Positions 1 through 64,000 of a stretch of DNA of 64,000 bases are shown here, one piece after another (within the stretch, counting starts at the first letter, position 1; each line of letters opens with the position of its first letter). The stretch lies in contig WGMB01000007.1 in NCBI GenBank assembly GCA_016125275.1, positions 372,001-436,000 of the forward strand, given 5' to 3'. Under the pieces are notes generated by a model. The model made no database searches. It saw only the letters and a program-made list of their open reading frames with translations, and was not told the origin of the DNA. The position numbers were made by a program, and so were the translations under genes. The DNA comes from Acidobacteriota bacterium. GTDB lineage: Bacteria > Acidobacteriota > Terriglobia > Bryobacterales > UBA6623.

Positions 1-1042
1 CGAGGAGTCCGAAGGGATCGAAGACGGCCTCGGACCCACGTATAACGCCCAGAGTTGCCGGGAGTGTCACCAAAGCGTGGTCACCGGCGGCGCCAGCCAG
101 ATTGCCGAACACCGCACGGGACATTCCAGCGATGGTATCTTTACCGAGTCTTTGGGCGGGACTTTGATACAATCTCGGGCTATCCACCCGGATATCGTCG
201 AAAAGGTTTCTCAAGATGACAATGTTCGGACGTTTCGAATCTCGACGAATACTTTGGGCGGAGGCTTCGTGGAGGCCGTTCCGAACGGCGCATTGCTGGC
301 GATTCGCGACAATCAACCGGCTGAGATGCGGGGGACGGCCGTGCTCGTGCCCGTGCTGGAGGCCGGCGGCGCCCTCCGCATCGGTCGGTTTGGTTGGAAG
401 GGCCAGCACGCCAGCCTGGTGTCGTTCTCCGCGGACGCCTATCTGAACGAGATGGGCGTCACCAGCCCCTGGCTGGCGGAGGAGAACTCCGCTTCGGGGC
501 TCTTCGTGGGCTGGGGTTCCAAGTACGACGCCGTGGAGGACCCCGAGGACGACGGCGAGGACGTAGTGGCGTTCGCCGAGTTCATGCGGTCGACGAAAGC
601 GCCGTCGAGGGGAGCGATCACGCCGGATGTTTTGGACGGCGAGGTGACGTTTCGCCAGATCGGCTGCGCCGTCTGCCACGTGGAAACGCTCCAGACCGCG
701 CCCGCGGGCGTGGCGGTCAACGGCGGTCAGCTCACGGTGCCGGCGGCCCTGGGAGACAAGCTGATCCACCCCTACAGCGACTTCCTGCTGCACGACGTGG
801 GGACCGGCGACGGCATCGCCACGCTGGCAGGGGACGAGTATGCCGCCACGGCGAACCAGATGCGGACGGCTCCGCTGTGGTCGCTGCGGACGCGCAACCG
901 GCTGATGCACGACGGCCTGTCGTTCACCGCCCAGGAAGCGATCGAGCGCCACGCGGGCCAGGCCGCCGCGGTCACCCGGCGCTATCGCGAGCTCAGCGAC
1001 CAGCAGCGCAACGCTTTGCTGGCCTTTTTGGCGTCGCTCTGA
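1..1042 (+). CDS. Di-heme oxidoreductase (DUF1111 / thiol-oxidoreductase type), 5' truncated by window edge
   Basis: The reading frame is open from the first bases, so the gene starts before the window. Two c-type heme motifs are visible: CRECH at bases 56-70 and CAVCH at 665-679. Such spacing fits the di-heme peroxidase-like DHOR (DUF1111) family, periplasmic proteins that usually carry two hemes. The C-terminal half contains family-like segments such as HDVGTGDG and RTAPLWSLRTRNRLMHDG, which help form the second heme pocket. The substrate is unknown; in this family the protein often sits beside imelysin-like or other secreted redox proteins, but the upstream neighbour is not in the window. 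A GTG at 77 would give a shorter product, but it would lose the first heme motif, so I reject it as the start. Confidence 0.85.
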   Translation, partial: EESEGIEDGLGPTYNAQSCRECHQSVVTGGASQIAEHRTGHSSDGIFTESLGGTLIQSRAIHPDIVEKVSQDDNVRTFRISTNTLGGGFVEAVPNGALLAIRDNQPAEMRGTAVLVPVLEAGGALRIGRFGWKGQHASLVSFSADAYLNEMGVTSPWLAEENSASGLFVGWGSKYDAVEDPEDDGEDVVAFAEFMRSTKAPSRGAITPDVLDGEVTFRQIGCAVCHVETLQTAPAGVAVNGGQLTVPAALGDKLIHPYSDFLLHDVGTGDGIATLAGDEYAATANQMRTAPLWSLRTRNRLMHDGLSFTAQEAIERHAGQAAAVTRRYRELSDQQRNALLAFLASL

Positions 1043-1122
1043 CGCCGAGGGCGGGCGCGCGGTCCGGGCCGTCGGCTCGCGCGCTCGCTTCGGCGGCCTG
1101 CGGACGGGCATACTATTCGTTC

Positions 1123-1932
1123 ATGGATCTCGAGCTCCAAGGTCAGGCGGCCGTGGTAACCGGCGGCGCCAGCGGCATCGGTCTGGCTTGCGCGCGGGGG
1201 CTGGCCGCCGAAGGGTGCGCCGTAGCGGTCTGGGACCTGTCCGACCGGAGCGCGGAGGCCGCCGCAGCCGTGGCGGCGGACTTCCCGGTTCCGACCTGCG
1301 GCCTGCGGGTGGACGTGAGCGACTTCGAGGCCGTGCAGGAGGCTGTGCGGCAGACCGAGGCGGCCCTGGGGCCCATCGCACACGTCGTGCACGCAGCGGC
1401 CATGGGGTCGGGCAAGTTCGGCTTCCCCTTTACGCACCTGGAGCCGGGCGATTGGCCGCGCGTATTGCAAGTGAACGTGATGGGGATGGTGCACGTGGCG
1501 CAGGCCGTGGCGCCGGGAATGATCGAGCGGAAGGCGGGGACGATGGCCTTCATCGGCTCGGTCGCCGGACAGATCGGCTCCCAGACCGACCCGCCCTACA
1601 GCGCCAGCAAGGCCGCAGGCATCAACTTCGCGCAGTGCCTGGCGAAGGATCTGGCCCCGCACAACATCCGCGTGAATACCGTGAACCCCGGCATGGTGAA
1701 GACGCCGCTCAACCAGCGCGTGTGGCAGGCCTGGAACGACCAGCAGCCGCCGGAGAAGCGTCGTACCTACGAAGAGTGGGCGGGCGAGAAGGTGCGGACC
1801 GTCGCTCCGCTGGGCCGCTGGCAGGGGACCGAAGACATCGCGGACATGGTGGTGTTCTTGGCGTCCGCGCGGGCCAAGCAGGTGACCGGCCAGACGATCA
1901 ACGTCGACGGCGGCCAAGTGATGCACTGGTAG
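1123..1932 (+). CDS. SDR family NAD(P)-dependent oxidoreductase
   Basis: A classical short-chain dehydrogenase/reductase of 269 residues. The cofactor motif TGGASGIG lies near residues 12-19, and the catalytic Ser with YSASK near residues 145-165 completes the Ser-Tyr-Lys triad. The C-terminal TGQTINVDGG is typical of the FabG-like branch. The substrate cannot be read from sequence. The ATG at 1123 is chosen because the Rossmann beta-strand follows directly; the frame is open far upstream but that part is a shadow of the oxidoreductase gene. There is no Shine-Dalgarno site. A -10-like CATACT (1109-1114) ends 8 bases before the ATG, suggesting a leaderless or near-leaderless message. Confidence 0.93.
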   Translation: MDLELQGQAAVVTGGASGIGLACARGLAAEGCAVAVWDLSDRSAEAAAAVAADFPVPTCGLRVDVSDFEAVQEAVRQTEAALGPIAHVVHAAAMGSGKFGFPFTHLEPGDWPRVLQVNVMGMVHVAQAVAPGMIERKAGTMAFIGSVAGQIGSQTDPPYSASKAAGINFAQCLAKDLAPHNIRVNTVNPGMVKTPLNQRVWQAWNDQQPPEKRRTYEEWAGEKVRTVAPLGRWQGTEDIADMVVFLASARAKQVTGQTINVDGGQVMHW

Positions 1933-1936
1933 GCCC

Positions 1937-1964
1937 GTGAGCGGTGAACCGTGAGCCGTGAACC
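1937..1964 (+). repeat. Two tandem copies of a 14-bp unit
   Basis: GTGAGCGGTGAACC (1937-1950) is followed directly by GTGAGCCGTGAACC (1951-1964), one mismatch apart, and then by GCGG. The repeat fills the short gap between the SDR stop and the convergent Uma2-type gene. Function unknown; it could be a slippage product. Confidence 0.6.
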
Positions 1965-1977
1965 GCGGGGGCGGCGG

Positions 1978-2523
1978 CTAGTCGAGCAGCGTCGAGACGG
2001 GGCGGACCCAATCGGGCAGCATGTCCGGTAACGTGAGCTCGGCGTTCGCGGAGAGGACTTCGATCGACGCGCCCTTGCGGTGGACGTGGATCTCGCGTGA
2101 GTCCGGATAGACGGTCCAGACTCGGCCCGCGCCGCTTTCGAGGTACTGCTTGGTTTTCTTCACCAGATCCGCTACGGATTCCGAAGGCGAGATGATCTCG
2201 ATCGCCAGCGACGGCGCGCCCTGGACGTAACCCCGCTCGTCTGCGTTGGCCAACTGCTCGGCGGTCAGCACGGCCACATCGGCGATCCGGACCGTCGGAG
2301 GGTCCCAGCTCAACTGGCAAGCAAGTGCCGCGCGCACGCGCAGTTTCGGCTGCGTCTTGGCCGCCTCGTAGAGCGCAAAAAGAATGCGGTGAAGAATCTC
2401 CGAATGCAGTTTTTTGGCGGGCGGCGTCTCGAGCAGGACTCCCTCGTCGAGCTCCTGCCGCATCTCCGTGTCAGGGAGCGCCATGAACTCTGCCAGCGTA
2501 AGCCGTGAAACCGCGGTCGCCAT
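1978..2523 (-). CDS. Uma2 family (DUF820) restriction-endonuclease-fold protein
   Basis: A 181-residue protein with the Uma2/DUF820 layout: N-terminal LTLAEFMALPD, then ELDEGVLLETPPAKKLHSEI, then the PD-(D/E)XK-like core IADVAVLT and SLAIEIISPSESVADLVKKTKQYLESGAGRVW. The acidic residues in the IADV strand and the EII strand plus the downstream lysines are the likely metal site. Members are widespread and multi-copy in Cyanobacteria and Acidobacteriota; biological roles are poorly known. ATG 2523 is preceded by AGGAG at a long spacing. The open frame upstream (to 3375) only mirrors the aquaporin gene on the same strand in another frame and is not coding. Confidence 0.85.
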   Translation of the reverse strand: MATAVSRLTLAEFMALPDTEMRQELDEGVLLETPPAKKLHSEILHRILFALYEAAKTQPKLRVRAALACQLSWDPPTVRIADVAVLTAEQLANADERGYVQGAPSLAIEIISPSESVADLVKKTKQYLESGAGRVWTVYPDSREIHVHRKGASIEVLSANAELTLPDMLPDWVRPVSTLLD

Positions 2524-2603
2524 GGTCGTATTCCGCTCCTGCGGACGGAATGGTCCAGATACGGCGGTCCGCCGCCCGCGGCGGACCGCCCAACCGGGAA
2601 GCC

Positions 2604-3332
2604 TCAGGCCGTCGCCGCGGCGCGGGTCTGCTGAGCCGGCTGGTCGCTGCCGGCGATGATCGGGTACACCACGCCGGCCAGGGCCGCTCCGACGATCGGC
2701 GCCAGCCAGAACAGCCAGAGCTGCTGCAAGGCCCAGCCGCCCACGATCACCGCCGGGCCCACGCTGCGGGCCGGGTTGACCGACAGGTTCGTCACCGGGA
2801 TGCCGATCAGGTGGATCAGCGTCAAGCCCAGGCCGATGGCGATCGGAGCGAAGCCCGCCGGCGCGCGCTTGTCCGTCGAGCCCAGGATGATCATCAGGAA
2901 CATGAACGTCAGCACGGTCTCGGCCACCAGCGCCGCCGTCATCGAATAGCCTCCCGGCGAGTGCTCGCCGAAGCCGTTGGCCGCGAAGCCGCCGATCTCG
3001 AAGCCCGGCTTGCCGCTGGCGATCACGTACAGCACGCCCGCCGCCACGACGCCGCCGACCACCTGCGAGACGATGTACGGCAGCAGGTCGCCCGCCTTGA
3101 AGCGTCCGCCGACCATCAAACCCACTGAGACCGCCGGGTTCAAGTGGCAACCCGAGATGTGCCCGATCGCGAACGCCATCGTCAGCACCGTCAGCCCGAA
3201 GGCGAAAGCCACGCCCAGCAGGCCGATGCCCACCTCGGGGAACGCAGCGGAGAGCACGGCGGCGCCGCATCCTCCGAATACCAGCCAAAATGTTCCCAGG
3301 AATTCCGCCATACACCGTTTGCCGATTGACAT
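2604..3332 (-). CDS. aqpZ: Aquaporin Z, MIP family water channel
   Basis: A 242-residue inner-membrane channel with six membrane helices and both NPA boxes: HLNPAVSVG in the first half and SVNPARSVG in the second. The selectivity-filter region HLIGIPVTN followed by NPAR carries His, Thr and Arg as in E. coli AqpZ, pointing to water rather than glycerol. The whole chain reads closely like AqpZ ([15 protein letters not shown] near the N-terminus). ATG 3332 is chosen because the AGGAGG site at 3342-3347 lies at good spacing and the first helix begins right after. It stands alone between Uma2 and serB. Confidence 0.96.
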
Positions 3333-3485
3333 GCGAATGGTCCTCCTTTCCCCAACAACACTCGCCGTGCGCCAAGCGGAGACGCGCCGACGGCCGCGTG
3401 AGCCTGCGGCCACGCGATAGTCTAGCGCTCTTTTAGTGTGAATTACGTTTCGAACTGAGATTTTTTACTGAGGAATGTGCCTGCC

Positions 3486-4715
3486 CTAAACCGGGTCGGC
3501 ATCCTGCCGGATATCCCGGTCGCGAATCCCGATCAGGTAGAGCAAGCCGTCGAGCCCGAAGTTGGAAATGGCGCGCTTGGCCTTGCGCGCCACGATGGGC
3601 TTGGGGTGGAAGGCCACGCCGAGGCCGGCGACGCCGAGCATGGGCAGATCGTTGGCTCCGTCGCCCACGGCGATGGTCTGGTGCAGGGAGATGTTTTCGG
3701 CCAGGGCGATCTCACGCAGCAGCGCCGCCTTGCGGTCGCCGTCGATGATCTCGCCCAATACCCGGCCGGTGAGCTTGCCGTCGACGATCTCCAGCCGGTT
3801 GGCGTAGACGTAGTCAAAGCCGAGCCGCGCTTGCAGTTTGTGGCCGAAGTAGTCGAAACCGCCGGAGAGGATGCCGATCTTGTAGCCCAGCCGCTTGAGC
3901 GTGGACGTTAGCCGCTCGACGCCTTCCGTCAGCGGCAGCCGTGCGGCCACCCGCTCGAGCACCGCCTCGTCGAGCCCTTCCAGCGTGGCCACCCGTTGCC
4001 GCAGGCTCGCCTTGAAGTCGAGCTCGCCGCGCATGGCCGCGGCGGTGATGGCGGCGACCTTCTCGCCGGCGCCGGCTTCCTTGGCGAGCTCGTCGATCAC
4101 CTCGGCCTGGATCAGCGTGGAGTCCATGTCGAAGACCACCAGTCGGCGGCTGCGGCGGTAAAGGTCGTCGACCTGCACGGAAACGTCGATGCCGGTCTGC
4201 TCGGAGATCTCCAGCACGCGGCGGCGCAGGCTGAGCTCGTCGGCCACCGGGCCGGAGACCGAGAACTCGATGCAGGCGCGGCGGGCGGAGTCGGGGGCGT
4301 CGAGCGAAGCCCTCTCGGAAAGCCTCGAGATCGAGTCGATGTTCAGGCCGTGCTCCGCGACGGTTTCGGCCACCTTGGCGAGCTGATCGGCGTGGATGCG
4401 CCGGCCGAGCACGATGATGGTGTGGCGCTCGCGGCCCTGGTCGGCCACCCAGCGCTCGTAGTCCTCCACGGCCACCGGTTCGAAGCTCACGGCAATGCCC
4501 AGGCCGTGCGCGGCGTAGAGCACCTCCTTGAGGACCGGCGAGGAGGATTGCGACGGCGGGATCTCGACCAGCATCCCCAACGAGAGGTGGTTGTGGATGA
4601 CGGCCTGGCCGATGTCAAGGATCTCGACGCCGAAGCCCCCGAGAATCGCCGTCAGCCGGGCGGTCAGGCCGGGACGGTCTTGCCCGGTCACGTTGAGCAG
4701 AAAGATCTCGCGCAA
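3486..4715 (-). CDS. serB: Phosphoserine phosphatase SerB with two N-terminal ACT domains
   Basis: Catalyses the last step of serine synthesis, hydrolysis of O-phosphoserine. 409 residues: ACT domain 1 (about 1-85), ACT domain 2 (about 95-185), then a HAD hydrolase domain. HAD motif I DMDST is at residues 196-200, motif II SGG follows GYKIGIL, the motif III lysine is in DGDRKAALL, and motif IV is GDGANDLPML. The two-ACT form matches the long SerB2-type enzymes, in which ACT domains bind serine or other amino acids for feedback control. The start is a TTG at 4715: an in-frame TGA lies two codons upstream, and the ACT strand REIFLLNVTGQDRPG begins immediately. Confidence 0.96.
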   Translation of the reverse strand: MREIFLLNVTGQDRPGLTARLTAILGGFGVEILDIGQAVIHNHLSLGMLVEIPPSQSSSPVLKEVLYAAHGLGIAVSFEPVAVEDYERWVADQGRERHTIIVLGRRIHADQLAKVAETVAEHGLNIDSISRLSERASLDAPDSARRACIEFSVSGPVADELSLRRRVLEISEQTGIDVSVQVDDLYRRSRRLVVFDMDSTLIQAEVIDELAKEAGAGEKVAAITAAAMRGELDFKASLRQRVATLEGLDEAVLERVAARLPLTEGVERLTSTLKRLGYKIGILSGGFDYFGHKLQARLGFDYVYANRLEIVDGKLTGRVLGEIIDGDRKAALLREIALAENISLHQTIAVGDGANDLPMLGVAGLGVAFHPKPIVARKAKRAISNFGLDGLLYLIGIRDRDIRQDADPV

Positions 4716-4757
4716 ATCTCAGCATGCCACGAGTGGCAGCCGGGGTTCACGCCCGGC

Positions 4758-5717
4758 TCACAGGCGGCCTTCGGGACTGAGCAGGCGTCCGGCGGCGTTG
4801 AACTCGTAGTGGGCGTGGTGTGGCGGCACCGGGTCCGCGAAGCCCCTGGCCCGCAGTGCGGCGTCGAGCACCTGTTTGGCGGCGGCCGTGTCGGGGCCGT
4901 CGAGATGCTTGCCGTACTTGGCTTGGTCCTCGGGAGTCCGTGCGACGATCCCGGCGGTCAGTTGGCCGATGCGCGGGATGTCCGCCGGAAAGATCGGCTC
5001 GGGGTGCGGGTTCGCTTGGCGCAGGGCCTCCAGAACGTCGCGGTGGTCAGCGGCGCTCACCGTCTTCGGCGTCCCCAGGCCCGCCATCTGCATGAAGCGG
5101 CCCAGCGCACGGGCGGTGTCTTCGAGCAGACGCTCGTTGGAGCGAGCCTGCTCAGAGGCCGAGAGCTTCTGCTGGTAGCTGAGCCAGTCCGTCGTACCGC
5201 CCTGCGGCAGCCGCGCCACCACCGCGATCGCCAGGTTGCCGAACCCAAAGGTGTCGCTCGAGTCCGACCAGTGCCCGCCCTTGGAGCCGTACTTGTGGTG
5301 CGGCCAGCGGTCCTGGAAGAAGTGCAGGAAGGCCCCAGGATTGCGGTCTTCGAGCCCTGTGTTCCAGAGCTGGACCTGCTGGCCGCGGATGGCCCGGTCG
5401 GCCTCGGCGGCCTGTTCCATCTCGCCGATGGAGGCCGGATAGCTGTTCTCGTCGCGGAAGGCGTGGAAGCGGACCCGCGGCGCCTGCGTGCCGGCGGTGG
5501 GCCAAAAGCCCTGGACGGGTTCGGTGCGCTGCGAGTAGTCGACCGAGACATTCGCGCCGGCAATGCGCGCGGCCTGGTCCGGCGAGAACCCCACCATGCG
5601 CGCAACGTAATACGTCAGGTGGAAGTGCACATCGTCGTAGTAGGCGCCGGCCGGAGCGGTCAGGACGCAGGCCAGCAGCGCCGGCCGCAGCAGGGTTCCA
5701 AGGGCGCGCGTTTTCAT
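4758..5717 (-). CDS. Secreted protein resembling DUF6765
   Basis: A 319-residue protein with a cleavable signal peptide (MKTRALGTLLRPALLACVLTA, cleavage near AGAYYDD). The mature start has DDVHFHLTYYVARMVGF, and later FHAFRDE and FFQDRWPHHKYG; these His/Asp-rich helical segments resemble the DUF6765 group of exported proteins, whose function is unknown. The clustered histidines and acids suggest a metal site, as in phospholipase C/S1-type helical folds, but that is inference. ATG 5717 is followed directly by the signal peptide; TAGGAT on the minus strand (5729-5734) lies 11 bases upstream. Divergent from the DUF1501 gene. Confidence 0.7.
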   Translation of the reverse strand: MKTRALGTLLRPALLACVLTAPAGAYYDDVHFHLTYYVARMVGFSPDQAARIAGANVSVDYSQRTEPVQGFWPTAGTQAPRVRFHAFRDENSYPASIGEMEQAAEADRAIRGQQVQLWNTGLEDRNPGAFLHFFQDRWPHHKYGSKGGHWSDSSDTFGFGNLAIAVVARLPQGGTTDWLSYQQKLSASEQARSNERLLEDTARALGRFMQMAGLGTPKTVSAADHRDVLEALRQANPHPEPIFPADIPRIGQLTAGIVARTPEDQAKYGKHLDGPDTAAAKQVLDAALRARGFADPVPPHHAHYEFNAAGRLLSPEGRL

Positions 5718-5792
5718 GAGTCGAAAACATCCTACCAGCGTCGTAGCGCCCCGCCAACCCTTTTCGGGGGGATGCGCTTCCGGCGGGCGTTC

Positions 5793-5798
5793 TATAAT
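5793..5798 (+). promoter_or_regulatory. -10 hexamer TATAAT, likely giving a leaderless mRNA
   Basis: A perfect consensus TATAAT ends exactly 10 bases before the DUF1501 ATG (5809), and no Shine-Dalgarno site lies between. No clear -35 was found. The transcript would start within about 3-5 bases of the start codon. Confidence 0.6.
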
Positions 5799-5808
5799 AA
5801 GGCCGCTC

Positions 5809-7215
5809 ATGCCTGCCGTAGCCCTCAACCGCCGCCAACTGCTCCAGTCTCTGGGAGGAGGCCTGGCGAATCTAGGGTTGGCCGGCGTGCTGGCGCGGGA
5901 CAAAATGCTCGCCTCGCCGCGGATGGACGAGCAGCGGCCGCACTTCGAGCCCAAGGCCAAGTACGTCATCTCGATCTTCTGCTACGGCGGACCCAGCCAG
6001 GTCGACACCTTCGATCCCAAGCCCGACCTCGACAAGTACGCGGGCGAGGCCATGTCCGGCGTGGGCGATGTGGTCGTCTCGCAGGGCAACCCGGGCGGGC
6101 TGATGCCCTCGCCCTGGAAGTTCAAGAAGCACGGCCAGAGCGGCTTGGAAGTCTCCGAGCTGTTCCCCCATGTCGCCAAGCATGCTGACGACTTGGCGGT
6201 GATCCGGTCGATGTACGCGATCTCCAACGACCACGGCCCGGCGCTGTACCAGATGAACACCGGTACGCTGCTGGCCGGCCACCCGAGCGTGGGCAGTTGG
6301 CTGACCTACGGCCTCGGGTCGGAGAACGAGAACCTGCCGGGCTTCGTGGTCTTTACCGACCACCGCGGCGGGCCGATCAACGGGCAGCCGAACTGGGGCT
6401 CGGGCTTCATGCCGGCGGCCTTCCAGGGCACGCAGTTCCGCTCCACCGGCGACCCCATCGTGGACCTCAAGCCGCCCAAGGAGATGGGCCGTGAGCGGCA
6501 GCGCAAATGGCTCGATCTGCTGCAGAGCTTCAACCGCGAGCACTTGGAGCGCAACCCCGAGGACACCGAGCTGTCGGCGCGCATCCAGTCCTACGAGCTC
6601 GCCTACCGCATGCAGGTGCACGCCACCGAGGCGATCGACATCTCGCAGGAGTCGGCGGCCACCCGCAAGCTCTACGGCCTGGACCAGGAGCACACGCAGT
6701 ACTTCGGGCGGCAAGCGCTGATGGCGCGCCGGCTGGTGGAGCGCGGCGTGCGGATGGTGCAGTTGTACTCAGGCGGCGGCAACCATGAGCCGACCTGGGA
6801 TCAGCACTGGTCGCTGCAGAAGTTCCACGGCCAACACTCGGCCGAGACCGACCTGCCGATCGCGGGCCTCATCGAGGACCTCAAGGCGCGCGGGCTGTTC
6901 GAGGAGACGCTGATCGTGTGGCACGGCGAGTTCGGCCGCATGCCGATTTCGCAGCGGCTCGACGGCCGCGACCACAACCCGTTCGGCTTCACCGTCTGGA
7001 TGGCCGGCGGCGGCGTGAAGGGCGGCAGCGTCGTCGGCGCCACCGACCAGTTCGGCTACAAGGCGGTGGAGAACCGCAAGTCGGTCTACGACTTCCACGC
7101 CACGATCCTGCACCTGATGGGGCTGGACCACGAGCGGCTCACCTACCACTACAACGGCCGCAACATGCGGCTGACCGACGTACACGGCAACGTGATTCGG
7201 GAAGTGCTGGCGTAG
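5809..7215 (+). CDS. DUF1501 domain-containing exported protein
   Basis: A 468-residue member of the DUF1501 family, related in fold to the alkaline phosphatase/sulfatase superfamily. The N-terminus LNRRQLLQSLGGGL is a Tat-like twin-arginine signal. Family landmarks include FCYGGPSQVDTFDPKP near the mature start, SNDHGPALYQMNTG, GVRMVQLYSGGG, WHGEFGRMP and DGRDHNPFGFTVWMAGGGVKGG. In Planctomycetes and Acidobacteriota these genes normally sit beside a DUF1549/DUF1553 cytochrome-like partner; no such partner is adjacent here, which is unusual. ATG 5809 is chosen over an upstream in-frame ATG at 5716 because the Tat motif follows it and TATAAT lies 10 bases before it. Confidence 0.92.
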   Translation: MPAVALNRRQLLQSLGGGLANLGLAGVLARDKMLASPRMDEQRPHFEPKAKYVISIFCYGGPSQVDTFDPKPDLDKYAGEAMSGVGDVVVSQGNPGGLMPSPWKFKKHGQSGLEVSELFPHVAKHADDLAVIRSMYAISNDHGPALYQMNTGTLLAGHPSVGSWLTYGLGSENENLPGFVVFTDHRGGPINGQPNWGSGFMPAAFQGTQFRSTGDPIVDLKPPKEMGRERQRKWLDLLQSFNREHLERNPEDTELSARIQSYELAYRMQVHATEAIDISQESAATRKLYGLDQEHTQYFGRQALMARRLVERGVRMVQLYSGGGNHEPTWDQHWSLQKFHGQHSAETDLPIAGLIEDLKARGLFEETLIVWHGEFGRMPISQRLDGRDHNPFGFTVWMAGGGVKGGSVVGATDQFGYKAVENRKSVYDFHATILHLMGLDHERLTYHYNGRNMRLTDVHGNVIREVLA

Positions 7216-7234
7216 GCTGGGGCGGCTCGAAAGG

Positions 7235-7273
7235 AAAAAATCCGGCGGCTCCGCGACAGGGAAGAACCGCCGG
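7235..7273 (-). terminator. Intrinsic terminator for the 7371-7721 gene (read on minus strand)
   Basis: On the minus strand CCGGCGG (7267-7273) and CCGCCGG (7242-7248) form a 7-bp stem with a long loop. It is followed by an A and six T (7235-7240). It lies about 100 bases beyond the stop codon at 7371. Confidence 0.5.
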
Positions 7274-7370
7274 CTTGGATTTCCATTGGTGGGAATTTTC
7301 CAAGTTGAGTCTGACAGGGGGTTAGCACGCGATCTTCTGCGGGGTGGCAGAAGCTTGGGGAAAAACGCGG

Positions 7371-7721
7371 TTAGCTGATGCGGATCTGCTGCACGGCGAT
7401 CTTGGAGCCCTTGACCTTGCCTTCGGCCTCCACCTGGATCTCGCCGGTCTTCTTCGAGTACTGCAGCGACCGGAGCAACATGCTGTTGCCCTTGGCGTCG
7501 AGCGTCAGCGTCTGACCGTCTTCACTGACGATCGAAAAGCCCTTCTTTTTGCCGCCTTCGAGCAGAGAACAAGTCTTGGAATGCTCGACGGCCGCGGCAA
7601 AGTCGCCGCTGAACTCGGCGGCGCAGACGTTATCCAAAATCACGCCCTTGACCGTATCCGCGGGAAGCGCGGCGGCCCCCAGGGCCATGGCGAAAGATAG
7701 CAAAGCAAAGATTCGGATCAT
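7371..7721 (-). CDS. Small secreted protein of unknown function
   Basis: A 116-residue protein with a clear signal peptide (MIRIFALLSFAMALGAAALP, cleavage before ADTVKG). The mature part reads VKGVILDNVCAAEFSG, then a second cysteine in HSKTCSLLEGGKKKGFSI, then alternating short strands (TLTLDAKG, GEIQVEAEGKVKGSKIAVQQIRIS), so a small beta protein with one possible disulfide is likely. I do not recognise the family with certainty; similar small secreted proteins are common in Acidobacteriota. The start is firm: AGGAGG (7730-7735) lies 8 bases before ATG 7721. Confidence 0.7.
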   Translation of the reverse strand: MIRIFALLSFAMALGAAALPADTVKGVILDNVCAAEFSGDFAAAVEHSKTCSLLEGGKKKGFSIVSEDGQTLTLDAKGNSMLLRSLQYSKKTGEIQVEAEGKVKGSKIAVQQIRIS

Positions 7722-7886
7722 TCTTGGGTCCTCCTGGTGATCTGTACGAAGTCTTCTTCGCGACTGTTCCCGGTTGGACGCCAAAGTTTCGGAAAAGGCG
7801 TTCGGAAGGGCGGGGAGTTTACAAGCGTGACATGCGGTAATTCTCGGGACGGCGAGATTCCGGCTAAGGTCGGCGGGGAACGGCCG

Positions 7887-8201
7887 ATGAGGGTTGCCAT
7901 GGGGACCGAACAGATCTACGCGCACTGCCGAAGCGCCGTCGGCGGCCTGCTGTCCGCGATGGACGCCCACGACGTGCGTGGCATCGAGGATGAGTTGGGC
8001 CGCCTTCGCGGATATCTCTCGACGCGGGAGGCGCTGCCGCCTCCGCGTCTCGATCGCCTCTTCGAAGAGCGGCTGGACGCTCTGGAAGGGGTCGTGGACG
8101 CCATCCAGAGCTCGGTGCAGGTCCTGCGGCTTTCAGCCGACCAGGAGCTGAGCCGCATCCGGGAGGCTGCGCCCCTGCTGCGGCATCTGACGACGTCTTA
8201 G
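7887..8201 (+). CDS. Small helical protein of unknown function
   Basis: About 104 residues, mostly helical with heptad-like spacing (YAHCRSAVGGLLSAMDAHDVRGIEDELGRL, LFEERLDALEGVVDAIQSS), so a helical hairpin or FlgN-like bundle is possible. There are no catalytic motifs. The reading frame is open from 7737, but the upstream part has no protein-like composition; ATG 7887 is preceded at a distance by AAGGTCGGCGGGGAACGG, and ATG 7899 is an alternative. It overlaps the stop of the convergent cytochrome gene by 4 bases. No function can be assigned. Confidence 0.55.
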   Translation: MRVAMGTEQIYAHCRSAVGGLLSAMDAHDVRGIEDELGRLRGYLSTREALPPPRLDRLFEERLDALEGVVDAIQSSVQVLRLSADQELSRIREAAPLLRHLTTS

Positions 8202-9985
8202 CGCGGGGTCTGCGGCTGCCGGAGCGCCTGCTCCAGCAGCGCCAGATTGTGGCGGGCTTGCCGATGCGACGGCTCCAGCGCCAGGGCCGTGCGGAGCGCG
8301 CCCTCGGCTTCGGCCAAACGGCCCATGCTCAACAACGCGGCCCCTTGCCGCGCCTGCGCTTCGGCGTCGGCGGGATTGGCGCGGACGGCGGCGTCGAAAG
8401 CCTCGAGCGCCTCGGCCGGGCGGCCGGCGTCGAGCAGCGCCAAGCCCCGGTTTCCGTGAAAGGCCGGATCGAGCGGGGCGACGGCGATCGCCTGGTCATA
8501 GGCCTGTAGGGCCTCCTGGAGACGTCCGCCGTCCGCCAACAGATTTCCTAAGTTGTTCCAGGCCTGCGGAAAGGAAGGGTCGATCTCGACGGCTCGGCGG
8601 TAGGCCTTCTCGGCCTCGGCGGCGCGGCCGGTCTCGGCCAGCTTTTCCGCCAGCTCGAACCAGGGCTCCGGAGCCGCCGCGGCGCCGGCGGCCAGCAGTT
8701 GCTCCAGGCGCGGCAGCCCCTCGGCCAGGTCCGCCCGCTCCTTCACCTGCGCCAGAGCCAAGTAGACGCCTGCGAGCGCGTCGGAATCCTCCCCAGGCGG
8801 CGGGTAGAGCTGCACCACCGGGCCGCGGTAGACCTGCTCGGCCTCGGTCTTCTCCCGGCGCGGCGCCAGCAGATCGCCCGGCGGCGGGAGGCGTTGGATC
8901 TTGTGGTCGGTCATCGCCACGTGCACCACGTCCTCGGTGCGCCGCAAGGGCATGTGGCAGGCGACGCAGTCGTCCTGCGCGGCGTGCTCGGCGGCCAGGG
9001 TCAGCGCGTGGCAGTCCAGGCAGCGGGCGCGGTAGCGGGCGGCCCGCGCGGAGGGCTCGGGGCGGTCGTGTGGGTTGTGGCAATCCAGGCACGTCATCGC
9101 CTCGCTTTGGCGGAAGCAGCGCGACTGGAGCAGCCGGTAGGCGGCGCTGACGATCTCGAACTTGTCGTCATGGCCGGTCCCCGGCGCGTGGTCGAAGTGG
9201 ACGATCGAGTCGCCCAGCGGCTCGCCCGGGCGGTAGGAGTAGAACGAGCGCCCGAACCGGCGCAGGGTCTCCGGCAGGCGGAACGTGGTCGACTCCAGGT
9301 GGCACTGCATGCAGACCTCGAGGGAGCGCTCCGGGCTCAGCCGGGCGGGATTGACGATCGCCTCCGGCCGGCCGCTGCGGGCGTGCTCGGCGCCGTCGCC
9401 GTGGCAGCGGTCGCAGTCGATGCCCAGCGGCAACTGTTTGGGAAAGATCACGTCGGCGTCCCAGCCCGGGCGCGAGCGCTCCGGCGCCACGTCCGGGTAG
9501 CCGTTGTGGCAGAACATGCACTTGTGGTTGACCTGGCGCGTGAAACCCGGCTGGTTGGCGCGATCGTAGCCCGGGGCCATCGCCCAGGCCTGCTCTTGCG
9601 AGTACCACGAGACGGGCAACTCGTAGAGACGACCCTGGGAACTCTGGAACAGGTAGCTGCGGGCTCGCTCGCCCGAGCCCATCACGTGCGTGACCGGCCG
9701 CTCCAGGATGTCCGTGCGGCGGCCCTGCTCATCGAGGCGGTAGCGGCGCACCAGCAGGGTCTCGCCCCGCCGAAACATCTCGTAGTGCCGATCCGAAGCT
9801 TCGTGATAGTAGGAGGAGCCGGAAAAGTCGCCGATCTCCTCGTCCGCCGACGGCAGGAAGAACGAGCGGCCCATCGGCGTGGCCAGGTAGCGCTCGACCA
9901 GCTCGACATGACAGGGGCGGCAGCTCTCCGGGTCGGTCGCCAGGACCGGAAGCGCCGCCAGCAACAACAGCAGCGCGGGCCTCAT
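8198..9985 (-). CDS. Seven-heme c-type cytochrome with C-terminal TPR repeats
   Basis: 595 residues with a signal peptide (MRPALLLLLAALPVLA). The N-terminal two thirds holds seven CxxCH motifs in order: CRPCH, CMFCH, CDRCH, CMQCH, CLDCH, CLDCH, CVACH. Several resemble the cytochrome c554/NrfA-like arrangement (for example IDCDRCHGDGAEHA and MTCLDCHNPHD). The last ~200 residues are about five TPR units (AWNNLGNLLADGGRLQEALQAYDQAI and relatives). It should be an extracytoplasmic electron carrier or multiheme scaffold with a protein-docking tail. The start overlaps the SGNH gene stop as ATGA, so the two are translationally coupled. A close paralogue lies at 37750-39708. Confidence 0.9.
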   Translation of the reverse strand: MRPALLLLLAALPVLATDPESCRPCHVELVERYLATPMGRSFFLPSADEEIGDFSGSSYYHEASDRHYEMFRRGETLLVRRYRLDEQGRRTDILERPVTHVMGSGERARSYLFQSSQGRLYELPVSWYSQEQAWAMAPGYDRANQPGFTRQVNHKCMFCHNGYPDVAPERSRPGWDADVIFPKQLPLGIDCDRCHGDGAEHARSGRPEAIVNPARLSPERSLEVCMQCHLESTTFRLPETLRRFGRSFYSYRPGEPLGDSIVHFDHAPGTGHDDKFEIVSAAYRLLQSRCFRQSEAMTCLDCHNPHDRPEPSARAARYRARCLDCHALTLAAEHAAQDDCVACHMPLRRTEDVVHVAMTDHKIQRLPPPGDLLAPRREKTEAEQVYRGPVVQLYPPPGEDSDALAGVYLALAQVKERADLAEGLPRLEQLLAAGAAAAPEPWFELAEKLAETGRAAEAEKAYRRAVEIDPSFPQAWNNLGNLLADGGRLQEALQAYDQAIAVAPLDPAFHGNRGLALLDAGRPAEALEAFDAAVRANPADAEAQARQGAALLSMGRLAEAEGALRTALALEPSHRQARHNLALLEQALRQPQTPR

Positions 9986-10914
9986 GGCAGCTTGGCGAGG
10001 GCGGCCGCGACGGCTCGGGCGGCGACCTCGTAGCCCTCGGCCGTGGCGTGGACGGGATCGACGAAGAGCCGTGCGCCGCCGGCGGCTCGAAAGGCTTCGA
10101 GCGGCTCCGCCACGACCGTCCCGGTCTCGCGGCCGATGGTCCGCAGCAGCGTCTGCCGGGGATGCTCCATACCGCCGTCCATCTGCACCGCCGAGGGCCA
10201 CACCACCAGCACAGGGACCGCTCCTGCCTTCCGCGCCGCCTCGACCATGGCGCGGATCTCGCTGCCGAACTCCTCCTCGGTCAGCCGCGGCCGGCCCTCG
10301 GGCAACACCCGGCGCAGCAGTCGCGTTACCCGGTGGCGGCTCATCTCACCGGCCCGCTCGGCCGCCATCAGCTCGCTATGCTCGGCGTCGGAGAGGTGGT
10401 CCCAGACCGTCCGCCCGTTCACCCAGAACGTGATCACCACCACGTCCGGCCTTTCGCCGGCGGCCAGGGCCTGCTCCAGAACCAGCCGCCCCTGGAAGGC
10501 CGAGTAGCCGGGGACCCCTGCGTTGATCGCGCGGACTCCCAACGCCTCACCCACCCGGGCTGGAAAGGCTTCCGCGTCGTTCACGGGGATGCCGAAGGTG
10601 CACGAGTCGCCCAGGAACAGCATGGTCTTGGCGCCTTCCGCGCCGGCGGGCGTGCGGCGGCGGCCTTCCGCGTCGGTGGAGACGCGGAAGGCGTGCTCGG
10701 CGTCGGGCAGCTTCTCCGACGCGGGGACCTCTTGCAGATTCGGCCGAAGCTTCCAGAACAGGAGGTCGTCGGGTTGAAAGATCTTCTCCGTGCCGGGGAA
10801 GACCTGCAGGTTCATGCGCAGAAAGTCCCAGCGCGCGTTGGAATCGGCCGCGGCGAGGGTCGCCGCCCCGAACGCCGCCGTCAACAACAGGCCGGCGCCG
10901 AGCAACCGCTTCAT
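9982..10914 (-). CDS. Secreted SGNH/GDSL hydrolase
   Basis: 310 residues with a signal peptide (MKRLLGAGLLLTAAFGAATLAAA). Block I of the SGNH fold is FLGDSCTFG with the nucleophile Ser; block II/III glycine and asparagine lie in INAGVPGYSAFQG and VVVITFWVNG; block V is FVDPVHATAEGY with Asp and His. It should be an esterase or O-acyl hydrolase acting outside the cytoplasm; the substrate is unknown. It sits between the membrane TPR protein and the cytochrome, with ATGA overlaps on both sides, so the three genes are almost certainly co-translated. SGNH proteins next to membrane proteins often act on polysaccharide O-acetyl groups, but that is inference here. Confidence 0.88.
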   Translation of the reverse strand: MKRLLGAGLLLTAAFGAATLAAADSNARWDFLRMNLQVFPGTEKIFQPDDLLFWKLRPNLQEVPASEKLPDAEHAFRVSTDAEGRRRTPAGAEGAKTMLFLGDSCTFGIPVNDAEAFPARVGEALGVRAINAGVPGYSAFQGRLVLEQALAAGERPDVVVITFWVNGRTVWDHLSDAEHSELMAAERAGEMSRHRVTRLLRRVLPEGRPRLTEEEFGSEIRAMVEAARKAGAVPVLVVWPSAVQMDGGMEHPRQTLLRTIGRETGTVVAEPLEAFRAAGGARLFVDPVHATAEGYEVAARAVAAALAKLP

Positions 10915-12842
10915 GGCTGAGGCTGTTCGGCCTGGAGCTGCGCCAGGGCGGATGCGGCTGCTTGCTGGGCGCGAGGATCGCCGGACGCCATGGCCGCATT
11001 GTAGTGCCAAGCGGCCTGTTCGAGCTGCCCCTGGTAGGCCAGTAGGCCGCCCAGGTTGATGTGCGCGGAGGCGTAGCCCGGGTCGAGCTCCAGCGCCCTG
11101 CGCAGCGCCGCAACGGCTTCGCCGTAACGGCCGAGCTTGCTGTAGGCCAACCCCAGCCCGGCTTGCGCCTGAGGCGAGCTCGGGTCGGACTCGAGCGCCA
11201 GGCGGTAGTGCTCCACCGCTTCTTCAGGGCGTTCCAGCCGCAGCAGGGCCTGCGCCAGGTTGGCATGGACCACTGACGGGCGAGCGGCCAGCGAGGCGGC
11301 GTCCCCCGGCATCAGCGGCGCGCTCGAACGCAGCGCCTGCGCGTCCTCGTCGCGGTAGAGGCTCAAGGCCTGCTCGTACTGAGCGACGGCCTCGTCCAGC
11401 CGACCCTGGTCATAGAGCACTCCGCCGAGGTTGTTGAACGCTTTGGACGATTCCGGCATCCGCTCGGCGGCGCGCTCAAAGGCGGCCTGCGCCTCTTCGA
11501 GCCGGCCGGACCGCCACAGGGCGTTGCCGAGGTTGTACTGCGCTTCGCCCAGCTCGGGCGCGGCGGCGACGAGGGATTCCGCCGTCGCCACGTCGTCGGC
11601 GGTTCGGCCGCGCTCCAGCCCCACGAACAGAACCAGCACGGCCCCGATGTAGGCGGCCTGCTGCCAGCCCTTGTTCTGCGGGGCGATACGGCGGGCCACC
11701 TGCCCCAGCCAGGCCTTGACGCGCGGGGGGGCCTCGCCGGCGTCCGCGATGTCCAAGTCGGCTCGGGTGCGCTTGTCGCGCATCTTCCAGATGAAGCCGT
11801 CGAAATAGTAGTGCATCGCGTTCGACGTCACCACGTAGGCGATCAGCAGGCGATGCAGCAGGGCGTCGGAGACGGCCGGCACAAAGTAGTTGATCGACCC
11901 GTAGGCCAGAATGAGTCCGGCGTACAGCGTGACCAGCGCCAAGCTGGGCTGAAACAGGAAGCGCACGAAGCCCGCCACCGGGCCGTTCTTGACCACCCGG
12001 TTGCGGTTGTAGGCCCACACGATGCCGTAGTACTGGATGCAGTGGAAGGCCGACCAGACCGTGAAGCCCACCAGAAAGTCGTCCAGCCCCACGTACAGGT
12101 ACCAGGTAGCCCCCAGGAAGATGCCGAGCATCGACAGCTTGCGCCAGCTCACCGGCCGCCCGGCGCGCCACTCGTTGAGGTGATAGCCGACGTAGGCCAG
12201 CGTGAGCAGCGCGCTGAGCCCCAGCAGCGCCGTCCGCCCGCCTGAGACAGCCCCGGCCGGAACCAGCGGCAGGCCGGTCTGATAGGCCCTGCTGAGCAGG
12301 TTGTGGCTGTAGTGCGGGCTCACGGCGATCAGCGCCACGTACCACGAGATCGCCAGACCCCAGTCCAGCCAGGACGTCGCCGCGTTCACGGCGCCGGCCT
12401 TGGAGTCGTAGATCCGCATGAAGCCGTAGTGCTGCATCAGTACGTGCCAGATGTCCCACAGCGCCACGAAGATCAGCAGCCCGTGGAGCTGCCGGTCGTC
12501 GAACCACAACGCCGTGAGGAAGATCAGCGGCGGCGCCAGCAGAAAGCGCCAGCGGAAGCGCTCGAACAGCTCCTTGTCGCCGTAAGCGCGCAGAAAGGTG
12601 GGAAAGTGGTGCCCGAAGGTGAAGAACGCCAGCAGGAAGATGGCGATCTCCCGCGAGCTGAAGGCCCCGCGCAGCGGCAGGAACACCGCCATCACCAGCA
12701 GCGGAGCGCCGATGAACAGCAGCAGATCGAGCGAGGGGCCGAGGATCCAGGCGCTGGGCGCCGGCGCGGCCGGGATCGCCGCGGCCGCGCCGGGGACGGC
12801 AACCTCCGTCCCGAGCGCCCTGTTCTTGCGAGTCTTCGCCAT
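10911..12842 (-). CDS. Polytopic membrane protein with conserved histidines and C-terminal TPR domain
   Basis: 643 residues. Residues ~30-420 form about ten membrane helices carrying paired histidines: FGHHFPTFLRAYGD, DIWHVLMQHYGFMRIYD, WSAFHCIQYYGIVWAYNRNR and SNAMHYYFDGFIWKMRDKR. This pattern suggests a membrane-bound metal site comparable in style to desaturase or Brp/Blh-like enzymes, but I cannot place it in a named family. Residues ~430-640 carry TPR units (EAQYNLGNALWRSGRLEEA, KAFNNLGGVLYDQGRLDEA, QAGLGLAYSKLGRYGEA). It overlaps the SGNH gene by ATGA. An activity needing electrons would fit the cytochrome encoded two genes downstream. Confidence 0.82.
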   Translation of the reverse strand: MAKTRKNRALGTEVAVPGAAAAIPAAPAPSAWILGPSLDLLLFIGAPLLVMAVFLPLRGAFSSREIAIFLLAFFTFGHHFPTFLRAYGDKELFERFRWRFLLAPPLIFLTALWFDDRQLHGLLIFVALWDIWHVLMQHYGFMRIYDSKAGAVNAATSWLDWGLAISWYVALIAVSPHYSHNLLSRAYQTGLPLVPAGAVSGGRTALLGLSALLTLAYVGYHLNEWRAGRPVSWRKLSMLGIFLGATWYLYVGLDDFLVGFTVWSAFHCIQYYGIVWAYNRNRVVKNGPVAGFVRFLFQPSLALVTLYAGLILAYGSINYFVPAVSDALLHRLLIAYVVTSNAMHYYFDGFIWKMRDKRTRADLDIADAGEAPPRVKAWLGQVARRIAPQNKGWQQAAYIGAVLVLFVGLERGRTADDVATAESLVAAAPELGEAQYNLGNALWRSGRLEEAQAAFERAAERMPESSKAFNNLGGVLYDQGRLDEAVAQYEQALSLYRDEDAQALRSSAPLMPGDAASLAARPSVVHANLAQALLRLERPEEAVEHYRLALESDPSSPQAQAGLGLAYSKLGRYGEAVAALRRALELDPGYASAHINLGGLLAYQGQLEQAAWHYNAAMASGDPRAQQAAASALAQLQAEQPQP

Positions 12843-12859
12843 CGCTCCAACAACATCAG

Positions 12860-12898
12860 AGCCCCAACCCTGGGGTTGGGGTCCGAAACCCGGGGCTC
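12860..12898. repeat. Inverted repeat with two mutually exclusive pairings
   Basis: CCCCAACCC (12862-12870) pairs perfectly with GGGTTGGGG (12873-12881) around a 2-base loop. GAGCCCC (12860-12866) can instead pair with GGGGCTC (12892-12898). It lies between two co-directional minus-strand genes, just upstream of the membrane TPR gene. There is no T-run, so it is not a typical terminator. Confidence 0.6.
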
Positions 12899-12971
12899 AC
12901 GGGACCGTGTGAGACGTGCTGGACTCTCCGATCTTCCCGTCCCGGGCTCTGCTTCTCTTACTCCAGCAGAT

Positions 12972-14222
12972 TTACTTGAAGTTCGAGTAGTCGCCGACGT
13001 TCGAGTATTCTTCCGACGCCAACCCGGGCACATCCCAAACGATATCACCCGCCCGGATCGTCAGTGCGGCTGCGATGTTGCGGTCGCCGATCAGCTTCGC
13101 GCGGCCCGAATCCAGGAACGCGAACTCGCCCTTCTGCACTTCCAGCACGGCGATGTCGGCGATCGCGCCCTCGTCCAGGTTGCCCAGGTCGTAGCGGCGG
13201 ATGGCCTTGGCGGCGTTCACCGTCGTCCGCTCGATCACCTGGTCCAGCGGCATGCCCATGTTCAAGAACTTCGACATCACGTTGGTCAGCGTGGCGTGCG
13301 GCAGCATGATCGAACCCTTGTGGATGTCAGTCGAGATCGTGTCCGGCAAAAAGCCCTGCTTGATGGCCGGCACGGCGATGCGGAACCAGAGGCTGCCCGA
13401 GCCGTGGCCGACGTCGAAGAGGATGCCGCGCTGCCGAGCCTTCCACATGTAGCTCTGCACCCGCTCGTGCTCATCGAGCTGCGGCGTCAGCCGGCCATAG
13501 AAGTGGGTGTGGATGTTGCCCGGCTTCATGTGCTTCAGGATCAGGTCCTCGTAGCTGCGGCCTTCCTTCTGGCTGAAGTCGACCATCAGCACCGTGTTGG
13601 AGAGGTCAGCGGCCTTCACGGCGCGGTCCACGGCTTCCCAGTCCGCCGGCTGATAGTGCGCCGTCTTGATGCCGACGATGGTCTCCGGGTACTTGTTGAC
13701 CATGCGGACGGCCGCGTCCACGTCCATCTGGCTGACGTCGTTCTCCACCTCGGAGCCGTACATCCCCCCGCTGACGATGTTCAGCAGCGCCAGGATGCGG
13801 GTGGCCGCGTGGTCGATGGTGTTCTTCTTGAAGGCTTCGAAGGTCTTCGCGCCCGAGGTGCCGGCGTCGACCGCCGTGGTCACGCCGTTGCGCAGGCAGT
13901 TGTGGTCCGGGTTCACGCTCAGCCAAGGTCCGTGCACGTCGAAGTGGCCGTGGATGTCGATCAGGCCGGGCGTGACGTAGTAGTCGGAGACGTCCACGAC
14001 TTTTTTGGCGTGAGCGGGCGGCAGGTGCTCGGCGACGCGGGCGATGCGGTCGCCGATGATGGCGATGTCATAGCGTCCGTTGCGCTCGTTCTTGGGGTCG
14101 ATCACATGACCGCCCGTGAGCAGGATGTCGTAGATCACCGGCTGCTCGGCGGCCAGCGGCAGGGTCAGGCAAAGCGCGATCAGCGCCGTCCGGATGGGCG
14201 CGACCTTACTGAATCGAAACAT
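12972..14222 (-). CDS. Exported amidohydrolase/deacetylase family metallohydrolase (COG3964-like), copy 1
   Basis: 416 residues with an N-terminal signal (TALIALCLTLPLAAEQ). Amidohydrolase landmarks are YDILLTGGHVIDPKN at the beta-sandwich start, the metal motif GLIDIHGHFDVHG, the likely carbamylated-lysine region TIVGIKTAHY, then IHTHFYG, FDVGHGSGSLWF and the C-terminal metal aspartate in TISTDIH. The gene is paralogous to the next one upstream and overlaps it by 17 bases. COG3964 enzymes are normally cytoplasmic partners of SelA-like PLP enzymes; this one carries an export signal. The substrate is unknown; candidates are N-acetylated or cyclic amide derivatives of amino sugars or D-amino acids. 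Confidence 0.88.
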   Translation of the reverse strand: MFRFSKVAPIRTALIALCLTLPLAAEQPVIYDILLTGGHVIDPKNERNGRYDIAIIGDRIARVAEHLPPAHAKKVVDVSDYYVTPGLIDIHGHFDVHGPWLSVNPDHNCLRNGVTTAVDAGTSGAKTFEAFKKNTIDHAATRILALLNIVSGGMYGSEVENDVSQMDVDAAVRMVNKYPETIVGIKTAHYQPADWEAVDRAVKAADLSNTVLMVDFSQKEGRSYEDLILKHMKPGNIHTHFYGRLTPQLDEHERVQSYMWKARQRGILFDVGHGSGSLWFRIAVPAIKQGFLPDTISTDIHKGSIMLPHATLTNVMSKFLNMGMPLDQVIERTTVNAAKAIRRYDLGNLDEGAIADIAVLEVQKGEFAFLDSGRAKLIGDRNIAAALTIRAGDIVWDVPGLASEEYSNVGDYSNFK

Positions 14223-15432
14223 AGTTCCCCGCCTCCTGCCATTTCGGAAAACCGAGGCCTTCGAGATCGACCACGATCTCGCCGGCGCGCACGGTCAAGA
14301 TATTTTCGAGCTGCTCGGTGGCCAGCATCTTCTTCTTCCAGGCGTCGAACAGAGCGAACACGCCCGTCCGCAGCCGGAAAACGGCGATGTCGGCGTCCTT
14401 GCCCACGCTGAGCGTGCCGACCTCGGGGAACTTGCTGATCGCCTTGGCCGGGGCCACGGTCGAGCGCCGGATAGCGTCAGGCAGCTTCATGCCGAGCGCC
14501 ATCATCTTCGTGATGCAGTTCGGCATGTCGGATTTAGTGCCCATGATGCTCGAGTCGTGCAGATCGGTCGAGATCGTGTCCGGGTAGAAGCCGTCCTTGG
14601 TGGCGTTCACGGCCACCGGCCACATGAAGCTGCCGCCGCCGTGGCCCATGTCGAACAGCACGCCGCGCTTGCGGGCCTCCCAGACGTAGTCCTGCACTTT
14701 GCCGGTAAAGCGGCTGACGATCTCCACCTGCCGGTCGTTGAAGGCATGAGTGTGGATGTCGCCGGGGCGCATCTTCTCGAGCAGCTTCTCCTTGGAGTTA
14801 CGGCCCGTGTTGGTGAAGATCTTGTCGTCGATGATGACGGGCTTCTTGGACAGCCGGCCGGCCTCGATGGCGTTGTCGACCGCCGTCCAGCCGTAGCCGC
14901 CGAAGTGCGCCGTCTTGATGCCCACGATCAGGTCGGGGTACTCGGCCATCTTGGCGGCCGTCTTCACCGGGTCCATGTCCGCGGTGTTGCTCTCCCACTC
15001 GTGGACCATGCCGTGGCCGACGATGTTGATGAAGGCGTAGACGCGGGTCTTGACGCGGTCGATGATCGTCTTCTTGAAGTCCTCGAAGGTCATCCAGCCT
15101 GATCCGCCGCAATCGACGATGGTGGTGGTGCCGGCGTACAACGAGGTGTCGTCGGGAAAGATGGCCCCGGAGTAGCCGTAGACGTGGGCGTGCAGGTCCA
15201 CAAGGCCCGGCGTGACGATGGCGCCGGAGGCGTCGATCACTTTCTTGGCGTCGCCGGAGATGGATTCGGCCACCTGGGCGATCTTGCCGTCCTTGACGGC
15301 GACGTCCATCACGCCGTCGATGTCGTTGGCCGGATCGATGACCCGGCCGCCGCGAATCAAGATGTCATAGCTCTGCGCGGCGACGGGCGTCGCAGCCGCG
15401 AGCAGCAGCAGATACGGGAGCAATCTTCGCAC
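14206..15432 (-). CDS. Exported amidohydrolase/deacetylase family metallohydrolase (COG3964-like), copy 2
   Basis: 408 residues with a signal peptide (MRRLLPYLLLLAAATPVAAQ). Same architecture as its downstream neighbour: YDILIRGGRVIDPANDIDG, GLVDLHAHVYGYSG metal motif, LIVGIKTAHFGGYGW lysine, GDIHTHAFND, FDMGHGGGSFMW and TISTDLHDSS. The start is GTG at 15432, which shares one base with the stop codon of the PLP-enzyme gene upstream (TAGTG), indicating translational coupling. Retention of all metal-ligand positions in both copies suggests two active enzymes, perhaps with different substrates, rather than a decaying duplicate. Confidence 0.88.
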   Translation of the reverse strand: MRRLLPYLLLLAAATPVAAQSYDILIRGGRVIDPANDIDGVMDVAVKDGKIAQVAESISGDAKKVIDASGAIVTPGLVDLHAHVYGYSGAIFPDDTSLYAGTTTIVDCGGSGWMTFEDFKKTIIDRVKTRVYAFINIVGHGMVHEWESNTADMDPVKTAAKMAEYPDLIVGIKTAHFGGYGWTAVDNAIEAGRLSKKPVIIDDKIFTNTGRNSKEKLLEKMRPGDIHTHAFNDRQVEIVSRFTGKVQDYVWEARKRGVLFDMGHGGGSFMWPVAVNATKDGFYPDTISTDLHDSSIMGTKSDMPNCITKMMALGMKLPDAIRRSTVAPAKAISKFPEVGTLSVGKDADIAVFRLRTGVFALFDAWKKKMLATEQLENILTVRAGEIVVDLEGLGFPKWQEAGNYVSIQ

Positions 15433-16664
15433 TAAACTCTCTCCGTGAGGATGGCCCGGACGCGCTCGGCGATCTGCATCTCTTCGCCGTCCTGCAACAG
15501 GTAAGGGAAGATGCCGAGGCCTTTCCAGGGCGGATTGAACCGGCGCATGTCGCTGGCTTCGATCGACGGCTCGCCGCTGCGCAGCGCGTCGATCATCTGC
15601 TCGAGCGAGAGCCCGAGCTTGGCTTCATCCCACTGCACCGACAAGCGCGGCGAGTGGGAAAAGTCGTTGTTGGGAATCAGCTCGGTCACGACCGTGTCGA
15701 GCCCTTCCAGGCGCTTGGCGATGCGGTCGAGCTTGGCGTGGAACTCCGCTCGCTCGGCCTCGTGATCCTTCGCCAGATACTGTTCGACCGCCGAGAGCAG
15801 CCCGACGATCTCTTCCTTACCCACCTTGGCGATGCGGGCGAAGTAGTTGGCCGGGGCGGCGTTGGCGTAGGCCTTGCGGACCCACTCGCGCTTGCCCAGC
15901 AGCATGCCGCTGCACTGCGGACCATGGAGATTCTTACCGCCGGAGAAGGCCACCATGTCGACGCCCATCTTCACGAACTTGCCCAGGTTCTCGGCGGGCG
16001 GCACTTCCGCGGCGGCGTCGAGAATCACGGGCAGCCCGGCGGCGTGGGCGATCTCGAGGTACTCTTCCAGCTCGACCGCGCTGCCCAAGGTGTGGTGGCT
16101 GCGCACGAAGCAGCAGGCGGCCGTCTTGGCGTTGATCGCGGACCGCATCTGGTCCGCCGTCTCCACCTCCACCAGCTTGGCCCCGACCATGCGAAAAGCG
16201 TGATCGTAGGGGTTGCGGTGGCGCTTCTGGATGATGAATTCGTCCTTGGAGCCGGTCAGGTCCGGCAGCCGCTTCATCTTCTCCACGTCGTCGCCGACGG
16301 TGGCCGCGCAACTGGCCACGCACAGCGCCGCCGACGCTCCGCAGGTTACGAAGGCGTCCTCGGCGCCGGTCAGCTCGGCCAGCCGGGCGCCGACCTTCTC
16401 TTGCAGGTCGGCGATCTTGACGAAGCTCTTGGAGGCCGCCTCCATCGCCGCGTGTGTTTCGGCCGACATCAGCGAGCCGCTGAAGACCGTGATGGTGCCG
16501 ACGGCGTTGATGAAGGGGCGCACCCCCAGTCGCTGGTAAATGTCCACGGCCGCCGCGCCGGTGGTGGCCTCGGCGGCGCCGCCGGCGCAAGCGGCTCCGG
16601 CCAAGGGAGCGGCGGCGCCGGCTTGCAGAAAGCGGCGGCGGCTGACGGGATCGAGGCGCTTCAC
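15432..16664 (-). CDS. Tat-exported SelA-like PLP-dependent enzyme (COG1921), copy 1
   Basis: 410 residues. The N-terminus VSRRRFLQAGAAAPLAGAACAGG is a twin-arginine signal with a possible lipobox cysteine. The catalytic domain is a fold-type I PLP enzyme of the SelA/DgaE group: INAVGTITVFSGSLMS near the start, the aspartate in LPVILDAAAE, and the Schiff-base lysine in FSGGKNLHGPQCSG. DgaE-type relatives are ammonia lyases on sugar acids; true SelA is cytoplasmic, so this exported form is not a selenium transferase. The start is GTG 16664, with GGGAGG at good spacing. Exported PLP enzymes fit the Tat route, because the cofactor is loaded before export. Confidence 0.87.
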   Translation of the reverse strand: MKRLDPVSRRRFLQAGAAAPLAGAACAGGAAEATTGAAAVDIYQRLGVRPFINAVGTITVFSGSLMSAETHAAMEAASKSFVKIADLQEKVGARLAELTGAEDAFVTCGASAALCVASCAATVGDDVEKMKRLPDLTGSKDEFIIQKRHRNPYDHAFRMVGAKLVEVETADQMRSAINAKTAACCFVRSHHTLGSAVELEEYLEIAHAAGLPVILDAAAEVPPAENLGKFVKMGVDMVAFSGGKNLHGPQCSGMLLGKREWVRKAYANAAPANYFARIAKVGKEEIVGLLSAVEQYLAKDHEAERAEFHAKLDRIAKRLEGLDTVVTELIPNNDFSHSPRLSVQWDEAKLGLSLEQMIDALRSGEPSIEASDMRRFNPPWKGLGIFPYLLQDGEEMQIAERVRAILTERV

Positions 16665-16680
16665 GATGGAACCTCCCGAA

Positions 16681-17898
16681 TCAGGCTTTGCCTGCGTCGC
16701 GGAAGATTTCGCGCAACCGCCAGGCGACGATGCGCTCTTCTCCGGGATACATGTTGTAGCTGGCGAGGTTGATCTCGTCCGAGGCCGTGTTGACCTCGAT
16801 GCGCGGCTCGCCGTCGCTGAGCTTCTTGGCGCACTCGGCGTAGGTGAGACCCAGCTTCTTCTCATCCCACTGAATGCGCAGGTAGGGGATGGGGTGGCCG
16901 CCGGGGCCAGGAATGTAGACCTCCGTCTTCACCGACGGCGTGCCGGCGACTTCCCCTGCGATGTGCTCCATGAAGCCGCGCCAGAGCTTCTGGTCGGCGT
17001 CGTGGTCGCGCTGCATGTAGACCTCGACGGCCTTGAGCACCGCCATGATCTCCTCTTTGCCGACCTTCATGCCGCGCCCGATGGTGTCCGAGTATGGGTT
17101 GTTGTTCAGCGCGGCCGCCTCGACGAGCTCCTTGCGGCCCACGAGGATGCCCGAGGCCTGCGGGCCCCGCAGACCCTTGCCGCCGGAGAACGACACCAGG
17201 TCGAAGCCGCTCTCGACGATCTTCCACAGGTTGTCGTGCGGCGGCAGCTCGGCGGCGGCGTCGTTGAACACCGGAACGCCGGCCTTCTTGCCGGCCGCCA
17301 GGAAGTCCGCCTCGCGGATCTTGCCCTTGGGCTCGTAGATGTGGACGTAGAACAGCATCGCCGTCTTCGGTCCGATCGCCTTGTGCAGCTCTTCGAGAGT
17401 GTCGACCTCGACGATCTTGGCGCCGGACGCCCGGGCGGCATGGTCGAAGCCCATGCGGTGCTGCTTGACCATGATGACCTCGTTGGCCATGCCCTCGGTC
17501 TGCGGCAGCCGGTGGATCTTGTCCGGGTCCTTGCCGGCGATGCAGGCGGCGGTGGCGAGCTGGATGGCGCTGGCGGCCCCGGCGCTGACCAGCGCCGCGG
17601 GGACGCCGATGAGCTTGGCGATGCGCTCGCCGACCACCTGCTGCAGCTCGACCAGCGGCACAAAGCACTTCGACGCCTCGAACATCGCTTGGCGCGCGTC
17701 GTCCGACATCACCGAGCCGGTGAGGGTGGTGTAGGTGCCGGCGGCGTTGATCAGCGGCCGGATGCCGATCTGGCGGTAGTTCTCGCCATGGCGCGAAGCC
17801 AGGTAGGAGGCGTAGAGGTCGGTGGGCCGCAACGAACCGGCGGCGGCCAGCCAGAGCGGAGCGCCGAAGAGGTTCCTGCGAGAAAAGTACTGGGCCAT
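16681..17898 (-). CDS. Tat-exported SelA-like PLP-dependent enzyme (COG1921), copy 2
   Basis: 405 residues. Tat-like start FSRRNLFGAPLWLAAAGSL, then YRQIGIRPLINAAGTYTTLTGSVMSDDA, the aspartate region VPVFNDAAAELPP, and the PLP lysine in SFSGGKGLRGPQASG. It has the same fold and layout as the copy downstream, with about 16 bases between them. ATG 17898 is preceded by AAGGAG. The chain differs enough (for example IYEPKGKIREADFL instead of the other copy's HHTLGSAVELEEYL) that the two copies probably have different substrates. The context says it works with the two exported COG3964 amidohydrolases. Confidence 0.86.
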   Translation of the reverse strand: MAQYFSRRNLFGAPLWLAAAGSLRPTDLYASYLASRHGENYRQIGIRPLINAAGTYTTLTGSVMSDDARQAMFEASKCFVPLVELQQVVGERIAKLIGVPAALVSAGAASAIQLATAACIAGKDPDKIHRLPQTEGMANEVIMVKQHRMGFDHAARASGAKIVEVDTLEELHKAIGPKTAMLFYVHIYEPKGKIREADFLAAGKKAGVPVFNDAAAELPPHDNLWKIVESGFDLVSFSGGKGLRGPQASGILVGRKELVEAAALNNNPYSDTIGRGMKVGKEEIMAVLKAVEVYMQRDHDADQKLWRGFMEHIAGEVAGTPSVKTEVYIPGPGGHPIPYLRIQWDEKKLGLTYAECAKKLSDGEPRIEVNTASDEINLASYNMYPGEERIVAWRLREIFRDAGKA

Positions 17899-17906
17899 GA
17901 TGCTCC

Positions 17907-18305
17907 TTAGGAGAGAATTCGTTTGCGAAACTTTACGAGCAAGTAGATCTGCAGCAGCACAATGGGCGCGAATGGAACAGTGTTGTGCCAAAACTGGGAA
18001 TTCTTCGACTCCAATGTGTCAACCGTGACTCCTTGCTCCTGTAGCCAGGCGCCCATGTCACTGGGCCTTCCGATACCCTCGACCCAGATGAAATCACCAT
18101 TTGACAATCGACCCTCTAGTAAACCCTGGTCGAGGTAGATCGAGGCCCCGACGAGAGACCCTTCGGCGACCAGAGTGCGTAACTCAGCCTCATCAATCTG
18201 ATACTCAGCGGCCGAATTGATATTTGTGATCGCCTTCCACAGCAACACGAGCGTTACTGACATCACGATCGCGAATATCCAAAGCTTCCACTTGTTGACC
18301 CTCAT
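17907..18305 (-). CDS. Small two-helix membrane protein resembling the FtsH extracytoplasmic domain
   Basis: 132 residues: a membrane helix (KLWIFAIVMSVTLVLLW), a small alpha/beta domain, and a second helix (TVPFAPIVLLQIYLLVKF) ending RKRILS. The middle, IDEAELRTLVAEGSLVGASIYLDQGLLEGRLSNGDFIWVEG and then LQEQGVTVDTLES, follows the FtsH_ext pattern (short helix, strands around a G-x-L turn, VEV strand). No AAA or protease domain follows. Base composition is more AT-rich than its neighbours, so later acquisition is possible. It lies 9 bases from the PLP-enzyme gene. Similarity to FtsH_ext is by eye only and remote. Confidence 0.6.
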   Translation of the reverse strand: MRVNKWKLWIFAIVMSVTLVLLWKAITNINSAAEYQIDEAELRTLVAEGSLVGASIYLDQGLLEGRLSNGDFIWVEGIGRPSDMGAWLQEQGVTVDTLESKNSQFWHNTVPFAPIVLLQIYLLVKFRKRILS

Positions 18306-18329
18306 GCCCAGAGCGTACAGCTCGACCCG

Positions 18330-19541
18330 CTAGGCGCGCTGGAAGAAGCAGTTCCGCGGCGCCTTGTATTCGATCTTGAGCTCCGGCGTCTCCACGCGGC
18401 GCTTCTTTCCGCGCGACTGGAACAGGAACGCCAGAGTTCCGGTGGTCGTCAGCGTGCGCTCGATGGGATAGAGCGGCTTGCCGGTGACGAAGAGCTCCTC
18501 GATGACGTGCGTGAGCCCGTCGAAGTGGGTGAGCTGCCGGTGGTCCGGCACCGGCCCGAAGTGCGTGGAGACCGTCTTGCCGTCGATCTCGCAAGCGAAG
18601 TCCCAGCTCGACAGGTGGCCGTTGAGCAGGTAGGCGGCGGCTTCCAGCCCGTCGCGATAGGTGACCAGGAACAGCACCGGCTGCTTGCAGTTGTCCTCGG
18701 GCTTGCCCGGCTTGGTGTTGGGGCTGCGGCCGGCGGCGGCTTCGAGCAGCGGCTTGGACCAGGCGCCCGGCCCGTCGCGCCAGCGCCACACGGCGTCGCC
18801 TTCCAGCATCTCCACCGCGGCGACGCCGGTCTCGCCGCCTTCGCGCCGCTCGACCATGCACTGCAACGATTCCAGCGTGTGGAAGCCGTAGGCGTCGATG
18901 CCGCCGTAGCCGGTCTGCACGGCGCGGCGAATCTTGGCGCCGTAGGGAATCTCGAGCTCCGGCGTGCGGACGGTCACCGGGATGGACGAGCCGGCGGCGA
19001 ACGGAAAGCCCAGCTCGCGCGACCAGTCGTACATCTCCTTGGCCTTGTCCCAGTCATAGGACAGGTGCTTGTCGCTGAAGACCGGCACGCTGCGGCCGGA
19101 CTTGCGGAAGACGTCCACGATGCCCGACAGCAGCCGGTGCCGCGGGTACATCTTCTGGCCGAGCTCGTTCTCGGGATAGTCGCCGTGCTCGCCGATCAGC
19201 AGCACCGCATCCACGTCCAGCGCGTCCTTGCCGCGCTCCAGAGCGCCGGCGATGGTGGACTGCATGCTGTAGCCGTAGCGCTGCGCCAGGGCCACGGCCT
19301 GGTCGTTGAACGGCACCTGGTCCAGATACATCGAAACCACCCGCGTGCGCGGCGCCTGGAAGACGCCGTTGGGGTAGTAGCCGTCGAACAGGCGTGTGCA
19401 GATCACGTCCGCGTGCGACATGTGGCGGAACTCGGTGATGACGGCGCCGACGGAAGGCTTCTTCTGCTGGGCCGGAAGCGCTGCAGCGCCGGCGGCCAGA
19501 GAAAGAAAGCCGCGGCGGGAGAGATGGGAACTGTGAGGCAA
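18330..19541 (-). CDS. Tat-signal exported protein of unknown function
   Basis: 403 residues with a twin-arginine signal (LSRRGFLSLAAGAAALPA). Later segments include GAVITEFRHMSHADVICTRLFDGY, LLIGEHGDYPENELGQ, PVFSDKHLSYDWDKAKEMYDW, AGSSIPVTVRTPELEIP and GYGGIDAYGFHTLESLQCMVERR. Similar uncharacterised proteins seem common in Planctomycetes and Acidobacteriota; I know no reaction for them. The start is TTG 19541, with GGAGGG in good position and the Tat motif right behind it. The frame stays open for 600 codons further upstream, but that part mirrors the plus-strand gene. It is the first gene of the minus-strand block running to 8198. Confidence 0.78.
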   Translation of the reverse strand: MPHSSHLSRRGFLSLAAGAAALPAQQKKPSVGAVITEFRHMSHADVICTRLFDGYYPNGVFQAPRTRVVSMYLDQVPFNDQAVALAQRYGYSMQSTIAGALERGKDALDVDAVLLIGEHGDYPENELGQKMYPRHRLLSGIVDVFRKSGRSVPVFSDKHLSYDWDKAKEMYDWSRELGFPFAAGSSIPVTVRTPELEIPYGAKIRRAVQTGYGGIDAYGFHTLESLQCMVERREGGETGVAAVEMLEGDAVWRWRDGPGAWSKPLLEAAAGRSPNTKPGKPEDNCKQPVLFLVTYRDGLEAAAYLLNGHLSSWDFACEIDGKTVSTHFGPVPDHRQLTHFDGLTHVIEELFVTGKPLYPIERTLTTTGTLAFLFQSRGKKRRVETPELKIEYKAPRNCFFQRA

Positions 19542-19688
19542 GGGCGCCCTCCGTATTGCTGTGGGCTGCGACCCGATTACGTTCGCGGGAATCGATAACA
19601 GCCCGGGTTGGCTATTATACGCGAACGACCGGAGCGGCGATCGGCCCTGGGCCGGACCGGCGCTCCGCGAGCGTGCTATCAAGGACTT

Positions 19689-21329
19689 GTGACGCCCCCC
19701 GCGCTGTGCCTGCTCGACGGGCCGTCCGGCTTGGCGGCCCCTCTGGCCGCGGCGTTGGCCGACGCGCTCGAGCGGCCGTTGGGCTTTCGGCCGGCGGCGA
19801 GCGCCTCCATCGAGCCGGCGGACGAGACCTACATCCTGCCGTGCAAGCTCGAGTTCGGCTTGTTCGACCGGGAGGCCCTTTCGCAGCGGCTGGCCGAGGC
19901 GCGCCGGGCCCATCCGCAGGCGCGCTTCTTCCACGACGACGTGGACCTGGGGCATCCGCTGCTGGTGCAGGCTTTCGCCGAGAAGGCCATGGAGGCCTTG
20001 GCCGCCTGGGGCGCGCCGCGGGAGCGCGTGGGCCTGCTGGCGGTGGGACAGGGTGAAGGCGATCCCTCCAGCCGTGCGCAGGTCTACCGCTGGATGCGGC
20101 TGCTGTGGGAACAGCTCGGAGTCGCGCGCGGCGAGGTCGCCTTCCTGCGCAACCCCATGCCGTTTCTGCGCGCCGAGCTCGAGCAGTTGCCGCCGCTGAG
20201 CTGGGTCGTGATTCCGCTGCTGTGGGAGCCCGGCGAGCGGCTGGAACATCTGCGCACGATCGTCGAGGACCACGTCCGCCACAAGCCCGAGGTCGCCGGG
20301 ATGTTTCGGGTGGCGGAACCGCCGGGCGCGCACCCGGCCCTGGTCGGCTGGCTGGCGCAGCGGGCGCTGGACCTGTGGCGCAGCCGCCGCCAGGCCGAAG
20401 CGGGCCGCGCGCCCTCTCCCAAGCGCGCCGTGCTGTCCACGCCGAGAAGGCTGGGCTCGCCCGCGACCGGCCTGGTCGGCGATTGCCGCAACGCCGACGA
20501 GCTGCGCGCGCTGCTGCCGGAAGAGCTGCTGGACGCGCCGCTGGTCTTCGTCAAGCCCACCTGGCACGGCTACGCCGCCGGGACCTATACCGACCCCGCA
20601 GCGCTCGACGCCTTGCTGACGGCCCTGCCCGGCAAGGTCGTGCTGCTCGAAGGCCACACCTCCAGCCGCCACGCGGCCCCGGACGCCGGCTTCGACTGGG
20701 AGACCGAAGCCCGCGCGCACCGCGCCTGGATCGCCGCTCAGGAGCAAGAGTACCTGCGCAAGACCGGCCTGACGGACGTGCTGGTCCAGCACAAGGCGCA
20801 GTACGTGAACGTCACCGAAGCCTACTGGGACGCCGACGAGCCCGACGCCGAGAGCTTCATCCCGCCGATCGTGCGCGAGCATGTCGGCGCGCCCCTGCTG
20901 AGCTGCGCGCGGTTCAAGGGCCCCACGCGGCTGTCGCTGTCGAACCTCTTCGGCCTGCTGCCGGACCCTCTGCGCTCCCGCTGGCACGGGCCCAACATTA
21001 CGTATTTCGCCCGGGTCTGCTGCGGCGTCGCCCGCCGGTGGGACGCCGTGACCCCTTTGTACGGCCTCGTCGAAGGGCTCAGCGCGGCCGTCAAGTGGGA
21101 CCGCCGGGGGCTGTATCGCAGCCGCTGGGGCAACTACGACCTCATCCCCCAGCCGGGGGTGGCCACGCTGAGCCGGGGAGTCGCCGGAGCGGATGTGTTG
21201 GCCGCCCGGCTCCAAGGGCAGAGCGTCGGCCGCAGCGGGTTTTTTGACGTCGTTCGCGCTGAGTTCGAGATTCCCGATATCGCTGAAGAGATGGAACTTC
21301 CGCTCGATTGGATCCGGCGTTTCGCCTGA
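19689..21329 (+). CDS. Fusion of CbiX-like chelatase repeats with a DUF362-like domain
   Basis: About 546 residues. Residues ~40-230 look like one partial and one full CbiX/sirohydrochlorin-chelatase unit: LGHPLLVQAFAEKAMEAL ends the first; VGLLAVGQGEGDPSSRAQVYRWMRLL through VVIPLLWEPGERLEHLRTIVEDH and GAHPALVGWLAQRALDL makes the second. The catalytic HGS of CbiX reads GQGEG here, so metal insertion may be lost. Residues ~280-540 resemble DUF362: LVFVKPTWHGYAAGTYTDPAALDALL, KVVLLEGHTSSRHAA, DVLVQHKAQYVNVTE. GTG 19689 is the likely start, with AAGGA very close; the longer frame from 19608 looks non-coding. Divergent from the Tat gene. Confidence 0.7.
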   Translation: MTPPALCLLDGPSGLAAPLAAALADALERPLGFRPAASASIEPADETYILPCKLEFGLFDREALSQRLAEARRAHPQARFFHDDVDLGHPLLVQAFAEKAMEALAAWGAPRERVGLLAVGQGEGDPSSRAQVYRWMRLLWEQLGVARGEVAFLRNPMPFLRAELEQLPPLSWVVIPLLWEPGERLEHLRTIVEDHVRHKPEVAGMFRVAEPPGAHPALVGWLAQRALDLWRSRRQAEAGRAPSPKRAVLSTPRRLGSPATGLVGDCRNADELRALLPEELLDAPLVFVKPTWHGYAAGTYTDPAALDALLTALPGKVVLLEGHTSSRHAAPDAGFDWETEARAHRAWIAAQEQEYLRKTGLTDVLVQHKAQYVNVTEAYWDADEPDAESFIPPIVREHVGAPLLSCARFKGPTRLSLSNLFGLLPDPLRSRWHGPNITYFARVCCGVARRWDAVTPLYGLVEGLSAAVKWDRRGLYRSRWGNYDLIPQPGVATLSRGVAGADVLAARLQGQSVGRSGFFDVVRAEFEIPDIAEEMELPLDWIRRFA

Positions 21330-21341
21330 TGCGAACACTGC

Positions 21342-21510
21342 TATACTCGTCGAATCAGTGAGCGGACAGCGTCCGTCCGCACGCAACCCCTGACCAGAAT
21401 CGGCTCTCCCTCGTACGGAAGCCTCCTTCCAAGATTGAAGCCTTCGCTGTACCGCCCGCTCCCGAGCGGGCAGGCCGCTGCTTTTTCGGCGGCCAAGGCT
21501 GCACTCTCTG
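21342..21510 (+). promoter_or_regulatory. Candidate promoter and structured leader of the sodium symporter operon
   Basis: TATACT at 21342-21347 is a -10-like box with no clear -35. The 160 bases that follow have strong hairpins near their end: a CCCGCT/AGCGGG stem around 21451-21468, then GCCGCTG/CGGCGGC around a T-rich loop just before the start codon. No known riboswitch consensus was recognised. Confidence 0.4.
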
Positions 21511-22953
21511 ATGGAAAGCTCGATGTTCTGGCCGCTGATGGCCTTTGTGGCGCTGTCGTTTCTCGTCGGCGTCTACACCTCCAAATTCGTCCACGGCTCG
21601 GGAAAGCGCTTCCTGGTCTGCGGCAAGTCGATGCCCTTTCTGGTCGTCGGCACGACGCTGGTGGCGCAAGCGCTCGACGGCAACGCAACCCTGGGGAACA
21701 CCGGGCTGACCTTCGAGGGCGGATTCTGGGCGGGCATCTCGCTGCCGCTGGGGTTGGGGTTGAGCCTGTTCATGGTGGGCCGCTTCCTGGCCGCGCCGCT
21801 GAACAAGATGGACCTGATCACGCTGCCGGAGTTCTTCTTCCGCCGCTACGGCCGCCACGTGGAGCTTCCGGTCGCCCTCATCACCTTCGTTTCGTTCTCC
21901 ATTCTGCTGGCGGGCAATCTGGCCGCCATGGGCTGGATTCTCTCCGTGGTGGCGGGCTGGGACTACGCCACGGCGCTGATCATCGGCACGGCGGTGCTGT
22001 TCACCTACACCATCGCCGGCGGCTTGTACGCCGCCATCTGGACGGACTTCGTGCAGATCTACATCGCCATCAGCGGCTTTCTGCTGCTGGCCGGCTGGAT
22101 TCTGCTGACCCAGGACTGGCAGGGCGCGATCGCCTCGTTGCCGGCCTCCTACACGGACATGAGCGGGCTGACGACGCTGGAAGGCGGCGGCTTGCTCAAC
22201 GTCTCGGTCATCGTGTCGCTGGTCTTCGGTAACTGCATGGCGCTGGACTTCATGGAGCGGGTCTTCTCGGCCAAGTCCGGGGCGACCGCCGCCCGGGCCT
22301 GCTACTACGCCGGCATCCTGACGATCGTGGCCGGTCTCACGGCGACCTTCGCCGGCCTGGTGGCGCCGTCGATCGTCCAGGGCGTCAGCGACAGCCGCAT
22401 GGTGCTGCCGACGCTGGTTTCCAGCGGCAATGCGCCCTACATCGTGGGCCTGATGGTGATGATCGGCGTGGTCGGCGCCTCCATGTCCACCTGCAACGGC
22501 GCCATCCTGGCGACCTCGGCGGTGGTGGCGCACAACATCATTCAACGTTGGAGCGGCACGACCTTCGATGACCACAAGCTGCTGCGGCTGACCCGCATGG
22601 TCGCCGTGCCGATGACCGTCGGCGGGGCCGTGTTCGCCTGGGTCCGGCCGGAGCCGGGCGTGCTGCTGGTGCTGGCGTTCGACATCGTCTTCGCCGGCTG
22701 CGTCGTGCCGTTGTTCGCGGGCGTTTATTGGCAGCGCGCCAACGCCACCGGCGCGCTGGCCTCCATCATCCTCGGCACCGCCGCCCGCATCGTGATGAAC
22801 TTCGTGACCCCGGAGTCGCTGGCCGGGCTGGACACCTTGCTTCCGCCGGTGATCAGTCTGCTCGTGTTCGTGCCCGCCTGTCTGATGGCGGATGGCCGGG
22901 AGCCCAGCCGCCACCACGTGGTCGGCCGCCCGGCGATGGCTGAAGGAGATTGA
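21511..22953 (+). CDS. Sodium:solute symporter family protein
   Basis: 480 residues with about 13 membrane helices; SSS (SLC5) features include the early unwound-helix region LDGNATLGNTGLTFEGGFWAG and TYTIAGGLYAAIWTDFVQIYI, the hallmark segment of this family. It should import an organic solute with Na+; the substrate is unknown. ATG 21511 and ATG 21523 are both possible; GGAAAG sits before the second. The next gene follows within 9 bases with its ribosome site (GAAGGAGA) inside this gene's end, so the four genes to 26111 form an operon. Confidence 0.92.
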   Translation: MESSMFWPLMAFVALSFLVGVYTSKFVHGSGKRFLVCGKSMPFLVVGTTLVAQALDGNATLGNTGLTFEGGFWAGISLPLGLGLSLFMVGRFLAAPLNKMDLITLPEFFFRRYGRHVELPVALITFVSFSILLAGNLAAMGWILSVVAGWDYATALIIGTAVLFTYTIAGGLYAAIWTDFVQIYIAISGFLLLAGWILLTQDWQGAIASLPASYTDMSGLTTLEGGGLLNVSVIVSLVFGNCMALDFMERVFSAKSGATAARACYYAGILTIVAGLTATFAGLVAPSIVQGVSDSRMVLPTLVSSGNAPYIVGLMVMIGVVGASMSTCNGAILATSAVVAHNIIQRWSGTTFDDHKLLRLTRMVAVPMTVGGAVFAWVRPEPGVLLVLAFDIVFAGCVVPLFAGVYWQRANATGALASIILGTAARIVMNFVTPESLAGLDTLLPPVISLLVFVPACLMADGREPSRHHVVGRPAMAEGD

Positions 22954-22961
22954 TCGACGCC

Positions 22962-23975
22962 ATGAAACCGCCGAAGAGCGTTCTCACGCAAGCTCTGACT
23001 CTGCTGGCCATGGTCGGCCTGACGCTGGCCGTGATGGCGCAGGCGCCCGAGCCCGATGGGGCCGGCGTCCGCCCCGGCGTGCTGCCGGAGAAGTGGCTGG
23101 TCGGGGGGCCCAACTGCATGGAGGTCCCCGAGTTCCAGGTCCACGAGTACAACCCGGACTTCTACATCCTGCGGCAGTCCGGCTGCTCGCACTACGAGAA
23201 GCCGTTCCTCTATCTGCTGTTCGGCCAGGACCGGGCGCTACTGCTCGACACCGGGGCCGGCATGCCCGACGTCAAGCGCGTGGTGATGGAGACCGTCGAC
23301 AAGTGGTGCGCCCGCAACGGCAAGGAATCGATTCCGCTGGTCGTCGCCCACACCCACAATCACTCCGACCACGTCGCCGGCGACAAACAGTTCCAGGGCG
23401 TGCCGAACGTGACCTTCGTCGGCGCCGACGTCGACACGGCCGTCGCCTACTGGGGCTTCAAGAAGTGGCCCGAGGACGTCATCGAGTACGACCTGGGCGG
23501 CCGCGTGCTCGACATCTTCGGCATCCCCGGCCACCAGCGGGCGTCGATTGCCGTGTATGACCGCGAGAGCGGCGTGCTCATCACCGGCGATCTGATCTAC
23601 CCGGGCCGGCTCTACATCGACGACGCGGCGGCCTTCGAGGCCTCCCTCGAACGGATGCTCAAGTTCACCGAGGGCAAGATCGTCACGCACTTGCTCGGCT
23701 GCCACATCGAGCAGACGGACACGCCGTATCTGGAGTACCCGATCGGCTCGATCTACCAGCCGAACGAGCACGCTCTCGACCTGAACCGCGGCGTCCTCTA
23801 CGAGCTGCAGGAGATCGTCCGGAACAAGAAGGGCGAGCTGCAGCGGGTCGCCTTGCGCGACTTGACGATCTACCCGGTCAACGCCGAGGTGTGGGGCGCG
23901 CTGCGAGCCAAGCGCAAGGAAGTGGAAGAGCGGCAGCGGCTCACTCAGTTCAAGCAACCCGGAGGAGCGGAATGA
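22962..23975 (+). CDS. Exported MBL-fold metallo-hydrolase
   Basis: 337 residues with a signal peptide or anchor (LTQALTLLAMVGLTLAVMAQA). The metallo-beta-lactamase fold is clear: LLDTGAGMPDVK, the zinc motif HTHNHSDH, the later histidine in FGIPGHQ, the bridging aspartate in ITGDLIYPG, and HLLGCHIEQ. It should be an extracytoplasmic hydrolase; the substrate is not evident. ATG 22962 is preferred over the in-frame TTG 22950 because the GAAGGAGA site is too near the TTG. It ends in an ATGA overlap with the FG-GAP lipoprotein, so the two are coupled. Confidence 0.9.
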   Translation: MKPPKSVLTQALTLLAMVGLTLAVMAQAPEPDGAGVRPGVLPEKWLVGGPNCMEVPEFQVHEYNPDFYILRQSGCSHYEKPFLYLLFGQDRALLLDTGAGMPDVKRVVMETVDKWCARNGKESIPLVVAHTHNHSDHVAGDKQFQGVPNVTFVGADVDTAVAYWGFKKWPEDVIEYDLGGRVLDIFGIPGHQRASIAVYDRESGVLITGDLIYPGRLYIDDAAAFEASLERMLKFTEGKIVTHLLGCHIEQTDTPYLEYPIGSIYQPNEHALDLNRGVLYELQEIVRNKKGELQRVALRDLTIYPVNAEVWGALRAKRKEVEERQRLTQFKQPGGAE

Positions 23976-25513
23976 AGCGGTTTTGGATGGCGGCGGCTTT
24001 GGCCGCCTGTGCGGCGGGCTGCGGCTCGACGGTCGAATCGGCCTCGGTCAGCGAGCCTGCGGGCGGACCGCCCACCGGCCTGTGGACCGACGCCACCGCC
24101 GAGACGATCGGCGAGACCGGCGACTGGTCCAACAAGGTCGACCTGGCCGACCTTGACGGCGACGGCGACGTGGACCTGCTGTTCGCCAACGGCGGCAACT
24201 ACCGCGAGCCGGGCGATCCAGTGGCCTCGACCGTGTTCCTCAACGAAGGGCCCGGCAAGCCGTTTCGCGACGCCACGGCCGAGATCTTCGGCTCCGAGCC
24301 GATGCTGGTGCGCGTGATCAAGACCGCCGACGTCGACGCCGACGGCCACATCGACATCTTTTTCGGCGCGACCTACCAGACCCAGAGCCGCCTGCTGCTG
24401 GGCAAGGGCGGCGGCGCCTTCGAAGACGTCACCAAGACGCATCTGCCGCAAACGCCGCTCAGCCTGGGCGACGCGGAGTTCGGCGACGCGGACCTGGACG
24501 GCGACCTCGACGTCGTGCTGGCGGACTGGGGCGCGGACAACCCCATGAAGAACGAGGGCGGCCGGGTGCGGCTGTTCCTCAACGACGGCCAGGGCAGGTT
24601 CACTGACGCCACCGATGCGATGATGCCCGAGACCCTGGTGCGCTTCTCCTGGGACCTCGAGCTCGCCGACGTGGACAACGACGCCGACCTCGACCTGATG
24701 ATCAGCTCCAAGCTCAGCGACGGATCGTTCCTGTATGAGAACGACGGCAAGGGCAAGTTCACCGATGTGACCGACGGCCGCATGCCGCAGTACACCAACA
24801 ACTACGAGTTCGAGCCGATGGACCTCAACGGCGACGGCTACGTGGATACCGGCACGATCAACGACGGCGGAAAGATCGAGGGCCAGCGCGGCTCGCATCG
24901 CGAAAACATCTTCTTGAACGACGGCAAGGGCGGCTTCGTGTACGCCACGCCGACCTCTCTGCCCGACACCGACAACCTCGGCTACGACGACAACCGCGTG
25001 GTCTACCTGGACTTCGACAACGACGGCGACGCCGACATCCTGCTGGGCAGCCTCAGCGGCCCGGACCGCCTGCTCATCAACGACGGCAAGGCCGTGTTCA
25101 CCGTGGCGCCGGACGTGTTGACCGGTCCGGAGACCAAGGGCACGCTCGACATCGCGCTGGCCGACCTGAACGGCGACCACAAGCTGGATATCGTGATGGC
25201 GCAGGGCGAGGTGAAGGGCCACATCGCCGAGAAAATCTTCTTCGGCGACAAACTGGCGGCGGACACCGCCGCGCCGAAAGTGCAGCCGCTGAAGAACGAG
25301 GGCGGTGTGGTGCGGGCCCGCGTGCACGACAACAAGGCGCCGGTGCGCGGCTTTGACTTCGAGTCGGTCTCGCTGGTCGCGGGCGACCGGAAGATCCCGA
25401 TGACCTGGTACGGCGAGAGCCTCTGGACAGCGACCGCGCCGGCCGGAGCCACGGGGCTGAAGGTGTGCGCCGTCGACAAGGCCGGCAATGAGGGGTGTGC
25501 GGATGTGGAATAG
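23972..25513 (+). CDS. FG-GAP/VCBS-repeat beta-propeller lipoprotein
   Basis: 513 residues. The start MKRFWMAAALAACAAGCGS ends in a lipobox with Cys, so it is an exported lipoprotein. At least seven calcium-binding loops of the DxDxDG type follow at even spacing (DLDGDGDVD, DVDADGHID, DADLDGDLD, DVDNDADLD, DLNGDGYVD, DFDNDGDAD, DLNGDHKLD), each before a beta-blade, so an integrin-like propeller is expected. Such proteins bind ligands or partners rather than catalyse. The start is firm: GGAGGAGCGG precedes ATG 23972, which overlaps the preceding TGA. Confidence 0.93.
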   Translation: MKRFWMAAALAACAAGCGSTVESASVSEPAGGPPTGLWTDATAETIGETGDWSNKVDLADLDGDGDVDLLFANGGNYREPGDPVASTVFLNEGPGKPFRDATAEIFGSEPMLVRVIKTADVDADGHIDIFFGATYQTQSRLLLGKGGGAFEDVTKTHLPQTPLSLGDAEFGDADLDGDLDVVLADWGADNPMKNEGGRVRLFLNDGQGRFTDATDAMMPETLVRFSWDLELADVDNDADLDLMISSKLSDGSFLYENDGKGKFTDVTDGRMPQYTNNYEFEPMDLNGDGYVDTGTINDGGKIEGQRGSHRENIFLNDGKGGFVYATPTSLPDTDNLGYDDNRVVYLDFDNDGDADILLGSLSGPDRLLINDGKAVFTVAPDVLTGPETKGTLDIALADLNGDHKLDIVMAQGEVKGHIAEKIFFGDKLAADTAAPKVQPLKNEGGVVRARVHDNKAPVRGFDFESVSLVAGDRKIPMTWYGESLWTATAPAGATGLKVCAVDKAGNEGCADVE

Positions 25514-26111
25514 GCGGATCTTTCTGACCGGCTTGGCCGGAGCGGCGCTGAGCGCATGCGGCGGCGGCGAAGCCCCCGCTCCCGGGGCCGCCGAGGCGCC
25601 GCCCGCCGCGGAAGAGAAGCCGTCGTTCATCCCGGCGGACTTCCAGCCGCCCACCCTGTGGGAAGGCGACGGCTACAAGGTCGTCCCGCTCGGCCCGGAC
25701 CTCACGGAAATCGATTACAAGGCCTACATGTCGTCGATCGAGCACCTGCAAAAGACCTTCACCTACAGCACGGGCTGGCCGAACCAGGACGTGACGATGG
25801 AAGACGCCGTGAAGGACATGGACAACGAGAAGCGCCGTTTCGACACGCGCGAATCGTTCGCCTACGCCGTGCTGACCCCGGACGGGACCCGCGAGCGCGG
25901 CTGCGTCTACGTGCGGCCTTCCGGCAAGCAAGGCTACGACGCGGCGGTGCGGATGTGGGTGACGCAGGAAGAGTTCGACGCGGGCTTCGACGCCAAGCTG
26001 TTCGAGGACGTCAAGAAGTGGGTGGCCGAAACGTGGCCCTTCGAGAAAGTGGCCTACCCGGGCCGCGAGATCTCGATGGACGAGTGGAAGGCCCTGCCGG
26101 ACAAGGGCTGA
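25503..26111 (+). CDS. Lipoprotein with GNAT-like C-terminal region
   Basis: 202 residues. The start MWNRRIFLTGLAGAALSACGGG has paired arginines and a lipobox Cys; a Pro/Ala-rich linker follows. The rest resembles a group of GNAT-like proteins: GCVYVRPSGKQGYDAAVRMWVTQEEFDAGFDAKLFEDVKKWVAETWPFEKVAYPGREI. The acetyl-CoA loop (Q/RxxGxG/A) is not evident, and acetyl-CoA is absent outside the cytoplasm, so a binding role is likelier than catalysis. It overlaps the FG-GAP gene by 11 bases and closes the operon. Similarity is by eye, so the family call is tentative. Confidence 0.65.
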   Translation: MWNRRIFLTGLAGAALSACGGGEAPAPGAAEAPPAAEEKPSFIPADFQPPTLWEGDGYKVVPLGPDLTEIDYKAYMSSIEHLQKTFTYSTGWPNQDVTMEDAVKDMDNEKRRFDTRESFAYAVLTPDGTRERGCVYVRPSGKQGYDAAVRMWVTQEEFDAGFDAKLFEDVKKWVAETWPFEKVAYPGREISMDEWKALPDKG

Positions 26112-26139
26112 CGCCGGCCTAGGGATTTGCCTGGGGCGT

Positions 26140-26760
26140 TCAGCCCCGGGCGGCCTCGTCGCTCTTCTGCAACTCCAGCAGCCGCGCCACATGCTTGGCC
26201 AGCATGTCGGCCTCCAGGTTGACCTGGTCGCCGGGCCGCCGCGCGCTGAGGTTCGTCTCGCCGTAGGTGTGCGGGATGATGGCGACCTCCACCACGTCCC
26301 CGTCCAGCTTGGCGATCGTCAGGCTGATGCCGTCGATGGCGATGCTGCCCTTGTAGACTAGGTGCGGCCGCATCGGGGGCGGCGTGCGGACCCGCAGCCG
26401 CCAGTTCCCGTCGCCCAGCTCGTCGAGCGCGAGCAACTCGCCCACGGCGTCCACATGGCCTTGCACGAAGTGGCCGCTCAGCCGCGAGGTCGGCAGCAAG
26501 GGCCGCTCGAGATTCACCCGCGAACCCGCATGCAGCGCGCTCAGGTTGGTCTTGTCGAGGGTTTCCGGCGACAGGTCGGCCGTAAAGCCTTCGCCGGTGA
26601 TCTCCACCGCCGTCAGGCAGCAGCCGTTGACGGCGATCGACCCGCCGATCTCCAGGTCGGACAAGACGACCTTCGCGCCAACCGCCAGCCGAGCGCCACC
26701 GGCCGGCAGCGGCTCGAACGCGGCGATCTCGCCGGTCTCCTCGATGATGCCCGTGAACAT
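26140..26760 (-). CDS. ribE: Riboflavin synthase, alpha subunit
   Basis: 206 residues. It converts two 6,7-dimethyl-8-ribityllumazines to riboflavin plus a pyrimidine by-product. The start [12 protein letters not shown] is diagnostic. Two lumazine-binding repeats follow: INGCCLT-type motif VNGCCLTAVEI in the first and GSIAIDGISLTI in the second, with SGHFVQGHVD between them. Last gene of the ftsY-ribD-ribE run; its ATG overlaps the ribD stop as ATGA. No FMN riboswitch was found upstream, because the unit is expressed from ftsY. Confidence 0.97.
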   Translation of the reverse strand: MFTGIIEETGEIAAFEPLPAGGARLAVGAKVVLSDLEIGGSIAVNGCCLTAVEITGEGFTADLSPETLDKTNLSALHAGSRVNLERPLLPTSRLSGHFVQGHVDAVGELLALDELGDGNWRLRVRTPPPMRPHLVYKGSIAIDGISLTIAKLDGDVVEVAIIPHTYGETNLSARRPGDQVNLEADMLAKHVARLLELQKSDEAARG

Positions 26761-27869
26761 CAGGTGTAGGCTTCGACGGCGAACTCGTCCGGGCCGACCA
26801 TGAAGGTCCGCAAGCCGTGAAGCTGGATCGCCCCCGACCGGCTACGGCGGCCCACGCCGCCCGCCATCGGCAGCGAATCGAGCCCGCCCAGAATCTTCGG
26901 TGCGTAGTAGATCAGCAGCTTGTTGACGATCTCTTCGTCCAGTGCAGCCCAGTTGAGCTTCGCCCCGGCCTCGATCATCAGCGAGGTCATGTGCTGCTTG
27001 CCCAGCCAGTCCACCACGGCCCGCAAGTCGACCCGGCCGCGTGCGGCGTCCATCACGTACACCGGAATGCCGCGCTGCTCCAGGGCTTCCCGGCGCTTGG
27101 GCACCGCCGCCGAGGTCGTCACGATCACCAGGTCGTCCTGGAAGGATTCGACCAGCTTCGACTCCAGCGGCAGCCGGCACAGCGAATCCGCAATGATCCG
27201 TAGCAGCGGGCGCCGCCGCGGCAGCCCGGAGCGGTCGGTGAGTTGCGGATCGTCTTGCAAGACCGTGCCGATGCCGGTCAGGATGGCGTCGTGCGCGTGG
27301 CGGATCTTCTGCACGTGCGCGCGGGCCGTCTCGGAGGTGATCCAGCCGGAGTTGTCGTCCGGTGCGGCGATCTTGCCGTCGAGCGTCGCCGCGGTCTTGA
27401 GCGTCACGAACGGCGTGCCGGTGCGGATGTAATGGAAGAAGGCCTCGTTGAGGCGGTGGGCTTCTCCCCGCAGCTCCTCGGCGATCTCCACCTCCACGCC
27501 GCCGGCGCGCAACTTGTCAAAGCCGCCGCCCTGCACCTGCGGGTTCTCGTCCTCCAGCGGGCACACCACCCGGGCCACGCCCGATTCCACGACGGCGTCC
27601 GCGCACGGGGCCGTCCGGCCGTAGTGGCTGCACGGCTCGAGCGTCACATACAGCGTTCCGCCGCGCGCCGCCACGCCGGCCTGCTCGAGCGCCAGCGCTT
27701 CGGCATGCTTGACGCCCTCGTAGGTGTGAAAACCTTCGCCGACTTTGCGGCCCTCGGCGTCGACCACGACGGCGCCAACCAGAGGATTCGGGCTGGCCTG
27801 CGCCACCCCTCGGGCCGCCAGCTCGAGCGCCTCGAGCATCCAGCGGCGATCGGTATCGGTCCAGCTCAT
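26760..27869 (-). CDS. ribD: Bifunctional diaminohydroxyphosphoribosylaminopyrimidine deaminase / reductase RibD
   Basis: 369 residues carrying two steps of riboflavin synthesis. The N-terminal deaminase domain has the zinc motifs HAEALAL and [15 protein letters not shown]. The C-terminal reductase domain (about 150-360) has [33 protein letters not shown] and [21 protein letters not shown]. The gene overlaps ftsY at its start and ribE at its stop (ATGA in both cases). An insertion-like stretch [19 protein letters not shown] looks slightly longer than usual. Confidence 0.96.
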
Positions 27870-28816
27870 GCCTGAAACAGAGCCCTCACAAAGCTCTCGG
27901 CGTCGAACTCTTCGAGATCGCCGATCTTTTCGCCCACGCCCACGTAGCGGATGGGGAGGTTCAGCTCGCGCGCGATCGCCACGGCGATGCCGCCCTTGGC
28001 CGTGCCGTCGAGCTTGGTGAGCACCAAGCCGGTGACGCCGGCGGTCTCGGTGAACTGCCGGGCCTGCTCCAGGCCGTTCTGCCCGGTCACCGCGTCGAGC
28101 ACCAGCAACGTCTCGTGCGGAGCGCCGTCGACCAGCCGGCCGGCGGTGCGGCGGATCTTCTCGAGCTCGGACATCAGCCCGGCCTTGTTGTGCAGCCGTC
28201 CGGCGGTGTCGACCACCACCACGTCCACGCCGCGCGCCTTGGCGGCCTGCAGCGCGTCATAGAGCACCGCGCTGGGGTCTGCGCCGGCCTTCTGCTTGAT
28301 CACCTCGATGCCGGTGCGCTCGCCCCAAACTTCCAGCTGTTCGGTGGCGGCGGCGCGGAAGGTGTCTCCGGCGGCCAGCAGCACCTTCTTGCCTTCGCTC
28401 TTGAGCCGGTTGGCCAGCTTGCCGATCGTGGTCGTCTTGCCGGTGCCGTTCACGCCCACCACCAGCACCACCTGCGGCGAGCCCACCGCGCGGACCTTGC
28501 CGTCGCCGGCCTTCTGCAGGATCTCGATCATGTGGCGGGCGATCGATTCCTTGAGCTGCGAGGGGTCCGAGAGCTCCTTGCGGCTGAGCTGCCGCCGAAT
28601 CTGGTCCAGGATCTCGTCCGTCGTCCTGACGCCCAAGTCCCCGGAAATCAGCGTCATCTCCAGCTCTTCGAGCAATTCCTCGTCGATCACCTTCCGGCCT
28701 TGGAAGATGTCGTCGATCTGCTCGACGAAGGTATCGCGCGTCTTCTCGACCGCTTTCTTGAAGCGCTCGAACAGGGAAGGCTTCGGCGGGGGAGCCGAAA
28801 ACAGGGTCGTAATCAT
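27866..28816 (-). CDS. ftsY: Signal recognition particle receptor FtsY
   Basis: 316 residues. SRP-receptor GTPase that docks ribosome-SRP complexes at the membrane. The N domain starts [17 protein letters not shown] and the G domain carries G1 [15 protein letters not shown], the DTFRAAA element, G3 [10 protein letters not shown]4 [10 protein letters not shown] and the closing [13 protein letters not shown]. The acidic A domain is nearly absent, as in many non-enterobacterial FtsY. A minus-strand TATGAT around 28868-28873 may be its promoter. It heads a run with ribD and ribE, joined by an ATGA overlap. Confidence 0.97.
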
Positions 28817-28867
28817 GATCAGGGGCGCGAGACGGCTCGGCCGAGAGCCGCCTCCGGATATCAGCGA

Positions 28868-30244
28868 TCATACCATTGCGGGGGGCGGGGCCTGGCCGCG
28901 GGAGCCCCCCGCGGGCGCCGCCGGCGGACTCCCCTCCAGCGGCAGGGCGATCTCCACCTCCAGCCCCGGCGCGGCGTTGCGCGCCGTAATGCGGCCGCCG
29001 TGGGACTCCACCGCGCGGCGTGCGATCGTCAGCCCCAGCCCCACCCCGCCGGTCTCTCGACTGCGGTCCGTCTCGGCGCGATAGAACGGGTTGAACAGGT
29101 GCGGCAACGCCGACTCCGGCGCGCCCGGCCCGCGATCCCGCACCCGCACGATTGCTTCCACCGCATCCCGGACCAGTGCGACGTCCACTGCCGTGCCTTC
29201 CGGCGCGAACCGCACCGCGTTGCGAATCACGTTCTCGATCGCGCGCCGCAGCGCCTCTCGGTCGCCGCGCAGCGTCACGGCCTCGCCCGCCCGCCACTCG
29301 ATGCGCCGGCCGCGGGCCTCGGCCTCCAGCCGGCAGGTCGAGACCACCTCGCTCGCCACCTCGTCGAGACGCACGGGAGCGAAGGCGCGGCGGGCGCCGG
29401 GCTCGGCGGGCCGGTGGGCGGACAGGATCTCGCCCACCAACTCGTTGAGCCGCTCGGCCTCGCGCTCGATCTGCGCCAGCGTCTCGGCGTCGCCGGGGTC
29501 GTCCCGCAGCAGGTCCGCCGCGATCGTCAGTCGCGCCAGCGGCGAGCGCAGCTCGTGCGAAATGTCCAGCAGCAGCCGGCGCTGGCCCGCCACCAGCTCA
29601 TTGGTCCGGTCGGCCATCTGGTCGAAGCTGCGCGCCAGTTGTCCCAACTCGTCGCTACGGTCCGAGCCGATGCGCGCCTCCGTCTCGCCCTGTCCGAAGC
29701 GCTCCACCGCCGCTTGGAGCTGCCGCAGCGGTTTGGTCACGTGCCGCGCCAGGGCCCAGCACAGTCCCACGGACGCCAGCAGCACCAGCGCCATCGCGGG
29801 CCGCGAGAAGGAGTTGGCGATCACTCCGCGCGACACCGGCAAGAAGATCCGCGCCCGGCCGTCGCTCGATAGCGACGTGAGCACCGGCTGCCGCCAGCGG
29901 AACACCGTCGTCGTGCCCCAGCGCCCCGCCGTGCGCGCCAGCACGCCGCGGTCAGTCCCGTCCACCAGGTCCGCGCCCGCCGGGTCGGTGAGGTAGACGC
30001 GTCCGCCCAGGGCCGCCTCGATCCTCCGCCGATAGGCCGCCAGCGCCTCCCGGCCGCCGCCGTCGAGCTCCGCCAGCGCCTGGTCGGCGTGCGCCCGCAG
30101 CAGCCGGCCCACCACGGCGTCGAGCAGTGTGGGGTGGCCGCTGAGCTGATTCACCACCACCGCCGCCACGCTCGCCGTCACCGTCGCGACCAGAAACCAC
30201 AGCAGGATCTTCGCGAACAGGGAGCGGGCGATCAGGGCGCGCAA
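28868..30244 (-). CDS. Sensor histidine kinase, CpxA-like
   Basis: 458 residues: membrane helix near residues 12-32, a periplasmic sensor loop to ~155, a second helix (FSRPAMALVLLASVGLCWALA), a HAMP linker, then HisKA with LLDISHELRSPLARL (phospho-acceptor His) and an HATPase domain with NVIRNAVRFAPEG, DRGPGAPES and GGVGLGLTIARR. The HAMP-H-box style and the gene order (response regulator, kinase, opposite a Spy/CpxP-like gene) match the Cpx envelope-stress system. The start is TTG 30244, with GGAGG 5 bases upstream. It follows the response-regulator gene after a 55-base gap. Confidence 0.93.
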   Translation of the reverse strand: MRALIARSLFAKILLWFLVATVTASVAAVVVNQLSGHPTLLDAVVGRLLRAHADQALAELDGGGREALAAYRRRIEAALGGRVYLTDPAGADLVDGTDRGVLARTAGRWGTTTVFRWRQPVLTSLSSDGRARIFLPVSRGVIANSFSRPAMALVLLASVGLCWALARHVTKPLRQLQAAVERFGQGETEARIGSDRSDELGQLARSFDQMADRTNELVAGQRRLLLDISHELRSPLARLTIAADLLRDDPGDAETLAQIEREAERLNELVGEILSAHRPAEPGARRAFAPVRLDEVASEVVSTCRLEAEARGRRIEWRAGEAVTLRGDREALRRAIENVIRNAVRFAPEGTAVDVALVRDAVEAIVRVRDRGPGAPESALPHLFNPFYRAETDRSRETGGVGLGLTIARRAVESHGGRITARNAAPGLEVEIALPLEGSPPAAPAGGSRGQAPPPAMV

Positions 30245-30299
30245 CAGTCCCTCCCCGAGCGGAGCGCTCGGTCGTCGCCCGAGGCCCCCGGTCCCCGCG

Positions 30300-30986
30300 T
30301 CATTCCCTCTCCGCCGCCGACCGCACGAACTGGTAACCCACGCCCCGTACGGTCTTGATCAAGGGCCGGTCGCCGCCGAGCTTCTTGCGCAGGTGGCTGA
30401 CGTGAACGTCCACGGAGCGGTCGAAGGGGTTCGCCGCCCGGCCGTCCAGGCGCTCCAGCAGCGCGTCGCGCGAGAGCACGCGGCCGGCCGATTCCAGCAG
30501 CGCCGCCAGCAGGTCGAGCTCCGTCGTCGTCAGCTCCACCGGCTCGCCGTCGCGCGTCACCGAGCGCTCGCCGGGGTCCAGACGCACCCCGTTGGCCTCC
30601 AGCACCGCGGCCGGGTCCGGCTTGGGCGGCGCGGACCGCCGCAAAATGGCGCGGATGCGGGCCACCAGCTCGCGCGGGTGGAAGGGTTTCGAGAGGTAGT
30701 CGTCAGCGCCGATCTCCAGGCCCACGATGCGGTCGAGCTCTTCGCCCCGCGCCGTCAGCATCAGCACCGGCGTTTGCGACTCCCGCCGCAGCCGGCGCAA
30801 TACCTCGAAGCCGTCCAGCCGCGGCAGCATCACGTCCAGCACGATCAGCTCCGGCGGTTCGCGCAGCGCCTCGTTCAGCCCGCCCATGCCGTCGTGGATG
30901 AAGCGCGCCGTCAGGCTTTCGCGCGCGAAGACCTTGCGCAGCAGCTCGCACAGCTCCACGTCATCGTCGATGACCAGAATCGCCAT
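30300..30986 (-). CDS. OmpR-family response regulator, CpxR-like
   Basis: 228 residues. Receiver domain: acidic pocket in VIDDDVELC, phospho-acceptor Asp in LIVLDVMLPRLDGFEV, Thr in MLTARG, Lys in LSKPFHPREL. The C-terminal winged helix (about 130-225) ends with SVDVHVSHLRKKLGGD and IKTVRGVGYQFV. It pairs with the downstream kinase and is divergent from a Spy/CpxP-like gene, which it probably controls. ATG 30986 has a minus-strand TATCCT box 8 bases upstream and no Shine-Dalgarno site, so the message may be leaderless. Confidence 0.95.
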   Translation of the reverse strand: MAILVIDDDVELCELLRKVFARESLTARFIHDGMGGLNEALREPPELIVLDVMLPRLDGFEVLRRLRRESQTPVLMLTARGEELDRIVGLEIGADDYLSKPFHPRELVARIRAILRRSAPPKPDPAAVLEANGVRLDPGERSVTRDGEPVELTTTELDLLAALLESAGRVLSRDALLERLDGRAANPFDRSVDVHVSHLRKKLGGDRPLIKTVRGVGYQFVRSAAERE

Positions 30987-30994
30987 TCGCCGTC

Positions 30995-31000
30995 AGGATA
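30995..31000 (-). promoter_or_regulatory. -10-like box TATCCT of the response-regulator gene
   Basis: On the minus strand TATCCT ends 8 bases before the ATG at 30986, with no ribosome-binding site between. It belongs to the leaderless-type pattern seen elsewhere in the window. Confidence 0.45.
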
Positions 31001-31028
31001 GCGCCGCCCAAAACAGCGCGCCCGCGTC

Positions 31029-31045
31029 CTTCACAAACCTTAACG
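31029..31045 (+). promoter_or_regulatory. Candidate operator for the Cpx-like regulator
   Basis: CTTCACAAACCTTAACG lies in the gap between the divergent regulator and Spy-like genes. Two half sites (TTCAC and CTTAAC) about 10 bases apart fit the direct-repeat style of OmpR/PhoB-family regulators. No second copy was tested, so this is a guess from position and shape. Confidence 0.35.
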
Positions 31046-31104
31046 CCGCCCACATCCGGCCTCAACATTCATCCCGCATTCTCAGAACCAAGGAGACACA
31101 AACC

Positions 31105-31578
31105 ATGTTGAGACGATTCGTTATTCCGCTCTCCGTGCTGGCCGTTTTCGGCGTCCTCGGCGGCGTCGCTCTGGCCGTAGCGCCCCCTCACCGCGCCGCG
31201 GGCCTCTTCCACGGCCCGGCCTTCTGGGGAGGCGCCGGGCCGGAGCGCTTCCACGCACTGATCGCGGACGTGCTGGGGCTCGACGAATCCCAGCAAACCC
31301 AGATCGAATCCATCGCCTCCACCGCCAAGCAGGCCATCGAGCCCCAGCGGCTCGCCTTGCAGGCGGCCCGTGACGAGATCCGCGACGCCATTCGCTCCGG
31401 CGCTCCCGAGAGCGAAGTGCGCGCCCTCGCCGAAGCGCAGGCGGCCCCGATCGCCGTCATCTTGGGAGAGGTCGCCGTCGGCCTGTCGCGAGCCTACGCC
31501 GTGCTGACGCCCGAACAGCAGCAGCGGGCGATCGAGATCCACGATCGCTTCGAAAAGCGTCGCCAGTCCCAGCAGTAA
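31105..31578 (+). CDS. Spy/CpxP-like periplasmic protein
   Basis: 157 residues with a signal peptide (LRRFVIPLSVLAVFGVLGGVALAVA). The mature part is helical, with LGLDESQQTQIESIASTAKQAIEPQR, EIRDAIRSGAPESEVRALAEAQA and AYAVLTPEQQQRAIEI; the LTPEQ(Q) element is the usual Spy/CpxP/RcnB-family hallmark. Such proteins bind misfolded proteins or metal and damp the Cpx sensor. Start ATG 31105 has AAGGAGA 8 bases upstream. Divergent from the Cpx-like regulator, as expected for a target. Confidence 0.85.
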   Translation: MLRRFVIPLSVLAVFGVLGGVALAVAPPHRAAGLFHGPAFWGGAGPERFHALIADVLGLDESQQTQIESIASTAKQAIEPQRLALQAARDEIRDAIRSGAPESEVRALAEAQAAPIAVILGEVAVGLSRAYAVLTPEQQQRAIEIHDRFEKRRQSQQ

Positions 31579-31622
31579 GCGCCCCTCTGACCGATACGAA
31601 ACTGAAAGGAGAATCCAACGCC

Positions 31623-32078
31623 ATGAATATCCGTACGATCCTCACCGCCTTCGCGCTCTGCGCCTTCCTGTCCACTCCGGCCGCCTTCGCCAAGAAGCGC
31701 ACCGTTTCCAACGACAAGGGCGGTTCGGTCACCACCACCAAGACGGCCGAAGAAGGCTCCGTCACCACCACCAAGACCGCTACTGCGGCTGACGGCCAGA
31801 CCGCCGGTACGCAGCGCGTCCAGAGCTGGGACCCGGAGACGAACACCCGTTCCACCTCGCGCACGGCCACCGGGCCCGACGGCCAAACCGCCACCGCCGG
31901 CGGCTCGGCGACCTACACCAACAACGGCGACGGAACCGCCACGCGCAACGCCACCTCCACCGGCTACGGCGGACACACCCGCACCAGCACGGCCACCGGC
32001 AACGCGCAAGAGTCGAGCTCGACGGTCGAGCACCGCAACGGCGCGACCACCACCAAGACCCGCAAGCGCAGCAAGTAG
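31623..32078 (+). CDS. Thr/Gly-rich secreted repeat protein
   Basis: 151 residues with a signal peptide (TILTAFALCAFLSTPAAFA). The mature part is very rich in Thr, Gly, Ala and Asn. It repeats KGGSVTTTKTA and EEGSVTTTKTA, then GPDGQTATAGG and GHTRTSTATGN. No known domain; it resembles short secreted low-complexity proteins. It follows the Spy-like gene by 44 bases, and AAGGAG lies before the ATG, so it is probably in the same transcript and under the same regulator. Function unknown; an envelope or surface role is a guess. Confidence 0.8.
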   Translation: MNIRTILTAFALCAFLSTPAAFAKKRTVSNDKGGSVTTTKTAEEGSVTTTKTATAADGQTAGTQRVQSWDPETNTRSTSRTATGPDGQTATAGGSATYTNNGDGTATRNATSTGYGGHTRTSTATGNAQESSSTVEHRNGATTTKTRKRSK

Positions 32079-32123
32079 CGCCGCCGATTCCTCCGGCCGG
32101 GGTTCGATGCTAAGATCCACGGC

Positions 32124-33413
32124 ATGCGGACCCTGGCCCTCCTTCTTCTCTGTCTCGCGCCGCTGTGCGCCGAATGGCCGCAGTGGCGCGGTCCTTTGCT
32201 CAACGGAACCAACCCCGAGGCGCACAACGTCCCCGTCGAGTGGAGCGAGACCAAGAACGTGGCCTGGCGGCTGAAGCTGCCCAACTGGGCCGCCGCCACG
32301 CCCATCGTCTGGGGCGATACGGTGTTCGTCACCTCCGCCGAAGAGGGCTTTCAGGGCTTCAAGGGCTCCGGCCAGTCCGGCGAATCGAACAAGGACAAGC
32401 TCCTGCTGCTGGCCGTCGACCGCGCCACCGGCGCCATCCGCTGGCGGCGCGTGATGGGCGACGGCAATCGGCTGGGCAACAAGCAGAACATGGCTTCGCC
32501 CTCGCCCGTCACCGACGGCGAGCACGTCTGGACGATGACCGGCAACGGCGAGCTGGCCTGCTGGGACTTCGAGGGCAACAAGAAGTGGGAGCGCAGCCTG
32601 GAGGGCGACTACGGCAAGATCGGGCTGCAGTTCGGCTACGGCTCCTCGCCGGTGCTGCATGAAGGTCGGCTGTACGTGCAGGTGCTGCACGGCTTTCTCA
32701 CCGACGACCCTTCCTACCTGGTCGCCTTTGACGCCGCCTCCGGCCGCCCCATCTGGAAGGTCGAGCGGCCCACTGACGCCCCGCACGAGTCGCCGGACTC
32801 CTACTCCACCGCCACCCTGCTCGAGCGCAACGGCGCGACCCAGCTCATCGTGGCCGGCGGCGACTACCTGACCGGCCATGACCTGCGCACCGGCAAGGAG
32901 CTGTGGCGCGTGGGCGGCATGAACCCGGACAAGGCCACCAACTACCGCACCATCGCCTCGGCGCTGGTCGTCGGAGACATGGTCCTCACCCCCAGCCGCC
33001 GCCGTCCCTTCATCGCCTTCCAGATCGGCCGCGAGCCCGAGCGCATGTGGGACACCGACTACGGCCCGGACGTGCCCACCCCCACCAGCGACGGCGAGCG
33101 CCTCTACATCATTGACGACAAAGGCGTGGCGCTGTGCCTGCGGGTGGCCGACGGCAGCGTGGTCTGGGACCGCCAGCGCATCGAGCCGGGAACCTACAGC
33201 GCCTCGCCCATCCTGGCTGACGGCAAGATCTACGCCATCAGCGAGGACGGGACCACCAGCGTGCTGCGGGCCGGTGACAGCTTCGAGGTGCTGGCCGTCA
33301 ACAAGCTCAACGACTACACGCTCGCCACCCCGGCGATTGTCGGCGACCAGATCTTCATCCGGACCTCGCAATACCTTTACTGCATCCGCAACGGAGCGGG
33401 CTCGGGGGACTAG
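32124..33413 (+). CDS. Exported PQQ-like beta-propeller repeat protein
   Basis: 429 residues with a signal peptide (MRTLALLLLCLAPLCAEW). Repeated blades of the form LLLLAVDRATGAIRWRR, YLVAFDAASGRPIWKV, LTGHDLRTGKELWRVGG and LCLRVADGSVVWDRQ carry the W and G of PQQ/BamB-type propellers. The start WPQWRGPLLNGTN is typical of the PQQ-binding-like family widespread in Planctomycetes and Acidobacteriota. Whether it binds PQQ or only folds alike is unknown. A TAAGAT box lies 7 bases before the ATG, with no ribosome site. Confidence 0.9.
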   Translation: MRTLALLLLCLAPLCAEWPQWRGPLLNGTNPEAHNVPVEWSETKNVAWRLKLPNWAAATPIVWGDTVFVTSAEEGFQGFKGSGQSGESNKDKLLLLAVDRATGAIRWRRVMGDGNRLGNKQNMASPSPVTDGEHVWTMTGNGELACWDFEGNKKWERSLEGDYGKIGLQFGYGSSPVLHEGRLYVQVLHGFLTDDPSYLVAFDAASGRPIWKVERPTDAPHESPDSYSTATLLERNGATQLIVAGGDYLTGHDLRTGKELWRVGGMNPDKATNYRTIASALVVGDMVLTPSRRRPFIAFQIGREPERMWDTDYGPDVPTPTSDGERLYIIDDKGVALCLRVADGSVVWDRQRIEPGTYSASPILADGKIYAISEDGTTSVLRAGDSFEVLAVNKLNDYTLATPAIVGDQIFIRTSQYLYCIRNGAGSGD

Positions 33414-33499
33414 TCCCGACCCGCGCAGCCAGGGGCCGGCCGCACAGCCTTTGGTTGACGCTATGGGAGGGCGGCGTTAGGCTAGTGAATTCTGAAGCA

Positions 33500-34078
33500 A
33501 TGCGCGTGTATCGTCCCGCCAGCCAGTATCTCCCGGCCAGCTTGGTCGCCGCCTCGCTGGGAGCGTTCTCGGCGTGGTGCGGGTTCGAGTGGAGCTTGGC
33601 GTTCATCCCCGCGGGGTTGTTCGTCCTCAGCGCGGCCTTGCTGTACTATCTCGGCTCGCGGCCTCCCATCGAGGTGACCGACCGCGGCCTGCGCATCGGC
33701 GACCGCTCGATCGTCTGGTCGGACATCGACCGCATCGAGACGACCTCCTGGAACGCGCCGCTGGTCCTGAAGCTGACCCTCACCGATTCGCGCAAGCTGC
33801 GTCTGGTCTATCCAGGAGATGTGGCTTCGGCGGACCGTTTGTGGCGTGAGATTCGGCGCAAGGCGCGGGCGGCCCGGCGCCGCCAGACCGAGGCTTCGTT
33901 GAACGAGCAGAACGAAGGGCGTCCTGATCCGGCCGTGCTGCGCGCTCCTCGCTCGCGGCTGTTGCGGCACGAAGACGAGCAGGAGATCAACGAGCTCTAC
34001 CGCCAACTCAAGGCCGTGGGCCGCTTGGATTCCAGCGCCGGAGGCTCGGACGAGCGCGCGGAAGACGCCCGCAACTGA
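33500..34078 (+). CDS. Membrane protein with PH-like domain
   Basis: 192 residues: two membrane helices (LPASLVAASLGAFSAWCGF, LAFIPAGLFVLSAALLYYLG), then a bacterial PH-like domain (IEVTDRGLRIGDRSIVWSDIDRIETTSW, VLKLTLTDSRKLRLVYPG), and a basic, glutamine-rich tail. Domains like this occur in uncharacterised bPH proteins; function unknown. ATG 33500 is chosen; GTG 33485 is possible. It lies on the same strand just before the ABC exporter genes, separated by a hairpin. Confidence 0.65.
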   Translation: MRVYRPASQYLPASLVAASLGAFSAWCGFEWSLAFIPAGLFVLSAALLYYLGSRPPIEVTDRGLRIGDRSIVWSDIDRIETTSWNAPLVLKLTLTDSRKLRLVYPGDVASADRLWREIRRKARAARRRQTEASLNEQNEGRPDPAVLRAPRSRLLRHEDEQEINELYRQLKAVGRLDSSAGGSDERAEDARN

Positions 34079-34107
34079 TCGTCCGCTCCTGTAGGAAACC
34101 TTCCGCC

Positions 34108-34127
34108 GCGGGAAGCGCCCTTCCCGC
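34108..34127 (+). terminator. Short perfect hairpin before the ABC exporter genes
   Basis: GCGGGAAG (34108-34115) pairs with CTTCCCGC (34120-34127) around a 4-base loop. No strong T-run follows, so it may be a weak terminator or an RNA-stability element. Confidence 0.4.
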
Positions 34128-34143
34128 TGTCTTACAGCCTCCC

Positions 34144-35886
34144 ATGCTGTCGGCTCTTCGCATCGTCATCCCGTACATGCTCCGGCGTCGCTGGCGCTAC
34201 ACGGCCGGTCTGGCGGCGTTGCTGGCGCGGGCGCTGCTGGCCGTCGGCATCCCGTTCGCCCTGGGGATGGGTGTGGACGCCCTGGCCGCCGGCGAGCCGG
34301 TGCGCGACTACGCCGCTGCGCTGGTGGGTCTGGCGGTCGCCAAGGCGATCCTGCAATATCTGTCGCAGCAGTTGCTGGTGGGCGCGGCCCGCGACGTGGA
34401 GGAAGACCTGCGCGAGGATCTCTTCGCGCGGCTCACGCAGCTCCCCCAGCGCTTCTACGCCGAGCGTCCGGTGGGCGAGTTGCTCTCGCTGGCGGTGAAT
34501 GACATCGTCGCCGTCCGCATGCTGCTCGGCCCCGGCCTGTTGCAGTTCGTCGAAGCCCTCTTCGTCGGAACCCTGGCGCTGGGCCTGATGAGCGCGGTGG
34601 ACTGGCGGCTCACCCTGCTGATCTTTCTGCCCATCCCGTTCATCAGCCTCACGGTCAACTACTACGGCAAGCGCACGCAGGAGAGCTTTACGGCCCTGCA
34701 ACAGCGGCTGGCCGCGCTCTCGGCCTTTCTCGAAGAGCGCTTCAGCGGCCTGCGCACGCTCCGCGCTTACACTCGCGCCGAAGCCGAGCGGGAGCGCTTC
34801 CGGCAGGTCAACGAAGGCTACTTCGACGCCGCTCTCGCTCTCATCCGCGTCTGGCGCCGGTTCTATCCCCAGCTCGAGCTGCTGACCGGGCTCACCTGGG
34901 CGGCCACGCTCGGCTACGGCGGCTGGCGCATCCTCGAAGGTGCGATGACCGTCGGCGACCTGACCCTGTTTCTGGCCAGCCTGGCGCTGCTGACCTGGCC
35001 CGTTATCGGGTTGGGCTGGGCGCTCAACCTCGTCGAGCGCGGCGCGGCTTCGCTCGAGCGCATCCATCAGATCTTCCGCACGCCGCTGCAGATCGTCGAC
35101 GGGCCGCACACCGACTACTCCATCGACGGCGTGCGCGGCGATCTCGAGCTCGAGGAGGCCGCAGTCTACTTTCCGGGCACCGAGGAGCCCATCCTCGACC
35201 ACATCAGCCTGCATGCCGCCAGCGGCGTGATGATCGCCATCGTCGGCCCGGTCGGCGCGGGCAAGACGACCCTGCTCAACCTCGTCGCCCGCCGCATCGA
35301 GCCCGCCCGCGGACGCATTCTGCTCGACGGCGCCGAGCTCCGGTCGGTCCCTCTGGCCGTGCTGCGCGCCTCGGTCGGCTTCGCCGTGCAGGAGCCCTTC
35401 CTGTTCGACGGCACCGTGCGCGAGAACATGCTGCTGGGCCGTCCCGACGCCGAGGCCTGGGAGGTGGACGAAGCCGCCCGCATCGCGCAGCTCACCGGAG
35501 AGATCGCGGACCTGCCGGAGGGGCTCGACACGCCCGTCGGCGAGCAAGGCGCCGCGCTGTCGGGCGGCCAGCGCCAGCGGGTGGCCCTGGCGCGGGCGCT
35601 GCTGCGCGAGCCGCGGCTGCTGCTGCTCGACGATTCGCTGTCGAGCGTCGACCTGGAGACCGAAGTCGCCATTCTGGAGCGGCTGCGGCTGTACCTGCGC
35701 AACCGCACCACTCTCTACGTCACCCACCGCGCCGCGGCCGCGCAGCTCGCCGACGAGATTCTGGTGCTCGAACGCGGCCAAGTGGTCGAGCGCGGCTCGC
35801 ATCGCGACCTGCTGGCCGCCCAGGGCCGCTACTACGACATCTACCAGCGCCAAATGCTCGAAGAGGAGCTGATCCATGACGAGTAG
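34144..35886 (+). CDS. ABC exporter, half-transporter 1 (degenerate-site partner)
   Basis: 580 residues: six-helix ABC exporter domain (about 1-310) and an ATPase domain. Walker A is GPVGAGKTTL, the signature LSGGQRQRVALARAL, Walker B LLLLDDSLSSVD and the H-loop YVTHRAAA. The catalytic Glu after Walker B is replaced by Asp (DDS), the typical change of the degenerate site in heterodimeric exporters. It overlaps the next gene by 11 bases, so the two are made together. Role: export of drugs, lipids or peptides; the substrate is unknown. Confidence 0.95.
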   Translation: MLSALRIVIPYMLRRRWRYTAGLAALLARALLAVGIPFALGMGVDALAAGEPVRDYAAALVGLAVAKAILQYLSQQLLVGAARDVEEDLREDLFARLTQLPQRFYAERPVGELLSLAVNDIVAVRMLLGPGLLQFVEALFVGTLALGLMSAVDWRLTLLIFLPIPFISLTVNYYGKRTQESFTALQQRLAALSAFLEERFSGLRTLRAYTRAEAERERFRQVNEGYFDAALALIRVWRRFYPQLELLTGLTWAATLGYGGWRILEGAMTVGDLTLFLASLALLTWPVIGLGWALNLVERGAASLERIHQIFRTPLQIVDGPHTDYSIDGVRGDLELEEAAVYFPGTEEPILDHISLHAASGVMIAIVGPVGAGKTTLLNLVARRIEPARGRILLDGAELRSVPLAVLRASVGFAVQEPFLFDGTVRENMLLGRPDAEAWEVDEAARIAQLTGEIADLPEGLDTPVGEQGAALSGGQRQRVALARALLREPRLLLLDDSLSSVDLETEVAILERLRLYLRNRTTLYVTHRAAAAQLADEILVLERGQVVERGSHRDLLAAQGRYYDIYQRQMLEEELIHDE

Positions 35887-37753
35887 CCCGGTCCCCGTTC
35901 GGCCGGCCCCTGCCGGCTCCGCGCCGGCGACGCTCGCCATCGACTACGCCCTGCTGCGGCGGCTGGCGAAGGTCCTCGAGCCCTATCGCCGCTGGATCCT
36001 TGGCGCGCTGGCCATGGCCGGCGCCCACGCTCTGCTCGGAGCAGCCGTTCCCTTCCTCACCAAGCTCGTCGTGGACGTCTTCGTCGGCGCGGAAGGCGCC
36101 CCGCCAGGCCCGCCCGCTTGGCTGCCTGCCGACCCTCGCCAGTCCGTTGCGCTCATCGCAGGCGTCTACCTGGCGCTGCTGGCCGTGCAATATCTGCTGC
36201 GCGCCGGCCAGATCCAGTGGATGAGCTTGGCCGGCCAGCGCGCCATGCACAGCCTGCGCGAGCGGCTATTCGCCAAGCTCCAGGCTCGCCCCGCGGCTTG
36301 GTTTGACCGGGCTCCGGTAGGACGCCTGGTCGCCGCCGTCGGGGCGGACGTTGAGTCGCTGAACGACCTGTTCACCTCCGGCTTTGTGGCCGTCACCGCC
36401 GACCTGCTGCTGTTGCTGTTCTGCTTCGTCTGGATGTTCTGGTTCAGCCCGGCGCTGGCCGCCGTGGTTCTGGCGCTCACGCCGCTCGGCGTGGTCTTGC
36501 TGTGGGCCTTCCGGCGCCGTTCGCGCCCGGCGGAGACCGAGGTGCGCGGCGCAGTGGGCTCTCTGCAGGGCTTTCTCGCCGAGCAGATCGCCGGGATGGC
36601 CACGGTACAGCTCTACAGCAGCGAGCAGGACGCCCTGAGCCGATTCCGCGAGCTCAACGCCGAGCACCGCAAGGCCCAGCAGGTGGCTCTGACGGCGCAA
36701 GCCTGGTTCCTGCCGGCCGTCGAGCTGCTGGCGGCCGTCGCCGCCGCGCTGCTGCTGGTGGTCGCCGGCGGCTTGATCGAGCGCCAGGCCGTGAGCCTCT
36801 CCGTCGTGGTCGCCTTCGTGCAATACGGGGCGATCGTCTTCCGGCCGCTGCAACGCATGATGGAGCGCCTCAGCAGCCTGCAAGCCGCCTTTGCCGCCGC
36901 CGAGCGCATCTTCTCCCTGCTCGACGAACCGGTGGAGGAGTCTGCCGAACCTGCGCGGCCGGCGCCCGCGCCGGTCGCCTCCCGCCCTTCCAAGAAGGGC
37001 AACAAGAGCGAGGCTCTGGGCGTGGAGTTCGACGGCGTTTGGTTCGCCTACCACGGCGAGGACTGGGTGCTGCGCGACGTGAGCCTGCGCGTGGACCCCG
37101 GCGAGATGGTCGCCGTCGTCGGCCACACCGGGGCGGGGAAGACCACGCTCATCCACCTGCTGCTGCGCTTCTACGAGCCCCAGCGCGGGCGCATCCTGGT
37201 CGGCGGACGCGACCTGCGGGAGTGGCCGCGCGAAGAGCTGCGGCGCCAGTTCGGCTCCGTGCTGCAGGACCCTCGCCTGTTCGGCGGCTCGATCGAGAGC
37301 AACATCCGGCTCGACCCTGACGCGGTGGACCGCGAGCAGGCCTTGGAGGCGGCCCGCCGGGTGCGGCTCGACGAGTTCGTCAAGAAGCTCCCGCAGGGCT
37401 ACGAAACGCCCGTCGGCGAGCGCGGCGCCTCGTTGTCGGCCGGCCAGCGCCAGCTCATCGGCTTCGCCCGCGCGCTGGCCTTCCGTCCGCAGTTCCTGCT
37501 GCTCGACGAAGCGACCTCGGCCGTCGATCCCGAGACCGAAGCCCGCATCCGCGAGGGCTTGGCGAAGCTGGTCGAGGGCTCCACCTCGCTGGTGATCGCG
37601 CATCGCCTCTCCACGGTCCGGCGCGCCGACCGCATCCTGGTGTTGCACCATGGCCGCGTCCGCGAGACCGGCCGCCACCAGGAGCTGCTCGACGCCCGAG
37701 GCCTCTACTGGAAGCTCTATCAGCTCCAGTTCCAAGACCAGGAAGCGGCTTAG
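35876..37753 (+). CDS. ABC exporter, half-transporter 2
   Basis: 625 residues: six membrane helices to ~330, a charged linker, and an ATPase domain with Walker A GHTGAGKTTL, signature LSAGQRQLIGFARAL, Walker B FLLLDEATSAVD with the catalytic Glu, and H-loop VIAHRLST. The signature has Ala in place of the first Gly (LSAGQ). That fits the heterodimer model in which this signature faces the degenerate Walker site of the partner. It resembles MdlB/BmrD/TM288-type subunits. It ends 4 bases into the convergent cytochrome gene. Confidence 0.95.
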   Translation: MTSSPVPVRPAPAGSAPATLAIDYALLRRLAKVLEPYRRWILGALAMAGAHALLGAAVPFLTKLVVDVFVGAEGAPPGPPAWLPADPRQSVALIAGVYLALLAVQYLLRAGQIQWMSLAGQRAMHSLRERLFAKLQARPAAWFDRAPVGRLVAAVGADVESLNDLFTSGFVAVTADLLLLLFCFVWMFWFSPALAAVVLALTPLGVVLLWAFRRRSRPAETEVRGAVGSLQGFLAEQIAGMATVQLYSSEQDALSRFRELNAEHRKAQQVALTAQAWFLPAVELLAAVAAALLLVVAGGLIERQAVSLSVVVAFVQYGAIVFRPLQRMMERLSSLQAAFAAAERIFSLLDEPVEESAEPARPAPAPVASRPSKKGNKSEALGVEFDGVWFAYHGEDWVLRDVSLRVDPGEMVAVVGHTGAGKTTLIHLLLRFYEPQRGRILVGGRDLREWPREELRRQFGSVLQDPRLFGGSIESNIRLDPDAVDREQALEAARRVRLDEFVKKLPQGYETPVGERGASLSAGQRQLIGFARALAFRPQFLLLDEATSAVDPETEARIREGLAKLVEGSTSLVIAHRLSTVRRADRILVLHHGRVRETGRHQELLDARGLYWKLYQLQFQDQEAA

Positions 37754-39708
37754 CGGCGCAACGCCTCGAGCGCGCGCTCCGCCTCCTGCCGAACCGCCGG
37801 CGAGCCCCAACGGACCGCCTCTTCCCAAACCCTGCGCGCTCTCTCGGCTTCTCCTCGTTCGGCCAGCAGATGGCCCAGTTGCAGGCGCGCGGGCGCAAAG
37901 CGAGGCTCGACCGCCACGGCCTCCTCGAGCTGCCGCTCGGCCTCCGCGACGCGCCCCGTGGCGACCAGCAGCGCGGCCAGATGGGTCCGGGCGTAGGCGT
38001 GATCCGGCTGCGCGGCCACAGCCTGCCGGTAGGCCCTCTCGGCCTCCTCGGTGCGCTCGGCCCGCTCCAGCGACGCTCCCAGGTTCAGCCAAGCCAGCGG
38101 ACGCTCGGGCTCGGCGGCCACCGCTCGTTCGAGCAGCCCAATCGACCGCTCGACCGCCCCGGCCTGACCTGCCGCCACGGCCGCCGTCATCAGCAGGCCG
38201 GCCTGCCGGGGATGCCTCTCGAGCGCCTCGTCCATCGCGGCGACGGCTTCCTCCGTCCATCCCAGCCGTAGCAGGCACTCACCCAGGAACTGCGCCGCCC
38301 CGGCCGAGTCCAGCCCTCCGTCGAGGGCTTCTCGGTAAGCCCCGGCCGCCGCCGCGCAGTCGCCGGACCGGCGATAGGCCTCCGCCAGTTCGAACAGCGC
38401 GCCCGCCGGCGCCGGCCTTGCCCGCACGGCGGCCTGAAATCGCGCCAAGCCCGCGGCCGGATTCGTCCCCTCCCGCACCTGCGCCACGGCGAGATACAGC
38501 GAGCGCTCGGGCTCGGCGAGCTCCGGCGGATACAGCAAGGCGACATCCCCCTGGTAGGCGGCGGCCCGGGCTGCCTCGAGCTCGTCGATCGGCTGCCGCC
38601 AGTCCGCCTCGGGAGCCAGGCGAGGGATGCCGTGGTCGTGCATCGCCACGTGCACGGCGTCTTCGGTGCGTCGCCGCGGCATGTGGCAGCTCAGGCAGTC
38701 GCCGCTGTGCGCTCGCTCGGCCAACTCCTCGGCGTGGCAGCTCCGGCAGGCGGCTGTCGCCCGTCGGCTCACCGCATCCGGCGCTTCTTCCCCGTGCGGG
38801 TCGTGGCAGGTCCGGCAGCTCAGCGCGGCCGCTCCCGAGGCCCCGAAGCAAGCCGACCGCAGCAGGCCGTAGCCCGCGCCGTTGACCTCGAACTTTTGCT
38901 TCTGCGGCGTCCCTTCGGGATGGTCGAAGGCGATCGCGAAGGCCCCCAGCGGCTCGCCCGGCCGAAAAGAGAACGGCTCGCGGTCGAACCGCCGGACTTG
39001 GTCGGGCAGCGGCCGGCTGGTGGATTGCAGGTGGCACTGCAGGCAGATCTCCAGCGAGCGGTCCGGGTCCAGGCGGGCCGGGTTCACCAGATCCTGCGCC
39101 CCGCCGGCGGCGGCGCCCTGTGGGTCGCGCATTGCCGCTGCGTGTCCGTCGCCTGGACCGTGGCAGCGCGCACAGTCGATCGGCCGCAATGCGTCGGGTT
39201 CGCCCGGTGACGGGTAGGCCGCGTGGCAGAAGAGGCAGCGGTCGTCGAGCGCCCGCCGAAACCCGGCGTGATGCGGCTGATCGTAGCCCGGGCTCATCGC
39301 CCAAGCGCCGCCGGACTCGGCGTACCAGCTCAGCGGCAGCTCGATCCAGGCCCCCTGCTCGGCCCGGTGCAAGAAGGTCTGCGCGTGTTCGCCCGACCCC
39401 ACCGCCCAGTGCGCCTCCCGCTCGATCTCGTTTTCCCGGGAGCCGTCCGGCCCCGTCTGGAACCGGCGCAACACGTACTTTCCATCCTCCAGGCGCGGCT
39501 CGAAGGTGCGTCGGGAGCGGTCGTGGACGAAGGGCTGGGCCGGTGCCCAGTCGGCGCGATTGCCCGGCGAGCCGACCGGCGCGACCGACCGTCCCATGCC
39601 CGTGCGGGCGAAGCGCGCGGCGATCTCCGCGTGGCAGGCGGCGCACTCGGGCTCCGCCGCCAAAACGAAGCTCGCCCAGACGAGCGCGAAGGCCGCCTGG
39701 GCGAGCAA
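37750..39708 (-). CDS. Seven-heme c-type cytochrome with TPR repeats, paralogue of 8198-9985
   Basis: About 652 residues with a signal peptide (LLAQAAFALVWASFVLAAE). Seven CxxCH motifs: CAACH, CLFCH, CARCH, CLQCH, CRTCH, CRSCH and CLSCH. The order and surrounding text (IDCARCHGPGDGHA, LSCRTCHDPHG, RRTEDAVHVAMHDHGI) match the first cytochrome closely, then come about seven TPR units. The start is uncertain: no ATG and no clear ribosome site, so TTG 39708 is picked because the signal peptide follows; ATT 39720 is an alternative. It lies 26 bases beyond the receptor stop, so the two may be co-transcribed. Confidence 0.87.
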   Translation of the reverse strand: MLAQAAFALVWASFVLAAEPECAACHAEIAARFARTGMGRSVAPVGSPGNRADWAPAQPFVHDRSRRTFEPRLEDGKYVLRRFQTGPDGSRENEIEREAHWAVGSGEHAQTFLHRAEQGAWIELPLSWYAESGGAWAMSPGYDQPHHAGFRRALDDRCLFCHAAYPSPGEPDALRPIDCARCHGPGDGHAAAMRDPQGAAAGGAQDLVNPARLDPDRSLEICLQCHLQSTSRPLPDQVRRFDREPFSFRPGEPLGAFAIAFDHPEGTPQKQKFEVNGAGYGLLRSACFGASGAAALSCRTCHDPHGEEAPDAVSRRATAACRSCHAEELAERAHSGDCLSCHMPRRRTEDAVHVAMHDHGIPRLAPEADWRQPIDELEAARAAAYQGDVALLYPPELAEPERSLYLAVAQVREGTNPAAGLARFQAAVRARPAPAGALFELAEAYRRSGDCAAAAGAYREALDGGLDSAGAAQFLGECLLRLGWTEEAVAAMDEALERHPRQAGLLMTAAVAAGQAGAVERSIGLLERAVAAEPERPLAWLNLGASLERAERTEEAERAYRQAVAAQPDHAYARTHLAALLVATGRVAEAERQLEEAVAVEPRFAPARLQLGHLLAERGEAERARRVWEEAVRWGSPAVRQEAERALEALRR

Positions 39709-39734
39709 GGTTCGAACAATCGATGGCAGAGCGG

Positions 39735-42700
39735 CTAGAACTCCAGTCGCAGACCCATCATCATCGTACGTTCGTTGGTGGCGGCCGTCACGCGCCCGAA
39801 CGTGGAAGCGGCCATGCTGGTCCCCACCGTGCTGAACTGCGTGTGGTTGAGGACGTTGAAGCTCTGGCCCCAAATCTCGAACGTGGCCCGCTCGCCCACC
39901 TTGATGCGTTTGGTGAGCGAGAGGTCGAGATTGGCGACAATCGGTCCGCTCAGCGCGTCGCGGCCCAGGTTGCCGAACGTGCCCAGAACGGGTTGCGCGA
40001 AAGCGGAGGTGTCGAACCAAGACGTCACCGTCTGCGCCGAGCCGCTGAGCACCGGATCGCCGATCACGTCCGGCCGCTGCCGCGTCGAGCTCCCCACGCC
40101 GGCCCGGTCGAGCCCGCTCTGGGGGTTGATCGGCAAGCCCGATTGCAGCGTCAGGATGCTCGAGAGCTGCCATCCGCCCAGCACGGCCTTCAGCGGTCCC
40201 TGCTTGTTGCGGAAGAACGGCAGCTCGTAGATCGGCGCCGCGATGAAGCGATGGTTGGCGTCAAAGTTCGCCCGCCCGCGCTCCGTGCTGGCGTTGTACG
40301 AGTTGGGAACGGCGCCGTAGATGCCGCCCGTGAAGTCGGCGTTGTCGATCGCCTTCGAGTAGGTATACGCCAGCTTGCCGCTGAAGCCGTTGGTGAAGCT
40401 GCGGTTCAGCTCCACCTGTAGCCCGTGGTAGTTGGCCGCATAGCTCTGCTCGCGGTCGGAGATGGAGCCCCAGCCCTTGTAGGGGCGATAGGGGTTCACG
40501 TTCACCGCGCGGGTGGCGATGTCGACGTTCGGCAGCGGCTGGTTCACGTCGATCGTGCGCATCATGTGGATCGTCCGCGAGCCGGAGTAGCCGATCTCGA
40601 GCACCGTGTTGTTGCTCAGCCCGTGCTGGATGTTGAAGTTCCACTGCTGCGTGTACGGCGTCGGCTGGTCGGTGTCGATCGAGCCCAGCGTGATCGGCGA
40701 GGTCGTGCCCGACCCCACGCCCGCGCCCGGATTGCTCAAGGTCGGGTTGAAGAGCTGGATCTGCTGCTGGAACGGCGGATTGCCCGACATCAGGATGAAC
40801 GCGCCGAGAATCTCGCGGCTGTAGAACAGCCCGTAGCCGCCACGCACCGCCGTGCGGCCCGTGCCGAACAGGTCATAGGCGAAGCTCACCCGGGGAGCGA
40901 AGTTCACCGGATCGATCTTGAAGTGCTCCGAGGGGTTGATCAGCCCGTTGTAGCGGTCGCCGGTCTCCGGCAGCACGTTGCCGGCCGCCGTCACCGTTAC
41001 GGCCTTGCTCGGATCGTAGAAGTCCGAATCGAACGACCGGAAACGTTTGTCGGCTTCCGTCGCCGCCGGGAAGTAGGAGTAGCGCAGGCCGAGGTTTACC
41101 GTCAGCCGCCGGTTGACCTTCCACGAATCGTTGGCGAACAGCTCCAGCGCGTTGCGCAGATTGTCGTTGAAGGCCACCGTGTCGGACTCGCTGTAGTTTG
41201 CCGCCCGGCCCAACAGGAAGTCCGACCAGGGGTCGCCCGTGTTGACGCCGTCGAACGTGAAGTTGCCGAACACGTTCGTATCCGTCGGCTCGAACTTCTG
41301 CTCGTGCGAGTAGACGCCGCCGAACTTGAGCGTGTGCGCGCCCTTGATCCAGGTCACGTTGTCCTTGATCTCGTAGATCGTCTGGAAGTTGCTCCATGGC
41401 GCGCCGGCGTTGATGCCGGCGTAGTTGGTCATGGTGATGTTGGGCACCTTGTCGGGCACGCCGCTCAGGTTGAGGCTGGCGACCGGGTAGTTTGCCTCGG
41501 TGTCCTCGAACAGCTCCGGGATGTTGATGCCCCAGGTCGCGCCGCTGAGATCCGGGTAGAACTGCATGATGCGGTTGTGGCTGCGGGCGAAGTTCACGTC
41601 GTTGATCACGTTCGGGCTGAAGATGGACGTGAACTTGATGACCGTGTTGTTGGCCGGCGTCTCGTCCGTCCGGCGCAAGAACGCGAAGCCGGGCGTGACA
41701 GCGAGCGCTCGCTGTCACGCTTCTCGCGGTAGTGCCGCACCATCAGGCTGTGCTTGTCGGTGAAGTTGTGGTCCACCCGGTAGCTCTGGTCGCGGCGGTC
41801 GTCGATGAACGGCGCCGTCGTCGTGTAGTTGTTCGCGGTGGAGCTGACGAAATTCGGCAGGTCGTACATGCTCTGGTAGCCCAACGCGTTGGGGTCGAAG
41901 CGTGCGCTCGGCACTTGCGCGTTCGGGAACGCCACGCCGGTGTCGGGGTCTTTGATGGTCTTTCCCAAGGCCGAGAAGTCGCCCGCCCGCAGCGCCGCCG
42001 TCGGAACGATCGACTGGAACACCTGCTGCGTGCGCTCCTTGTTCCAGCCCTCCAAGATGAAGAAGAACGTCTTGTTACGGCCATCGTACAGGCCGGGGAT
42101 GCGCACCGGGCCGCCCAGCGAGAAGCCGAACTCGTTGCCCTTGAAAGCCTGCCGGTTGGAGTTGAAGAAGTTGCGGGCGTTGAGCTTGTCGTTGCGCAGG
42201 TAGTAGTACAGCGAGCCGTGAAATTCGTTCGAGCCGGACTTGGTGATCACGTTGAACTGGCTGCCGCCGCCCGTACCGAACTCCGCCGAGTAGTTGCCGC
42301 GCAGCGCCCGGAACTCGGCCACGCCTTCCACGTTCGGCGCCAGCGGAGCGCCCCAGTTGCCGCCCGTGTCGATGTTGTAGCCGCCGTCGAGCAGCCAGGC
42401 GTTGTGGGTCGGACGCACGCCGTTGACGGCCGCACGGTTGTTGCGGCGGTCATTGGGCGTATCGGAGACGACGCCGGGCATCAGCAGCGCCAAGGGCATC
42501 ACGTAGCGCCCCTGGGTGGGCGTATTGATGATCTGCTTGGCGCTCATGTGCGCGCTGGTTTCGCCGGAAGCCGTATTGACGACCACCGCGGTGGCCTCGA
42601 CCGTGATGGTTTCCGCCACCTCGCCCACGTTGAGCGAGAACACGATGCGGCGGTTGTCGTTGACGTGCAGCGTGACGCCCGTCACCACCGCCTTCTTGAA

Positions 42701-42949
42701 GCCCACGGTCTCCGCCGTGGCGATGTACTCGCCTACCGGCAACAGCGTCAGGGCGAATGCGCCCGCCTCCGACGAAGTGGCCGTGTAGTGCCGGTTCGTC
42801 CCTACGTTTTCGAGAATGATCGTCGCGCCCGGAATGATCGCTCCGCTTGCGTCTTCGACAATGCCGTAAACGCCTGCGGTGGTTTCCTGCGCGTGGAGCG
42901 AGAACCCTGTCAAAACGAGCGCCGCCAGGGCGGCGAATCTGAACGACAT
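39735..42949 (-). pseudogene. Oar-like TonB-dependent receptor, frame-broken near 41.7 kb
   Basis: The intact gene would encode about 1065 residues: signal peptide (AALAALVLTGFSLHAQ), carboxypeptidase-regulatory domain (TAGVYGIVEDASGAIIPGATI), plug, and a barrel ending in MMGLRLEF. Both halves are well preserved, but the frame breaks at ~41.69-41.72 kb: the 5' part reads HYREKRDSERSLSR and then shadow sequence, and the 3' part reads TPGFAFLRRTDETPANN. Removing 17 bases (AGCGAGCGCTCGCTGTC) restores YREKRD-TPGFAFLRR exactly. The start ATG 42949 has GGAGG at good spacing. Such receptors take up large substrates; this copy is inactive unless the break is an artefact. Confidence 0.85.
41693..41720. 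repeat. Perfect 28-bp palindrome at the receptor frameshift
   Basis: Half site GCGTGACAGCGAGC (41693-41706) is followed directly by its reverse complement (41707-41720). It sits exactly where the receptor frame breaks. Taking 17 bases out restores the frame. Confidence 0.95.
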
Positions 42950-43499
42950 GCCAAACCTCCCTTGCCAAGGCGTTAGGCCACGCAACCCGCGGCTCGTACG
43001 CCTATTCCTCGCCACGGACGGAAGGTCTCCGCCGTGGGTGCATTGCTGTTTGAAAGCAGACCGGTGTGACAACCGGAACCGGCTCGGCGGGGCCCTCATG
43101 GGGCGCCGAAACGGCAGGAATCGAACCGATCGAACGTCGGTTCCGACACGCAGAAGTGGTTCACGCCACCCGGGCTCGGCTGGGGCCCGGAGACTCGGCT
43201 TCTCGGCGCGACGGAATGGGCTTCCGCGATGAAGCCGTCCGTCGAACGCTACAGAAATCTCAGCGGGCCGCTACGTCGCGCCCTCGTTGGCAGGACAAAA
43301 TTGGAAAGACCTGAAGGCTGCAACCCCTCGCCGTCGACTGGACGGCGTAAGCCCGGTCGGTTCCCCGTGAACCCAATATAGAGAAATGCTCCGGCGGCGC
43401 CAACAAAAAAATGCGACGGCGCGGGAATCCGGAGCGGAGCCGGCTCTTTTACCGATGCCCGCCTCGAAAATACGGGCGCTTTCGTTCGTCCGGACCGGC
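42950..43499. other. 550-bp non-coding region upstream of the receptor, with hairpins
   Basis: No gene on either strand is supported. Hairpins lie near the receptor start: CCACGG/CCGTGG with inner CGGA/TCCG (43012-43037), TGCT/AGCA (43044-43058) and CCGG/CCGG (43061-43076). CCTTG/CAAGG-type pairing surrounds the receptor ribosome site near 42958-42970. The rest, to 43499, shows no clear terminator or known RNA. Confidence 0.5.
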
Positions 43500-45440
43500 C
43501 TAGCGGCCCCAGTTCTCGTCGAAATATCCCGCCGCCACGGCCACGCCGTCGGAGGCCCGCAGCACCGCCCAGTCCCCCAGCCGGGGATACAGCAGCGCAT
43601 TGGTCCCGCGGAACTCCGGCTCGCTGAACGTATGGCCGCTGTTGAGCACTAGGTAGCGGTCCGGACGCCGCGGGTCCGGGTAGATCAGCACGGGGACGTG
43701 CGTGGCCGCGTCGAACGTCTTGCCGCCGATGCGGATCTGCTCCCGCGTCCACTCGAGCGGCAGCTTGTCGAGCGCCGCGGCGATCTCCGCGTTCGACGAA
43801 GGGTCGCCGAACAGGACTCTGTGATTGCTCTCGGCGCGGGCCTCGCGCGGCAGGTCCGCCCGCAGCCACTTGTGGTAGTCCGCCCCAAAGGTCTCCAGCC
43901 GCCGCGCGATGGCGCGGCCGACGGCTTCGTTCCAACCGCCGCCGGAGGGGCCCACCACCACGAAGCCGTCGCGGAAGGCGTCGTCGATCGGGCCTTGCAG
44001 CCCGGGCCGCTTCACCAACCCCTCGCCGCGCGCTTCCGCCGCGGTCGCGTGGAACCGCCAGGCCCCGCCCCGCTTGGCCAGGTAGGCCACGCCGCCGCGC
44101 TGCGCGGGCAGCTCGACCGGCTCGCCGTCCACCCGCAGCTCCCGCGCCGTCCCGGTCTCGCCCAGGAACAGCCGGCTGACGTTGGTCGTGCTCACCTCGA
44201 TCCGGCCGTCCGCGCGCGAAGCCCGCACCTCGGCCCGCTCATATAGCTTGTCCAGACCATCGACGGTCACCCAGAAGCACCGCGAGTAGGCCGTCGTATA
44301 GGTCACGAAGCGCACCTCATCGGGGCTGGGGTCCACGCCGCGTTGCACCGCCTCGGCGAGGAACGCCTCGGACTTGGCCTTGCTCGCCGGGTGGAACTTG
44401 TGGCCCGTATGCGGGCCGACCAGAAAGATCGCGCGCAGCGACGGCACGCCGGGGGCGATCCAGTCCAGCTCCTCAGGGCGAAACACTGCGCCGTCGGCCA
44501 TCAACGCCTCGCGAATGTTCACCGAGGCCTGCAACTGAGCGTCGTCCTCGCCGCCATAGCCCACCATCGCCGTGTTGTAGGCGTTCACCGAATAGTCCTC
44601 GGCGTCGTAGATGTGCATCGCCGGCCGCTGCCAGGCGGGCAAGGGATGCGGCAGAGTCTTCTCGGCGTAGCGCAGCGTCTCCGTAAAGCCCGCGCCGGAT
44701 TCCACCGCCGCCCACAGGTCGGGATAGTGCAGGCCGAGCCCCCAGCCGCCGGCGCCGCCCATCGAGAAGCCCCGCAGCGCCACCCGCCGCTCGTCCACCA
44801 GGTAATGTTTCTTCGTGGCTTCCAACGCCTCCAGCACGTCGGTCTCGCCGGACCAGCGGTAGGCGTTGTTGGTTCGGCCGAAGGCTTGCACCTGCAGGCG
44901 GTCCGCCGGCATGGCGTCTACGCCCACCGAACGCTCGGCTTGAGTGAGGAAGCTCACCTCGTTGAGCCGGGAGTTGCGGCCGTGGATGATCAGGTCGAGC
45001 CGCTGCGGCTTCGACGTATCGAGCTCCTCGGGCGTGTGGACCAGGTAAGGCTGTACGCTTCCGTCCACCCGCGAGCGATAGGCCCGCGCCACCAGCCCCC
45101 GCGCCTCGGTCCAGGGGTGCTCGCCGCGCTCGAGCGCCGCGGCCCGCTCCAGCCCCGCCGCACCGATCAGCAGCGCGTCGTGGGCGTAGATCTTGCGGTA
45201 GAACTCCTCCGGGTCGCCCAGAATCCAGACCAGCGCCTTGTGGTAGATCTCCACGTCGGCCAGCAAGGGGTCCGGCGCGCCGGCCGCGCGCAGCGCAGCC
45301 ACCTTGCGCCCCAGCGCTTCGGCGGACTTTTCGAGCATTTCGCGCTCGACCGCCGAGGGCTGATTCTCCGGAATCGGCTGCCCTCCGGCTCCCACGGCCA
45401 GCCCCAGGGCGAAAACGGCGGAAAGCGCTATGGATCGCAT
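43500..45440 (-). CDS. Exported alpha/beta-hydrolase-fold protein (prolyl-oligopeptidase-like)
   Basis: 646 residues with a signal peptide (SIALSAVFALGLAVGAGGQ). An N-terminal helical region is followed by an alpha/beta hydrolase with HGRNSRLNE, the nucleophile elbow RGFSMGGAGGWGLGLHYP, and a histidine in VGPHTGHKFHP. The C-terminal part (about 400-640) is a beta-rich domain with VVVGPSGGGWNEAVGRAIARR and YPDPRRPDRYLVLNSGHTFSEPEF. Probably an extracytoplasmic esterase or peptidase; the substrate is unknown. ATG 45440 has TATAAT on the minus strand 10 bases upstream, with no ribosome site. Confidence 0.85.
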   Translation of the reverse strand: MRSIALSAVFALGLAVGAGGQPIPENQPSAVEREMLEKSAEALGRKVAALRAAGAPDPLLADVEIYHKALVWILGDPEEFYRKIYAHDALLIGAAGLERAAALERGEHPWTEARGLVARAYRSRVDGSVQPYLVHTPEELDTSKPQRLDLIIHGRNSRLNEVSFLTQAERSVGVDAMPADRLQVQAFGRTNNAYRWSGETDVLEALEATKKHYLVDERRVALRGFSMGGAGGWGLGLHYPDLWAAVESGAGFTETLRYAEKTLPHPLPAWQRPAMHIYDAEDYSVNAYNTAMVGYGGEDDAQLQASVNIREALMADGAVFRPEELDWIAPGVPSLRAIFLVGPHTGHKFHPASKAKSEAFLAEAVQRGVDPSPDEVRFVTYTTAYSRCFWVTVDGLDKLYERAEVRASRADGRIEVSTTNVSRLFLGETGTARELRVDGEPVELPAQRGGVAYLAKRGGAWRFHATAAEARGEGLVKRPGLQGPIDDAFRDGFVVVGPSGGGWNEAVGRAIARRLETFGADYHKWLRADLPREARAESNHRVLFGDPSSNAEIAAALDKLPLEWTREQIRIGGKTFDAATHVPVLIYPDPRRPDRYLVLNSGHTFSEPEFRGTNALLYPRLGDWAVLRASDGVAVAAGYFDENWGR

Positions 45441-45450
45441 CGGAGCGCCT

Positions 45451-45456
45451 ATTATA
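45451..45456 (-). promoter_or_regulatory. -10 box TATAAT of the minus-strand hydrolase gene
   Basis: On the minus strand TATAAT ends 10 bases before ATG 45440. The same spot read on the plus strand is TATTATAC and may serve the divergent acpH gene. No -35 is clear. Confidence 0.5.
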
Positions 45457-45477
45457 CGAGCAGTCCCCTGCGCTCGT

Positions 45478-46089
45478 TTGAACTTCCTGGCCCATCTCTA
45501 CCTCTCGGCCCACGATGAGGACCTCCTCCTCGGCCAGCTTCTGGGCGACTTCCTCGAGCCCGGCTGGAAGCAGACGCTCTCGCCCGGCATCCAGGCCGGC
45601 GTGCGGCTGCACCAGAAGGTGGATTTCTTCACGGACACCCACCCCGTCTTCGGCGTCAGCCGCCGCCGCCTGCCCGAGCCGTACCGGCGCTACGCCGGCG
45701 TGCTCGTCGACGTCTTCTACGACCACGTTCTCGCCCGCCGCTGGGACGACTATTCGCCCGGCGAGCCCCTCGACGCCTTTATCCAGCGCTCGTACGCCAC
45801 CCTCGAGCGCCGCCGCGACGACCTCACCCCGCGCCTGCGCCGCACCCTTCCGGCCATCATCCGCTATGACTGGCTGGGCTCCTACCGGCGGGTCGACGGC
45901 ATCGCCCGCACCCTGCGGGGGCTGAGCCGCCGGTTGCGCTTCCCCAACCCCCTGGCCGAGGCCGTCAGCGTGCTCGAAACCGACTATCCCGGCTTCGAAA
46001 ACGACTTTCGCCAGTTCTTTCCCGAGCTCCAGGCATTTGTTCTCGCTAACGACCCGGGGACTTCGCGCGTCGAACGGTTAGCAGAATGA
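45478..46089 (+). CDS. acpH: Acyl carrier protein phosphodiesterase (AcpH)
   Basis: 203 residues. It removes the phosphopantetheine arm from holo-acyl carrier protein. Family landmarks: MNFLAHLYLS at the very start, GQLLGDFLEP, GVRLHQKVDFFTDTHP with the metal-binding His and Asp, and VDVFYDHVLARRWDDY. The start is TTG 45478: the N-terminus then matches the family exactly, whereas the frame from 45430 adds an unrelated extension. There is a plus-strand -10-like element around 45450. Divergent from the hydrolase gene. Confidence 0.92.
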   Translation: MNFLAHLYLSAHDEDLLLGQLLGDFLEPGWKQTLSPGIQAGVRLHQKVDFFTDTHPVFGVSRRRLPEPYRRYAGVLVDVFYDHVLARRWDDYSPGEPLDAFIQRSYATLERRRDDLTPRLRRTLPAIIRYDWLGSYRRVDGIARTLRGLSRRLRFPNPLAEAVSVLETDYPGFENDFRQFFPELQAFVLANDPGTSRVERLAE

Positions 46090-46210
46090 CCCGCCCCGGC
46101 AAGCGCTGGTTTGTGATGAAACGTGACTCAACTTACCTGCATCTATCCTGTTGAGGCGGAAGCAACCGTTCAACAAAGAATCCACTCCAGGTAGGAGGCA
46201 AAGAAGGCAA

Positions 46211-47692
46211 ATGTTTCGAGAGATCTGGCAGAGATCGCACTTTGGTAAGAGTTTCGTGGTAGGGATGACCGCGCTCGCTTTGGCCCTGGCGGCCGGCGGC
46301 GTGTGGTCGGTGGAGTCCGGTCACGCCGGCAGCGCGATTCCCGCGCTGGCGTCGCCGGCTCGAGCCACGGGGGACGGGGCGATTCCGGCCAGCGGCAGCT
46401 TCTCTTCGGTAGTGAAGCAAGTCGCGCCGGCCGTCGTCAGCATTCAGATGGAGCGGACCGCCGAGGTTCCCCAGATGCAGACGCCGTTTCCGTTCTTCTT
46501 CGGGCCGAGCCCCGATCAGCAGCAGCCCCAAGAGCGCAAGGAGCACGGGTTGGGCTCCGGCGTCATCGTCAGCCATGACGGCTACATCCTCACCAACCAT
46601 CACGTGGTCGACGGCGCCGAAGACGTCAAGGTCTTCCTGTCCGACGATCGCGAGTTCAAGGCCAAGGTCGTCGGCAGCGACGCCAAGACCGACATCGCCG
46701 TCGTGAAGATCGAGGGCGCGGACTTGCCCGTGCTCAAGCTCGGCAATTCCGATTCGGTTGAAGTCGGCGACATCGTGCTGGCCGTCGGCAACCCCTTCGG
46801 CATCGGGCAGACGGTGACGATGGGCATCGTCGGCGCCACCAGCCGTCAGTTCGGCATCATGGCCCGCGAACAGGGCTATGAGGACTTCATCCAGACTGAC
46901 GCGGCCATCAACCCGGGCAACTCCGGCGGCGCGCTGGTCAACACCCGCGGCGAGGTCGTGGGCATCAACACCGCCATCCTGTCGCGCTCGGGCGGCAACA
47001 ACGGCGTCGGCTTCGCGGTGCCGATCAACTTGGCCCACCACGTGATGACGCAGCTCATCGAGAAGGGCCGTGTCGTGCGCGGCTACATGGGCGTGCAGAT
47101 CTCCGACCTGTCGCCGGCCATGGCTGACAAGCTCGGCGCGCCGGACGCCAAGGGCGCCGTGGTGAGCAGCGTGGAAGAGGGCGGCCCGGCCGCGGACGCC
47201 GGCTTCAAGCAGTACGACATCATCCGCAAGATCAACGGCAAGGCCATCCGTGACACCCGCGAGTTGCGCCTCCAGGTCGCCAATACGCCTCCTGGGGAAA
47301 CGATCGACATCGCCGTGTTGCGCGACGGCAACCCGCAGGACCTGAAGATCACCCTGGGCGAGTTCCCGGGTGAGGAGAAGGTCGAAGCGGCGGCTCCCAG
47401 CGGCGAGAAGAGCGTCCTCGAGGGCGTGAGCGTCGAGGAGCTGCGGCCCGAGATCCGTGAGCGTCTGGGTCTGGGCGCGGATGTCGGCGGAGTGGTCGTG
47501 TCGCAGGTGCGTCCCGACAGCCCGGCCGCTGAAGCCGGTCTGCAACCCGGCGACGTCATCCAGGAAGTCGAGAAGAAGCCCGTCACCAACATGGCTTCCT
47601 TCCGCAAGGCCGTGGAAGGCGCCGGCAACGAGGCGATCCTGCTGCTGGTCAAGACCCGCGGCGGCTCCCGCTTCGTGGTCGTCGAGCCCTAA
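46211..47692 (+). CDS. degP: Do-family serine protease HtrA/DegP
   Basis: 493 residues: signal/anchor (SFVVGMTALALALAAGGVWS), trypsin-like protease domain with the triad His in LTNHHVV, Asp in AKTDIAV and Ser in NPGNSGGALV, then PDZ1 (YMGVQISDLSPAMADKLG) and PDZ2 (GGVVVSQVRPDSPAAEAGLQPGD). It degrades or refolds damaged envelope proteins. ATG 46211 is chosen because the membrane segment follows; GGAGG at 46194-46198 and AAGG nearer the ATG are possible ribosome sites. A strong terminator follows at 47717. Regulation by the Cpx-like system 15 kb away is plausible but not shown. Confidence 0.95.
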   Translation: MFREIWQRSHFGKSFVVGMTALALALAAGGVWSVESGHAGSAIPALASPARATGDGAIPASGSFSSVVKQVAPAVVSIQMERTAEVPQMQTPFPFFFGPSPDQQQPQERKEHGLGSGVIVSHDGYILTNHHVVDGAEDVKVFLSDDREFKAKVVGSDAKTDIAVVKIEGADLPVLKLGNSDSVEVGDIVLAVGNPFGIGQTVTMGIVGATSRQFGIMAREQGYEDFIQTDAAINPGNSGGALVNTRGEVVGINTAILSRSGGNNGVGFAVPINLAHHVMTQLIEKGRVVRGYMGVQISDLSPAMADKLGAPDAKGAVVSSVEEGGPAADAGFKQYDIIRKINGKAIRDTRELRLQVANTPPGETIDIAVLRDGNPQDLKITLGEFPGEEKVEAAAPSGEKSVLEGVSVEELRPEIRERLGLGADVGGVVVSQVRPDSPAAEAGLQPGDVIQEVEKKPVTNMASFRKAVEGAGNEAILLLVKTRGGSRFVVVEP

Positions 47693-47716
47693 GCTCGTCT
47701 CTCTCCCCAACCAACC

Positions 47717-47754
47717 AGCGCCCTCGGCTTCGGCCGGGGGCGCTGCCTTTTTTT
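47717..47754 (+). terminator. Strong intrinsic terminator of the HtrA gene
   Basis: AGCGCCCTCGGC (47717-47728) pairs with GCCGGGGGCGCT (47733-47744) around a TTCG tetraloop, with one G-T pair. A run of seven T follows (47748-47754). This is the clearest terminator in the window. Confidence 0.93.
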
Positions 47755-47902
47755 GGCGGCTTATTGTGGCGAAGGCCACAACGGGCCGCCGACGATTTGC
47801 GGCCAAACCCTAGCGGCGGCGCCCAACCGTGTGGCAACCTGTCAGTCTGCCGAAGTCTTTGGGCCGTACGGGCTTCGGCGGAGGGGACGGGGTAGAGCCG
47901 CT

Positions 47903-48553
47903 GTGGAATTTTCCAGACGAGTCCTGCTGCTCGGGTTGGGTGCGTTGACGCGCGCCGGAGCCTCGGGCGCTCATGCGTTGTATTTCGAGCCCAACCGCGG
48001 GCAGTTCGCCGAAGGGGCCTTCGGCTCCGACCAAGAGTATTGGCAGGGGCTGTTCGGCGCGTCGAGGATGCGCTTCCAGGCCAAGACCCTGGTGGGTGAT
48101 CCCGGCCCGACGGGCGCTTCGGCGGCCCGCCGCGGCCCCGCGCAGCCGGACTTGGCGCTGTCTCTGGTGGGCGCCGCCGAGCGCGCCCCCGTCGGCGAGG
48201 ACAAGCGTCAGGGCCGCAGCGACTACTACTTCCACGGCGACCCCAAGACCTTCATCCGCAACACGCCGCACTTCTACCGGCTGCGCTACAGCGAAGCCTG
48301 GCCGGGCGTCGATCTGGTCGTGCGCGGCTGGGAAGGCAGCCTCGAGGTCGCCACCGTCTGCTCCGACGCCTCCGGGCTCGCCGCCGCGGGCTTCCTCTGC
48401 CACGGCGCCGCCGCCGGACGCGACCGCCAGGGCCACGCCGTGCTGGCGGCCTCCTGGGGACGGATCGTCCTGCCGCCCGCCCGCGATCCCGGCGGACGCA
48501 CCCTCAGCGGCGCCTGGCGTCTCGACGGCGACGGCGCGCTGCGCTTCGCCTAG
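47903..48553 (+). CDS. Stand-alone DUF7948-like exported protein
   Basis: 216 residues. The start VEFSRRVLLLGLGALTRAG is Tat-like. ALYFEPNRGQF, SDYYFHGDPKTFIRNTPHFYRLRY and WPGVDLVVRGWEGSLE match the DUF7948 module that normally forms the N-terminal head of large SBBP beta-propeller proteins (usual pattern: FEPNRGQ, NYFxG, W..VP.F..VrY, YPGIDLV.yG..LEYDF). No repeats follow, and the protein ends in RFA. Start GTG 47903. It overlaps the convergent esterase gene by 4 bases. Either a true short form or a remnant of a longer gene. Confidence 0.7.
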   Translation: MEFSRRVLLLGLGALTRAGASGAHALYFEPNRGQFAEGAFGSDQEYWQGLFGASRMRFQAKTLVGDPGPTGASAARRGPAQPDLALSLVGAAERAPVGEDKRQGRSDYYFHGDPKTFIRNTPHFYRLRYSEAWPGVDLVVRGWEGSLEVATVCSDASGLAAAGFLCHGAAAGRDRQGHAVLAASWGRIVLPPARDPGGRTLSGAWRLDGDGALRFA

Positions 48554-50277
48554 CGCCAGTTGCGCAGCGGCGCCCCCGCGGGCGCTGTCTTGCGGATTCG
48601 TTCCCGAATCTTCGGCAGGTACATCGTGTTATAGCGCAGCCGCGAGATGTGGTTGCCGTTGGCGTGGTCGCCGTTCCAGCAGTGCTCGGCGCGGTCCCCG
48701 TAGTCGACCTCGCCGCCGTAGTAGGGGTTCGTGGTCGATTCCAAGAAGGCTTCCATCTTGTACACGGCGTTGTTGAGGTAGTAGTTGTCCATGTCGCCGA
48801 CGTAGATGTGCAGCTTGCCTTCGAGCTTCGGGCCCAGGGTCGCCCAGTCCCTCTCGAGGATCGCCCGCAGGTCGAAGTTTTCGCGCCAGTAGGCGGCCAC
48901 CTGAGGGTCGATCGCGCCGGTCCGCTTGTCCCACAGCCGCTTGGGGTAGCCGTCCTCGCCCGCCGGCGAATACACCGCCTCCCAAATGTCGAACTGGTCG
49001 CCCGAACGGCTCTTGTCGCCGATCACCAGCTCCAGCAAGTTGTAATCGCGCGCCGTGATCTGCACCTCGCCCAGCCAATTGCGGTGCGCCGGCCGCTCGA
49101 GCTTCCGGAAGGGCCCGTCGACGAAGTAGGCGTTGGAATCCTCATAGATGTCGATCAGCGTGTAGGCGCTGAAGTCGATCGGGTCCGGGCAGGCCGCGAA
49201 GCTGCCGTTGTAGTCGTCGGGGTAGAAGACCTGCACGGCGAGCGCCTCCCAGCCGCCCGTGGAGCCGCCGTAGAGTAACCGCCCCCAGGGCTCGCCCACG
49301 CCCCGAAACTGCTGCTCGATGTAGGGGATCAGCTCGCGGTTGATGGCGTCTCCATAGGGGCCCAGGTTCGCTGAGTTCACCGCGTAGGAGTCGTCATAGA
49401 AGGGGTTGGCGTGCTGGATCTCGATCGCCAGGAACCGCGGAAAGTCCGGGCTGGTCCACTTCTGGTAGAAGTCGTGGGCCTCCTGCTGCTCGATGATGTT
49501 GTAGCCCTCCACCTGGAACCGCTCGCTGTACTCCGGCTTCAGGTCCGGGTCCGGCGGCTGCTCGCGAAACCCGCCGAGCTCGCTCGGAAAGTGCCCGTGG
49601 AACACCATCAGCGGGTAGCGCGCCGCCGCATCCTCGTCAAAGCCCTCCGGCAGCAGCACAAAGGCGCCGAGCTTCATCGGCCGTCCCCAGAACTCGCTCA
49701 GCAGCTTGCTCTCGATCTCCACGTGCTTGATGTACTTGGTGTCGGCCGGCGTCTCGATCGGCGGAATCACCTGGTCCAGCGTGATCTCGACCGTCCCGCC
49801 GTTCGGGTCGAAGGACACCTTGCGCGGCGTCGAATAGAGGTTGCCCGGCGCCAGGTTCCAGTGCTGGCCCTCGCCGCGGTCCATCGGCAGCTTCACGGTG
49901 TGTCCGTCGGCGCGGTGGAACGTCTCGTAGCGATGCAGCACGGCCTGCACGAAATACTCGCCGGCCGGTACCTCGCGCAGCGACGCAAAGGGATAGCCGA
50001 AGGTCGTCTCGTCGATCACAGCCGTTTGGCCGGCGGCGAGCCCGTCGACGTTGAGGCCGAACACGGGGACGGCCTTGGAGCCGGGCGCCACCTGTTGGCG
50101 CGGCTCGCTGTCGCCGTTCGGCGTGAGGATCACGATCACCCGGCCGTCCAGCGGCCCTTCGGCCAACTCGGCAGGGTAGGAGACCGCGATCGTCGGCCCG
50201 CCCCCTCCCGAACAGGCGGCGACGCCCAGCGCGAGCGCCACAAGGGGAAGTATCGAAGCCCGGTTCGACGACGGCAT
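48550..50277 (-). CDS. Esterase-like alpha/beta-hydrolase lipoprotein
   Basis: 575 residues. Lipoprotein signal SILPLVALALGVAACSGGG. The catalytic domain holds YPLMVFHGHFPSELG, the nucleophile elbow LLYGGSTGGWEALAVQVFYPDDY, and a histidine near GDRAEHCWNGDHANGN, resembling enterochelin/D-esterase-type enzymes. Substrate unknown. Start ATG 50277 or the adjacent GTG 50280; AGGAG lies 8 bases before the GTG. It overlaps the DUF7948-like gene convergently by 4 bases. Confidence 0.85.
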   Translation of the reverse strand: MPSSNRASILPLVALALGVAACSGGGGPTIAVSYPAELAEGPLDGRVIVILTPNGDSEPRQQVAPGSKAVPVFGLNVDGLAAGQTAVIDETTFGYPFASLREVPAGEYFVQAVLHRYETFHRADGHTVKLPMDRGEGQHWNLAPGNLYSTPRKVSFDPNGGTVEITLDQVIPPIETPADTKYIKHVEIESKLLSEFWGRPMKLGAFVLLPEGFDEDAAARYPLMVFHGHFPSELGGFREQPPDPDLKPEYSERFQVEGYNIIEQQEAHDFYQKWTSPDFPRFLAIEIQHANPFYDDSYAVNSANLGPYGDAINRELIPYIEQQFRGVGEPWGRLLYGGSTGGWEALAVQVFYPDDYNGSFAACPDPIDFSAYTLIDIYEDSNAYFVDGPFRKLERPAHRNWLGEVQITARDYNLLELVIGDKSRSGDQFDIWEAVYSPAGEDGYPKRLWDKRTGAIDPQVAAYWRENFDLRAILERDWATLGPKLEGKLHIYVGDMDNYYLNNAVYKMEAFLESTTNPYYGGEVDYGDRAEHCWNGDHANGNHISRLRYNTMYLPKIRERIRKTAPAGAPLRNWR

Positions 50278-50332
50278 CACGAAAGAATCTCCTCGGTTCG
50301 GGTCGTCGAGGACCTGAAGCCCAGACGGTAGC

Positions 50333-51181
50333 ATGGCTGCTGCTGGCATGCTAGAGCGAGTGTCGGGTTCGAGATTTCTCCGTCGCCGCACCGTGGACCG
50401 GCTGTTGCGCGATCCGCTGGACTGGCTGTGGCGAGCCTTTCACGGCCGCTCCTACCTGCCGCCCTACTCCATGCGGCAGTTCGTGGGCGGCGCTCGCGAC
50501 TTCGAGGCCGCCGGCGTCTGGTTCGTCGACGAGCTGTTCCGGCTGGGGCTGCTGCGCCCAGGCGTCCGCATTCTGGACCTGGGCTGCGGCTGCGGACGGA
50601 TCGCGCTGGCGCTGGCCCGCGACGAGCGCGTCGGCGCGCTCTCCCCGCGCTACGACGGCCTGGACGTGGACGCCCGGGCGATCGCCTGGTGTAGCAGCCA
50701 CATCGAGCGGGGCGCCCCGAGCTTCCGCTTCACGCACGCCGACGTCCGCAACGATTCCTACAACCCCGGCGGAGGCGGCGCGGTGGCGGAGTACCGCCTG
50801 CCCTACGAAGACGCTTCCTTCGACCTGGCCCTGGCGACCTCGCTGTTCACGCACCTGCGCGCCGGCGAGCTCACCCGCTACCACGCCGAGCTGGCCCGCG
50901 TGCTGGCGCCCGGCGGCGCGCTGTTCGCTTCGTACTTCTTCTTCGACCCCGGCGAGGAGCCCGCCGCGCGCCGGCCGATCCGCTTCGAGCATCCGGTGGA
51001 CGCCGTCTCGGCAACCGCCAATCCCTTGGCTCCCGAAGACGCCATCGCCTTCCGCCGCGACTGGCTCGAAGGCCTGTGGGCCGAGCAAGGCTTCGGCCTC
51101 GCCGCCGGCCCCTTTCTGGGCTTGCAGGATACGGCCGTGCTGTGCGCTCAGAAGCCCAGGAACAGCGAGCCCAGCGCGTAG
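50333..51181 (+). CDS. Class I SAM-dependent methyltransferase
   Basis: 282 residues. Motif I is VRILDLGCGCGRIALAL, motif II around YDGLDVDARAIAW, motif III near LPYEDASFDLALATSLFTHL, and the post-II region has LARVLAPGGALFASYF. These are standard SAM-binding features; the substrate is unknown. Starts at 50333 or 50348 are both possible, as neither has a ribosome site. It overlaps the convergent transporter gene by 34 bases. Confidence 0.9.
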   Translation: MAAAGMLERVSGSRFLRRRTVDRLLRDPLDWLWRAFHGRSYLPPYSMRQFVGGARDFEAAGVWFVDELFRLGLLRPGVRILDLGCGCGRIALALARDERVGALSPRYDGLDVDARAIAWCSSHIERGAPSFRFTHADVRNDSYNPGGGGAVAEYRLPYEDASFDLALATSLFTHLRAGELTRYHAELARVLAPGGALFASYFFFDPGEEPAARRPIRFEHPVDAVSATANPLAPEDAIAFRRDWLEGLWAEQGFGLAAGPFLGLQDTAVLCAQKPRNSEPSA

Positions 51182-52698
51182 ACCATCACCGGCACGATCA
51201 CCAGTGCGATCAAGTCCAGGATCAGGCCGGCGCGAAACATCTGCGGAATGGTGATCCAGCCGCTCGAGAACACGATCGCGTTCGGCGGCGTCGCCACCGG
51301 CAGCATGAAGGCGAAATTCGCCATGATCGCCGCCGGAATCAGCATCAGGTAAGGGTGTACGCCGATCTCCACCGCCGCCGCCCCGATCACCGGCGACAAC
51401 ATCAGTACCGTGGCGATGTTCGAGGTCGTCTCCGTCAGCGTCACCGCCAACAGACAGCTCATCGGCACCAGCAGCCACAGCGGAGCCCCTTCCAGTCCCG
51501 ACAGTTGCCCCCCGATCCAGCTCGCCAGCCCCGTGTCGGCGATCGCCGCCGCCAGCGCGAACCCGCCGCCGAACAGGAACACCACGCCCCACGGAACCCC
51601 TCGCGCCGCCGTCCCCCAGTCCAGCACCGGGATGCTACGGCCTTCTGCGTCCTTCTCGCCGCTCGGCGTCAGGAACAGCACCGAGGCCATCGCCATTGCG
51701 ACGGTGGAGTCCTGCAAGGCGCCCGGCGTGTCGAACAAATCCGACCAGCCCGGCAGGCTGAAGCCGCCGATCTCCAGCGGACGCCGGGTGATCCACAGCA
51801 GCGCCGTCGTCACTGAAATCCCCAGTACGTACTTCTCGGCAAAGCTCATCGGGCCCAGCTTGCGCTGCTCGTTCAGGATCACGTCCATGCCGCCGGAGAA
51901 GCGGATGCGGCTCAACGGGATGTCCGACCCGAAGCGCGCCAGATAGAGCCAGGAGATCGGCAGAAAGACCACCACGATTGGCAAGCACACCAGCGTCCAG
52001 TCAGCGAACGCGATCGGGCGTTCATTGGGGAAGCTCTGCTGCAGAAAGCCCAGGAAGGCCACCGTGGTCGGCGAACCGATGATCGTTCCGATGCCGCCCA
52101 CGCTGGCAGCGTAAGCGATGCCCAGCAGCAGGATCACCCCGAAGCTCCGCCGGATGCGGTCGGCGGTCGCGTCGTCCCGTTGACCGTCGATCGACGCCAG
52201 ATCGGCGAGTTGATTCACCACCGCCACCGCGATCGGCAGCATCATCATCGTGGTGGCCGTGTTGGAGATCCACATCGACAGGAACGCCGTGGCCAGCATG
52301 AAGCCCAGCATCATCAGCGACGGTCGCGACCCCACTCGCCGAATCACCCCCAGCGCCAGCCTGCGGTGCAGGTTCCAGCGCTCCATGCCCAGCGCGATCA
52401 AGAAGCCGCCCAGGTAGAGGAAGACGATGTGATCGGCGAAATGCGTCGCCACCTCGTCGGCCGACATCACGCCCAGCAGCGGGAAGATTGCGATCGGCAG
52501 CAGCGCCGTCACCGCGATGTCGGTCGTCTCGGTGATCCACCAAGCGGCCATCAGAGCGGCCACGGCGGCCGTGCTCTGCGCCGCCGGCGACATCCCTTCC
52601 GGCGCGGGAGCCAGCAGAATCGCGGCGAACAGGAACAGCCCGACGAACAGGCCGATGCGTTTGGAGCGGGAAGGCGAAGGGGCGGACGCGGCGGACAA
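51148..52698 (-). CDS. SLC13/DASS family sodium-coupled anion transporter
   Basis: 516 residues with about 12 membrane helices. The paired SNT-type motifs of this family are present: FLSMWISNTATTMMMLPIAVAV in the first half and TETTSNIATVLMLSPV in the second, followed by MLPVATPPNAIVFSSG. Likely imports di- or tricarboxylates or sulfate with Na+; the substrate is not certain. The start is TTG 52698, with GGAGAG a few bases upstream. Confidence 0.93.
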   Translation of the reverse strand: MSAASAPSPSRSKRIGLFVGLFLFAAILLAPAPEGMSPAAQSTAAVAALMAAWWITETTDIAVTALLPIAIFPLLGVMSADEVATHFADHIVFLYLGGFLIALGMERWNLHRRLALGVIRRVGSRPSLMMLGFMLATAFLSMWISNTATTMMMLPIAVAVVNQLADLASIDGQRDDATADRIRRSFGVILLLGIAYAASVGGIGTIIGSPTTVAFLGFLQQSFPNERPIAFADWTLVCLPIVVVFLPISWLYLARFGSDIPLSRIRFSGGMDVILNEQRKLGPMSFAEKYVLGISVTTALLWITRRPLEIGGFSLPGWSDLFDTPGALQDSTVAMAMASVLFLTPSGEKDAEGRSIPVLDWGTAARGVPWGVVFLFGGGFALAAAIADTGLASWIGGQLSGLEGAPLWLLVPMSCLLAVTLTETTSNIATVLMLSPVIGAAAVEIGVHPYLMLIPAAIMANFAFMLPVATPPNAIVFSSGWITIPQMFRAGLILDLIALVIVPVMVYALGSLFLGF

Positions 52699-52752
52699 GT
52701 AGCGCTCTCCGGAATCGAAAAGGCTAACACACGAGCCGCCGCCCCCAGCGGC

Positions 52753-53901
52753 TCAGGCCGTCCGGGCGTCCGGCCGCGGCCCGGCCAACGATTCCGCCAG
52801 CGACAGCAGCAGGAACGCCGTGACCGCCCCGACCACCGCCAGCGGGACGCCGGGCACTCCCAGCACGAACAACGGCGGCGCCATCAGCACGACGGCTGAC
52901 GCCCTCAGTGACCACGACCGCGCCAGCGCCAGCGCGGCCAGCGCCCCGGGCAGCAGCAGCGCCGCGTCCACCGCCGTGGCGAAGGGACTCGTCAGCAAGC
53001 CCGCCGCCAGAGCCACGCCCAGGGCGAAGGGATAGCTCACGCGAGCCGCCGTCACGGCCACGATGCCGGCCGCCGCCAGGCAAGCGACCAGCGCCGCCTC
53101 GTCCCCACCGCCGCCCAGCAGCGCCGTCGAGCGCAACGTCGGCTCGCCGCCCGGCGCCGCCGCGGCCATGCGCAGCGCCGCCGCCTGCCACCAGCGCAGC
53201 GGCCAGTCCGCCGGCCCGGCCAGCCGGCACGCCGCCAGCCAGCACGCCACGCCGGTCGCCAAGCCCGCCGTGAGCCGTCGCCGCCGCTGCGCCAGCGCCA
53301 CCAGCGGCAGCGTCAGGAACAGTTGCGGCGCCAGCGCACCCAGGCTCAGGAACAGCCCGGCCGCAAAATCCTTGTTGCGGCGCACCGCCCAAGCGCTCAT
53401 CGCCGCCGCCGCCAGCAGAAAAGGCGTCTCCCGGCCCTGCTGCAGCGCAAACAGCAACGGGACCGACGTCGCCACCGCCAGCAGATTCGTGGACGGCGCC
53501 GAGGGCCGCCAGAACCCCACGAAGCAGACCGCCGCCCACAACGACAGAATCAGCCACAGCAGCGAAGCGGCGGGGTAGGGCAGCCACGTCGCCGGCTCGA
53601 TGAGCCAACGCCACGCCGGCGGATGCAGGGCGGCCTCGGGGCCCAGGCGCCCGGCGTCTTCCGCCTGCGCCGCCAAATAGAGCGCCCGAAAGTCGTTGTC
53701 GGCCCCGGTCAGCAGGCTGTCGCGTTGTACCCAGACCAGCACGGCGAGGAACGCCGCCGCCGCGGCCATGCCGGCCAGCGCCTGCCACGGCAGGGTGAGC
53801 CGTCTCTGCGGGAGGGGCGCCGGTTGCGACGCAAGCGCGACATCCCGCCCGCGTGCACGCCGAACAGGAGCCGAACTTCGGGCTGGGGCCGCTTTGGGCA
53901 A
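52753..53901 (-). CDS. Membrane protein resembling GT87 (DUF2029) glycosyltransferases
   Basis: About 382 residues, most of them membrane helices. A short charged N-terminus is followed by a helix, a loop holding DNDFRALYLAAQAEDAG and LHPPAWRWLIEP, then many Ala/Leu-rich helices. The FRALYLAAQ loop and the P-P-W-rich loop resemble GT87 mannosyltransferase-like proteins (the donor would be a polyprenyl-phosphate sugar). No activity is proven. The start is uncertain: TTG 53901 is chosen because TATAAT on the minus strand near 53923-53928 lies just upstream; the frame continues to 53994. Confidence 0.7.
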   Translation of the reverse strand: MPKAAPARSSAPVRRARGRDVALASQPAPLPQRRLTLPWQALAGMAAAAAFLAVLVWVQRDSLLTGADNDFRALYLAAQAEDAGRLGPEAALHPPAWRWLIEPATWLPYPAASLLWLILSLWAAVCFVGFWRPSAPSTNLLAVATSVPLLFALQQGRETPFLLAAAAMSAWAVRRNKDFAAGLFLSLGALAPQLFLTLPLVALAQRRRRLTAGLATGVACWLAACRLAGPADWPLRWWQAAALRMAAAAPGGEPTLRSTALLGGGGDEAALVACLAAAGIVAVTAARVSYPFALGVALAAGLLTSPFATAVDAALLLPGALAALALARSWSLRASAVVLMAPPLFVLGVPGVPLAVVGAVTAFLLLSLAESLAGPRPDARTA

Positions 53902-54016
53902 GAGAGAGGCCTGTGGAAAAACAGAATTATATAGGACCGTAGTCGTAGGGTCGTATGCCGTTTCACTTCGCGGGCCAAAAAATTCGAAAATCAAGGGAGT
54001 GTTCGATCAAGACGCG

Positions 54017-54700
54017 ATGGCCCTGGCGCCGCTGTGGTACGTGGCGTTTCTGTTCCAGCTCACCTGCCATGAGGCCGCTCACGCCCTGGCGGCCAAGCTC
54101 GGCGGCGACGACACCGCCGCCCGCGGCGGGCAACTGACGCTCAATCCGCTGCCGCACATCCAGCGCGAGCCTTTCGGAACCGTTCTGGTACCGGCCCTGT
54201 CGCTGCTGCTGGCCGGCTGGATGGTCGGCTGGGGCAGCGCTCCCTACGATCCCTTTTGGCAGCGCCGCCACCCGCACCGCGCCGCTTGGATGGCGTTGGC
54301 CGGCCCGGCCGCCAACCTCCTGCTGGCGATCCTGGCGGCCGGAGTCATGTACCTGGGCTTCGCCGGGGGCTGGCTCGGCGCTCCGGACTACGTCAGCTTC
54401 ACCAGCCTGGTGCATGGGACCGGCGGAGAAGCCTCCGAGGCCGCCGCCGCCTTCCTCAGCATCTTCTTCTCCCTCAACCTGCTGCTGCTGACCTTCAACC
54501 TCATCCCCGTGCCGCCGCTCGACGGCGCCACCGCCATCGGCCTGCTGGTGCCCGAGGAGTGGGCCCTGAAGATGCTCGACTTCTGGCAGCAGCCCGGCTT
54601 TTCCCTGCTCGGAATCGTGCTCGCATGGAACTTCTTCGACCGGCTCTTCTATCCCGTCTTCGGTCTCGCCGTGCACGCGCTCTATTGGCCGTTCACGTAA
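54017..54700 (+). CDS. Site-2-protease family (M50) membrane metalloprotease
   Basis: 227 residues with about five membrane helices. The zinc motif is LTCHEAAHALAAKLGGD (HEAAH) in the first helix, and the second motif NLIPVPPLDGATAIG provides the metal-binding Asp. This fits the small M50B/Rip-like group that cleaves proteins within membranes. ATG 54017 is chosen; GTG 53999 is also in frame. Divergent from the GT87-like gene, so the intervening AT-rich stretch probably holds both promoters. Confidence 0.9.
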   Translation: MALAPLWYVAFLFQLTCHEAAHALAAKLGGDDTAARGGQLTLNPLPHIQREPFGTVLVPALSLLLAGWMVGWGSAPYDPFWQRRHPHRAAWMALAGPAANLLLAILAAGVMYLGFAGGWLGAPDYVSFTSLVHGTGGEASEAAAAFLSIFFSLNLLLLTFNLIPVPPLDGATAIGLLVPEEWALKMLDFWQQPGFSLLGIVLAWNFFDRLFYPVFGLAVHALYWPFT

Positions 54701-54855
54701 AGCCGACCCCAACCGGCGGCGTCGAACTTGCCGTCCCGGCCCACGATCTGGGGCCTCGTTTCCCTGCAAAACATTTTCTATCTCCAATGCTTGCCTAGAG
54801 ATACGGGCTGTGGCTACGATCGAAGGGCCTGTAAGGGAGGCTCGAAAACGCGCAT

Positions 54856-55698
54856 ATGGCGGCCACCGTCTGGAAAGGATTTCTGAGCTTTGGGCTCATC
54901 TCCATCCCCGTGAGGCTCTACACCGCGGCCCGCCCGAAGCGCGTCAGCTTCCGGCAGATCGTCAAGGAGACCATGCGGCCCGTCAAACAGCAGCTCTACT
55001 CTCCCGAGCTCGATCGCGTGGTCGAGCGCAAGGAGCTCGCCAAGGGCTACGAGTACGCCAAGGACCAGTTCCTGATCGTCGACGACGACGAGATCAAGAA
55101 GATCGAGCCGCCGTCGAAGGACACCATGGAGATCCTCGAGTTCGTCCGCCTGGCCGAAATCGACCCGCTCTACTACGAGAGCTCCTACTACGCCGTGCCC
55201 GAGGAGGCCGGGCGCAAGGCCTACGCCCTGCTCACCAAGGCCATGGAAGATGAGGGCTATGCCGCCTTGGCGAAGGTCTCCATGCGCCAGCGCGAGTACA
55301 CCGTGGTGATCCGGCCGCGCAAGGGCGGCATGACGCTGCACACCATGTACTACGCCGACGAGGTTCGTGAAGAGAGCGAGTACGGCAAGATCGAGGGCGT
55401 GGAGATCAAGGAGCAGGAAGAGAAGCTCGCCCGCCAGCTCATCGAGAGCCTGGCCGCGCCCTTCGAGCCCGAAAAGTACGACGACTCCTACCGCACCCAG
55501 GTGACCGCGCTCATCGAAGCCAAGCTCGAGGGCCGCGAAGCCGAGGAAGTGGAAGCCCCGCGCCTGGCGCCGGTCATCGACCTCATGCAGGCCCTGCAAC
55601 AGAGCCTGGAGGCGAAGAAGAAGCAGCCGCAGGCCGCCGAAGAGGCCGAACCCGCTGAAGCGAAAGAGAAAAAGTCCTCCAAGCGGAAGACCGGCTGA
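54856..55698 (+). CDS. ku: Ku protein (non-homologous end joining)
   Basis: 280 residues. Bacterial Ku forms a DNA-end-binding ring and recruits the ligase LigD. Family landmarks: MAATVWKGFLSFGLISIPVRLY, VVERKELAKGYEYAKDQFLIVDDDE, YYAVPEEAGRKAYALL, RQREYTVVIRPRKGGMTLHTMYYADEVR. The tail is short, ending in a lysine-rich stretch that probably adds DNA contact. No ligD was seen in the window. ATG 54856 matches the family start; GGGAGG lies about 14 bases upstream. Confidence 0.97.
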   Translation: MAATVWKGFLSFGLISIPVRLYTAARPKRVSFRQIVKETMRPVKQQLYSPELDRVVERKELAKGYEYAKDQFLIVDDDEIKKIEPPSKDTMEILEFVRLAEIDPLYYESSYYAVPEEAGRKAYALLTKAMEDEGYAALAKVSMRQREYTVVIRPRKGGMTLHTMYYADEVREESEYGKIEGVEIKEQEEKLARQLIESLAAPFEPEKYDDSYRTQVTALIEAKLEGREAEEVEAPRLAPVIDLMQALQQSLEAKKKQPQAAEEAEPAEAKEKKSSKRKTG

Positions 55699-55866
55699 GG
55701 AAACCTCCACAAGTTTTCCACAGCCCTCGAGAACCGCTGCGGCCCGTAGGGCGGGCCTTTGCGCTGATTCCGGCCGATGCGTGTGGAAACAGCCTCTGAG
55801 GCGAAGGTCCTAGTGGGCTTAGTACTGGCCCATCCGCGGACCTTAGCCGCCGGGTTTCGCTGCTAG

Positions 55867-57024
55867 CTACTGCTTCAGCTTGCCGCCGATGCGGTCGTAC
55901 TTGACCATCGTCGCCAGCACATCCACCATCGCGCGCACCGCCACCAGCGCCGTGATGTCGGAGATGTCGTAGGGCGGAGCCACTTCGACGGCCTCCATCG
56001 CCACGATGCCTTCCTTGGCGACGCCGCGCAGGATCGCCAGCGCCTCGCGCGGCAGAAAGCCGCCCGGCTCCGGCCAGCCCGTGCCGGGAACGAAGCCGGC
56101 GTCGAGCGAGTCCACGTCAAACGACAGGTACACCGCGCTGGCGCCCTTCCAGGCCGTCTCGAGCGCGATCTCGATCGTCTTCTCGATGCCCAGCGACTCG
56201 ATGTCCTGGATGGTCAGCACGTTCGTGCCGCGCATCTTGCCCACCTTCACGCCCGGCCGCGGCACCTGCCAGCCGCCGATGCCCACCTGCACCAGGTTCG
56301 ACGGCGGACAGTTCGGAATGTTCGTCGCGTGGAACCAGGGACAAGTGTGCATGATCTCGTCCATGTCCTTTTCCTGGGTGTCGATGTGCCGGTCGAGGTG
56401 GATGATGCCGACCTTGCCCTCGACCACCTGCGCCACGCCGCGCGCGCACGGAAAGCCGATCGAGTGGTCGCCGCCCATGATCAGCGGCAGCGTCCCTTGG
56501 CTCAGGATGTGCGCCACGCCCTTGGTGATCTGGTCGTGCCCCTTGGTGATGTTCGCCGGGCAGAAGATGTCTCCCACGTCGCACATCTTCAGCGACTCGC
56601 GCAGGTCCACGCCCATCTCGAAGTTGTAGGTGGTGTAGAGCGATGAGATGCGACGGATGCCTTGCGGGCCGAAGCGCGTGCCGGAGCGGTAGGTCGTGCC
56701 GATGTCGAACGGAGCGCCCACGAAGGCGACATCATACTCGTCGACCTTGCGCACGTCTTCGAGGTAAGGAACCTTCAGAAAGGTGTTGATGCCGGACCAG
56801 TGCGGCAGCTCGCCGCGCTGAAAGGTCGAGATCTCGGTCTTGTCCTCGATGGAATCGGCCGGCGGCAGCCCAAACTCATGGTTCCGCTTGCACTCGGCTT
56901 CCCATTGCGCCGAAGGAATGCGGGCTTCGGCGTCGAGCGAGGCCTGCCCCTCATACTTCGAAAAATCAGGACGCGGGCGGTCGTGCTCGCGAAGGGTAGG
57001 GGCGTGACGCTTATAGAAGGACAT
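55867..57024 (-). CDS. Ureohydrolase-family enzyme (agmatinase-like; candidate guanidine hydrolase)
   Basis: 385 residues. Metal ligands of the ureohydrolase fold: His in LIMGGDHSIGF, Asp/His/Asp in HLDRHIDTQ (usually DAHxD; here R replaces A), and Asp pair in LSFDVDSLDAGF. The chain is longer than typical SpeB (about 300) because of an N-terminal extension containing FQRGELPHWSGINTFLKVPYLEDVR. That extension and length resemble the GdmH guanidine-hydrolase group. Reaction therefore agmatine to putrescine or guanidine to urea; sequence alone does not decide. Start ATG 57024. Confidence 0.82.
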   Translation of the reverse strand: MSFYKRHAPTLREHDRPRPDFSKYEGQASLDAEARIPSAQWEAECKRNHEFGLPPADSIEDKTEISTFQRGELPHWSGINTFLKVPYLEDVRKVDEYDVAFVGAPFDIGTTYRSGTRFGPQGIRRISSLYTTYNFEMGVDLRESLKMCDVGDIFCPANITKGHDQITKGVAHILSQGTLPLIMGGDHSIGFPCARGVAQVVEGKVGIIHLDRHIDTQEKDMDEIMHTCPWFHATNIPNCPPSNLVQVGIGGWQVPRPGVKVGKMRGTNVLTIQDIESLGIEKTIEIALETAWKGASAVYLSFDVDSLDAGFVPGTGWPEPGGFLPREALAILRGVAKEGIVAMEAVEVAPPYDISDITALVAVRAMVDVLATMVKYDRIGGKLKQ

Positions 57025-57154
57025 CGAAGACAACTTCCGTGGTGAGAGTAGGTTGCCGAGCCCAAGGGCCCGGGACGAACGAGGCGGCGCGTCACGGCGG
57101 GACCGCGTTCGAGGGTGAAATCGAAGGATAGCAAACCCTAGTTCGCGGGGGTCT

Positions 57155-57688
57155 TCATCGGGAATCCGAGCCGCACCTCTCCTCGCTCGAGGCCGGCCTG
57201 TCCCCCGTTTGTCGCTCGGCAAGACGCGAACGACTGGCCTCCACAAACTCCAGGAACTCCGATGTGAAGGAGAACTCCTCGAGGGGCGACAAGCGACGAA
57301 GAATGGCCTGGCCGATGCCTCCGGTTGCCGCTCTGGTGCGGGCTTCCATGGGAGGACGCTCTCCCCAAGCGGGCGGATAGACGACGCGGCTGCGAAAGTC
57401 CGTGTGGCCAGTGAGGCGCATTTCGAGTCGAGATCCGAGGCTGCCTCTCAGGCGTTCGAGGAACTTCTCCGACCGTCCGTCCACGGGAAACTCCCAGAAC
57501 TCCTGACGCGTGAACACGATTAGGAAGTAATCGTCGAGCCAAGGGCCGTTTGGCGTCGTGTACTCGACGACCGCAATCACCTTCTCCGGTGGGATCTCGA
57601 TGGGCGCGGCCTCGCGGGGCGCCTCCTTGGCGGGGGCGGCTTTTCGCCTCGAGAGGAGTCGGGCCCAGCCATTGGCAAACCAGCCCAC
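57155..57688 (-). CDS. Hypothetical protein downstream of the sulfatase
   Basis: 177 residues, with a short basic N-terminus (WARLLSRRKAAPAKEAP), then an alpha/beta region with KVIAVVEYTTPNGPWLDDYFLIVFT and FWEFPVDGRSEKFLERLRGSLG. No signal peptide or known motif. The start is GTG 57688, 1 base after the sulfatase stop, so it is probably in the same transcript. Function unknown. Confidence 0.6.
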   Translation of the reverse strand: MGWFANGWARLLSRRKAAPAKEAPREAAPIEIPPEKVIAVVEYTTPNGPWLDDYFLIVFTRQEFWEFPVDGRSEKFLERLRGSLGSRLEMRLTGHTDFRSRVVYPPAWGERPPMEARTRAATGGIGQAILRRLSPLEEFSFTSEFLEFVEASRSRLAERQTGDRPASSEERCGSDSR

Positions 57689-57689
57689 G

Positions 57690-59108
57690 CTACTCCGCAG
57701 CCGTCTTCATCGGCCAGACCTCATGCTCGGTCCGCGCCGCGCCCAAAATTCCCTCGATCTCCCGGACCACGTCCGGGTGCTCGGCGGCCACGTCGCGCTC
57801 CTCCCCCACATCCTCGGCCAAGTTGTAGAGCTCCACCGCTCCCTTCGGCGCTAGGCGGACTCCCTTCCAGTCCCCCATCCGCACGGCCTGCGCGGTCGCT
57901 TTGCCTTCATGAAACTCCCAGTACAGATACTCATGCTCGGCCTGTTTCTCGGGATGTCCCGTCAGAAGCGGAACCAGCGAAACGCCGTCCAGCCCGGTCG
58001 GCGACGGCGCCCCACTGAGCTCGGCGAACGTCGGGAAGAAGTCCCAGAACGCACCCACGAAATCCGTCGTCTCACCCTTCGGCGTTCCCCCGGCCGGCCA
58101 ACGCGCGATCAGCGGCACGCGGACGCCGCCTTCATACAGGTCCCGCTTAATGCCCCGCAGCGGCCCGTTGGAGTCGTTGAAATCCGGGTCGTTGCCGCCT
58201 TCCCGGTGCGGCCCGTTGTCGGAGGTGAACAGCACTAGCGTGTTGTCAGCCATACCCTTGCTTTCCAGCAGGTCGAGCAGCTTGCCGGTGTCGCCGTCGA
58301 GCCTCGTGATCATCGAGGCGTGCTGCTTCTGGCGTTCGGGCCAATCCATGTCGGCGTACGGGCCGAGGTCGGGAACCTCCATGCCGTCCTACTTGCCTTC
58401 GTTGTTGGCGTGCGGAATCGTCACCGTCAGCGCCAGAAAGAACGGCTGCTTGGCCGTCTCGCCCACCCAATGCAGGGCCTCGGCGGCCAGGCGGTCGTGC
58501 GAATACTCGTTCTTCTCGATCGCCACCCCGGCGCCGTCCCCGCGCTTCGGCTCCGGCATCACGTTGTTGAGCGGAAACCGCTCGGCGTTGCGGAACAGGA
58601 ATTCGGGGTAGTAGTTGTGGGCGTGGCGCTGGCCCAAGTAGCCGAAAAAGTAGTCGAAGCCCTGCCGGTTGGGCTCGCCCGTCGAGCCCGGCCCGCCCAG
58701 GCCCCACTTACCGATCAGCGCCGTGTTGTAGCCCTGCCCGTGGAGCATCTCCGCGACGGTCACCGTCTCGTCCGGCAACGGGAGCTGCCCCATCGGCTGG
58801 ATCTCGTAGTTGCCCCGCACCGGGGTGTGTCCGGTGTGCAGCCCGGTCATCAGCGAGGCCCGCGACGGCGCGCAGACGGTATCTCCGGCATAGAAATCCG
58901 TGAACCGCAGCCCTTCTTGCGCCAGAGCGTCCAACCGCGGCGTCCGGATGCGCTGTTGCCCATAAGAGCCCAGGTCGCCGTAGCCGAGATCGTCGGCCAC
59001 GATCAGCACGATGTTCGGCGGTTGCGGCGGGGCGGGCGCCTCCTCCGCGGGACCGCCGCAGCCGCCGAGCAGCGCGGCCAGGGCGAGGAGCAACGGCGGG
59101 CGGGACAT
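57690..59108 (-). pseudogene. Lipoprotein sulfatase, interrupted by one in-frame TAG
   Basis: One frame of 472 codons before the final stop, broken only by TAG at 58389-58391. The first part has a lipobox ([11 protein letters not shown]), [19 protein letters not shown] and the formylglycine motif VCAPSRASLMTG. It reads ...TIPHANNEGK, TAG, DGMEVPDLGPYADMDWPERQ..., a continuous match to sulfatases through the break. The second part has LFTSDNGPHREGG and LRGIKRDLYEGGVRVPLIARWP. Upstream of the ATG is TACAAT at 8 bases. A CAG- or AAG-to-TAG change explains it. Confidence 0.88.
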
Positions 59109-59116
59109 CGCGGGCG

Positions 59117-59145
59117 ATTGTAGCGCAAGCCCGCGGCGCTACAAT
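59117..59145. promoter_or_regulatory. Divergent -10 boxes between the sulfatase gene and thiG
   Basis: TACAAT occurs on both strands: minus-strand copy at 59117-59122, 8 bases before the sulfatase ATG; plus-strand copy at 59140-59145, 9 bases before the thiG ATG. The start regions of the two promoters nearly overlap. Confidence 0.5.
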
Positions 59146-59154
59146 GAGGGGTCC

Positions 59155-59925
59155 ATGGCGTTGCAGATCGCGGATAGAATTTTCGAGTCGCGCCTCATCG
59201 TGGGCACCGGCAAGTACCGCAGCTTCCCGGAGATGAAGCGTTGCCACGAAATCTCCGGCGCGGACATGGTCACCGTGGCCGTGCGCCGCGTGAACCTTTC
59301 GGACCGCTCGAAGGAGTCCTTGCTGGACTACATCGACCGCGACCGGATGTTCATCCTGCCCAATACCGCCGCTTGCTACAACGCCGACGAGGCGATCCGC
59401 ACGGCGATGCTGGGCCGCGAGGTGGGTCTGTCGAACTGGGTCAAGCTCGAGGTCATCGGCGACCAGCAGACGCTGTTTCCTGACAACGAGGACCTGCTCA
59501 AGGCCACCCGTTTCCTGGTCAAGGAAGGCTTTGTGGTGCTGCCCTACACCACCGACGATCTCATCAACGCCCGCAAGCTCGTCGACGCCGGCGCAGCGGC
59601 CGTCATGCCGCTGGCGGCGCCCATCGGCTCGGGCCTGGGTATCCAGAACGAGACCAACCTGCGCATCCTCCGCGAGATGATCGACCAAGTGCCGCTGATC
59701 GTGGACGCCGGCGTGGGCACCGCCTCCGACGCCGCCCGCGCCATGGAGCTGGGCTTCGACGGCGTGCTCATGAACACGGCCATCGCCGAAGCCGAGCAGG
59801 CCGAGAAGATGGCCGAAGCCATGAAGCTGGCCGTGCGGGCCGGCCGCCTGGCCTTCGAATCCGGTCGCATGCAGAAGCGCCTGTACGCCTCGGCCAGCTC
59901 GCCGTTGGCCGGCGTCGTCCGCTAG
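59155..59925 (+). CDS. thiG: Thiazole synthase ThiG
   Basis: 256 residues. ThiG condenses deoxyxylulose phosphate, dehydroglycine and ThiS thiocarboxylate into the thiamine thiazole. Family landmarks: [16 protein letters not shown] with the Schiff-base-region Lys, [54 protein letters not shown] and [11 protein letters not shown]. No thiS or thiF is next to it. ATG 59155 has GAGGGG just upstream and TACAAT at 9 bases. It converges on pcm with a 3-base gap. Confidence 0.97.
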
Positions 59926-59928
59926 GCG

Positions 59929-60543
59929 TCAGACTTCGGTCTCGGGCAGCATCGGCACGAACCGCACCGGCAGATCCTCGCGCCGCCGGACGTTGCCGTC
60001 CTCGTCCTTTTCCACAACGATCAGCGTCTGGGCGTCCTCGAAACCGCCCACCGGAGCCACCAAGCGCCCGCCCGGCGCCAGTTGCTCCACCAGCGCCTCG
60101 GGCAGCGTCTTCGGCGCGGCCGTCACCAGGATGCGGTCGAACGGCGCCTCCTCCGGCCAGCCTTCAAAGCCGTCTCCGTAGCGCACTTCCACGTTGTCGT
60201 AGCCCAGCTCGGCCAGCCTCCGCCGGGCGGCCTCCGCCAGCGGCCGAATGCGCTCGATCGAGTAGACCCGCCGGGCCAACAGCGACAGCAGCGCCGCCTG
60301 GTAGCCCGAGCCGGTTCCGACCTCCAGCACTCTGTGCTGCGGCTCCACGGCGAGCAGCTCGCTCATGTAGGCCACGATGTAAGGCTGCGAGATCGTCTGC
60401 CCGCGGCCGATCGGCAGCGGGTTGTCGTCGTAGGCCTGCTCCGCCAAGCTCGGCGGCAGAAAGCGGTCCCGCGGAACCTCCCGCATCGCCGCCAACACGC
60501 GCGGATCGCGCACCGGCCGCGACGTCCTGTATCCGCCCCCCAT
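59929..60543 (-). CDS. pcm: Protein-L-isoaspartate O-methyltransferase
   Basis: 204 residues. It methylates isoaspartyl residues so that damaged proteins can be repaired. Landmarks: VRDPRVLAAMREVPRDRFLPP, the PCMT motif LPIGRGQTISQPYIVAYM, VLEVGTGSGYQAALLSLLA, and APFDRILVTAAPKTLPEAL. ATG 60543 gives a slightly short N-terminus; the longer frame to 60648 adds sequence unlike the family. Convergent with thiG; divergent from the permease gene. Confidence 0.94.
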   Translation of the reverse strand: MGGGYRTSRPVRDPRVLAAMREVPRDRFLPPSLAEQAYDDNPLPIGRGQTISQPYIVAYMSELLAVEPQHRVLEVGTGSGYQAALLSLLARRVYSIERIRPLAEAARRRLAELGYDNVEVRYGDGFEGWPEEAPFDRILVTAAPKTLPEALVEQLAPGGRLVAPVGGFEDAQTLIVVEKDEDGNVRRREDLPVRFVPMLPETEV

Positions 60544-60668
60544 CCCGTTTCTTCCAGGCCTGTCCCGGCTCCAGCCGACAGCGCCCGGCCGCTCCGCTAG
60601 AATGGGCCAAGCTCCAGCCGACGCCGCGCCTCGGCCACCGAGCCGCACGCGGCCATCAGTCTAACAAC

Positions 60669-62036
60669 ATGCCCGATACCGGACTTTCGCGCAGGCTGGG
60701 CCTCATCAGTTGCACCGCCATCGTAGTCTCGAACATGATCGGGACCGGCATCTTCACCACCACCGGTTTCCTGGCGGGCGACTTGGGCTCCCCGCCGCTG
60801 GTGATCGCCATCTGGGCCGTCGGCGCGGCTCTCGCCTTCGTGGGGGCCATCTGCTATTCCGAGCTGGCGGTCAACTTCCCGCGCTCGGGCGGCGAGTACG
60901 TGTACCTGTCCGAAGCCTGGGGCCCGGCCTGGGGATTCATTGACGGCTGGGTCAGCTTTTTCGCCGGATTCTCCGCCCCCATTGCCGTCGCCGCGCTCGG
61001 AATTTCGGCCTACCTGGGCTACTTCGCGCCGGCCCTCGATCCCCAGTCCACCGTCGCTTGGACGGTCGGGCCGCTGAGCGTCTACGCCGGGCCGGGCCAA
61101 CTGCTGGCCTGCGGCATCGTGGCCGCGCTCACCTTGCTCAACCTCTTCGGCGTGGCGGAGGTCGCCAAGCTCCAGAACACTTTGACCGGCCTCAAACTGA
61201 CGGTGCTCGCCCTGTTGCTGGCGCTGGGCTTCACGATCGGCCGGGGCGACTGGGGACACTTCTCCGAGACGATCGAGCGCAGCTCGTCCACGCCTCTGCC
61301 GGCCCAATTCCTGCTCAGCCTCGTCTTCGTCTACTTCGGCTACAGCGGCTGGAACGCCGCCGTCTACGTGGCCGAAGAAGTGCAGGACCCCGAGCGCACC
61401 TTGCCGCGCTCGCTGCTGCTGGGCACGGCCTTGGTGGCGGCCTTCTACGCCGCCCTCAACGCGCTGTACATCTACGCCAGCCCGCTGGCGGACCTGGCCG
61501 GTAAGGTCGCCGTGGGCGCTCACGCCGCCGGCGCTCTGTTCGGCGAACGCGGCGGCTCGGTGTTCGCCGCCGGCATGGCTCTGTCTTTGCTGGCGACCGT
61601 CAACGCCATGTGCCTCATCGGGCCGCGCGTGTACTACGCCATGGCGCGCCACGGCGCCTTCTTCTCCTTCGCCGCCAAGATCCACCCCACCCGGCGCAGC
61701 CCCTGGGCGGCCGTGCTCGCTCAGGGTCTCTGCTGCTGCCTGCTGATCCTCACCGGTGCCTTCGAGAGCCTGCTGTTTTACGTCGGCTTCACGCTCTGGC
61801 TGTTCACGGCGTTTGCCGTGGCCGGGCTGTTCCGCTTTCGCCGCCGGCCGGGCTGGCGTCCGCTCTCCTGGATCAGTTTCGGCTGGCCCGCCCTGCCGCT
61901 GCTCTACGTCGCCGTCAACCTGCTGGTGTTCGTCTACTTCGCCCTCGACCGCAGTTGGGAAGCGCTGTGGAGCCTGCTCACGATCGCCGGCGGCGGACTG
62001 ACCTACCATTGGAGCGTTCGGCGGAAAATAGGCTAA
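60669..62036 (+). CDS. APC-superfamily amino acid permease
   Basis: 455 residues with about 12 membrane helices. The start SNMIGTGIFTTTGFLAGDLG carries the G-T-G-I-F substrate-binding turn typical of APC transporters. Helix 2-3 has CYSELAVNFPRSGGEYVYLSEAWGP and helix 6 has FVYFGYSGWNAAVYVAEEVQDPERTLPRSL. Likely an importer or exchanger of an amino acid; the substrate is unknown. ATG 60669 has no ribosome site. Confidence 0.95.
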   Translation: MPDTGLSRRLGLISCTAIVVSNMIGTGIFTTTGFLAGDLGSPPLVIAIWAVGAALAFVGAICYSELAVNFPRSGGEYVYLSEAWGPAWGFIDGWVSFFAGFSAPIAVAALGISAYLGYFAPALDPQSTVAWTVGPLSVYAGPGQLLACGIVAALTLLNLFGVAEVAKLQNTLTGLKLTVLALLLALGFTIGRGDWGHFSETIERSSSTPLPAQFLLSLVFVYFGYSGWNAAVYVAEEVQDPERTLPRSLLLGTALVAAFYAALNALYIYASPLADLAGKVAVGAHAAGALFGERGGSVFAAGMALSLLATVNAMCLIGPRVYYAMARHGAFFSFAAKIHPTRRSPWAAVLAQGLCCCLLILTGAFESLLFYVGFTLWLFTAFAVAGLFRFRRRPGWRPLSWISFGWPALPLLYVAVNLLVFVYFALDRSWEALWSLLTIAGGGLTYHWSVRRKIG

Positions 62037-62195
62037 CGATTCTCCAGCCTTCGACGATAAATGGGACAGGCGCCGCCCACGAGGCGTAGCGCCGGAGGCG
62101 CCCGATCGAGAGTCCGTGCAAGCTCCCAGCCGGAGACCCGGCCCGGCTCGCCCGTCTCCCCTTCGTGTGTTTCCGATGGGCCAGGACGAAAGGTC

Positions 62196-63734
62196 ATGGA
62201 AACCAAGCCGCTCAAGATCTTGTTGATCGAGGACCAGGAGGCCGACGCCGCCGCCATCCAGCGGCTGCTCGAGCGAGCCCCGGAGCTCTCGGTCGATCTG
62301 GTGACCCGCGACAGCGCCACCGGCGGCTTGGCGGAGCTGTTCTGCAACGGCGCCGACTGCGTCCTGCTGGACTACCGCCTGGGCAACGTCGACGGTCTCG
62401 AGACGCTGTCGAAGATCCGCGGCCAGGGCGTCGACAGCCCGGTCGTCTTCGTCACCGGCGAGGGCAGCGAGGACGTCGCCGTGGACGCCCTGCGGCGCGG
62501 CGCCCAGGAGTACCTGGTCAAGTCCCACCTGAACCAGGAACGGCTGCGGCGCTCCATCCTCAACGCCACCCGCTCGGTCGAAAACGAGCGCCGCATGCGC
62601 CAGAAGCAGCAGGAGCTCGAGGAGTTCGTCTCGGTGGTGGCGCACGACCTGCAACAGCCCCTGTGCGCCATCAAGGGCAACGTGGAACTGCTGCGCGACT
62701 TCTACGGCGGCCAGCTCGACCGCCAGGGCCGCGAGTTCGTCGAGTCCGCCGTGCGCATGTCCACGCGGATGTCGCAGATGATCGAGGCCCTGCTCGGCTA
62801 CGCCCGCGTCGGCAGGGCTTCGCGGCGCCATCGCCCGGTGGACTTCAACCGCGCGGCAGAGGCCGCCCTAAGCTCGTTGAGCGAGCTCATCCGCGCCCGC
62901 TCCGCGGTCGTCGAAGTCGGCGAGCTGCCCACCGCCATGGGCGACGAAATCCTGCTCACTCAGTTGCTGCAGAACCTGGTGGCCAACGCCGTCAAGTTCT
63001 GCGAGGACGAGCCGCGGGTGGAGATCACCGGCGGGCTGGAGGGCTCGAACTGCCTGGTGCAGGTGCGCGACCACGGCATCGGCATCCCGGCCGATAAGCT
63101 CGAGGAGATCTTCGCCCCCTTCAAGCGACTGCACTCCCACCAGCGCTTCGAGGGCTCGGGCATTGGCCTGGCCACCTGCCGCCGCATCGTCGAAAACCAC
63201 ATGGGCCGCATCGGGGTGCGGTCGGAAGAGGGCGCCGGCTCGACCTTCTGGTTCACCGTGCCGGCCTTCCAGCAGGAGGCGACCCGCCACGCGCGCGTTC
63301 TGATCGCCGATGACGAGGAGGAGATCGTCCGGCTGACGGCCGCGGCGCTCGAGCTGCACGGCTACGAGACGTGCACCGCCACGAGCTGTCGCGACGCGGC
63401 CGAGATCCTCTCCCGCGAGGCCGTGGACCTGATGATCGCCGACGTCAACTTCCCCGGCGAAGACGGCCTGGCGTTCATCCGTGAGACCCAGCGCGGCGCC
63501 TCGCCGCCGCCCATCCTGGCCATCTCCGGCGGCGGCGCCACCGAATCTCCCGGCTCTCTGCTCTACCAGGCCCGCTGCGCCGGCGCCAGCCGCGTCCTCT
63601 CCAAGCCGTTCGACATGGACAAGCTCCTGCGCGCCGTCCGCGTGCTCATCGATGACGCTCCCCCGCCCGAGCTCACTCCCGCTCTCTCCGACGGGGCCGG
63701 AGCGCGGGAGAGCGGCGAGCATCTTCCCGGCTAG
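62196..63734 (+). CDS. Hybrid signal protein: receiver, histidine kinase, receiver
   Basis: 512 residues. REC1 (about 5-125): DQEAD, phospho-acceptor Asp in VLLDYRLGNVDG, Lys in LVKSHL. HisKA has VSVVAHDLQQPLCAIKGNVELL with the phospho-acceptor His. HATPase has QNLVANAVKFCEDEP, HGIGIPADKLEEIFAPFKRLHS and GSGIGLATCRRIV. REC2 (about 365-485): IADDEEEIV, Asp in LMIADVNFPGEDG, Lys in LSKPFDMD. No membrane helix, so soluble; the input is probably phosphotransfer from another kinase. ATG 62196 is close behind AAAGG. Confidence 0.93.
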   Translation: METKPLKILLIEDQEADAAAIQRLLERAPELSVDLVTRDSATGGLAELFCNGADCVLLDYRLGNVDGLETLSKIRGQGVDSPVVFVTGEGSEDVAVDALRRGAQEYLVKSHLNQERLRRSILNATRSVENERRMRQKQQELEEFVSVVAHDLQQPLCAIKGNVELLRDFYGGQLDRQGREFVESAVRMSTRMSQMIEALLGYARVGRASRRHRPVDFNRAAEAALSSLSELIRARSAVVEVGELPTAMGDEILLTQLLQNLVANAVKFCEDEPRVEITGGLEGSNCLVQVRDHGIGIPADKLEEIFAPFKRLHSHQRFEGSGIGLATCRRIVENHMGRIGVRSEEGAGSTFWFTVPAFQQEATRHARVLIADDEEEIVRLTAAALELHGYETCTATSCRDAAEILSREAVDLMIADVNFPGEDGLAFIRETQRGASPPPILAISGGGATESPGSLLYQARCAGASRVLSKPFDMDKLLRAVRVLIDDAPPPELTPALSDGAGARESGEHLPG

Positions 63735-63799
63735 CGGGCCTCGTCGTGGGCCGCCCGGTTGACCGCCCGCCGAGCCGAATGAAATCATGAGCCTTGCCC

Positions 63800-64000
63800 A
63801 TGGCTCAGGTCGATCAAGCGGTTCTGGGACTCGTCCAGATGTCCTGCGAGGCCGATCCGGCGCGCAATCTCGCCAAGGCTCTCGACAGGATTCGGGAAGC
63901 GGCCGCGCGCGGCGCGCAGATCATCTGCACCCAGGAACTGTTCCTCACCCAGTACTTCTGCCAGGAGGAGAACGCCGATCTGTTCGACCTGGCCGAGCCG
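63800..64000 (+). CDS. aguB: Carbon-nitrogen hydrolase, AguB-like (3' truncated by window edge)
   Basis: Only the first 67 residues are in the window. MAQVDQAVLGLVQMSCEADPARNL is followed by IREAAARGAQIICTQELFLTQYFCQEENADLFDLAEP, which matches the start of N-carbamoylputrescine amidase, including the catalytic Glu in CTQELF. The product would convert N-carbamoylputrescine to putrescine. The agmatine deiminase AguA that should accompany it would lie outside the window. ATG 63800 has no clear ribosome site. Confidence 0.85.
   Translation, partial: MAQVDQAVLGLVQMSCEADPARNLAKALDRIREAAARGAQIICTQELFLTQYFCQEENADLFDLAEP

Follow-up and report, generated by a model that had tools for sequence, protein, structure and literature searches.

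What might two amidohydrolases and two PLP enzymes, encoded in one bacterial gene run and all bearing export-type leaders, do outside the cytoplasm? Deamination by PLP enzymes and removal of the imine by RidA are regarded as cytoplasmic chemistry. The run lies in a 64,000-nt stretch of DNA, the window, from an Acidobacteriota bacterium (Bryobacterales; UBA6623; assembly GCA_016125275.1, contig WGMB01000007.1, positions 372,001-436,000 of the forward strand). From here on, AH stands for a COG3964-type amidohydrolase, PLP for a SelA/DgaE-like PLP enzyme, and DGL for D-glucosaminate-6-P ammonia-lyase. The four AH and PLP genes are tightly packed on the minus strand at window positions 12972-17898, with two further frames upstream:

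12972-14222, minus strand: AH1, COG3964-type amidohydrolase with a Sec-like leader (MFRFSKVAPIRTALIALCLTLPLAAEQ)
14206-15432, minus strand: AH2, COG3964-type amidohydrolase with a Sec-like leader (VRRLLPYLLLLAAATPVAAQ), GTG start
15432-16664, minus strand: PLP1, SelA/DgaE-like PLP enzyme with a twin-arginine leader (VSRRRFLQAG...), GTG start
16681-17898, minus strand: PLP2, SelA/DgaE-like PLP enzyme with a twin-arginine leader (FSRRNLFGAP...)
17907-18305, minus strand: small ORF of 132 aa, two hydrophobic segments flanking a domain like the FtsH N-terminus
18330-19541, minus strand: Tat-signal protein, TTG start, function unassigned

The gene positions in the preliminary description of this locus were correct, and its account of two AH and two PLP paralogues in one run was borne out in families, coordinates, and leaders. 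AH1 and AH2 are 43% identical and PLP1 and PLP2 40%. The N-termini read VSRRRFLQAGAAAPLAG in PLP1, FSRRNLFGAPLWLAAAG in PLP2, and LSRRGFLSLAAGAAA in the Tat-signal protein. A gene of the SSS family (21511-22953) lies nearby on the opposite strand, with one gene between. A promoter and terminator scan returned 0 promoters and 2 terminator-like sites against 4.1 expected, and tRNA and Rfam scans of the window found none.

Both amidohydrolases matched the NF006689 profile above its curated cut-off of 371 (AH1, 389.8 bits; AH2, 387.8 bits). All six aligned positions that we take to be the metal positions (H, H, K, H, H, D) are kept in both, and in an alignment by position each is kept in 55 to 57 of 57 aligned members. 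The solved COG3964-like amidohydrolases 8je0, 2ogj, 8wzy, and 2ics gave whole-domain matches to AH1 (E ≤1.3e-32); in the alignment with AH1, 2ogj has all metal positions, whereas in 8je0 Asn replaces the His of the GHG motif. PLP1 and PLP2 matched Pfam SelA and scored below the cut-offs of TIGR01437 (224.9 and 168.9 bits; cut-off 385.3) and NF047797 (204.9 and 162 bits; cut-off 600). By these curated cut-offs, they are DgaE-related proteins that fall outside the DgaE family. The Schiff-base Lys and pyridine-N Asp are kept in both, and the two differ from each other at positions important in DGL: the DGL His-His pair is HH in PLP1 and Y/E in PLP2, and the phosphate-site Arg positions read R/S/Y in PLP1 and Y/N/Y in PLP2, so that PLP1 lacks two of these Arg and PLP2 all three (Arg332 and Arg346 are replaced in both; Arg301 is kept in PLP1 only). 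Among 106 PLP homologues aligned in DGL numbering, Lys213 is kept in 105 and Asp189 in 106, compared with 0 for Arg346 (6 gaps), 17 for Arg332, 16 for Arg301, 15 for His162, and 8 for His163. The PLP of locus L021, which a score limit kept out of this table, was read apart from it and retains Lys, Asp, and Arg346 and lacks the His pair. In the accessible text on DGL, the H163A enzyme retains activity. The earlier claim that active-site residues are kept in all four copies thus holds for cofactor and metal positions and does not extend to the whole substrate site, where PLP2 is without the His pair and phosphate-site Arg are lost. This loss fits a non-phosphorylated substrate, as would be expected outside the cytoplasm.

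A search for the four-gene set in related genomes, carried out where tandem PLP or PLP-AH matches stood among the matches listed, found it in two (G005 and G009), which represent one other genus of the family. Gene order (PLP2-PLP1-AH2-AH1), orientation, and leaders are kept there at 61-71% identity; against the syntenic copies in L177 and L178, AH1 is 63-64% and AH2 61-62% identical, and PLP2 is 67% identical to its syntenic copies. The nearest relative of AH1 in the tree is a paralogue from its own genome (L037:8465-9715). That genome encodes 14 PLP and 12 AH paralogues (26 genes), and across the order the PLP family was present in at least 90 of 120 genomes (E≤1e-30) and the AH family in at least 103 of 120 (E≤1e-60). 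We therefore rejected the idea that the operon is a local oddity.

The reading that we favor, with moderate confidence and from the sequences, is of a two-step catabolic module that operates outside the cytoplasm and is encoded by the four genes as two paralogous pairs. Judging from its family, the AH would deacylate an N-acyl, probably β-hydroxy, α-amino acid; by analogy with DGL, the PLP enzyme, having crossed the membrane folded and cofactor-bound via the Tat system, would then eliminate water and next ammonia, giving a 2-keto-3-deoxy acid via an enamine/imine. Neighbors at other loci suggest that RidA would hydrolyze the imine, after which the keto acid might be imported or split by an aldolase, for which Granulicella and some Bacteroidota have an RraA-like candidate. 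Each of the two AH/PLP pairs probably has its own substrate, the two being related compounds or stereoisomers.

On this reading, its chemistry would resemble that of the cytoplasmic ong and dga pathways, yet the window enzymes do not qualify as members of either. The accessible text of PMC9537276 describes the ong pathway for GlcNAc1A, the oxidized chitin monomer, in Pseudoalteromonas, where growth on GlcNAc1A was lost upon deletion of the gene for the deacylase, the PLP deaminase, or RidA; it resembles the module in combining an amidohydrolase-superfamily deacylase, a PLP deaminase yielding 2-keto-3-deoxygluconate, RidA needed in vivo, and an SSS transporter. However, OngB and OngC are predicted there to be cytoplasmic, whereas the window enzymes carry leaders; OngC is of fold-type III, unlike the SelA/DgaE-like window PLPs, and OngB is D-aminoacylase-like rather than a COG3964 AH. 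DGL (7lc0), according to the accessible part of PMC9529869, shares with the window PLPs a related PLP family and fold, the cofactor Lys and Asp, and, in PLP1, the His pair, but acts on a phosphorylated substrate supplied via the PTS and has no leader in the solved chain.

Gene neighborhoods were compared in 80 related loci holding 88 PLP frames, with genes taken from a home-made codon-usage caller, which in L182 (G071) found neither gene placed there by the PLP and AH family searches. In Fisher tests of 13 families, in which genes of related loci were treated as independent, RidA (35 of 522 near genes versus 2 of 221 far genes; p=0.0002) and AH (34 near versus 2 far; p=0.0003) were the significantly enriched neighbors. 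Stricter score limits gave 33 versus 2 for RidA (p=0.0004) and 30 versus 1 for AH (p=0.0002), with one or the other in 42 of the 80 loci and both in 15. RidA stood within 4 genes of a PLP in 31 of 80 loci (30 with the stricter score) and is absent from the window operon. Not significant near PLPs in these loci (near, far) were RraA (8, 1), GSDH (6, 2), enolase-superfamily (3, 1), lactonase (3, 3), DHDPS (3, 0), M81 (3, 0), a second RidA type (8, 0; p=0.058), and DUF362 (7, 0; p=0.083), even though several profiles in this group came from genes chosen for their proximity to PLPs, a bias in their favor; lactonase and RraA were accordingly rejected as general PLP neighbors. AH/PLP teams with export-type leaders, often with RidA, also recur in other phyla, which suggests, from sequence, that nitrogen may be stripped from an amino compound outside the cytoplasm.

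The likeliest substrate class is, tentatively, the 2-acylamino-2-deoxy-aldonates, i.e. oxidized amino sugars resembling GlcNAc1A. Since the wider neighbors were not significant, this assignment draws on a single operon, a single fusion, and the count of lactonases in the window's own genome. The cultured Granulicella tundricola has a single run RraA-PLP-RidA-PLP-AH-lactonase-BBE (FAD) oxidase-hypothetical (short)-GH35, in which the FAD oxidase has no visible leader; in G055, a 710-aa lactonase-AH fusion adjoins PLP and RidA; and among the 15 SMP-30 lactonase matches in the genome that contains the window, 10 are strong, and 3 of these have a PLP or AH gene no more than 6 kb away (expected 0.31; p=0.004). 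A more far-reaching version, which we regard as doubtful, is that Acidobacteriota and Bacteroidota might oxidize amino sugars (or related glycans) fully outside the cytoplasm, using a glycosidase, a sugar oxidase forming a lactone, a lactonase, the COG3964 deacylase, a Tat-exported SelA-like ammonia-lyase, and RidA and an RraA-type aldolase that are also exported, the former as protection from the reactive enamine; deamination and C-C cleavage would then precede uptake, and the paralogue expansion would reflect many stereo-variants of the substrate. Chitin products made by the organism's own LPMO were rejected as substrate, because no LPMO_10 was found in its genome.

N-Acyl-D-amino acids are the next likeliest substrate class, and the best-surviving alternative, although an unlikely one, is that the same exported two-step chemistry acts on these or on small peptides in cell-wall or peptide turnover. 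In L143, which belongs to the same G005 contig as L177, and in L178, the gene immediately upstream of the four-gene set encodes an M20 peptidase. Genes for M81 (L031, L077, and, by our own HMM, L099) and M19 (L077, L099) occur near PLP or Tat-protein genes; in addition, OngB is described as closest to D-aminoacylases in the accessible text of PMC12017989. Such peptidase neighbors are few, however, with M81 in 3 of 80 loci, and both the lactonase-AH fusion and the operon with lactonase, oxidase, and GH35 genes suggest sugar acids instead.

The fold of PLP1 brings in a second, less probable alternative. Its AlphaFold model (pLDDT 85) was nearest to DGL and Cap15 among solved folds, and SelA chains matched too, over residues 37-410. 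By Z, Cap15 (8t7j; 39.7, rmsd 2.4 over 353 residues) came ahead of DGL (37.7), and PLP2 scores the two almost equally by sequence (DGL, 120.3 bits; Cap15, 118.6 bits). Cap15 acts on a β-hydroxy-α-amino acid in antibiotic biosynthesis in Streptomyces, according to the accessible text of PMC7497351 and PMC6384614, and the Tat-exported PvdN (PMC6206403, in part) offers a comparison, so the PLPs could be O2-dependent monooxygenase-decarboxylases that convert an α-amino acid to an amide for hydrolysis by the AH. We consider this improbable, as PLP1 is nearer DGL by sequence (163.9 versus 138.6 bits), Foldseek ranked DGL first, the DGL His pair is kept in PLP1, and the enriched partner RidA belongs to an imine/enamine-hydrolyzing family.

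Returning to the two-step module, its pairing of AH with PLP is less evident in the window's own genome, where 2 of the 12 AH genes (those of the window) lie within 6 kb of a PLP and most copies are unpaired. RidA genes there stand near PLPs (3 of 10 within 6 kb; expected 0.19; p=0.002), and 0 of 10 are within 6 kb of an AH. The scatter would suit AH and PLP working in separate pathways, sharing an exported lifestyle and genome expansion and nothing more, but the order and orientation kept in relatives and the enrichment of AH beside PLP in the 80 loci make this very improbable.

The export-type N-termini reported for all four enzymes were upheld at the motif level. With a home-made rule (an RR motif and, after it, a hydrophobic stretch without charges), leaders were seen in PLP1, PLP2, and the Tat-signal protein; Pfam TAT_signal matched only below its cut-off. 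Of the own-genome PLP frames, 12 of 14 have a Tat-like leader by the rule and 13 by eye, the thirteenth (L024:10187-11797) reading STRRQWLGSTAAIAALLA and only L021 being truly without one. Across the 80 loci, 73 of 88 PLP frames scored as Tat-like; the same rule picked out 55 of 666 among the other called genes there, and 2 of 85 internal windows. Some PLP frames scored as having none, e.g. in L120 and L110, still show RR leaders. Among AHs, signal-like leaders occur on 11 of 12 in the own genome and on 26 of the 32 found across the 80 loci. Under a slightly looser rule without its own background, 32 RidA proteins from these loci gave 23 Tat-like, 4 Sec-like, and 5 without a leader, and four more, unscored, have RR leaders visible by eye; one RidA (L024:7971-8426) exceeded the NCBIfam Tat-signal cut-off (21.2 versus 16.7 bits). 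In the own genome, 5 of 10 RidA proteins were scored, 2 as signal-like, and among the other 5 the three beside PLPs have visible RR leaders. RidA with Tat-like leaders is thus encoded elsewhere in this genome, outside the window operon. A RidA-PLP pair in Rhizobium has no visible leaders. That the leaders do not export, leaving the enzymes cytoplasmic or membrane-anchored, is the least probable alternative of all: the motif-level nature of the evidence leaves room for it, but the excess of such leaders on PLP frames, their persistence in orthologues 61-71% identical, a TatC match in the own genome (E 2e-59), and a pLDDT under 50 for residues 6-38 of the PLP1 model all speak against it.

The preliminary description called an extracytoplasmic PLP step unusual, a view qualified by published Tat-dependent precedents: the accessible text of PMC6206403 describes PvdN and PtaA as PLP enzymes that Tat exports in the folded state and that function in the periplasm. 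By these precedents, the window system belongs among known kinds of exported PLP enzyme, although PvdN and PtaA serve biosynthetic tailoring (pyoverdine maturation) in pseudomonads, and the accessible text names no amidohydrolase/RidA module alongside them. The statement that no described pathway has this set still stands, in that no paper on an exported amidohydrolase/SelA-like/RidA set was found among the matches listed in the open-licence literature (titles and abstract beginnings), where subscription papers are mostly missing. If the proposed module is real, the occurrence of leader-bearing AH-RidA-PLP sets in at least two phyla would place part of nitrogen catabolism outside the cytoplasm, which would affect both cofactor economy and the sharing of products, and G. 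tundricola, as a cultured carrier, makes the pathway testable.

The Tat-signal protein had been said to head the run, but it is absent from the loci with the conserved four-gene set and was rejected as a core member. Of the 11 copies in its own genome, 3, counting the one in the window, have a PLP or AH gene within 6 kb (expected 0.35). It matched no Pfam or NCBIfam family beyond the signal, and Pfam on 15 members of its family gave TAT_signal only, plus one hit at E 0.24; AlphaFold with two sequences gave a pLDDT of 33. Without its leader, it matched the Gfo/Idh profile at 54.8% probability compared with ≤0.6% for 10 control families, and on this profile match it is possibly a degenerate Gfo/Idh/MocA-like Rossmann protein. 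The small ORF (17907-18305) is absent from the conserved loci, was not called by the codon-usage caller, and had no Pfam match up to E 5 and only a chance NCBIfam hit (0.083). It is without the AAA and protease parts of FtsH, and aligns at 24-30% identity with the beginning of frames of 645-697 aa at 11 places in 11 genomes, its own included; of two such frames that were read, both contain HEAGH and one GPPGTGKT. Its GC content is 0.54-0.57 (in windows) compared with 0.62-0.73 around it.

The preliminary description placed two amidohydrolases and two SelA/DgaE-like PLP enzymes in one run, and this is borne out by both the coordinates and the family matches. The run comprises six genes, given here in reading direction:

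18330-19541, minus strand: Tat-signal protein with a TTG start, first in the run
17907-18305, minus strand: small ORF between the Tat-signal protein and PLP2
16681-17898, minus strand: PLP2, DgaE-like/Pfam SelA PLP enzyme
15432-16664, minus strand: PLP1, DgaE-like/Pfam SelA PLP enzyme
14206-15432, minus strand: AH2, NF006689, COG3964-type amidohydrolase (AH)
12972-14222, minus strand: AH1, NF006689, COG3964-type amidohydrolase, last in the run

The run is compact, with adjacent genes overlapping or at most 24 bases apart and a Shine-Dalgarno-like sequence ahead of five of the six starts. In a family-profile search, AH1 and AH2 exceeded the curated NF006689 cut-off; PLP1 and PLP2 hit the DgaE-like families TIGR01437/NF047797 with scores under the DgaE cut-offs and also matched Pfam SelA. 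The window's own genome (7.55 Mb, completeness 97.6%) holds 14 full-length DgaE-like PLP genes and 12 AH genes above the family cut-off.

Among 120 genomes of the order, the PLP family was found in 90 (E ≤ 1e-30) and the AH family in 103 (E ≤ 1e-60), and the closest named relatives of PLP1 among the matches listed were MAGs of Bryobacterales and other Acidobacteriota. The preliminary description had suggested looking for the same gene set elsewhere and placing both pairs in trees. The order PLP2-PLP1-AH2-AH1 is present, among the matches listed, in two genomes of one other genus, G009 and G005, the latter assigned to the window genome's family. The genes downstream of the run in the window (10911-12842 and 9982-10914) also follow the set in G009 (54-57% identical), and G007, of the same genus as G005 and G009, keeps PLP1, PLP2 and those flanks with no AH at the locus. 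In the PLP tree, PLP1 clusters with the copies of loci L176, L177 (G005) and L178 (G009) with support of 0.56, or 0.98 once loci L089 and L090 are included, and PLP2 clusters with the L177 and L178 copies (0.98). Because PLP1 and PLP2 each group with separate copies from the other genus, the PLP duplication predates the split of these genera. In the AH tree, AH2 clusters with the syntenic copies (0.84; 1.0 including two own-genome paralogues at locus L037), and AH1 lies nearest to an own-genome L037 paralogue (0.98), with the syntenic copies next (1.0). An AH adjoining a PLP gene was also confirmed in G055, G069, G063, G108, and G043. Head-to-tail COG3964 amidohydrolase arrays occur in L186:3669-10201 (five genes), L037:7198-11035 (three), and L034:7580-10134 (two), mostly with signal-like leaders and with no PLP gene in the stretch read.

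Leaders were scored with a home-made Tat rule (RR, then an uncharged 13-residue stretch of mean hydropathy ≥0.9), which was positive in 12 of the 14 own PLP frames and in 73 of 88 PLP frames from the best 80 of at least 573 confirmed PLP-gene loci; the background was 55 of 666 other called genes of those 80 loci and 2 of 85 internal PLP windows. A signal-like start was seen in 11 of the 12 own AH and in 26 of 32 AH of the best 80 of at least 573 loci, contig ends truncating three of the remainder; because the looser Sec rule is also positive for 258 of those 666 genes, it is weak evidence for AH if taken alone. AH2 was labeled Tat by the rule only through VRR at the start of a Sec-like leader. 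The copies of all four enzymes at L143 (same contig as L177) and L178, 61-71% identical to those of the window, retain such leaders, and TatC was found in the own genome. From these leaders, we infer that PLP1, PLP2, AH1, and AH2 are exported.

The solved chains nearest in sequence to PLP1 and PLP2 were D-glucosaminate-6-P ammonia-lyase (DGL, 7lc0) and the PLP-dependent monooxygenase-decarboxylase Cap15 (8t7j), and those nearest to AH1 were 8je0, 2ogj, 8wzy, and 2ics. With a predicted PLP1 model (21 input sequences; pLDDT 85, below 50 at residues 6-38), DGL ranked top in Foldseek, and VIA-align 2 returned Z scores of 39.7 for Cap15 and 37.7 for DGL, both well above SelA (26.1). Residues were tabulated in DGL numbering for 106 aligned PLP homologues (13 own, 88 from the best 80 of at least 573 loci, and 5 from L176-L178, the L143 and L177 copies being duplicates within the table). 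Lys213 is conserved in 105 and Asp189 in all 106. At the phosphate site, no homologue has Arg346 (6 gaps), and Arg301 is conserved in 16 and Arg332 in 17; the DGL study describes phosphate docked close to these three arginines (PMC9529869). His162-His163 of DGL is a minority feature, as His162 is conserved in 15 and His163 in 8 of the 106. The claim that active-site residues are kept in all four enzymes holds for the cofactor Lys and Asp, present in PLP1 and PLP2, and for the metal positions, all retained in AH1 and AH2 in the alignment, and fails for His162-His163, which PLP1 retains and PLP2 replaces with Tyr-Glu. Judged by these residues, the four enzymes look catalytic and their substrate looks non-phosphorylated, and PLP1 and PLP2 are probably not interchangeable.

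Within four genes of PLP, in the best 80 of at least 573 loci, RidA and AH each occur in 31 loci; 46 loci have at least one of the two and 16 have both. Of the 13 families with a near match, two were significant when genes at least six positions away served as the within-locus background: RidA (p = 0.0002) and AH (p = 0.0003). Not significant were another type of RidA (p = 0.058), DUF362 (p = 0.083, seven loci), RraA, GSDH, M81, SGL, DHDPS, enolase-superfamily, M19, SSF, and the Tat protein. The 30-bit AH limit admits other amidohydrolases (e.g. at L091); stricter limits (AH 250 bits, RidA 60) gave AH in 27 of these best 80 loci (p = 0.0002), RidA in 30 (p = 0.0004), either in 42, and both in 15. 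The records of these loci are titled as Acidobacteriota or as Bacteroidota (Saprospiraceae, Flavobacteriaceae, Cyclobacteriaceae, Chitinophaga), apart from a handful of others (e.g. Balneolaceae, Planctomycetota, Poribacteria), and the order AH-(RraA)-RidA-PLP is seen repeatedly in Bacteroidota. RidA hydrolyzes enamine/imine products of PLP enzymes. The family is described as including enamine/imine deaminases (PMC9537276). Of 32 RidA scored in the best 80 of at least 573 loci, 23 have a Tat-like and 4 a Sec-like leader, and four unscored ones also have RR leaders; the own genome has ten RidA genes, and the three situated no more than 6 kb from a PLP gene all show RR leaders by eye. A RidA predicted to be exported, next to a PLP enzyme with the same predicted location, speaks for an extracytoplasmic elimination reaction. 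A Rhizobium johnstonii RidA-PLP pair, neither member of which has a visible leader, lies amid ABC-importer genes and is likely a cytoplasmic counterpart. Frames L170:6819-8057 and L171:7121-8284 each combine a hydrophobic leader with three RidA domain matches, and a CbiX-like protein at 19689-21329 of the window matches DUF362 with E 0.14.

On plasmid pACIX902 of Granulicella tundricola, a cultured strain, a nine-gene run in a single direction (L190 6251-16931) has the order RraA-PLP-RidA-PLP-AH-lactonase-BBE oxidase-short protein-GH35. By eye, RR leaders are present on both PLP, RidA, the lactonase, and the short protein, Sec-like leaders on AH and the GH35 glycosidase, and a hydrophobic N terminus on RraA; no leader is visible on the BBE-type FAD oxidase. 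A single 710-aa frame of G055 (L179:5475-7607), with a Sec-like leader and located beside PLP and RidA, joins an SMP-30 lactonase domain to a COG3964 amidohydrolase that follows it. Three of ten strong SMP-30 lactonases of the own genome lie within 6 kb of PLP or AH; lactonase is not enriched near PLP in the best 80 of at least 573 loci. The Granulicella operon, the G055 fusion, and the own-genome lactonases point to a lactone/aldonate preceding the amidohydrolase step.

In the published ong pathway, GlcNAc1A is deacylated and a PLP enzyme converts GlcN1A to 2-keto-3-deoxygluconate, a RidA and an SSS transporter being required, as described in PMC9537276. The window-type set could share this logic of deacylation followed by PLP deamination, with other enzyme families and on the opposite, proposed extracytoplasmic, side of the membrane. 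On balance, we favor such ong-like chemistry located outside the cytoplasm, chemistry and place taken jointly, on the direct basis of sequence families, leaders, conservation, residues, and neighbors; from these we infer the reaction, the substrate, and the order of steps. An acylamino-aldonate is a tentative candidate for the substrate. Several points count against this reading: the sugar-acid evidence is drawn from few loci, the majority of AH and PLP genes in the own genome are unpaired, RidA is absent from the window operon, and no LPMO (LPMO_10) was found in the own genome. Also against it, the fold of Cap15 is described as capable of O2-dependent decarboxylation (PMC7497351, PMC6384614), and PvdN, a Tat-exported PLP enzyme, is reported to carry out related chemistry (PMC6206403). 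We consider it improbable that the PLP enzymes are O2-dependent decarboxylases like Cap15. Neither the enzyme families nor the export of PLP enzymes by Tat is new, and a PLP step outside the cytoplasm is not as unusual as had been claimed. The accompanying remark that no described pathway with this set was known agrees with the open-licence literature, where no paper on an exported amidohydrolase/RidA/PLP module was among the matches listed.

The Tat-signal protein heads the run in the window (18330-19541), as described, and was not found at the loci conserving the four-gene set. It has 11 copies in the own genome, three of them, including that of the window, within 6 kb of PLP or AH, and of the 41 genomes searched, 15 gave a match, the own one among them. 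It has no assigned family and no Pfam family; its profile without the leader gave a weak Gfo/Idh/MocA match (54.8% probability; ten control families ≤0.6%). Its family is in tandem in L087:1754-4267, with a further copy in L029:2469-3758, and at several loci (L077, L070, L029) its members have a gene of the M81, M19, or enolase-superfamily type in the vicinity. The small ORF (17907-18305), which had no match in G005, G007, or G009 and lies within the run in a stretch of low GC, is a stand-alone likeness of the FtsH membrane-anchored N terminus (two hydrophobic segments and an intervening domain) without the AAA or protease part. Near the operon, window 22962-23975 encodes a metallo-beta-lactamase-fold protein paralogous to that of L034:15827-16741, which lies ~6 kb from two amidohydrolases; both paralogues have Sec-like leaders.
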